A DNA stretch of 22,319 nucleotides. Origin: a virus. Below the pieces are notes generated by a model. It was not told the origin of the DNA. It made no database searches and was given only the letters and a program-made list of their open reading frames with translations. Positions within the stretch are counted from its first letter, which is position 1, and every line of letters begins with the position of its first letter. The position numbers were made by a program, and so were the translations under genes. Location: the IMG/VR virus record IMGVR_UViG_3300040751_002148, positions 1-22,319 of that record, one strand, 5' to 3'. Below are positions 1-22,319 of this stretch, piece by piece.

Positions 1-1206
1 AGAGCTAAGCTAAGAGATGAAGGTCATAGAGCAAATGAAAAGTTTGGTAACTATCAATCCTCAAGCGGTGTGATTAATCCGAAGTATAATAACCCAGTGC
101 CATCGTCCATTGCTTACTCGGTTGATCCTAAAAATACTACCATAACTGGTAGAACCCCATCGGAAGGTGCAGCAGATACTAAAGTAAGAGTAAAAGCTGA
201 ACCAAACTTAAATGCGCCTATTTCGGTGGATCCAAGATTCGATCCAGCTGGTGCAGATCAGATTCTTGCATCTACTAAACTTGCTAGAGGTATTTCCCTT
301 TCACAATTCTTATATGGCAAAGGTGATCCGGGTAAGCTTGATCCTGAATTAAGACTGGAACAAAGAAAACAACTAGTTCGTAACCTTATTCCACAGGCCA
401 ATTTAGTGCACCGTATTCGAGATAACCAAGATATCTTTAAAGGTTATAATATTGAAATTATCGAAGGGGTTTATGTAAAAGAACCTCAAGAAACTATTAC
501 GCCAGATGGTATTTTGGATTTAAGAACTCAAGGTCGTGCAGTTGTTTACGAAATGATTGGACCGAATGGTGTTATTGATAAAGATAAAACCTTTGACTTA
601 GCTGTCTGGTTAGCAAATAATATTCGATATGATAAAATTATTCTTGACTATGATGAGCTAGATCCACGTGGTGGTGGTGAAGATGTTAATGTTCAGATTA
701 TTGTAATTATGCCAGTAGTAAATGCAGACTTTACCGCAAAGTTTAAAATGGAAACTGAAACCTTATTCAATAACAAATCACAAGGTAAAGAGTTTATTAA
801 GATTGGCGACAAGATTACTAAGCTTGAAGAAGGAACCCCAGACAATAGTGTTGAAGAACAGAATGATGGTTCGGATGAGCCGGAAGATGAAGTTCAGGTT
901 AACCAGCCAAATACAAAATACGTCGGTAATCCTGAAGTACTTGATGGTAAATTTAATTCAGATGAAGAAGTACAGAATTATTTAAAGACAAAAGTGAATA
1001 AAGATGGTAACAACTACTCATTCGTGTACGAAGATAAACAGTATTTTGTTACGGTTAACCCGGTAGAAATTGATGCCGGATTGGGCGAAGAAGCCATGAC
1101 AATTACTACAGATTATGCAACACACCAAGAAAACCAAAAACTGTTTGGTCCACCAGAAGCTCGTAGCGGTCAAGGTAAAATCGCCTATGACGAAGGATTA
1201 TGGTGA
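1..1206 (+). CDS. Baseplate/tail protein, C-terminal part, with degenerate M15-like peptidase region (5' partial)
   Basis: The reading frame is open to the left edge of the window (the codons before the GTG at 70 are all sense), so this is the 3' end of a longer gene and GTG 70 is unlikely to be the true start. Counting from codon 70, residues about 72-200 have the layout of the M15A (D-Ala-D-Ala carboxypeptidase-like) fold: 'GISLSQFL', then a helix 'QLVRNLIPQANLVHRIRD', then strand 'YNIEIIEGVYV', then 'TQGRAVVYEM' and 'YDKIILDY'. The histidine and aspartate zinc ligands expected in the S-x-H-x-x-G-x-A-x-D motif are not there, so it is probably structural, not enzymatic. An acidic linker (about 250-280) precedes a small C-terminal domain. 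Position just before gp25 and gp6 suggests a baseplate hub or spike protein (gp5-like place); that assignment is inference. Confidence 0.6.
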   Translation, partial: RAKLRDEGHRANEKFGNYQSSSGVINPKYNNPVPSSIAYSVDPKNTTITGRTPSEGAADTKVRVKAEPNLNAPISVDPRFDPAGADQILASTKLARGISLSQFLYGKGDPGKLDPELRLEQRKQLVRNLIPQANLVHRIRDNQDIFKGYNIEIIEGVYVKEPQETITPDGILDLRTQGRAVVYEMIGPNGVIDKDKTFDLAVWLANNIRYDKIILDYDELDPRGGGEDVNVQIIVIMPVVNADFTAKFKMETETLFNNKSQGKEFIKIGDKITKLEEGTPDNSVEEQNDGSDEPEDEVQVNQPNTKYVGNPEVLDGKFNSDEEVQNYLKTKVNKDGNNYSFVYEDKQYFVTVNPVEIDAGLGEEAMTITTDYATHQENQKLFGPPEARSGQGKIAYDEGLW

Positions 1207-1215
1207 TATTTCTAA

Positions 1216-1223
1216 CATAAATA
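1216..1223 (+). promoter_or_regulatory. Variant T4-type late promoter CATAAATA
   Basis: CATAAATA differs from the T4 late consensus TATAAATA only at the first base. It lies in the 38-base gap upstream of the gp25-like gene, 29 bases from the first base of the box to the ATG, close to the 31 and 33 bases seen at the perfect boxes at 4453 and 19387. Placement between genes supports function; the first-base change makes it less certain. Confidence 0.55.
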
Positions 1224-1244
1224 TACTAAACATTAGGGATTGAC

Positions 1245-1691
1245 ATGGCTAGAAAGTATTTCTCAAAGGAAGATGGGGACTTAGAAACTAGAAGTTTAAC
1301 AACTTCTAGAAATAGATCCTATTCGGATATTGATTTAACTTTTACTAAAAAACCTTCTGGTGATGTTTATAAAAAGGTAGATGGTGCAGCAGTAAAGCAA
1401 GCTGTTAAAAATCTTTTATTAACCACACCAGGAGAAAAGCCTTTCAATCCATATTTCGGTGCTGGGCTTAATAGTTTGCTATTTGAATTAGTAGACGATG
1501 AAGATACTAATGTGCTATTAACTGAATACATTTCTAATGCTATTGAAAATTTTGAGCCAAGAGCAAGATTAATTTCAGTAACACCTAATGTGCAACCAGA
1601 TAATAATACCGCTAGAGTAAGAGTAGAATTTCAAGTAGTAAATACTTCTGAAACGGTGGTATTCGAAACAACAATTATAAGGCTAAGATAA
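1245..1691 (+). CDS. 25: Baseplate wedge protein, gp25-like (148 aa)
   Basis: This is a gp25/W-family protein, a small wedge component at the inner baseplate that is shared by T4-like phages, P2-like phages and type VI secretion systems, where it joins the gp6-type protein around the hub. Visible family signatures are 'YSDIDLTF' near the N-terminus, 'DVYKKVDGAAVKQAVKNLLL' (about residues 41-60), 'GEKPFNPYFGAGL' and 'LLFE' (about 63-81), and the 'FEPRARLISV' segment (about 103-112), the position of the conserved E-P-R of the family. Length fits the family (T4 gp25 is 132 aa). The ATG follows a purine-rich AGGGA ribosome site and a variant late promoter, and the gp6-like gene starts two bases after its stop, consistent with the two partners being made together. 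Confidence 0.9.
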   Translation: MARKYFSKEDGDLETRSLTTSRNRSYSDIDLTFTKKPSGDVYKKVDGAAVKQAVKNLLLTTPGEKPFNPYFGAGLNSLLFELVDDEDTNVLLTEYISNAIENFEPRARLISVTPNVQPDNNTARVRVEFQVVNTSETVVFETTIIRLR

Positions 1692-1692
1692 T

Positions 1693-3528
1693 ATGGCAAC
1701 TAGTATAGAATCCACACAGCTCGATTTTGCTAGAATCAAAGAATCTTTAAAAACTCATTTTTTATCTACGGATGAGTTTGCGGATTATGATTTCGATGCA
1801 TCTGCATTGGATAGCATATTAGATGTATTGGCTTACAATACTCATTATAATGGTCTGGTTGCAAACTTCGCATTAAATGAAGCATTTTTAAACACTGCTC
1901 AGCTTCGCGCGTCCGTGCTCGCGATCGCGGAAAGTCTTGGATATAATCCAAAGTCTAAAAGCGCAGCCACGGCAATTGTTAATCTATCTGTTACTAATAC
2001 TTCTATCGGTCGTCCTTCGACCATTTCAATTTCTGCAAATAGAGCTTTTACATCGGCTGTGGATGATGTAACTTACACCTTTTACACAACGCAGTCTTAT
2101 ACAGCTGAAGATGACGGTAATGGATTTTATCAGTTTTTAACTTCAGATGGATCCGCTGATATCCCAATTTATGAAGGCGTATTAAAAACTAAAACATTCG
2201 TAGTAAGCTCGAATAATAATCCAATTTATATTATTCCTGATGAAAATATGGATACATCTACAGCGGTAGTTGAGGTATATCAAAATAGAACTTCTACAGT
2301 TTTTGACACGTATCTTCCATATAAAGATGCATTTACTATTACTCCACAATCTACTTTTTATGGACTAAGAGAAGCCCCGAATGGATATTATGAACTATAC
2401 TTCGGTGACGGGGCAGTAATCGGTAAAAAGCCTGCCGTTGGCGAAGTAATTATTGTAACATATCTTTCAACAAATTCTTCTGCAGCAAATAGAGCTACTA
2501 CTTTTACGTCACAAAATACTGTTACAATCGATAATGTTAACTATCCAATTGATGTTACTACGGTAAGTAGAGCGGCTGGTGGTTCAGATAAAGAATCTAT
2601 TACTTCTATTAAACAGAATGCACCAATTCAATTTGCTGCACAGAATAGACTCGTTACTCCTGAAGATTATATTGCTTTAATTAAATCAAATTATGGTAAT
2701 TTTATTAATGATGTTACTGCATGGGGTGGAGAGGATAATGTTCCACCGAATTACGGTAAAGTGTATGTTGCATTAAATTATAAAGACGGAACATCAGCAG
2801 CAACAAAGCAGACTATTCAAAGTGACATTACGACAAGACTTACCGATGGCAGAGCTATTATGTCAATCGATACATTATTTGAAAATGCTGCACAATGCTT
2901 TATTGAGACCGCAGTATTTTTCAACTTTAATCCATCGATTACTACTACCACTGCTGGTGCTATTGAAAATCAGGTTAATAATGTAGTAGCAAACTATTTT
3001 ACTAATAACTTAAACAAGTTCAACGAAGTGTTTAGAAGATCTTCGATTTTAACTGAAGTTGATAACCTTTCAGAAGCCATTTTAAACTCACGTATGGATG
3101 TAAAAGTACAAAGAAGATTTACGCCGGTGTTGTCGCAAGATCTTGCTTATAGCGTTAACTTTCCGGTAATTCTTTCATCGCCATTAGATGATGAATACGT
3201 CATTACTACCAATAAATTTGTATATGAAAATCAGTTATGTTTAATCCGTAACCAATTAAGTAGTACCACGTTACAAATTGTAAGAAACTCTGACGGTGCG
3301 GTATTAGTAAATAATATCGGATCTTATACACCTTCAACAGGTACTATAAACTTGGTTTCATTTAATCCTACAGAAATTGATGGCTCAATAACAGATATTC
3401 GTATTTCTGCTATCCCAGCAAATCAAAGTACTGTTCGACCATTAAGAAACTTTGTTTTAGCATTAGATACTACTAAATCATTTGCATCTGCACAGATCGA
3501 TTACGAACGTATTAGGGTTACTATCTAA
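1693..3528 (+). CDS. 6: Baseplate wedge protein, gp6-like (BaseplateJ family, 611 aa)
   Basis: This is a gp6/BaseplateJ-type wedge protein, which dimerises to form the ring of the baseplate and binds gp25 and gp7 in T4. The N-terminus 'IKESLKTHFL' with 'YNTHYNGLVANFALNEAFL' and 'RASVLAIAESLGYNPKS' (about 14-93) is the recognisable helical core of this family in T4-like phages. The middle contains 'YELYFGDGAVIGKKPAVGE' (about 232-250), then 'AAGGSDKESITSIKQNAP' and 'RLVTPEDYIALI' (about 293-329), all standard BaseplateJ landmarks. Length is close to T4 gp6 (660 aa). The start ATG lies 2 bases after the gp25 stop, and the end overlaps the next gene by one base (TAATG), indicating translational coupling. 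Confidence 0.9.
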   Translation: MATSIESTQLDFARIKESLKTHFLSTDEFADYDFDASALDSILDVLAYNTHYNGLVANFALNEAFLNTAQLRASVLAIAESLGYNPKSKSAATAIVNLSVTNTSIGRPSTISISANRAFTSAVDDVTYTFYTTQSYTAEDDGNGFYQFLTSDGSADIPIYEGVLKTKTFVVSSNNNPIYIIPDENMDTSTAVVEVYQNRTSTVFDTYLPYKDAFTITPQSTFYGLREAPNGYYELYFGDGAVIGKKPAVGEVIIVTYLSTNSSAANRATTFTSQNTVTIDNVNYPIDVTTVSRAAGGSDKESITSIKQNAPIQFAAQNRLVTPEDYIALIKSNYGNFINDVTAWGGEDNVPPNYGKVYVALNYKDGTSAATKQTIQSDITTRLTDGRAIMSIDTLFENAAQCFIETAVFFNFNPSITTTTAGAIENQVNNVVANYFTNNLNKFNEVFRRSSILTEVDNLSEAILNSRMDVKVQRRFTPVLSQDLAYSVNFPVILSSPLDDEYVITTNKFVYENQLCLIRNQLSSTTLQIVRNSDGAVLVNNIGSYTPSTGTINLVSFNPTEIDGSITDIRISAIPANQSTVRPLRNFVLALDTTKSFASAQIDYERIRVTI

Positions 3529-4445
3529 TGTCGCACAATATAGATTATCTCAATAGAGTCCCAGCTAACTTTATTTCAAGTAAAGTCGAAGAAGTACTTC
3601 CAGAACACTTTACTACGGAATATCCGAATTTAGTGGCATTTCTAAAAGAGTATTATAACTATCTTGAAGCGGATGATAGAGGATTTACATATCTTTTAGG
3701 TACATTGTACCAAGCAAGAGATATGAATACTACTCTTTTAAGTCAATTAGATAATTTGTTTTCTGAAATTGGATTAGGATTAAAATCTTCTGACTTTGAT
3801 ATTAATCCGAGATTGATTGCAAAATTATTTGCAAACTTTTATCGTGAAAAGGGTAGCGCTAATTCAGCTAAGCTATTTTTTAGAGCATTTTACGATGAAG
3901 AAATACAAATTGATTATCCGAAAAGAAATATGTTTATCGTAAATGAATCTCAACTTGGTCCTGATTCATTAAGATACATACAAAATGATGAAAGATATCA
4001 GATCCATTCTATTCTGATTAAGTCTGGTATTTCTATTTCAAAGTGGCAAGAATTATTTAAAAAGTTTGTACATCCAGCTGGATTTTATTTATCCGGTGAC
4101 GTTTTTATTGAAAGTGTTGGAAATTTAAATATCGGTGCTATGCCGATATCCATACCCATCGATCCTAACTCAATCGGTAAAATTATTATCGAAGGTGCAG
4201 CGATTGCTCAAACTACTGCATACTCTGAGATTTGGAGTGATAGAGGTTATGTCGAAACTATTGACGTTGAAAGAACTCTTAAAGATGTTGAATTTGTTAC
4301 CGGCACTCAATTCGATAACCAGTACACCACTTTCCTACAATTTGCTGATACCGATAAGCCTACATTCGACACAGAAACTAAACCTGGTGTAGACTTCTCG
4401 AATAATGTAGAAACAATGGATGGTGATACCTTAGATCCGGCATAA
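3528..4445 (+). CDS. Baseplate wedge-region protein, conserved in marine T4-like phages (305 aa)
   Basis: The gene starts inside the gp6 stop (TAATG), so it is translationally coupled to it, and it lies between gp6 and gp8, where T4 has gp7. At 305 aa it is far shorter than T4 gp7 (about 1030 aa) and I do not see enough similarity to give that name. Visible features are an N-terminal helical region with 'VLPEHFTTEYPNLVAFLKEY' (about 18-37) and 'YYNYLE', a segment 'LFANFYREKGSANSAKLFF' (about 103-121) and 'FKKFVHPAGFYLSGDVF' (about 162-178). The layout, a YPxLxxFLxxYYxxLE opening and a K-G-x-x-x-S-x-x-LFFR helix, suggests a wedge connector. Its C-terminal third is acidic and probably partly disordered. 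Role by position only. Confidence 0.65.
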   Translation: MSHNIDYLNRVPANFISSKVEEVLPEHFTTEYPNLVAFLKEYYNYLEADDRGFTYLLGTLYQARDMNTTLLSQLDNLFSEIGLGLKSSDFDINPRLIAKLFANFYREKGSANSAKLFFRAFYDEEIQIDYPKRNMFIVNESQLGPDSLRYIQNDERYQIHSILIKSGISISKWQELFKKFVHPAGFYLSGDVFIESVGNLNIGAMPISIPIDPNSIGKIIIEGAAIAQTTAYSEIWSDRGYVETIDVERTLKDVEFVTGTQFDNQYTTFLQFADTDKPTFDTETKPGVDFSNNVETMDGDTLDPA

Positions 4446-4452
4446 TATTTGA

Positions 4453-4460
4453 TATAAATA
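4453..4460 (+). promoter_or_regulatory. T4-type late promoter TATAAATA
   Basis: A perfect TATAAATA box sits in the 38-base gap after the wedge-region gene, 31 bases before the ATG of the 65-aa protein. In T4 this octamer is the whole late promoter core, read by the phage late sigma factor gp55 with gp33/gp45. An AGGA ribosome site follows at 4473-4476. This is the last good late promoter seen until 19387, so it may serve the whole run of genes from 4484 to 19288. Confidence 0.8.
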
Positions 4461-4483
4461 GATTAAACATACAGGAATAAACC

Positions 4484-4681
4484 ATGGCACAACAAACAAT
4501 CTTTCTAGGATCGGCTGCAAACGACGGCACTGGTGAATCCCTTCGTTCCGCTGGTTCTAAGATCAATTCAAACTTTACCGAACTATATAATGACTATATT
4601 TCATTGGCAGAGTTAAAGGCAGTTGTTGCTGCAAGTTCAGATTTTGCAGATTTTAAATCTAGAATCGCAGCATTAACATAA
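4484..4681 (+). CDS. Small phage structural protein with 'NDGTG...KINSNF' motif (65 aa)
   Basis: A 65-residue protein opening with 'MAQQTIFLGSAANDGTGESL' followed by 'RSAGSKINSNFTELY'. This N-D-G-T-G-(D/E)-x-L-R-x-A-G-x-K-I-N-x-N-F-x-E-L pattern is common at the start of tail and fibre proteins in marine phages, usually as an attachment domain. Here it is almost the complete protein, followed only by a short helix, so it may be a stand-alone anchor or cap. It is the first gene after a perfect late promoter, has an AGGAA ribosome site, and is followed 12 bases later by gp8. The function is not known to me; the phage structural context is solid. Confidence 0.75.
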   Translation: MAQQTIFLGSAANDGTGESLRSAGSKINSNFTELYNDYISLAELKAVVAASSDFADFKSRIAALT

Positions 4682-4693
4682 TAGGAAAAAAAT

Positions 4694-6025
4694 ATGGCGA
4701 TTATCACAGATCAATTTAGAAGGTATCTTGTACAAAAAATTATTGAAGATACCACTGCAAGTCCTGTTACTGCAAGATATTTCTTGGGGATTGGTAGATC
4801 TCAAGCTTGGAATGATACTGACACTGCGCCAGATCCTATTAATGGTATTGGTGAACAAAGAAACTTTCGTTTAAACTTGCAATCTTTAAAACAAGTGGGT
4901 TCTTCGAATATAACATTTACTGTACCCAGATACAATTGGATTTCTGGTACAATCTATAGTGCATATAGTAACTTTATTGCAGGATATCCTACTAATCCTT
5001 ATTACGTATTTACTGAAGATAATAACGTATATGTTTGCTTAGAACGCGGTAAAAATAATTTAGGTAGTCCATCCCCGTCTACTATTAAACCTACAGGCAC
5101 TGGTACAATTAAAACTGCCGATGGATATGTCTGGAAGTTTTTATATAATGTGGGGGTTTCGGCATCAAACTCTTTCCTTTCATCAAACTTTTTACCAATT
5201 AAATTTTTAGAAAGCGACCCGGGCTTAGGTGCTGATGCCGCTCAATGGACAGTTCAACAAGCTGCTGTAGCAGGAACAATTTCAAATATTGAAGTTACTG
5301 GCGGCGGATCGGGATATACTAGTGCACCGACTGTTACTATCCAAGGTAATGGAACAGGCGCAGTTGCAACAGCAACAGTTAGCGGTGGTCAAGTAGTAAA
5401 AATCGAAGTAAGAACATCTGGCGGCACTTATACACCAGGAAGCGGATACGATTATGCTAACCTAGTAATTTCCGGTGGTGGTGGAAGTGGTGCTACAGCA
5501 CGAGTAAATTTAGCACCAGCAAATGGATTTGGTGCTAACCCGCTTAACGATCTAAAATGTACTGGCATTATGTTTACAAGTGATATTGCTGGCACGGATC
5601 CAGATTTTATCGTCGGACAAGATTTTAGACAGATCGGCATTATTAAAGATCCAGTAAATGGAAGTGGTACTGCTATAACTTCTGCTACTGCATCTGCTCT
5701 AACATATATGACGTTATCATCTGGAAGCGGGTTTGCTAAAGATAAAATTATCCAAGGTACTACATCTGGCGCAAAAGCTTATATTGACGATATTAGCGGT
5801 TCAACCATTTATTACCACCAAGATGACACTACCGGATTCCTTGCATTCCAAAATGGAGAACCGATTACAGAAACTAACGGATCTGGATCTGGTACTATTA
5901 GCGTAGCAAGTAATATTGGTGATATAGATAGGTTTGGCGGTGAAATTCTTTACATCGATAACCGAGCCAATGTTGATCGTGACTCAGATCAAACTGAAGC
6001 ACTTAAAGTTATCATACAGTTATAA
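4694..6025 (+). CDS. 8: Baseplate wedge protein, gp8-like, with beta-repeat insertion (443 aa)
   Basis: A gp8 homologue, the dimeric wedge protein that links gp7 and gp10 in T4. Matching landmarks to T4 gp8 are 'YFLGIGRSQAW' (29-39; T4 has a 'FGRSEPW'), 'VYVCLERG' (112-119), 'DGYVWKFLYNVG' (143-154), 'DFRQIGIIKDP' (310-320; T4 'GFRQISIITNP'), and the C-terminus 'GGEILYIDNR' plus 'DQTEALKVIIQL' (T4 'SGEMIYMENR' and 'DQTEEINILFTF'). T4 gp8 is 334 aa; most of the extra length is explained by an insertion at about residues 195-275, built from two glycine-rich beta units ('GGGSGYTSAPTVTIQGNGTG' and 'SGGTYTPGSGYD'). A further Gly/Ser-rich stretch lies at about 322-400. An AGGAAA ribosome site precedes the ATG. 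Confidence 0.92.
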   Translation: MAIITDQFRRYLVQKIIEDTTASPVTARYFLGIGRSQAWNDTDTAPDPINGIGEQRNFRLNLQSLKQVGSSNITFTVPRYNWISGTIYSAYSNFIAGYPTNPYYVFTEDNNVYVCLERGKNNLGSPSPSTIKPTGTGTIKTADGYVWKFLYNVGVSASNSFLSSNFLPIKFLESDPGLGADAAQWTVQQAAVAGTISNIEVTGGGSGYTSAPTVTIQGNGTGAVATATVSGGQVVKIEVRTSGGTYTPGSGYDYANLVISGGGGSGATARVNLAPANGFGANPLNDLKCTGIMFTSDIAGTDPDFIVGQDFRQIGIIKDPVNGSGTAITSATASALTYMTLSSGSGFAKDKIIQGTTSGAKAYIDDISGSTIYYHQDDTTGFLAFQNGEPITETNGSGSGTISVASNIGDIDRFGGEILYIDNRANVDRDSDQTEALKVIIQL

Positions 6026-6043
6026 GAAAGCGGATTTAAACGA

Positions 6044-9000
6044 ATGGCAAATAAAGTAATTCAAAATACTTTCCTAAACACTTATAGAGATGATTACTCT
6101 GATAGTGCTGGCTATTATCGGGTACTGTTTAATAACGGTAGAGCAGTACAAGCTAGAGAACTTACGCAAATGCAAACTGCCATTCAGCGTGAGATTACCC
6201 GCATGGGCGATAACATTTTCAAAGAAGGTGCTATTGTTCAATCAGGTGGTTTTAGTGCTACTGGTGCAAAATTTGTAAAACTGAATACTACTACAAATAC
6301 ATTACCAGTCGACGGCAACGGTGCTTTAGTAGATTTACAGGGCGTAACCCTTACTAGCTCGAATGGCGCAAAAGCTATTGTTACTAAAGCTATTGAGGAA
6401 GAAGGTTCTGATCCAGCTACCCTTTACGTAGTTTATTCGGAAGGTTCAAATACATTCCAACCAGGAAATACTTTAAGTGGCACAGTCTCTATCGATAGTG
6501 TTAATACACCATTTACGCTTACGGTACAAACTACAAATACTACTTTAAATCCTGCAACTGGTACTGGTCTTTTCTGCACAAATGCAGAAGGCTCATATTA
6601 CGTCACCGGCAGATTTGTATTTGCACCAAAACAAACAATTATTGCTTCTAAGTATACTGACTTAGTTAACGATCAATTAGTATTCAAAGTTACTGAATCG
6701 ATTGTTACTGCGGATTCAGATAATACTTTATACGACAATTCAGGCGCATTACCTAACACGTCTTCACCGGGTGCAGACAGATATAAAATTACTTTAACTC
6801 TTTCGGTATTAAGCCAGTTAGATTCTGCAGATAACTATACTAAAGCTGCTACTATTGTTAATGGTAGATTAACAGATATTAATAAGCCATCGAATGAAGA
6901 AAGTTATAATATTATCCGAGAGCTTATTGCAACTAGAACATCGGAAGAATCCGGTGATTATATTGTAAAGCCGTTTAGAATTCGTTTTAATGATAATGTA
7001 GATGATTCAAGTAAATTAGATATTACTATGGATCCTGGTATTGCATATGTCGACGGTTACAGAGTTTCAAATGAAGTACCGAAAACTATTACAATCGATA
7101 AGCCAAGAACCACTACAACAGTTAATAACGAGGTTACCGCTTTCACATTAGGTAATTACGTTTTAATTGATGGTACTACTAATAAAGGTCTACCAAATGT
7201 AAACACTTTACCTTTAGTAAATCTTTACGATACTACTGGTGGTACTGGTACAGTAATCGGTACTGCTCGTGTAAGAGCAGTCGACGAAGATAACTCAGGT
7301 AGCTTCCGTGTACATTTGTTCCAGATTTCTATGAATTCTGGCACTAACTTTAGAAGTGTTAGAAGTTTAGGCACTGGCACATCAGATTATATGAATCTGG
7401 TATTAGAAGCTGGTCAAGCTGTTTTAAAAGATCCTGCTAATAATTCTTTACTTTTCCCTGTACCTAAGCAAAGACCTCAAAACCTTACTGACGTTTCACT
7501 TACAGTTCAAAGAAGATTCACTGACACTAGCGTAACTGGTGGTAGTACAACCTTTACTTTGTCAGCTGCTGGTGAAACAATTGCAAACGTAAATGACTGG
7601 ATTGTATCAACCCCAGATGGTGCAATTATTACGGGTGCAACAGTTACTGGTGCTGGCGGAAATACTGCTACTGTTAGTAATCTTGGTGCTGCTACTAGTG
7701 TCGAGGTTTTAGGTTACGTCGATAAAGCACAAGGCACTATCCGTAGCAAATCATTACAAACTGACTTTGTTGACACCATTATCCCAGGCGACTGGGACTC
7801 AGATGGCAATGGTACTATTTTTGCAAATCTTTCGAAGCCGGATGTTTATAGCTTTACCTCGGTAACAAAAGGTACTGTTACTGGTACTAATATTAGATCC
7901 AGGTTTATTTTGGATAACGGTCAAAGAGATAACTATTATGGCTTAGGACGTTTAGTTCTTAAACCGAGCCAATCAGTTCCTACTGATAACGTAGTAGTAA
8001 AATACGATTATTTCAGTCATAGTGCTGGTGACTTTTTTGCGGTTAACTCATATTCTACAATTGACTATGAAGATATTCCTTCACATACGTTAGTTAACGG
8101 TCAGACAGTACCGCTTAGATTAATGTTAGACTTTAGACCAGTGGTAAATTCATCTGGTGATTTTGGCTCAGGTGCTATTATTAATGAATTACCGCAACCT
8201 AGCGATACAATTCGTGCGGACATTTCATATTATAATGGTCAAAGGGGTAAAATGTTTATTTCTACTGCTGGGTACATTACCTATAAAGGTGGAGAATTAT
8301 CTTTAAATCCTGAATTCCCGCTTAGCCAATCCGGTATGCTAGAATTATATCGCATTACTTTGAATCCGTATACCTTAAATTACAAAGATGTGGTAGCTAA
8401 GCAAATTGAGCATAAGCACTATACTATGGCAGATATTGGTCTTTTAGAAAAAAGACTAAACGCTTTGGAAGAAGCTACTTCACTAAGCATGTTGGAGTTA
8501 GACACTTCAACTATTGCGGTACTTGACTCTGATGGTAATAACAGAGCTAAATCAGGTTTCTTTGTAGATAACTTTGCAAACCATGCATTTGCTGATGTTA
8601 ACGATCCAAGCTATGCAGCTCAATTAGATCCTGTTGAAAAGTATATTCGTCCGACCAGTTTTATTAACGGCATTAACTTAATGTATGATTCGGATAATCC
8701 GAATAACTCTAATGTTGTTAAAAGAGGTGATAACATTTATCTTGCTTACAGTGAAACCACATTCATTGATCAGGATCAAGCAAGCCAGGTCGAAAACGTG
8801 CTGCCATTCTGGGGTTTAAGATTTGAAGGTCATATCACATTATCGCCAGCAAGTGATAACTGGATCGAAAAAGATTATATTCCAGATGCCGTTGTTAACC
8901 AAACTGTTTTAGATACTTCAGGCGCAACTCTTTACAACGATTGGCAATGGAACTGGGGTGGTACTCCACTTGAAGATTTAGAAGTTGGTAGTGTTACAAA

Positions 9001-11689
9001 CCGAGTTACTTTAAGTAGTAGCACTAGCGTAAGCCAATCAGGTAATACTGTTACTGAAACTAGTACTACCAGAACTGGTCAAAACCAAATTGTAGGTGAA
9101 ACTACTATTAATGAAATCTTAAATGATAGATTGCTTCAAACTGCTTCTATTCCATTTATGAGATCCATTAAAGTTTACTTCAGAGGTCAAGGTTTTAGAC
9201 CTGATACTGAAGTATTCCCATTCTTTGATAAGATCGATGTTTCAGATTGGTGTAGATCTGAAACATTCGTAAGAGTTTCAGATGAGCCTGAAACTTTTGG
9301 TAATGTTCAAAATTCTGCTCTTGGTCACCCAGAAGGTGCATCATCACTTATTGCAGATGCAAATGGTACCGTGGAAGGTTCATTCTTTATTCCATCTACT
9401 TCTAACTTTAGATTTAATACTGGTACAAAAGAATTTATTTTAATTGATGTTACTAATCCAAATGCTGACTTTACCGATGCCACTTCTTACGGAAAACAGA
9501 TCTTTACCTCAGCTGGTATTTTAGAAACTAGACAAAGAGACGTTCTTTCAACTAGGGTATTAGAAGTGTCTAGTACTACTAGAACTACTAGCTCTTCGGT
9601 TTCATATGACGTTTCTCCACCGCCAGCACCAGCAGACACGCGACCTGCACGCGACATAAATGAAATGTCTTGCTTTGTTGCAGGCACTCAAGTAACTATG
9701 GCTGATGGAAGTAAAAAGAATATTGAAGATATTCTAATTGGTGAACAGCTTTTAGGTCAAGATGGGGTAATTAACACTGTTATCGAATACGATCATCCAA
9801 TGCTAAACGGTAGAGATCTAATTGCATTTAACGGCGGTAAACCATTTATGACTCCCGAACACCCACTTTGGACAAAAGATGGTTGGAAGTCTTGGTCAGC
9901 AGAAATGACTCAGTGGCAAAAGCCTGAAATCGCACACCTTATGGTTAACGGCGATTTCCAGGTTGGTGATGAAATCCTAATGGACGACGGAACTTGGTTC
10001 TTAATCGAATCTATTGATGTTCATAAAGGTGAGCCAGAACAGCAAGTATTTAACTTCTGGTTAGATGGTAATAATACCTATTTTGCTGATGGCTTCTTAG
10101 CTCACAACCGCGGTGGACAAGGCAACGGTGATAATAGTGGGGATAACGATCCTTTAGCACAGTCATTTAAAATCTACGAAACAAATGGTGTGTTTGTAAC
10201 AAAGGTAGATCTTTACTTTGCCACAAAAGATCCAGGTACTGCACCAGTTTGGGCACAAATTCGTGCAATGGATAATGGTTATCCGGCGTTCGATGTTATT
10301 GGTAGTTCTACTGTATTTAAATTCCCTTCTGAAATTACTACATCAGAAGATGCAAGTGTAGCTACATCTTTTGAATTTGAAGAGCCTGTGTATCTTTCAC
10401 CGGGTAAAGAATACTGTATCGTTATCGTATCAAACGTTAACACATATAGCGTTTATACTTCTAAAGTTGGTGATTATGTACTGGGTACAACAGATAAAAA
10501 GATTACCAAACAGCCGTTCCTCGGCTCACTATTTAAATCTTCAAACAACAGATCGTGGACAGCTACACAGTGGGAAGATCTTAAGTTTAAGGTTTATACT
10601 GCGCAATTTACTGATACCGGTACAGCAGAATTAACTAATACTAATGTTCCTCTTAAACTTTTAACCGAGGACCCATTATCGGTTGATTCCGGAAATGATG
10701 TTATTACAGTCTTCCATCCAAATCATGGATTTGATAGTGGAGATCAGGTAACTCTATCCGGTGCAGAAGGATTTGCTGGTATTTCGGCTGGTTCAATTAA
10801 TGGTACACGCTCTATTCTACACTTTGATGCAGATGGTTATCAGATCCAAGCTGATGCATCTTCAACATCAGCAGAAATTGGTGGTGGCGCAAATATCCTA
10901 GCTTCACAGAATATCCCTATGGATATGGTAAACATAAATATTTCAACATTATTACCAAATGCCACAGATATTTCGTCTAGCGTTAAAACTACTTCAGCAA
11001 GTTCGATTGCAGGAGATGAAACTGGTTATCAGCTATCGTCAACTTATGAACCTATTCAGCTGAATAAAAATAAATACTTTAATAGCCATAGACAAATTGC
11101 CAATGCGGCAAACGAAACTACTTTCTTATCTGGTAATAAGAGCTTTAACTTAAAGTTAAATTTTGCTACTAACGATAATAAAGTTTCGCCAGTTATTGAT
11201 ATGCAGAGAGCTACAGCAATTGCAGTTTCGAATAAAATCGATAGACCTGCAGCAGTAGACGCAGTAGGATTTAACGTTCCTATTAACTACGTAGCAGAAA
11301 CTAATCCGAAAGGTGGTTCTGCAAGCTCTAAACATATTACTAAATCAGTTACTCTGGCTCAAGATGCTGTTGGCTTAAAAGTAATCCTATCTGCTAACAA
11401 ACCAGCAGCTGCTTCTTGGGATCTTTACTACAGAGTGGTTTCAGGCGATTCAAATATCTCTGACCAAAACTGGACTCTTATCGGTGTTACAGATGAAGGA
11501 TATCCAGCAGGCGGACTAATCAGTGATGAAGATAACCAAGTGTTTAGAGAATACGAATACCTGATTGGCGGTAAAGCTGGAACCTTACCAGCATTCAGCC
11601 AATTCCAAATTAAGATTGTAATGACTTCTTCAAGTCAAGCAAAAGTTCCAACATTTAAAGATCTAAGAGCAATTGCACTGGCGGTATAA
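6044..11689 (+). CDS. Giant baseplate/tail structural protein (DUF4815-type) with internal Hint domain (1881 aa)
   Basis: The N-terminus ('MANKVIQNTFLNTYRDDYS', 'NNGRAVQARELTQMQTAIQR', 'DNIFKEGAIVQSGGF') is the DUF4815-type start of large structural proteins of marine T4-like phages, encoded just after gp8 where T4 has gp9/gp10; a role in the outer baseplate or fibre attachment is inferred. Residues 1 to about 1185 are beta-rich modules. A Ser/Thr-rich stretch and Pro-rich linker ('PPPAPADTRPARD') lead into a Hint domain at 1210-1355, followed by a Gly/Asn/Asp linker and a C-terminal half starting 'DPLAQSF' (about 1367), with 'LSPGKEYCIVIVSN' and 'KQPFLGSLFKSSNNRSWT'. Relatives that I recall run from a proline-rich linker directly into D-P-L-A-Q-S-F, so the Hint segment looks inserted in a linker. 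The gene lies 18 bases after gp8 and overlaps the next gene by one base. Confidence 0.85.
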   Translation: MANKVIQNTFLNTYRDDYSDSAGYYRVLFNNGRAVQARELTQMQTAIQREITRMGDNIFKEGAIVQSGGFSATGAKFVKLNTTTNTLPVDGNGALVDLQGVTLTSSNGAKAIVTKAIEEEGSDPATLYVVYSEGSNTFQPGNTLSGTVSIDSVNTPFTLTVQTTNTTLNPATGTGLFCTNAEGSYYVTGRFVFAPKQTIIASKYTDLVNDQLVFKVTESIVTADSDNTLYDNSGALPNTSSPGADRYKITLTLSVLSQLDSADNYTKAATIVNGRLTDINKPSNEESYNIIRELIATRTSEESGDYIVKPFRIRFNDNVDDSSKLDITMDPGIAYVDGYRVSNEVPKTITIDKPRTTTTVNNEVTAFTLGNYVLIDGTTNKGLPNVNTLPLVNLYDTTGGTGTVIGTARVRAVDEDNSGSFRVHLFQISMNSGTNFRSVRSLGTGTSDYMNLVLEAGQAVLKDPANNSLLFPVPKQRPQNLTDVSLTVQRRFTDTSVTGGSTTFTLSAAGETIANVNDWIVSTPDGAIITGATVTGAGGNTATVSNLGAATSVEVLGYVDKAQGTIRSKSLQTDFVDTIIPGDWDSDGNGTIFANLSKPDVYSFTSVTKGTVTGTNIRSRFILDNGQRDNYYGLGRLVLKPSQSVPTDNVVVKYDYFSHSAGDFFAVNSYSTIDYEDIPSHTLVNGQTVPLRLMLDFRPVVNSSGDFGSGAIINELPQPSDTIRADISYYNGQRGKMFISTAGYITYKGGELSLNPEFPLSQSGMLELYRITLNPYTLNYKDVVAKQIEHKHYTMADIGLLEKRLNALEEATSLSMLELDTSTIAVLDSDGNNRAKSGFFVDNFANHAFADVNDPSYAAQLDPVEKYIRPTSFINGINLMYDSDNPNNSNVVKRGDNIYLAYSETTFIDQDQASQVENVLPFWGLRFEGHITLSPASDNWIEKDYIPDAVVNQTVLDTSGATLYNDWQWNWGGTPLEDLEVGSVTNRVTLSSSTSVSQSGNTVTETSTTRTGQNQIVGETTINEILNDRLLQTASIPFMRSIKVYFRGQGFRPDTEVFPFFDKIDVSDWCRSETFVRVSDEPETFGNVQNSALGHPEGASSLIADANGTVEGSFFIPSTSNFRFNTGTKEFILIDVTNPNADFTDATSYGKQIFTSAGILETRQRDVLSTRVLEVSSTTRTTSSSVSYDVSPPPAPADTRPARDINEMSCFVAGTQVTMADGSKKNIEDILIGEQLLGQDGVINTVIEYDHPMLNGRDLIAFNGGKPFMTPEHPLWTKDGWKSWSAEMTQWQKPEIAHLMVNGDFQVGDEILMDDGTWFLIESIDVHKGEPEQQVFNFWLDGNNTYFADGFLAHNRGGQGNGDNSGDNDPLAQSFKIYETNGVFVTKVDLYFATKDPGTAPVWAQIRAMDNGYPAFDVIGSSTVFKFPSEITTSEDASVATSFEFEEPVYLSPGKEYCIVIVSNVNTYSVYTSKVGDYVLGTTDKKITKQPFLGSLFKSSNNRSWTATQWEDLKFKVYTAQFTDTGTAELTNTNVPLKLLTEDPLSVDSGNDVITVFHPNHGFDSGDQVTLSGAEGFAGISAGSINGTRSILHFDADGYQIQADASSTSAEIGGGANILASQNIPMDMVNINISTLLPNATDISSSVKTTSASSIAGDETGYQLSSTYEPIQLNKNKYFNSHRQIANAANETTFLSGNKSFNLKLNFATNDNKVSPVIDMQRATAIAVSNKIDRPAAVDAVGFNVPINYVAETNPKGGSASSKHITKSVTLAQDAVGLKVILSANKPAAASWDLYYRVVSGDSNISDQNWTLIGVTDEGYPAGGLISDEDNQVFREYEYLIGGKAGTLPAFSQFQIKIVMTSSSQAKVPTFKDLRAIALAV
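9671..10108 (+). other. Hint (intein-like/BIL) domain coding segment within the giant tail protein
   Basis: This segment encodes residues 1210-1355, 146 aa, with the core features of a self-processing Hint domain. It opens with a cysteine in 'CFVAGTQVTMADG' followed by 'KKNIEDILIGE' (block A). A block-B T-x-x-H appears in 'FMTPEHPLW'. The C-terminal end 'NTYFADGFLAHN' carries the H-N pair (block G). No homing endonuclease is present; the length is that of a mini-intein. The residue after the final Asn is Arg, not Cys/Ser/Thr as in true inteins, which points to a bacterial intein-like (BIL) type Hint domain that may cleave instead of splicing efficiently. Whether it is active cannot be told from sequence. 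Confidence 0.85.
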
Positions 11690-11892
11690 TGGAAATAGTA
11701 AAAGCAGAGAATGCACCGGGATTTGGTAGAGATACTAAAACCGGTGCTATTATCAACATAAATACTTCTGAAATAGAAGCTGCTCGACAAGCCAAAGCAA
11801 ATAAAAGAAAAAAGCAAGAGGAGTTCGAGCAGTTGAAAAAAGACGTTGATGATATCAAAGCAATGCTAACTCAGATAGTAGAGAAACTATAA
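11689..11892 (+). CDS. Small coiled-coil protein of the tail fibre region (67 aa)
   Basis: A 67-residue charged protein. The first 20 residues contain 'APGFGRDTKTGAIININ'; residues about 27-67 ('SEIEAARQAKANKRKKQEEF' onwards) form a strong predicted helix with heptad-like Leu/Ile/Val spacing ('FEQLKKDVDDIKAML', 'IVEKL'), so a trimeric or dimeric coiled coil is likely. It starts within the stop of the giant structural gene (TAATGG) and ends in the same way against the next fibre gene, so all three are probably co-translated. Small proteins of this look are common next to tail fibre genes in marine T4-like phages; the exact role (linker, chaperone or anchor) is unknown. Confidence 0.75.
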   Translation: MEIVKAENAPGFGRDTKTGAIININTSEIEAARQAKANKRKKQEEFEQLKKDVDDIKAMLTQIVEKL

Positions 11893-12437
11893 TGGCCGTA
11901 ACAACACTTTTTATATCCGATAATTTCGGTACATTAGTAGATAAGTTTAATACCCTTTCGGGTGTAGCAGGAGATCTTGCAAATTTAAATACTACCGCTA
12001 CCTCGGATTTGGTTGCAGCAATTAATTCAGTTTATGGATTAGTTGATGAAGTTTCCGATTTCAGATCTAAAATTAGCGTAACTGATGCAGGTGGTGACGG
12101 TTCTTTAAGTTACAATTCTACGACCGGCGTTATTACATACACCGGACCAAGCGCTAGTGAGGTTCGCGCGCACTTCAGCGCGGGCGAAGGTATAGTTCTT
12201 AACAACGGGCAGATTTCAGTAGAAGACGCTACTAGTACCAATAAAGGTATTGCCAGTTTTACAACCGAAGATTTTGTTGTAATCGATGGGGCAGTATACA
12301 TTAAAGCGTTTGGCATAACTTCAGGTCAAATTGCAAATGACGCTGTAAGTAGGTCTAAATTAAAAGATGAAGTAGAATTGGTAATATATAATAATGCTGG
12401 AACGGCTTTAAAAACGTTATATGGCGCAGGTAGTTAA
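11892..12437 (+). CDS. Tail fibre-like protein (181 aa)
   Basis: This modular fibre protein has an N-terminal helical region ('NFGTLVDKFNTLSGVAGDLA', 'DLVAAINSVYGLVDEVSDF', residues about 10-58) resembling a fibre oligomerisation stalk. Next come 'DGSLSYNSTTGVITYTGPSA' (about 69-88) and 'SEVRAHFSAGEGI', a repeat unit used many times in long fibres of marine T4-like phages. Then comes 'NKGIASFTTEDFVVIDGAVY' (about 117-136), a unit that recurs in the 610-aa fibre at 20010. The protein has one copy of each unit, so it is short for a full fibre and may be a minimal or proximal fibre segment. It overlaps the preceding gene by one base and is 2 bases from the next. Confidence 0.8.
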   Translation: MAVTTLFISDNFGTLVDKFNTLSGVAGDLANLNTTATSDLVAAINSVYGLVDEVSDFRSKISVTDAGGDGSLSYNSTTGVITYTGPSASEVRAHFSAGEGIVLNNGQISVEDATSTNKGIASFTTEDFVVIDGAVYIKAFGITSGQIANDAVSRSKLKDEVELVIYNNAGTALKTLYGAGS

Positions 12438-12439
12438 TA

Positions 12440-13903
12440 ATGGCAGTTAGAATTCCTTTAAAGGTAGATAACGGCGATCTTAGGCAATTGACTGGCGCCG
12501 AAATCACCGCAATTCAAAACGAAGCAGCCAGACTTTATGGATTAAATCCTTCCGTTACTTTATCCGTAGTTACTTCAGGGGGTAGTTTAGGTAATATTGC
12601 AGATACCAGACTCCAAGCTGGTGCAATGTCACAGTCCAATACTGCTACTCCCCCTATAACTACTACTGAAGACGTTTCTACTATTACAGTAAATCACTCG
12701 AAGATCAATCAAGCTAGAGATACCAGTGAATCCCCTTGGAGTAATGGTACGTATTCATACCCTCTTTATTATGATAACGGCGATTTGAGGGAAATGACCG
12801 AAACCGATTTTGCAGATACTTTTATTAAGCCTGCAATTAATATTCTAACCAACACTACTGCAAACCCCGGTACTTATTTTGTGTCTACGACAGCTGGTGG
12901 TATTTCAGGTGCAACCTTATTATCAGCTACCCCTATTTTCACTGATACGAGATACAATCTTCCTACACTTTCAACTACAGCATTCGTTTCATATGAAGTT
13001 ATTGGTGGCGGTGGTGAAGGCGGCGGCGGTTACCTAGGTGGTACTGGTGCATCAGGTGGCACATCAAGTATAACTGGTTCATCTGGTTCTGGATTTACAA
13101 CAGCTACATCTGCTGGCGGCCCCGGTGCTGGCGGTAGTGGTGGTACATCACAAGCTGGTTTTGCAAGTTACTATGGACCTGGTGGCGCTGGTGGTATTAA
13201 CTCCGACAGTAATAGACAAACACCAGGATATCCAGCACCGAGTACGTCATATGGTGCTGGCGGTGGCGGCGGCGGCGCTTGGCCATTCTCGGCTAATAAC
13301 GGTGGTGCTGGTGGTGGCGCAGCAACTCGTCAAACGGGCACACAATCAGTAAACGTTGGTTCCTCATTAACTGTTGTTATTGGCTCTGGTGGTTCTGCAA
13401 TTAGCGGCGGTGGTAATGGTGCTGGCGGTTATGCTAAAGTCACAGTAGACGGTACTGTGTACGAGTACACTATCCCAGGAACATATACTATTAACGTTAC
13501 AAGTGCAAGTATCGATTTACCTTTCCCCGAGGATGATCCTGTTACTATTACTAATTACTATTTGTATAAACAAAATGGTACGCTTGATGAATTCGAGCAT
13601 CCTTTACCAGTGACTTATACTAAAACCGGTATAAATTTAGCAGCTATTCCAGATGCAGATTTTTCAAACGCACTTGAAACTATGGTTAGATATTACGCTG
13701 CAGAAGTTACGGGTTCTAGAATTACCTATACTATTAATGGTACTGGCACTACCCAAGGTACTGCAATGACTGATACTAAATTAAACAGTTCGCAGTACTT
13801 AACGGATTACATCCCAGCTTCCGATTTATATCAAGCACAAGAAATTCCTGCTGGTACGGCATCTACTATATCAACTTATGCACTAAAAATTAGTCAAACG
13901 TAA
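12440..13903 (+). CDS. Glycine-rich tail adhesin-like protein (487 aa)
   Basis: The N-terminal third contains a duplicated unit: 'DNGDLRQLTGAEI' (about 10-22) and 'DNGDLREMTETDF' (about 111-123), probably two copies of a small attachment module. Residues about 189-333 are an extreme Gly-rich domain ('GGGGEGGGGYLGG', 'GPGGAGGINSD', 'GAGGGGGGAWPF', 'GSGGSAISGGGNGAGGYAKV'). Its opening strand 'FVSYEVIGGGG' and closing strands 'VNVGSSLTVVIGSGG' and 'YAKVTVDG' match the layout of Gly-rich domains in phage tail proteins, and poly-Gly stretches of this kind form polyglycine-II helix sandwiches in T-even gp38 adhesins. The C-terminal part (about 355-487) is beta-rich with 'YYLYKQNGTLDEF'. A receptor-binding role is likely but inferred. 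It sits among fibre genes directly upstream of the modification cassette. Confidence 0.75.
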   Translation: MAVRIPLKVDNGDLRQLTGAEITAIQNEAARLYGLNPSVTLSVVTSGGSLGNIADTRLQAGAMSQSNTATPPITTTEDVSTITVNHSKINQARDTSESPWSNGTYSYPLYYDNGDLREMTETDFADTFIKPAINILTNTTANPGTYFVSTTAGGISGATLLSATPIFTDTRYNLPTLSTTAFVSYEVIGGGGEGGGGYLGGTGASGGTSSITGSSGSGFTTATSAGGPGAGGSGGTSQAGFASYYGPGGAGGINSDSNRQTPGYPAPSTSYGAGGGGGGAWPFSANNGGAGGGAATRQTGTQSVNVGSSLTVVIGSGGSAISGGGNGAGGYAKVTVDGTVYEYTIPGTYTINVTSASIDLPFPEDDPVTITNYYLYKQNGTLDEFEHPLPVTYTKTGINLAAIPDADFSNALETMVRYYAAEVTGSRITYTINGTGTTQGTAMTDTKLNSSQYLTDYIPASDLYQAQEIPAGTASTISTYALKISQT

Positions 13904-13912
13904 GGATTTATA

Positions 13913-14386
13913 ATGGCTATCTTTTCTAATAAAATTATATCAGCTAAATTTATTAATAATCTTAATAGTATAGTAGAAGTACTTTATACTGAAGGCGAAA
14001 ATATTATACCTTTTATTATTGAAGTTGATTATACGAACGAAGACTTTAAAAGCCTTTTGGAAGAATATCCATTAGAAAAAATTGAATTAGAAACTCAAGA
14101 AATTCGAAAAAAAGAAGTCGAAACTTTTAATTCTCTCGTTGAGGCTAGAGTAAATCAAAAATTACAAAATGGTGAAAACGAAAAGCAGTTTACCACAAAA
14201 GATATGTTTTCTTTTATGGAACAAAATGCAACAGATACAGATTTTATTTTCGAATTTAAAGTATCTGTATTAGAAGACGAACAAGTTGCAGCTATTAAAG
14301 ATAAAACTTTAAAAGCAAAAATTCGTAAAAGCAAAAACTTTTATGAACTATTATCGATCTACGGGGATATTAAATCCAAAGGATAA
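13913..14386 (+). CDS. Hypothetical protein, possible fibre chaperone or assembly protein (157 aa)
   Basis: I do not recognise a named family. The N-terminal 50 residues are probably a small beta domain ('ISAKFINNLNSIVEVLYTEG', 'NIIPFIIEVDYTNEDFKSLL'). The middle is helical and charged ('EKIELETQEIRKKEVETFNS', then 'LVEARVNQKLQ'), and the C-terminus is lysine-rich ('KAKIRKSKNFYELLSIYGD'). It lies 9 bases after the glycine-rich adhesin with an AAGGA ribosome site, and 3 bases before the first cassette gene. Small proteins encoded directly after a fibre or adhesin gene are often assembly chaperones, which is the most economical guess; there is no motif proof. Confidence 0.6.
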   Translation: MAIFSNKIISAKFINNLNSIVEVLYTEGENIIPFIIEVDYTNEDFKSLLEEYPLEKIELETQEIRKKEVETFNSLVEARVNQKLQNGENEKQFTTKDMFSFMEQNATDTDFIFEFKVSVLEDEQVAAIKDKTLKAKIRKSKNFYELLSIYGDIKSKG

Positions 14387-14389
14387 ATT

Positions 14390-15016
14390 ATGTACAATGT
14401 GATATGTGTCAAATTTGGCACCAAATATAATTCAGAATTTGTTAATAAGTTATATAAAGATCTTAAAGGTGTAACAGAACAGGAATTTAATTTTTTCTGT
14501 TACACCGATAATCCCAATGGTATAGATTCAGATATTGAAATTATACCGGAAATGCGCTCTCCTACATTAAAAGGTGTTTGGAATAAGTTACGCTTATTCG
14601 ACGAAGAAATGTATCTGGAAGGTAAATGTTTCTTTTTTGATTTAGATATTAAAATTTTAAAAGATCCTTTTATTGAAGTAGATTGGAATAAGCTAACTGT
14701 TATCGATTCACATTGGAAAGATCCTAATATTATTCGGCCAACTAATTATGACGTAACAATGAATAGTTCCGTTATGGCATGGGATGCAAATAATCCTAAC
14801 ATCCAAAAAATTTGGGAACACTTTAATACTGGTTATAGGGATTATTATCTTCGCAAATACGTAGGCATAGATAGATTTATTACTCACGAAAAGATTGATT
14901 ACGATACGTTCCCGCACGAGTACATTCAATCCAAAAAATATCAAGAGAATGTAGACTATGAAGCAAGTGTTTTGACATTTGAGGAGATTGAGGTTGGACT
15001 CGAAGATCTTAGATAG
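14390..15016 (+). CDS. Glycosyltransferase-like protein, first copy (208 aa)
   Basis: A GT-A-fold type nucleotide-sugar transferase is suggested. The N-terminus is a strand-loop 'MYNVICVKFGTKYNSEFVNK', followed by 'FNFFCYTDNPNGI' (33-45), 'WNKLRLF' (64-70), and a metal-binding D-x-D in 'CFFFDLDIKIL' (80-90; D84 and D86). Downstream 'MNSSVMAWD' (about 124-132) is where related GT8-like proteins carry their N-S-G-V-M acceptor-side motif. It shares the order V-x-C-V-(K/R)-x-G-x-K-Y, W-N-K-L-x-x-F and D-x-D with the protein at 16480, so the two look paralogous. An AAAGGA site (14378-14383) precedes the ATG. The sugar and acceptor are unknown. Confidence 0.75.
   Translation: MYNVICVKFGTKYNSEFVNKLYKDLKGVTEQEFNFFCYTDNPNGIDSDIEIIPEMRSPTLKGVWNKLRLFDEEMYLEGKCFFFDLDIKILKDPFIEVDWNKLTVIDSHWKDPNIIRPTNYDVTMNSSVMAWDANNPNIQKIWEHFNTGYRDYYLRKYVGIDRFITHEKIDYDTFPHEYIQSKKYQENVDYEASVLTFEEIEVGLEDLR
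14981..14986 (+). promoter_or_regulatory. Ribosome binding site GAGGAG fixing a TTG start at 14994
   Basis: GAGGAG lies inside the end of the upstream glycosyltransferase gene and is 7 bases before an in-frame TTG at 14994. The longest frame would begin at TTG 14979, but that start would place this strong ribosome site inside the coding region, so 14994 is the better start for the methyltransferase-like gene. Confidence 0.6.
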
Positions 15017-15614
15017 AGCATTAAAAGCCATCGAAGAAGTTTATAATGAATCAATGTACGGTAAAGACGATCTTTATCGCATGAAAGATATTATACATTC
15101 GGTAGATGAAAACCATTGGAAAAGTAAAGAATGGTTAGCCGAAAAGATTAAAAAAATTTACGGTCCTTATGATGATGGACATACGTATATTGTTGGCGGT
15201 TGGTATGGTATGATGGCATACCAAATAAGAAAGCAATGGCCAAATATTAGTATGAATATCACTTCGGCTGATATGGATCCGGAAGCAAAAGAGATTGCTT
15301 GGCTAATATTTCACGGTTACGATTTACAGTTTGAAACTGTTGATATAAAAGATAAAACTGATCTTTCAGAGTATTCTATTATTATTAACACAAGCTGTGA
15401 ACATATGGAACAAAAAGATCTTCTTAATATTATTAAAAATAAAGATAAAAATACATGGGTGTGTTTTCAGACAAACGATTATGAAGAATTAAATTCACAC
15501 ACGAATTGTTTTAAATCTGCCGAAGAGTTTGCTGATAGTTTGCCTATTCGTAAGGCATATGTGGGAACATTAAACCTAAATGATTTTAATCGATTTATGG
15601 TTATAGGTAGATGA
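14994..15614 (+). CDS. Class I SAM-dependent methyltransferase-like protein (206 aa)
   Basis: With the TTG start at 14994 the protein begins 'MDSKILDRALKAIEEVY'. A helix, then 'TYIVGGWYGMMAYQI' (about 64-78) supplies the glycine-rich SAM-binding loop (G-G-W-Y-G). 'MNITSADMDPEA' (about 87-98) gives the strand ending in an acidic residue that usually binds the SAM ribose, and 'SIIINTSCEHM' stands at the motif IV position. Later 'WVCFQTNDYEE' and the C-terminal 'NRFMVIGR' complete the alternating strand pattern of a Rossmann-type methyltransferase. No DNA-methylase N/D-P-P-Y/F motif is seen, so a small-molecule, sugar or protein target is more likely. The gene overlaps its neighbours on both sides (23 bases upstream, ATGA downstream), placing it firmly in the cassette. 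Confidence 0.7.
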   Translation: MDSKILDRALKAIEEVYNESMYGKDDLYRMKDIIHSVDENHWKSKEWLAEKIKKIYGPYDDGHTYIVGGWYGMMAYQIRKQWPNISMNITSADMDPEAKEIAWLIFHGYDLQFETVDIKDKTDLSEYSIIINTSCEHMEQKDLLNIIKNKDKNTWVCFQTNDYEELNSHTNCFKSAEEFADSLPIRKAYVGTLNLNDFNRFMVIGR

Positions 15615-16483
15615 GAAAAATAGTATTCAGCATTTTTATCGATATACCAGAGGATAAGTTAGATAATCCTGGTTGGTTCGAAAATGGTGTGCAAGTTAAA
15701 ACAGATAAAAGTCTAAAAACAAAGCAAGCACTATTAGCAAACTATTCAAATATTATTGCTAACCATAAAGAATATGCTGATACGATTGGCGTTGATTATA
15801 GATTATATGAATATGATGATCTTTATAAAAGATTCAGTACTCTATTTCAATTACAATATACAGAAATTTCTGAATATGATATAGTTAATTTTTATAAACA
15901 TCATATAATGTACGAATTAACAAAAGAATATGATGAAATTTGTTATCTAGATTTTGATGTTGTGGTAAACACAAAAGAATCTATATTTGAAGCTCATGAC
16001 ATCTATAATAAATTCGGTTGTGCCCATTCAAATAAATTAGCTGAATGGGGTAAAAAAGTATCACCTAAAAAATATAATACTTGTATTCGTAATCCAGCTA
16101 CGAAATACTGGAATACACATGCAATGTTAGATGATCAGGGCTTTGAACCAGATAATGACGTATTTAATACAGGTATTATGGTTGCATCTGCGAAGATTAT
16201 AAAGCAACTAGATTACTTTAAAGATTTTAAAGACCATATTAATATAATGACTCGATTAAAGAATGATGAAGATTCATTATACCCGTATAATATCCGTCGT
16301 GTTTTTGGTTATGATAATGAAACCTTATTTTCTTATTTTATTCAGTCAAAAAATATACCAGTTGAATATTTAAATGGACCTTGGCATCGAATTGTTGATG
16401 AAAGATATGAAAATATGAATCAGGTTCCTCCTAGTAATCTATACCATTTCATTAATAAAAAAATGGAATGGGTATTTGAATGA
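15611..16483 (+). CDS. GT8-like glycosyltransferase (290 aa)
   Basis: This protein has the core pattern of GT-A retaining glycosyltransferases of the GT8 type. 'YDEICYLDFDVVVNT' (107-121) gives the D-x-D metal site (D114, D116). 'NDVFNTGIMVAS' (182-193) corresponds to the F-N-(S/T)-G-(V/I)-M motif. The C-terminal 'GPWHRIVDE' and 'LYHFINKK' supply the late histidines often found in this family. The N-terminal 'KIVFSIFIDIP' is the first strand. It begins within the stop of the methyltransferase-like gene (ATGA) and ends overlapping the next gene in the same way, so the group is translated as a unit. Donor and acceptor cannot be read from sequence. Confidence 0.75.
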   Translation: MRKIVFSIFIDIPEDKLDNPGWFENGVQVKTDKSLKTKQALLANYSNIIANHKEYADTIGVDYRLYEYDDLYKRFSTLFQLQYTEISEYDIVNFYKHHIMYELTKEYDEICYLDFDVVVNTKESIFEAHDIYNKFGCAHSNKLAEWGKKVSPKKYNTCIRNPATKYWNTHAMLDDQGFEPDNDVFNTGIMVASAKIIKQLDYFKDFKDHINIMTRLKNDEDSLYPYNIRRVFGYDNETLFSYFIQSKNIPVEYLNGPWHRIVDERYENMNQVPPSNLYHFINKKMEWVFE

Positions 16484-17166
16484 AAGTTTTTTGTGTAAGA
16501 ATCGGAAACAAATATGGTCCAGAATATGAGGATTATATTAATAGTAAATTAGAAGGGCATGACGTTTATTGGATTCGTGAACCATTTCATCCGTCTATTC
16601 CGTTGCAATGGAACAAATTACAAGTGTTTGGAATGGATATTAATGAACCAGTTATTGTTATGGATATTGATAAGCTTCTTATACATAATTATGAGGAAGT
16701 ACTAAATTATCCGTGTAAAAAAGGTCAATTTGTTTCAACGCCTTATTGGTGGAAACAGTCTACTATGCCATATAAAAGTAGTGGTGGTTTCTATAAGTTT
16801 TGGCCATCTACGACTAGACACATTTATGAAAAATATATGGGCGATATTCCATATTATACAAACTATTATATTAAAGCTGGATTAACAACTGGGCCAGTAA
16901 ATGGCGAGTTTATGTTTGTTCAAGATAGCTTATATGGTATGGACTTTAAAATAATGCCGGATGCTTGGTTTACTCGATGGGTAAGCGATAATAAAGTTAC
17001 TACTAACACCATAATACTAGAAAGTAAATATTGTGAAGTTACCGGCAATGATTATCTTTACGACGGTAAAGACTTTCATCCTGATGTTAAAATGGTACAC
17101 TTTACCCACAGTTTAAATAAGCCACATGAATGGAAAGACTATGGTAAGTTTAATACGAAATTATAA
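16480..17166 (+). CDS. Glycosyltransferase-like protein, second copy (228 aa)
   Basis: 'MKVFCVRIGNKYGPEYEDYI' opens the protein and parallels the start of the protein at 14390. 'LQWNKLQVF' (42-50) and 'PVIVMDIDKLLI' (57-68), with the D-x-D at 62-64, follow at matching spacing. Unlike its paralogue it has an aromatic-rich middle ('TPYWWKQSTMPYKSSGGFYK', about 87-106) and 'TTGPVNGEFMFVQDS', which could shape a different acceptor site. The C-terminal 'VKMVHFTHSLNKPHEWKDYG' contains a histidine cluster similar to those that close the active site in GT-A enzymes. It starts in ATGA overlap with the GT8-like gene and its 3' end overlaps the radical SAM gene by 26 bases. Confidence 0.7.
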   Translation: MKVFCVRIGNKYGPEYEDYINSKLEGHDVYWIREPFHPSIPLQWNKLQVFGMDINEPVIVMDIDKLLIHNYEEVLNYPCKKGQFVSTPYWWKQSTMPYKSSGGFYKFWPSTTRHIYEKYMGDIPYYTNYYIKAGLTTGPVNGEFMFVQDSLYGMDFKIMPDAWFTRWVSDNKVTTNTIILESKYCEVTGNDYLYDGKDFHPDVKMVHFTHSLNKPHEWKDYGKFNTKL

Positions 17167-17911
17167 CGAACTATACAATCTAAGTAAACTTAGAATGTGG
17201 CTAGACCTTTCTACATATTGTAATGCAAAATGTCCACAGTGTCATAGGACGAATGCTAATGGTCTTGGCAAAGTAGATTGGTTGCCATTAGTACAATGGT
17301 CCTACGATCAGTTCGTCAAAATGTTTCCGAAAAAACATTTGGATAAAATAGATCACTTTGATATTTGCGGTACTTGGGGTGATCCCATTATGAATAAAGA
17401 TATATTCAAAATTGTAGAATATATTATGCAAAATACCGAAAGCACTACAGTACTAATAAACACAAACGGCAGTTTTCGTAATGAAAATTGGTGGTGGGAG
17501 CTTGGCTTATTAGGTAAAGAAAGAATAAAAGTTATGTGGGCTGTTGAAGGTGTTACACAGGAACAGCATTCTTTATATAGACAAAGTACCAATTTAGAAA
17601 CAGTTTTAAGTAATATGGAATCATTTAGTTTGGCTGGTGGTATTAGTGAAATCTTTACCGTTGTATTTAAACATAATGAAAATCATTTATTGGAAATAGC
17701 AAAATTAACTAAACAGCATGGTGCTAAATGTATTATGTTTATCCAATCAAATAGATTTTATAATAATATGAAGTTCGATTTTATTAATGAGGCAGGTGAA
17801 AGTAAAGTATTAGAAAGAGCCGAAAAAGAAAATTCTGCGTTTTACGGTGCAACCTTTAATTTACATGATTCTGAACATTTAGAAAGAATTAAAAATGAAT
17901 CCATTAAATGA
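17141..17911 (+). CDS. Radical SAM protein, core domain only (256 aa)
   Basis: The protein has the radical SAM cluster C-x3-C-x2-C in 'STYCNAKCPQCHRTNANG' (Cys 27, 31 and 34 from the start at 17141). It begins with the typical first strand 'LRMWLDLS', followed by 'DHFDICGTWGDPIMNKD', the equivalent of the G-G-E-P SAM-binding motif (here G-T-W-G-D-P), and 'TTVLINTNGSF' for the next strand. Radical SAM enzymes cleave SAM with a 4Fe-4S cluster to start radical chemistry. The length (256 aa) covers the partial TIM barrel but no C-terminal accessory domain; that lies on the next ORF in another frame. ATG 17141 is chosen because GGAAAG stands at 17132-17137; the frame also has an ATG at 17126. Confidence 0.85.
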   Translation: MVSLIRNYNELYNLSKLRMWLDLSTYCNAKCPQCHRTNANGLGKVDWLPLVQWSYDQFVKMFPKKHLDKIDHFDICGTWGDPIMNKDIFKIVEYIMQNTESTTVLINTNGSFRNENWWWELGLLGKERIKVMWAVEGVTQEQHSLYRQSTNLETVLSNMESFSLAGGISEIFTVVFKHNENHLLEIAKLTKQHGAKCIMFIQSNRFYNNMKFDFINEAGESKVLERAEKENSAFYGATFNLHDSEHLERIKNESIK

Positions 17912-18290
17912 AAATAAAATGAATATTCAATGTCAATGGATGCAAAGTAAAAGACTATTAATTAATCCAGACGGTCAGGTATTGCCTTGTTGTTATTTTG
18001 CTAATGTCATTTATATGTTAACGAAAATTGACGAAGAGGATATGAAACCCAAAGCAAGAGAAGATCGCGGGGTCGAAGATCAAATTATGGATAAAGGTTT
18101 AGTTGCTTTAGAAACAGAAGCAGAGCCTTTATTTGCCGAATATATTCGGGATAAAGAAAAGTATAATATTAACAATACTGATTTAGAAGAAATAGTTAAT
18201 TCGGATTGGTTTACGAAAGATCTTCCCGAATCTTGGAATGATTCATCAAGAGTCACAAGGCAATGTAAAAAGTATTGTACTAAAAAATGA
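17895..18290 (+). CDS. SPASM-like Cys-rich accessory domain protein, probably the other half of the radical SAM protein (131 aa)
   Basis: The sequence 'NIQCQWMQSKRLLINPDGQV' followed by 'LPCCYFANV' is the standard opening of a SPASM/twitch accessory-cluster domain (C-x-n-DG-x-v-x-P-CC), with Cys 13, 32 and 33. It closes with 'RQCKKYCTKK' (Cys 124 and 128), giving five cysteines able to hold an extra 4Fe-4S cluster. In most relatives this domain is fused to the C-terminus of the radical SAM core; here it is encoded in a +1 frame, overlapping the core gene by 17 bases. It may be a separate subunit, a frameshift product, or one gene split by an indel in the A5 run at 17891-17895. The start codon has no strong ribosome site. 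Confidence 0.7.
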   Translation: MNPLNENKMNIQCQWMQSKRLLINPDGQVLPCCYFANVIYMLTKIDEEDMKPKAREDRGVEDQIMDKGLVALETEAEPLFAEYIRDKEKYNINNTDLEEIVNSDWFTKDLPESWNDSSRVTRQCKKYCTKK

Positions 18291-19288
18291 TATGTAAAGC
18301 ACCAGTTAATAATATGTATTTTACTGTATTTGGTACAGTAGCTCCATGCTGGTTAACTGTGGGTGCAATTGATCGGTGGTCTCCTGAAAGGTCTATTCGA
18401 GATATTTGGTTCGGCGAACATTATCAACGTATCAGAGATAATATAACAAATAATATTTTTGTCGGTAAATGTGCTGAATGCAAAAAAGATTTAGATAATA
18501 ACGTTTGGCCATTAGCAAAAGCATATGAAGAATTTCCGGTAAGGGAATATCCTAGTCTTATCGAATTAGAGTTAAGCAATCAATGCAATTTAGAATGCAT
18601 TATGTGTTCCGGCGTATTAAGTTCTGGTATTCGAAAAAATCGGGATAAACTACCTCCTCTTCCTCAAATCTACGATGAATCCTTTCGGGAACAACTAAAG
18701 GAATTTATCCCGCATTTACAAGAGTTGCGCATTAATGGTGGTGAACCATTTGCACAAAAAATTGTGCTTGATATTTGTGAAGATGTTGCACAATTAAATC
18801 CGGGGTTAAAAGTAAACATTGCTACAAACGGTACTGTGTATAATAAGCGCGTTCAAAAGATCTTAGATATGTGCAATATTCATATTAACATTTCTATTGA
18901 CAGTTTAATACCTGAACGTTATGCCGAAATCCGTATCAATGGTGATCTTGAAGTCTTATTAAATAACTTTAAAATCTTTAATAAATATTGTAAAGACGGT
19001 AATAAAGATCTTTGTATTATGGTAAATCCCATGAGACAGAATTGGGATGAAATGGTAGATTTTGTAAAATGGACACATGAAAATCAGGTAAAGCTTTGGT
19101 ATAATACCATCCGTTATCCAGAACATTGCGCCATATGGAATCTTTCAACAGAAGAGTTGAAAACAATATACGAAACATTAAAAAACAAACTTGACACTGA
19201 GATTAATAAAAGATATTCTAACTACGAGAAAATCGATCATTTGGTTAATCATCAAATACGTACGTGGTTGCTTGATAGTTATATGTGA
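18287..19288 (+). CDS. Radical SAM protein with N-terminal SPASM/twitch-like domain (333 aa)
   Basis: The domain order is inverted compared with classic SPASM enzymes. A Cys-rich accessory region comes first: Cys3 in 'MICKAPVNNMYF', Cys21 in 'GTVAPCWLT', and Cys62/Cys65 in 'VGKCAECKKD'; it also has 'SIRDIWFGEHYQRIRDNI', the usual SPASM helix. The radical SAM core follows: 'IELELSNQCNLECIMCSG' with Cys 100, 104 and 107, the G-G-E-P motif in 'ELRINGGEPFAQK', 'VNIATNGTVYN' and 'INISIDSLIPERYAEIR'. Such N-terminal-twitch radical SAM proteins are seen in phages, with unknown substrates. The start overlaps the preceding stop (ATGA), so it is coupled to the SPASM-like ORF. It closes the cassette; a 131-base gap with a late promoter follows. 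Confidence 0.85.
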   Translation: MICKAPVNNMYFTVFGTVAPCWLTVGAIDRWSPERSIRDIWFGEHYQRIRDNITNNIFVGKCAECKKDLDNNVWPLAKAYEEFPVREYPSLIELELSNQCNLECIMCSGVLSSGIRKNRDKLPPLPQIYDESFREQLKEFIPHLQELRINGGEPFAQKIVLDICEDVAQLNPGLKVNIATNGTVYNKRVQKILDMCNIHINISIDSLIPERYAEIRINGDLEVLLNNFKIFNKYCKDGNKDLCIMVNPMRQNWDEMVDFVKWTHENQVKLWYNTIRYPEHCAIWNLSTEELKTIYETLKNKLDTEINKRYSNYEKIDHLVNHQIRTWLLDSYM

Positions 19289-19386
19289 CCCCTTCCATAT
19301 AAGTCTATAATATTATATCGTAGATTTCTAATTTGTAAATCCCCTAAATTATCCTTGTTATGCTTCTACCTTCAACTAAAAACAAT

Positions 19387-19394
19387 TATAAATA
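19387..19394 (+). promoter_or_regulatory. T4-type late promoter TATAAATA
   Basis: A perfect TATAAATA box lies in the 131-base gap (19289-19419) between the modification cassette and the next fibre gene set, 33 bases before the ATG at 19420. A strong GAGGA ribosome site follows (19411-19415). The rest of the gap is AT-rich and holds a weak sigma70-like TATAAT at 19306-19311 without a convincing -35 box; I see no clear terminator hairpin in it. Confidence 0.8.
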
Positions 19395-19419
19395 AAGGTA
19401 AGACATCTAAGAGGATAAC

Positions 19420-19770
19420 ATGGCCCAATACGAAGAACTCACAATCGATCAAGGTTCTGATGTTTCGATCGAGTTGCATCTAGTTAACCCTGATGGATCT
19501 GTAAAAGATTTGGATGGTTATACTGTCACCGCTAAAATGAAGCGCACGTATAACAGCGATAGCGATAACACTACTTCTTTTGTTACTACTATCCCAGATG
19601 CAGGCGCAGGATTAACCGTTTTATCCCTTACGAACGACGTCACTGATAATCTCCGTCCTGGGAGATACGTTTATGATGTGGAAATCTCTTTTCAAGACAG
19701 TAATCTAAATACCATAATTGAAAGAGTCATGGAGGGTAACATTGAAGTTACTCGTTCGGTTACGAGGTAA
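19420..19770 (+). CDS. Small Ig-like/beta-sandwich phage structural protein (116 aa)
   Basis: The sequence 'YEELTIDQGSDVSIELHLVN', then 'DGSVKDLDGYTVTAKMKRTY' (about 26-45), 'GLTVLSLTNDVTDNLRPGRY' and 'VYDVEISF' is a small beta-sandwich commonly encoded near fibres and baseplates of marine T4-like phages. It resembles the N-terminal domain of baseplate upper proteins (BppU-type: 'QG.D...l.......G...dltG.t..a...'). It is the first gene after a perfect late promoter, and the next gene begins 3 bases after its stop. A role as fibre-baseplate adaptor fits but is inferred. Confidence 0.75.
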   Translation: MAQYEELTIDQGSDVSIELHLVNPDGSVKDLDGYTVTAKMKRTYNSDSDNTTSFVTTIPDAGAGLTVLSLTNDVTDNLRPGRYVYDVEISFQDSNLNTIIERVMEGNIEVTRSVTR

Positions 19771-19773
19771 AAA

Positions 19774-20010
19774 ATGTCATCAACTAAAGTCACCGTCGTA
19801 ACAAATAATACACTCGTAAAAAAGGTTGTTGTTGGCACGCCCGTGCGAAGAGTGAATAATCCCCCACTAAACCTTGGGGCTATCGCTGGTGTTGATCTTA
19901 CAGATGTAAGCGATGGCGCACTTTTGGTTTATAATGGAACTACTAACAACTTCGAGTCAAAAACAAATATAGACAACCCGAATACCGACCTTAATGGAGG
20001 AACCTTCTAA
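19774..20010 (+). CDS. Small fibre-associated protein with 'DLTDVSDGALLVYNG' motif (78 aa)
   Basis: The second half, 'VDLTDVSDGALLVYNGTTNN', is the widespread phage structural motif D-L-x-D-V-x-x-G-x-x-L-x-Y-N-x-x-x-x-x-(W/F), usually repeated within tail and fibre proteins. Here there is a single copy. The N-terminus 'STKVTVVTNNTLVKKVVVG' is beta-rich. The last residues are 'LNGGTF', nearly the same as the 'IDGGSF' that ends the adjoining 610-aa fibre. The stop overlaps the next start by one base (TAATGG) after a strong GGAGG ribosome site at 19996-20000, so the two are coupled. Confidence 0.7.
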   Translation: MSSTKVTVVTNNTLVKKVVVGTPVRRVNNPPLNLGAIAGVDLTDVSDGALLVYNGTTNNFESKTNIDNPNTDLNGGTF

Positions 20011-21842
20011 TGGCCGTAATTAGAATCAAAAGATCTACGGGCAGTACTAAGCCAACATCTCTAAAAACGGCTGAACTCGCCTATACAATGGGTCCTGGAA
20101 CATCTGCTGACGATGGCGCACGCCTTTGGTTTGGCCATGGTGACGATGGATCTGGTAACGCTAACCTTATTGTAGCAATTGGCGGTGAATACTTTGCCAA
20201 TATGCTTGACCACACGCCAGGTACTCTTACAGCATCATCAGCTATTATCGTTGATGCGAATAAAAAGATTGATCAGCTTTTAGTTGACAACCTGGACCTA
20301 AATGGTAACACGATTAGCACTACTAATACCAATGGCGACTTACTTTTGTCACCAAATGGTTCTGGCGTAATCAGTGCAGAAAATTCGTATATCAGTAACG
20401 TATTAGATCCTGTTAGCAACCAAGACGCTGCTACTAAAAAGTATATCGACGACCTGTTAGCTGGTGGTTCTACCTTATTTAGTATCGATGGTGATATCGG
20501 TGGGCCAGATGGTATTCAGTCTGCAGAAACCGTTACTTTCGGTGGTGGAAGTGGTATTACTACTACTATCACAGATAACTTAGTCACTATTAGCGGTGAT
20601 AATGCTACTACCACTACAAAAGGTGTTGCTAGCTTTAATGCTACCAACTTTACTGTAACAGATGGTGCAGTATCTGCTAATGATATTACTCTTGGTACAA
20701 CTGCTCTTACAATCGGTGAATCCACAACTGGTATTGCTGGCTTAACCACATTTAGTGTTGGAGACTGGTCTTTTGCTGGTGATAGTGCACAATCTATCAG
20801 TGGCAATGGTTTAATCTTTAATGACACCATTCAAATTTATTCAGACGTTACAAAAGCTTTAGGTGATTCTGCCACCAACGTATTCTCAGTACTTGATGTA
20901 AATGGTGATAACCTATTCGAAGTACGTGAAAACGGCGATGCTATTATTGGTGGTGTTCTTACCGTTGAAGGTAATGGTACATCAACCTTCGCGGGTGACG
21001 TTGATATTGGCGGCGCACTTCAGGTTCAAAACGGTGCAACTATTACGGCAAACCTTTCTGCCGACAATATGACAATTACCGGTAACCTGAACGTTTATGG
21101 TAATACGCTATTCGGCGATTCAGAAGCCAATGATACGGTAACATTTGTTGCTCGTATTGCTTCAGAACTTGAACCAGATGCCAGTAACATTAGAGACCTT
21201 GGTACTAATACTAACAAATGGAGAGATTTATATCTCGAAGGTACTGCTTATGCAGGCGCAGTTACCGCTGGTCAGTTAAACGTTGACAATATTCAGATTA
21301 ACGATAACACTATTGCTTCTACAGCTGGTGTACTTTATATTGACCCGAACCCGATCGATTCTGATGGCGGTGAGGTTATTGTTCGCGGTAACTTTACTGT
21401 TCAGGGTGTTACTACAACTGTTAACTCGACAACAGTTTCCATCAACGATAAAAATATTGTTTTAGCTGATTCCGCTGCAAGTGCAGGTGAAGCAGATGGA
21501 GCAGGTATTACAGTTAATGGTCCAACTACACCGGCAACTATTACTTACAATGGTTCAACCGATGCTTGGAACTTTAATAAAGATATCGATCTTACCTCAT
21601 TCTCAGCTCTTAAGATTGGTGGTACAGATCTTACCGAGGCGCTCGAAGATCACCTTATAACAAACTTCTTCCTTGAAGGTGAAGGCATTGATCTTACTTA
21701 CGTTGATGCGTCAAACACTCTTACTATTTCAGCAGAACTAGCTACATTCACCAACCCAGGTGTTGCAAGCTTTGACTCAGATCAATTTACAGTAACATCA
21801 GGTGCAGTTGTTATCGTAGAAATCGACGGCGGTTCTTTCTGA
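20010..21842 (+). CDS. Tail fibre protein, modular, with IKRS-type N-terminal anchor (610 aa)
   Basis: The N-terminus 'MAVIRIKRSTGSTKPTSLKT' with 'AELAYT' is the short anchor used by many marine phage fibres. It is followed by 'GARLWFGHG' and 'VLDPVSNQDAATKKYIDDL' (about 132-150), the classic fibre-repeat junction. Residues about 207-225 hold 'TKGVASFNATNFTVTDGAV' and about 582-600 'PGVASFDSDQFTVTSGAV', two copies of one unit. The middle has hexapeptide-like runs ('LDLNGNTISTTNTNGDLLLS', 'VLTVEGNGTSTFAGDVDIGG') and 'DASNIRDLGTNTNKWRDLYL' (about 388-407), a unit typical of fibre shafts. No chaperone or peptidase domain is visible at the C-terminus, which ends 'IDGGSF'. It is transcribed from the 19387 promoter. 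Confidence 0.85.
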   Translation: MAVIRIKRSTGSTKPTSLKTAELAYTMGPGTSADDGARLWFGHGDDGSGNANLIVAIGGEYFANMLDHTPGTLTASSAIIVDANKKIDQLLVDNLDLNGNTISTTNTNGDLLLSPNGSGVISAENSYISNVLDPVSNQDAATKKYIDDLLAGGSTLFSIDGDIGGPDGIQSAETVTFGGGSGITTTITDNLVTISGDNATTTTKGVASFNATNFTVTDGAVSANDITLGTTALTIGESTTGIAGLTTFSVGDWSFAGDSAQSISGNGLIFNDTIQIYSDVTKALGDSATNVFSVLDVNGDNLFEVRENGDAIIGGVLTVEGNGTSTFAGDVDIGGALQVQNGATITANLSADNMTITGNLNVYGNTLFGDSEANDTVTFVARIASELEPDASNIRDLGTNTNKWRDLYLEGTAYAGAVTAGQLNVDNIQINDNTIASTAGVLYIDPNPIDSDGGEVIVRGNFTVQGVTTTVNSTTVSINDKNIVLADSAASAGEADGAGITVNGPTTPATITYNGSTDAWNFNKDIDLTSFSALKIGGTDLTEALEDHLITNFFLEGEGIDLTYVDASNTLTISAELATFTNPGVASFDSDQFTVTSGAVVIVEIDGGSF

Positions 21843-21850
21843 TATAAATA
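21843..21850 (+). promoter_or_regulatory. T4-type late promoter TATAAATA
   Basis: A perfect TATAAATA box begins one base after the stop of the 610-aa fibre gene. It is 71 bases from the next ATG (21914), about 40 bases farther than at the other late promoters here; the extra length is taken up by a stem-loop. The transcript should start a few bases past the box, just upstream of the stem. Confidence 0.75.
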
Positions 21851-21858
21851 ACCTATGA

Positions 21859-21882
21859 AACGGGGTATACATATACCCCGTT
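21859..21882 (+). terminator. Perfect 10-bp stem-loop (terminator and/or 5' leader hairpin)
   Basis: AACGGGGTAT pairs perfectly with ATACCCCGTT across a 4-base ACAT loop. It lies after the fibre stop and can end the upstream transcript, though the following bases (ACTTTCC) are only weakly T-rich, so it is not a textbook rho-independent terminator. Since it also stands just downstream of a late promoter, it will be at the very 5' end of the next late mRNA and could protect it. Confidence 0.7.
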
Positions 21883-21913
21883 ACTTTCCAATATTGGACT
21901 TAGAGGATGACAT

Positions 21914-22319
21914 ATGTCAACAACGAATATCAAGCTCAAAAGAAGTGCTGTATCCGGTAATGCACCGACGACAGAACAACTTGCTCTCGGTGAACTGGCT
22001 ATTAACACCTACGATGGTGATCTTTTTGTAAAAAGAAACCAAGCTGGTGCCGAAGAAATTCTTAAATTTGCAGCTCATGTACCCGTAGAAAATGTTCTCT
22101 ACGTACAAAAAGCTGGTCATGATACAAAAAACGATGGCAGCTCCTGGTCAAAAGCATTCCTTACAGTTGAAGCAGCCGTTGCAGAAGCCACTACAAGAAA
22201 TGGCGATCTTACAGTAATTCACATTGGCCCAGGGATATACACTACCCAAGGTCATATCGATATGCCAGATAACTGCATTATTCACTCTGATTATCGTGCA
22301 GCAATTTTTAGACCGGAGG
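21914..22319 (+). CDS. Tail fibre/tailspike protein, N-terminal part, with beta-helix-like region (3' partial)
   Basis: This frame runs off the right edge. The first 45 residues ('MSTTNIKLKRSAVSGNAPTT', 'EQLALGELAINTYDGDLFVK') are the IKLKRS anchor of phage tropism-determinant and fibre proteins, a close relative of the N-terminus of the 610-aa fibre. From about residue 60, 'NVLYVQKAGHDTKNDGSSWS', 'KAFLTVEAAVAEA', 'DLTVIHIGPGIYTTQGHIDM' and 'PDNCIIHSDYRAAIFRP' form the opening of a right-handed parallel beta-helix of the pectate-lyase kind, typical of fibres and tailspikes that bind or cut surface polysaccharide. A GAGGA ribosome site (21903-21907) stands 6 bases before the ATG. The catalytic part, if any, is outside the window. 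Confidence 0.8.
   Translation, partial: MSTTNIKLKRSAVSGNAPTTEQLALGELAINTYDGDLFVKRNQAGAEEILKFAAHVPVENVLYVQKAGHDTKNDGSSWSKAFLTVEAAVAEATTRNGDLTVIHIGPGIYTTQGHIDMPDNCIIHSDYRAAIFRPE

Follow-up and report, generated by a model that had tools for sequence, protein, structure and literature searches.

The window, by which we mean the whole stretch of DNA analysed here, is an entire IMG/VR record of 22,319 bases from an uncultured marine phage. Genes for gp25-, gp6- and gp8-like baseplate wedge proteins precede in it a large gene for a DUF4815/VrlC baseplate protein (Table 1), and of the isolates, C48C1 (a phage assigned to Kyanoviridae) comes nearest, with 42% identity in gp6. We assign the large protein to the DUF4815 family on two features that are both present, the Pfam DUF4815 domain and a conserved C-domain with DPLAQ[ST]F.

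Homologous baseplate proteins are those of PDB 9EUF, which we take to be the DUF4815 protein of phage phi812 (the structure entry itself reads DUF4815 domain-containing protein), and of Pelagibacter phage HTVC008M. The DPLAQSF domain of the window aligns with residues 792-951 of 9EUF chain 0. The proteins of 9EUF and HTVC008M are each one chain with a plain linker, whereas the window protein carries a Hint domain in its place. The Pelagimyophage authors consider VrlC a stand-in for T4 gp7 in the baseplate (PMC7029224).

Table 1. Features of the Hint-bearing baseplate gene and its neighbours, in window coordinates
Feature	Position	Strand	Evidence or remark
gp6-like baseplate wedge gene	1693..3528	+	PF21379; phrog_219 E 1e-135; 42% to phage C48C1 gp6
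gp8-like baseplate wedge gene, directly upstream of the DUF4815 gene	4694..6025	+	PF09215 E 8e-10; phrog_438 E 6e-79
DUF4815/VrlC baseplate protein (1881 aa) that carries the Hint	6044..11689	+	Pfam PF16075 E 6e-49; phrog_358 and phrog_877; 9euf chain 0 E 1.5e-41
N-part of this protein, ending near residue 1165	6044..9538	+	Alignment with Hint-less relatives; profile match 8e-269
Ser/Thr/Pro-rich variable linker before the Hint, residues ~1166-1209	9539..9670	+	Alignment; Hint-less relatives have unrelated linkers of 15-120 aa
BIL-type Hint domain, residues 1210-1355, 146 aa	9671..10108	+	Pfam, profile, alignment, AlphaFold2 model
Cys1 (Cys1210), predicted nucleophile of the N-S acyl shift	9671..9673	+	Invariant in 29/29 aligned Hints
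Block B TPEH, T1270-H1273	9851..9862	+	Invariant in alignment A1; T/S-x-x-H in all listed DUF4815 BIL-type Hints
Terminal His1354-Asn1355 (predicted Asn cyclisation, C-side cleavage)	10103..10108	+	Invariant in 29 aligned Hints
Arg1356, +1 residue	10109..10111	+	Basic (Lys or Arg) in all DUF4815 BIL-type Hints found
Gly/Asn-rich C-side linker, R1356-N1368	10109..10147	+	Shorter in L006 (RS) and L021 (RGA)
C-part of the DUF4815 protein, starting DPLAQSF	10148..11686	+	Profile match 7e-151; 9euf_0 residues 792-951; separate gene in 6 other loci

The Hint domain and its known counterparts

As judged from sequence and predicted fold, residues 1210-1355 form a complete Hint domain with an intact active site. 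The first-pass annotation had placed here a Hint domain with Cys1, T-x-x-H, a terminal His-Asn and Arg at +1, between flexible linkers, and had suggested that it could cleave the chain into parts of about 1209 and 526 residues, or splice or cross-link it. Its coordinates are exact, the two parts do have 1209 and 526 residues, and the linkers are indeed Ser/Thr/Pro-rich on the N side and Gly/Asn-rich on the C side. Within the whole protein Pfam Hom_end_hint matches at E 4e-11, better than its curated cut-off, and a profile of the phage Hints finds in the PDB BIL2 (E 5e-21) and the BIL domain of C. thermocellum (E 3e-19). The AlphaFold2 model has a mean pLDDT of 87.5 (29-row alignment). A fold search with it gives Z of at least 8 for 81 of the 992 PDB chains aligned, and the best matches listed are all BIL, intein or Hog domains. 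In the alignment with the RecA mini-intein, residues 16 (Cys1) and 161 (Asn) of the model fall on intein residues 1 and 440. The evidence from fold and profiles rules out a chance match of motifs; together with the complete conserved active site and a clean domain boundary, it upholds the suggestion of a BIL-like, putatively self-processing domain in a core tail protein.

The best structural as well as profile match is BIL2 of the Tetrahymena thermophila BUBL1 locus (PDB 6Y75, 6TMM), on which the predicted structure superimposes with Z 19.2 and an rmsd of 1.9 Å over 141 residues at 23% identity. Both domains lie between two independently folded domains, and both have Cys1, the block B His and the C-terminal His-Asn (crystallised BIL2 carries C1A and N143A). 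They differ in their hosts, ubiquitin-like domains for BIL2 and a phage baseplate protein with Arg at +1 (Lys in relatives) for the window. The alignment further suggests that of the BIL2 Zn pair H48/H125 the window has a DHP His near H48 and Asn at H125. The block F His, present in most members of the phage Hint family, is Asn in the clade of the window, and because of this replacement the chemistry of the window Hint may differ.

With A-type BILs, among them that of C. thermocellum (PDB 2LWY, Z 16.4), the window Hint has in common its length, fold and terminal His-Asn, and also the lack of Cys, Ser or Thr at +1 and a place in a variable part of the host protein (PMC7765530, PMC5874633). Thus, the features of an A-type BIL (Cys1, block B T-x-x-H, His-Asn, no +1 nucleophile, variable host region) are all there in the sequence, and the corresponding activity is predicted. 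The phage Hints differ from A-type BILs in having a +1 residue that is nearly always basic, in residing in a conserved virion protein and in the repeated filling of one and the same site.

Canonical mini-inteins (Mtu RecA, Ssp DnaB) share this fold, and the residues at the two junctions line up (Z ~15), but the window Hint lacks their +1 nucleophile and their insertion at a conserved site. With Arg1356 at +1 (Lys or Arg in DUF4815 relatives) and a variable linker as its site, it is not a canonical class 1 intein. The fold is also that of the Hedgehog Hog domain (PDB 1AT0, Z 13.8), which ends its chain and has no His-Asn. In the window 526 residues follow and His-Asn is present, hence it is not a Hog domain; the Hog architecture occurs instead in six other loci, described below.

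Relatives with a BIL-type Hint and its probable movement between phages

A BIL-type Hint is present at the same joint of DUF4815 proteins in 12 other loci (L001, L002, L006, L021, L024, L025, L029, L038, L043, L047, L049 and L054), of which L002 and L049 end at contig ends, while L038, L043 and L049 are near-copies of L047. It had been reasoned that routine loss of Cys1 or of the terminal Asn among homologues would speak against a working domain. We find both kept, together with His and a basic +1 residue, in all 13 DUF4815 BIL-type loci (window included; 15 domain copies), down to about 31% identity, and T/S-x-x-H in every distinct one of these Hints. One locus, L024, has three tandem Hints joined by a single Lys (..LVHN-K-CF..). 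The dN/dS ratio is about 0.15 where dS is unsaturated (0.048/0.325 for L029-L047) and about 0.04-0.07 for saturated pairs; most pairs are dS-saturated, and their values are indicative only. Such low ratios indicate that the domain is under purifying selection.

The +1 residue is Arg in the Hint group of the window and Lys in the other DUF4815 BIL-type Hints. In the wider Hint family (39 non-redundant members with HN) it is Lys in 26, Arg in 4 and something else in 9. From these sequences the basic +1 residue seems to belong to the Hint module; the BIL papers that we consulted for the comparison (open-access literature) do not state it as a feature of BIL domains. Hint domains are already annotated in uncultured phage proteins, and among the isolated phages of the phage collection none has the Hint-bearing DUF4815 arrangement.

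The presence of the Hint is patchy on the host tree and requires at least three to four changes. By host protein, the window, L006 and L002 form a clade (support 100), which the Hint tree rejects (AU test p 0.0046; the alignment is short, 148 columns). Between L006 and L001 the Hints are 85% identical and the flanks 46/43%, and between L029 and L054 the figures are 77% and 28/31%. Given this conflict between the two histories, the Hint has probably moved between phages, and plain vertical inheritance with the host protein is rejected by the same test on the same short alignment. We read this as a likely exchange of cassettes between distant hosts at one site, judging from sequence comparison; uneven evolutionary rates of the Hints are a weaker alternative explanation of the tree conflict. 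No endonuclease is encoded within the 146-residue domain.

The joint and the two-gene arrangement

Aligned with Hint-less isolates (HTVC008M, Mosig, Melnitz, C48C1, pf16, two Vibrio phages and Delftia PhiW-14), the Hint falls between '..STR.LEV' and 'DPLAQ[ST]F'. We found no Hint in 80 relatives of the DUF4815 C-domain (the best 80 of at least 598), in which the linker has 15-120 residues and is unrelated between phages. Across about 90 relatives the linker at the joint varies in length as well as in sequence. By this sequence evidence the Hint occupies a tolerant, variable joint, unlike most inteins, which are inserted in conserved cores.

It had been proposed to check whether the flanks join cleanly at S1209/R1356. 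This holds for the C side, where HN is followed by R or K and then, after 0-12 further residues, by DPLAQ: HN-K-DPLAQ in L024, HN-RS-DPLAQ in L006 and HN-RGA-DPLAQ in L021. It does not hold for the N side, which is a hypervariable Pro-rich stretch. The predicted C-cuts lie 1-13 residues ahead of the PxAQ motif (HN|K-DPLAQ in L024, HN|RS-DPLAQ in L006).

In six loci from two host lineages (L086, L088, L089, L214, L219 and L220) the two parts are encoded separately: the N-part gene closes with a hedgehog-like Hint, and the C-part has a gene of its own. The label hedgehog-like is based on the C-terminal place of this Hint, on its motifs (G|CF.., a GSH-type block B, no His-Asn) and on a weak Hom_end_hint match (E 4e-4). 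The ORF of the C-part starts 435-465 bases downstream, and the separate C-part genes begin 2-13 residues ahead of the PxAQ motif or right on it (MAIAQTF in L220, MATSLGYKLNKNPIAQSF in L214). Between the two lies a small, conserved gene of the phrog_17252 family, of about 150 residues. The hedgehog-like Hint at this joint always ends its chain, and of 71 loci 61 pair it with a phrog_17252 gene; the window and the BIL-type DUF4815 loci lack this partner. A resemblance of the phrog_17252 protein to GNAT acetyltransferases was seen by eye, but profile searches against Pfam and the PDB did not support it, and we have dropped the assignment.

On the host tree L220 is sister to the Hint-less isolate HTVC008M (support 100), while L086, L089 and L214 group near the clade of the window. 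As the two-gene version thus occurs in two host lineages, two types of Hint appear to have been acquired repeatedly at the same joint. Since the C-half is a separate gene in these relatives, the two halves do not have to be synthesised as a single polypeptide. This lends indirect support to the proposed cleavage of the window protein into about 1209 and 526 residues, for the same parts are separate genes in relatives, and Hints that lack the His-Asn for the C-side cut have no chain behind them to be cut (the loci are few, and those within a lineage are not independent). However, the Hint subtype differs, and hence the two-gene loci are evidence for the tolerance of separate parts and not for cutting by the window Hint.

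Proposed processing of the baseplate protein

The analysis establishes the domain with its predicted fold and its complete, conserved active site, the joint at which it sits, the natural two-gene versions and the distribution of the domain among hosts. We infer that a reaction occurs, that it consists chiefly of cutting and that this cut has a bearing on assembly of the baseplate. Our preferred reading, to which we would give a probability of roughly 58%, is that the intact A-type-like Hint processes itself after translation, mainly by cutting, and frees the C-part. Assisted by T1270 and H1273, Cys1210 would convert its peptide bond with Ser1209 into a thioester, and Asn1355 would cyclise, assisted by His1354, with a cut before Arg1356. 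Since the +1 residue is Arg and not Cys, Ser or Thr, the transesterification step of inteins cannot happen, and cutting at one or both junctions is to be expected. The 526-residue C-part would be freed from an N-part of about 1209 residues, starting a few residues ahead of the DPLAQSF domain; like the C-part of the two-gene phages, it would begin just before its own folded domain. In the baseplate the C-domain may then be free to move or to be placed separately. The first-pass annotation suggested a timed maturation step during baseplate assembly, which the proposed cut might provide. Against cutting it can be said that most DUF4815 proteins are one chain, that the block F His has become Asn in the clade of the window, and that the nearest relative of solved structure, BIL2, reportedly makes an isopeptide bond and does not only cut (PMC8616854).

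Splicing by a non-canonical route is possible, though in our opinion rather unlikely. Cyclisation of Asn would free the alpha-amine of the Arg or Lys at +1, which would attack the thioester on the N side, so that the Hint leaves and the protein is rejoined. Aminolysis of the thioester by a freed +1 alpha-amine is established chemistry. A-type BILs can splice without a +1 nucleophile by an alternative route, but their cleavage is described as frequent (PMC5874633). The rejoined product would resemble the Hint-less relatives, and because the linkers of the latter are as long as that of the spliced product, the sequences agree just as well with restoration of a normal protein by splicing. The basic +1 residue in 30 of the 39 family members also suits this reading, while the two-gene versions mean that rejoining is not needed.

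That the Hint is a selfish passenger, a mobile mini-intein-like cassette in a tolerant linker without benefit to the phage, is compatible with the other readings; we consider it doubtful. The conflict between Hint and host histories and the patchy distribution are what such a cassette would leave. On the other hand, the 146-residue domain has no endonuclease, its site is not a conserved one as is usual for inteins, its catalytic residues appear to be selected for, and Hints of two types have been gained at the same joint.

A ligation reaction, in which the N-part is transferred from its thioester to an amine or another nucleophile on a second molecule, so that the baseplate protein becomes attached to that molecule, seems to us quite improbable for the window. 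Hedgehog passes its thioester to cholesterol, and the second, hedgehog-like Hint at this joint ends its chain and is mostly paired with a phrog_17252 gene. Further, the closest structure is BIL2, for which an isopeptide bond to Lys is reported (PMC8616854). But no acceptor is known, the phrog_17252 partner is missing where the Hint is of the BIL type, and a Lys+1 side chain is impossible as acceptor in the window, the residue being Arg. A broader form of the idea, which we regard as speculative and no less doubtful than a selfish passenger, is that marine phages reuse Hints at tail-protein joints for thioester activation of the upstream chain and its joining to a chosen partner, a BUBL/hedgehog-like ligation system of the virion. 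BIL-type modules (HN-K/R) and hedgehog-type modules (with phrog_17252) would then be exchangeable solutions at a baseplate joint.

An inactive structural leftover of a Hint domain is very improbable, the Asn in place of the block F His notwithstanding, because the main catalytic residues are kept across the 13 DUF4815 loci under purifying selection; a degenerate relic is dismissed on the same retention of catalytic residues.

In the open-access papers we came across no description of a phage baseplate protein with a Hint or BIL domain, of repeated gain of Hints at one joint of a virion protein, or of a hedgehog-like Hint with a phrog_17252 partner. The chemistry of BIL domains is already known, and it is the setting in a baseplate protein that adds to it. 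Variable bacterial proteins are the main source of known BIL domains. The present one belongs to a core baseplate protein of T4-like marine phages, of which Hint-less, Hint-bearing and split-gene versions can be compared directly, and because the structure of a DUF4815 protein is solved, the purpose of BIL domains becomes testable on a defined structure. For structural proteomics of marine phages, Hint-bearing DUF4815 proteins would show as two bands. In addition, the family offers small processing domains of natural origin in which a basic +1 residue is conserved.

Hint domains in tandem and in other tail proteins

Among the phage loci (L-numbers) that we compared with the window, a single Lys separates one Hint from the next in the L024 triplet (HN-K-CF), and its third Hint is followed by K-DPLAQTF, DPLAQ being the start of the conserved C-part domain. 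Tandems similar to those of L215 and L216 are present in L224, L226, L270 and L273, and the junction in this group reads VHNK|CF or VHNKG|CF.

Hints are also found in tail proteins of other families. The near-N-terminal placement of L062 recurs in large proteins of L059, L061, L063, L064, L067, L068, L070, L073, L076, L077 and L082, which look like the gpJ-like protein of L062; the flanks in this group are of the form ..GSKG|CF..HN|KGGG... The break in the DUF4815 gene of L054 lies at a position different from that in the other split genes.

Coordinates of the features discussed
Locus	Positions	Feature
L024	6980-8430	three consecutive BIL-type Hints in one DUF4815 protein
L215	5345-7435	BIL-type and hedgehog-like Hint in tandem, chain-terminal
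L216	177-2648	the same arrangement
L003	6662-7792	lambda gpI-like tail assembly protein (phrog_32), Hint between N-domain and C-domain
L062	6917-14020	large gpJ-like tip attachment protein (phrog_31, FNIII-A_GpJ), Hint close to N-terminus
L054	2479-8920	DUF4815 gene in two ORFs, break upstream of its Hint
L286	3557-4510	Providencia phage PSTNGR1, tail-region protein, C-terminal Hint
L287	3083-4525	Achromobacter phage 2-1, tail-region protein, C-terminal Hint
Window	12440-13903	487-aa ORF with long Gly-rich stretch
Window	14390-19288	series of small ORFs, 3' of structural genes

The partner gene of the hedgehog-like Hint

We read the downstream side of hedgehog-like Hint ORFs in L086, L088, L089 and L214-L275. 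A phrog_17252-family gene of about 150 aa lies 3' of the C-terminal Hint ORF in 61 of 71 loci, directly adjoining or overlapping it in 55. The N-parts ahead of this pair are many and unrelated. The partner has a single invariant Cys, within PICAxGLY, and no fold was recognised for it.

Other genes of the window

A family search with the 487-aa ORF gave no significant match. The small ORFs fall within the host-recognition region as described for pelagimyophages, and visual inspection suggests that they encode glycosyltransferases as well as radical SAM proteins (CNAKCPQC, CNLECIMC).

Hints in isolated phages

The C-terminal Hints of L286 and L287, both from isolated phages, lack the His-Asn, and these two phages are relatives accessible in the laboratory.

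Follow-up and report, generated by a model that had tools for sequence, protein, structure and literature searches.

The host recognition cluster of pelagimyophages is a hypervariable stretch to the right of VrlC, among tail fibre genes, and gene cassettes there that include GT8 and radical SAM members were described in 2020 (Zaragoza-Solas 2020, PMC7029224). That paper reads the glycosyltransferases, from their GT8 annotation, as host O-chain modifiers or host-wall genes. In Campylobacter phages CP220 and CPt10, several radical SAM genes stand with genes for two proteins of GT-A fold, not far from the gene for a baseplate lysozyme (PMC2853527). In mycobacteriophages, phage glycosyltransferases have been tied to glycans on virion proteins, with capsid and tail-tube targets (Freeman 2023, as cited in PMC12619734).

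The window, by which we mean the whole 22,319-nucleotide stretch analysed, belongs to a T4-like (Kyanoviridae-type) marine phage whose gp6 is nearest, among named phages, to those of C48C1 (42%) and HTVC008M (35%). A variable island (11892-19288) lies to the right of VrlC, with fibre genes rightward, and its site is that of the pelagimyophage host recognition cluster. The pelagimyophage cluster is bordered on the right by the neck gene gp14, whereas the window record ends at 22319 inside fibre genes. Within the island, seven ORFs (14390-19288) run without gaps on the + strand, with overlaps of 4-41 nt between neighbours. They encode three DxD glycosyltransferase-like proteins, one methyltransferase-fold protein, a twitch/SPASM-first radical SAM enzyme and, from two genes, a split radical SAM/SPASM enzyme (Table 1). 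VrlC and adhesin genes flank this cassette on one side and a fibre-assembly gene on the other. The initial annotation had described the same seven overlapping ORFs and enzyme types between fibre-type gene sets, an observation that coordinates, motifs and Pfam, PHROG and profile matches confirm. GC content is 30-34% in the cassette and 32-43% in the tail genes, and the cassette has a strongly positive GC skew. The same gene order was found again in independent contigs (L003/L014, L004, L007 and L015) and the cassette genes are under purifying selection (pN/pS 0.10-0.33), which argues against a chance assemblage.

Table 1. Features of the island and its landmarks in the window.
Feature	Coordinates	Strand	Evidence
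VrlC / gp7-position baseplate protein, 1881 aa; left landmark of host recognition cluster	6044..11689	+	PHROG 358, PHROG 877; DUF4815 6e-49; Hint PF05203 4.4e-11
fib1, small fibre-like protein, usually directly upstream of Adh	11892..12437	+	weak tail-fibre PHROG matches; upstream of Adh repeatedly
Adh, conserved tail protein with glycine-rich insert; proposed substrate is the core, not the insert	12440..13903	+	alignment A1
p157 (c8 family), small partner nearly always adjoining Adh; chaperone-like role a guess	13913..14386	+	profile labels; model
GT_A, DxD GT-A-type glycosyltransferase-like	14390..15016	+	PHROG 1962 8e-8; profile to glycogenin 0.0017
MT, class I SAM-fold methyltransferase-like; TTG start, alternative start 14994	14979..15614	+	A6 motif GGWYG; spermidine synthase fold 2.9e-5
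GT8-family glycosyltransferase	15611..16483	+	PF01501 28.2 bits, cut-off 24.3
GT_B, DxD glycosyltransferase-like, GT_A-family homologue	16480..17166	+	alignment A8
rSAM1, radical SAM core half of split SPASM enzyme	17126..17911	+	PF04055 4.5e-7; fused to SPASM in relatives
SPASM half of rSAM1 enzyme	17895..18290	+	PF13186 3.1e-7; split kept in many contigs, overlaps vary
rSAM2, N-terminal twitch/SPASM then radical SAM core	18287..19288	+	PF13186 residues 3-66, PF04055 residues 95-262
TATAAATA, T4-type late promoter box upstream of fibre-assembly gene	19387..19394	+	motif match; box number not above shuffles
Lfib, fibre-assembly-type protein, right landmark	19420..19770	+	PHROG 1084 3.6e-23; PHROG 3304 L-shaped tail fibre assembly 1.4e-13

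The island therefore cannot be called without precedent, as it had been at first, because GT8 and radical SAM genes in a host recognition cluster were reported in 2020 (PMC7029224). Pelagibacter phage Mosig EXVC030M (MT647606), the only named phage in which both Adh and GT8 found matches at the thresholds applied, has MT, GT8, radical SAM and c8 genes beside Adh and VrlC in an island at 61-73 kb. The Mosig island differs in being larger and on the opposite strand and in carrying nitroreductase-like, ArnB-like aminotransferase, carbamoyltransferase and epimerase genes. The CP220/CPt10 cluster is a further precedent, although it includes an amidinotransferase gene, has no Adh or c8 labelled, and its radical SAM similarity amounts to ~32% identity over 66% of rSAM1. 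The Adh/c8 pairing, the methyltransferase-like protein and the split SPASM enzyme are not reported in the sections of PMC7029224 with which we compared the window.

All three transferases carry the D-x-D site noted initially (FFDLDI in GT_A, YLDFDVV in GT8 and VMDIDKL in GT_B), which is conserved in alignments A8 and A9 and invariant in A9 for the GT8 protein, itself above the PF01501 cut-off (1.8e-6). GT_A and GT_B gave no PF01501 match in the Pfam search. GT_A is called glycosyltransferase-like from its PHROG match, its DxD motif and a weak match to glycogenin; GT_B, which matched nothing in the profile libraries searched, is putatively called a glycosyltransferase by its homology to GT_A and its DxD motif. 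MT has no Pfam match above cut-off, and in profile searches it matches class I SAM-fold proteins in the PDB, namely spermidine synthase and methyltransferase-fold chains.

The C-x3-C-x2-C clusters are likewise present in two proteins, as CNAKCPQC in rSAM1 and CNLECIMC in rSAM2; as candidate for a GGE-type SAM-binding motif, rSAM1 has GTWGDP (G and D invariant in A2) and rSAM2 has GGEP. The PF04055 match of rSAM1 and the adjoining PF13186 match are both above cut-off, and the cysteines are invariant in A2. The "radical SAM core" and "SPASM-like protein" of the initial annotation are, from alignment A2, halves of one enzyme that is fused in relatives. Many contigs show the split, in two frames and with the overlap ranging from 1 to 52 nt; we therefore rejected both sequencing error and one lone frameshift signal as its source. 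Among solved relatives the one that matches rSAM1 best, at E 7e-4, is the sugar-nucleoside enzyme BlsE, and a peptide substrate for rSAM1 is therefore not favoured. rSAM2 combines PF04055 (2.5e-12) with an N-terminal PF13186 match (2.9e-6), and its match to N_Twi_rSAM NF033640 (4e-39, positions 4-350 of 398) scores 134.8 bits, below the cut-off of 170; its predicted architecture is twitch-first, not formal membership of NF033640.

What is new here is that the enzyme set tracks a pair of tail proteins, Adh and the small c8/p157. Among 35 loci that span VrlC to the fibre-assembly gene Lfib and were picked without reference to the cassette, 31 had neither Adh/c8 nor the cassette, four had both and none had only one (Fisher 1.9e-5, the contigs not being fully independent). 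Adh/c8 was present in 49/49 GT8-anchored loci of at least 14 kb. Conversely, 68 of 69 Adh-anchored loci with a 3 kb flank contained a core enzyme, and the 54 with a longer view contained GT (54), MT (50) and rSAM (43). In whole records, MT and c8 occurred together in 12/29; c8 occurred without MT in two, each with GTs beside c8, and MT without c8 in a single record, which is cut inside MT. Adh, c8 and the enzymes also change site together (L123/L124; L210), and in L055-L057 and L059 the block GT_A-MT-rSAM1-SPASM sits between Adh and c8. Co-occurrence of the set and its linkage to fibre genes, which the initial annotation had put forward as its test, thus hold across many contigs and lineages.

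The linkage has limits. An MT-anchored scan showed no Adh/c8 in 53 of 80 loci, so that MT by itself is not confined to phages with Adh/c8; in those Adh/c8-less contigs examined further, the cluster lies beside or between fibre or baseplate genes, and MT/rSAM/GT clusters in distant marine lineages again adjoin fibre genes. Some radical SAM genes of the same families lie at a distance from fibres, close to replication genes and with carbamoyltransferase and SGNH genes (L011-L020), and relatives' islands gain nucleotide-sugar (DegT, epimerase), carbamoyltransferase and fatty-acid desaturase genes. Homologues unlinked or grouped with nucleotide-sugar genes had been named as contrary to modification of a virion protein, and these observations count partly against it.

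We consider that the island most likely modifies the Adh-type adhesin, with a probability of roughly one half. This reading draws on the profile identities, the co-occurrence and co-movement with Adh/c8, the adjacency to fibres, the purifying selection and the absence of GT8 and MT from the sampled genomes of one bacterial class outside phage-like contigs. The pairing of enzymes with a tail-tip protein suggests that the phage may chemically decorate its own host-binding fibres. We infer the timing, substrate, order of steps and purpose as follows. The island would be expressed late, together with the tail genes, and c8/p157 would help to fold or assemble the adhesin. In order, the split SPASM and twitch-first radical SAM enzymes would perform C-H chemistry on an adhesin side chain or on the sugar, the three GT-A-type transferases would build a short glycan, and the methyltransferase-like protein would cap it. 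The adhesin, or a fibre put together with it, would thereby acquire an unusual modification, either a methylated glycan or an altered side chain, that tunes adhesion or shields the fibre. More tentatively, marine T4-like phages might use the pathway to give their receptor-binding adhesin a glycan or side-chain modification specific to the lineage, with c8 as a dedicated partner, and so vary host binding atop sequence variation.

The initial annotation had favoured the glycine-rich adhesin as substrate. The Adh core is ~309 aa in relatives and the glycine-rich insert occurs only in this window's Adh (A1 and protein lengths), with the cassette conserved where Adh has no insert; we therefore rejected the insert as the conserved target. 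No database name was obtained for Adh, and a model of an Adh relative (pLDDT 95) gave no PDB match with Z of at least 2 among Foldseek candidates and no viral match at E 1e-3, which we do not read as a new fold. The c8/p157 model (pLDDT 93) has weak fold matches, the top one being "tail assembly chaperone" (E 0.08).

Against modification of the adhesin we count BlsE as the best rSAM1 relative, the fibre-distant radical SAM modules, the MT loci without Adh/c8 and a negative late-promoter test. The three matches to the late-promoter box in the window are all directly upstream of tail genes; however, shuffles give as many, and upstream of divergent (opposite-strand) cassettes the box occurs in 3/24, no better than permuted motifs, so we do not use it as evidence.

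The usual view of phage tail adhesins is that they are plain proteins and that their sequence determines host range. Should chemical modification of these adhesins occur in marine T4-like phages, sequence-based prediction of host range would overlook one level of variation, and virion maturation would be a new role for radical SAM chemistry. The phages concerned are relatives of those that infect the most abundant bacteria of the ocean.

The main rival, which we regard as possible but clearly less probable than adhesin modification, is that the enzymes remodel LPS or another host surface glycan during infection, with the effect that neither the infected cell nor its debris is bound any longer by other phages or by the phage's own progeny. 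An adhesin matched with enzymes that alter its own receptor would show the same linkage, and the nucleotide-sugar, carbamoyltransferase and desaturase genes of relatives suit glycan or host-envelope chemistry. The GT8 family takes in LPS-core enzymes, and the GT8 annotation is what the published pelagimyophage reading was argued from (PMC7029224). Against this, enzyme genes lie between those of Adh and its partner c8 and change site along with both. Gtr O-antigen conversion operons, in which phage glycosyltransferases alter the host surface, need a membrane flippase and a polytopic transferase. In the proteins of the window cassette, by contrast, no membrane span was predicted by hydropathy. 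No GtrA-type flippase or polytopic GtrC-type gene was seen, only 8/668 island genes having at least two predicted spans, seven of the eight being desaturase-like. In 385 genomes of one bacterial class, the GT8 and MT families turned up solely in phage-like contigs belonging to a single MAG of that class. The fused-SPASM profile found only four loci in bacterial genomes, all in phage-like contigs. Should the enzymes act on a host glycan after all, their strict pairing with one adhesin type would still give a directly testable pair, the adhesin and the surface it meets.

We consider unlikely a scenario in which the interval from VrlC to the fibre genes does no more than gather metabolic cargo, the linkage with Adh/c8 is hitch-hiking on one recombining block and the enzymes act on unrelated small molecules. 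The content, order and strand of relatives' islands do vary greatly, with desaturase-like, Asp/Arg-hydroxylase-like, nitroreductase-like and other genes joining; the host recognition cluster is known as hypervariable (PMC7029224), and the cassette's base composition and skew are unlike its flanks. Yet the same families recur with Adh/c8 in either orientation and at different genomic sites, and they are absent from all 31 spanning loci without Adh/c8. Still less probable is a RiPP-like or small-molecule pathway in which a peptide or cofactor is matured by the SPASM and twitch enzymes. Their profiles resemble peptide maturases weakly, as one of many SPASM families; all NCBIfam matches fall far below cut-off, the gap-free cassette leaves no room for a precursor gene among + strand ORFs of 60 aa and up, and the radical SAM genes are less constant in these islands than the GTs and MT. 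Hypermodification of phage DNA, of which phage glycosyltransferases are capable (PMC12619734), is very improbable for a set that sits with tail genes rather than nucleotide metabolism and tracks a tail protein pair.

On inspection, conserved H and R residues make the X218 protein of the C48C1-type island look like a 2OG oxygenase, an assignment that no library confirmed and that we set aside. In phage C48C1 itself, the stretch is reduced to the adhesin, c8, one GT, one further protein and Lfib.

The window's 22,319 bases are the complete IMG/VR record, and the seven overlapping ORFs reported by the initial annotation were found exactly as described, between Adh/p157 (a conserved tail adhesin and its small partner) and a fibre-assembly gene, Lfib. 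The gp6 baseplate protein is nearest to those of phage C48C1 (42%), Pelagibacter phage HTVC008M (35%) and Methylophilales phage Melnitz (33%), all Kyanoviridae. GC content in the cassette is ~30-34%, and its GC skew is strongly positive (0.13-0.21); elsewhere in the window GC content is 32-43% and the skew mostly weaker. The VrlC-type protein contains a Hint (intein/hedgehog-type) domain (PF05203, 4.4e-11) and is encoded by two ORFs in several relatives (L025, L028, L032, L034, L036). Three boxes of the T4-type late promoter, TATAAATA, lie at 4453, 19387 and 21843, all on the + strand and directly upstream of tail genes.

Coordinates of features in the window
Feature	Coordinates	Position
gp25 baseplate gene	1245-1691	
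gp6 baseplate gene	1693-3528	
gp8-type baseplate gene	4694-6025	
VrlC-type protein	6044-11689	between baseplate genes and fibre genes
Hint domain of VrlC-type protein	~9668-10100	
Adh/p157	12440-14386	left of seven-ORF cassette
Adh	12440-13903	
p157	13913-14386	
Fibre-assembly gene (Lfib)	19420-19770	right of seven-ORF cassette

Among the transferases, the GT8 protein scores above the Pfam GT8 cut-off, GT_A matches PHROG 1962 (glycosyltransferase), and GT_B has a DxD motif and is homologous to the GT_A group; the best match of the GT_A/GT_B profile is glycogenin, which is weak (0.0017). The methyltransferase-like protein (MT) has no library match above cut-off, and a profile of 11 MT sequences matches spermidine synthase and methyltransferase-fold chains (2.9e-5). 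Judged from sequence, rSAM1 and SPASM are the halves of one enzyme: in loci L025-L038 one chain of 326-381 aa holds both, with CNAKCPQC and the SPASM cysteines invariant. We regard the split as real, as many contigs have it and their overlaps and frames differ. In rSAM2 an N-terminal SPASM/twitch-type domain precedes the radical SAM core, and its likeness to NF033640 falls below that model's cut-off.

Thirty-six loci came from scans with rSAM2 and rSAM1, and 80 more from one with Adh; genes were labelled by profiles built in the present analysis. In 69 of the Adh loci the sequence extends 3 kb or more past Adh; 68 of these contain a core enzyme and 67 contain c8 (the family of p157). In the 54 Adh loci with a longer view, a glycosyltransferase gene is always present, MT occurs in 50 and a radical SAM gene in 43, and 41 loci combine all three; optional additions are carbamoyltransferase (20), epimerase (16), SGNH (16) and DegT (11) genes. 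Because Adh had originally been chosen via cassette loci, a further scan used Lfib as its anchor and HTVC008M as lead sequence. Thirty-one of the 35 loci spanning VrlC/w67 to Lfib lack both Adh/c8 and the cassette, and four have both (Fisher 1.9e-5; partial redundancy of the contigs, and their ranking by query similarity, make this value indicative only). L194, one of those 31, has Adh, c8 and the full cluster at another place on its contig, and in three truncated loci enzymes are present and Adh/c8 is not visible. With GT8 as anchor, every one of the 49 loci that reach 14 kb has Adh/c8. A functional tie best explains why the enzymes accompany Adh and c8 and not simply the site.

On two phage-like contigs (L123 and L124; FZLS01000007 and FZLS01000023), an Adh-c8-rSAM1-(GT_A)-MT-GT8 block occupies a different genomic site; these contigs, filed under a Rhodobacteraceae MAG, resemble T4-like phage DNA and are likely viral contigs binned into it. 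L210 has Adh-c8 downstream of its fibre genes, accompanied by a long sugar-type cluster. GT_A-MT-rSAM1-SPASM sits between Adh and c8 in L055-L057 and L059, as does an epimerase in many loci, and the set is found on either strand. Phage C48C1 (L207 1012-13030) encodes a homologous adhesin of >3000 aa, c8, one DxD glycosyltransferase, one further protein and Lfib, in that order; the further protein, annotated as hypothetical, looks 2OG-oxygenase-like.

Some loci are counter-examples. Away from fibres, in L011-L013 and L016-L020, radical SAM genes of the cassette families accompany carbamoyltransferase and SGNH genes in the vicinity of replication genes, and in L023 they lie near nucleotide-sugar-type genes; at the start of the L016 contig, however, GT8, GT_B and radical SAM genes precede fibre-like genes (L372). 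Separate radical SAM, carbamoyltransferase and SGNH modules stand beside replication/metabolic genes of T4-like phages (L012 7256-11199, L017 9959-14428, L020). When MT is the anchor, Adh/c8 is missing from 53 of 80 loci. On MT-reached contigs of 185, 102 and 65 kb and on a 363-kb contig, MT/glycosyltransferase/radical SAM clusters adjoin fibre genes or sit between VrlC and fibre genes.

The substrate of the enzymes would be Adh, or a fibre that is assembled together with Adh, a reading to which we assign a probability of about one half. Modification of the receptor bound by Adh would create the same functional tie and is less favoured, because the enzymes interleave with Adh and c8, because the window cassette runs on from the tail genes and the first terminator-like site comes no earlier than 18752, because the islands are almost without membrane proteins (8/668), unlike Gtr O-antigen conversion operons, and because a search of 385 genomes of the Rhodobacteraceae MAG's class found the GT8 and MT families in that MAG's phage-like contigs only. 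Sugar-nucleotide and desaturase genes in relatives counsel caution, as do the nearest solved relative of rSAM1, the sugar-nucleoside enzyme BlsE (7e-4), and the negative outcome of the late-promoter test.

If Adh is the target, its conserved core is a better candidate than the glycine-rich stretch, since that insert (roughly residues 175-365; 26 Gly in 60 aa) is limited to the window's Adh and is missing from all other homologues seen, cassette-bearing relatives included. The core is modelled confidently (pLDDT 95, pTM 0.88) and matches no solved chain at Z >=2. The c8 model (pLDDT 93) comprises a beta meander, a long helix and a helical end; its best viral match, a weak one (E 0.08), is a tail assembly chaperone, and at a guess c8 may be a chaperone.

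The initial annotation knew of no described phage system with this set. One study (PMC7029224) places the host recognition cluster of pelagimyophages between VrlC and gp14, records GT8 genes and radical SAM gene cassettes within it, and proposes a change of the host O-chain that would counter co-infection. In Campylobacter phages CP220/CPt10 there are 11-12 radical SAM genes (PMC2853527), one cluster including two GT-A-fold proteins, and virion glycosylation is reported in mycobacteriophages (cited in PMC12619734). Given these precedents, the set is a variant of described systems; within the papers compared, no description was found of the strict Adh/c8 pairing or of the split SPASM enzyme.

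Against L014, pN/pS is 0.10-0.33 for the cassette genes and higher for Adh (0.40), p157 (0.53) and Lfib (0.43), all rough values with synonymous sites near saturation. The fastest-changing gene of the block is p157, with 34-44% identity to L014 versus 86% for rSAM2. Other large marine viruses (L236, L285, L373 and L378, on 185-kb and 65-kb contigs; L242, 363 kb) have long clusters beside repeated fibre genes, with many radical SAM/SPASM genes, glycosyltransferases, UDP-sugar dehydrogenase and MT, and a similar gene of 116-119 aa lies between their fibres and glycosyltransferases.
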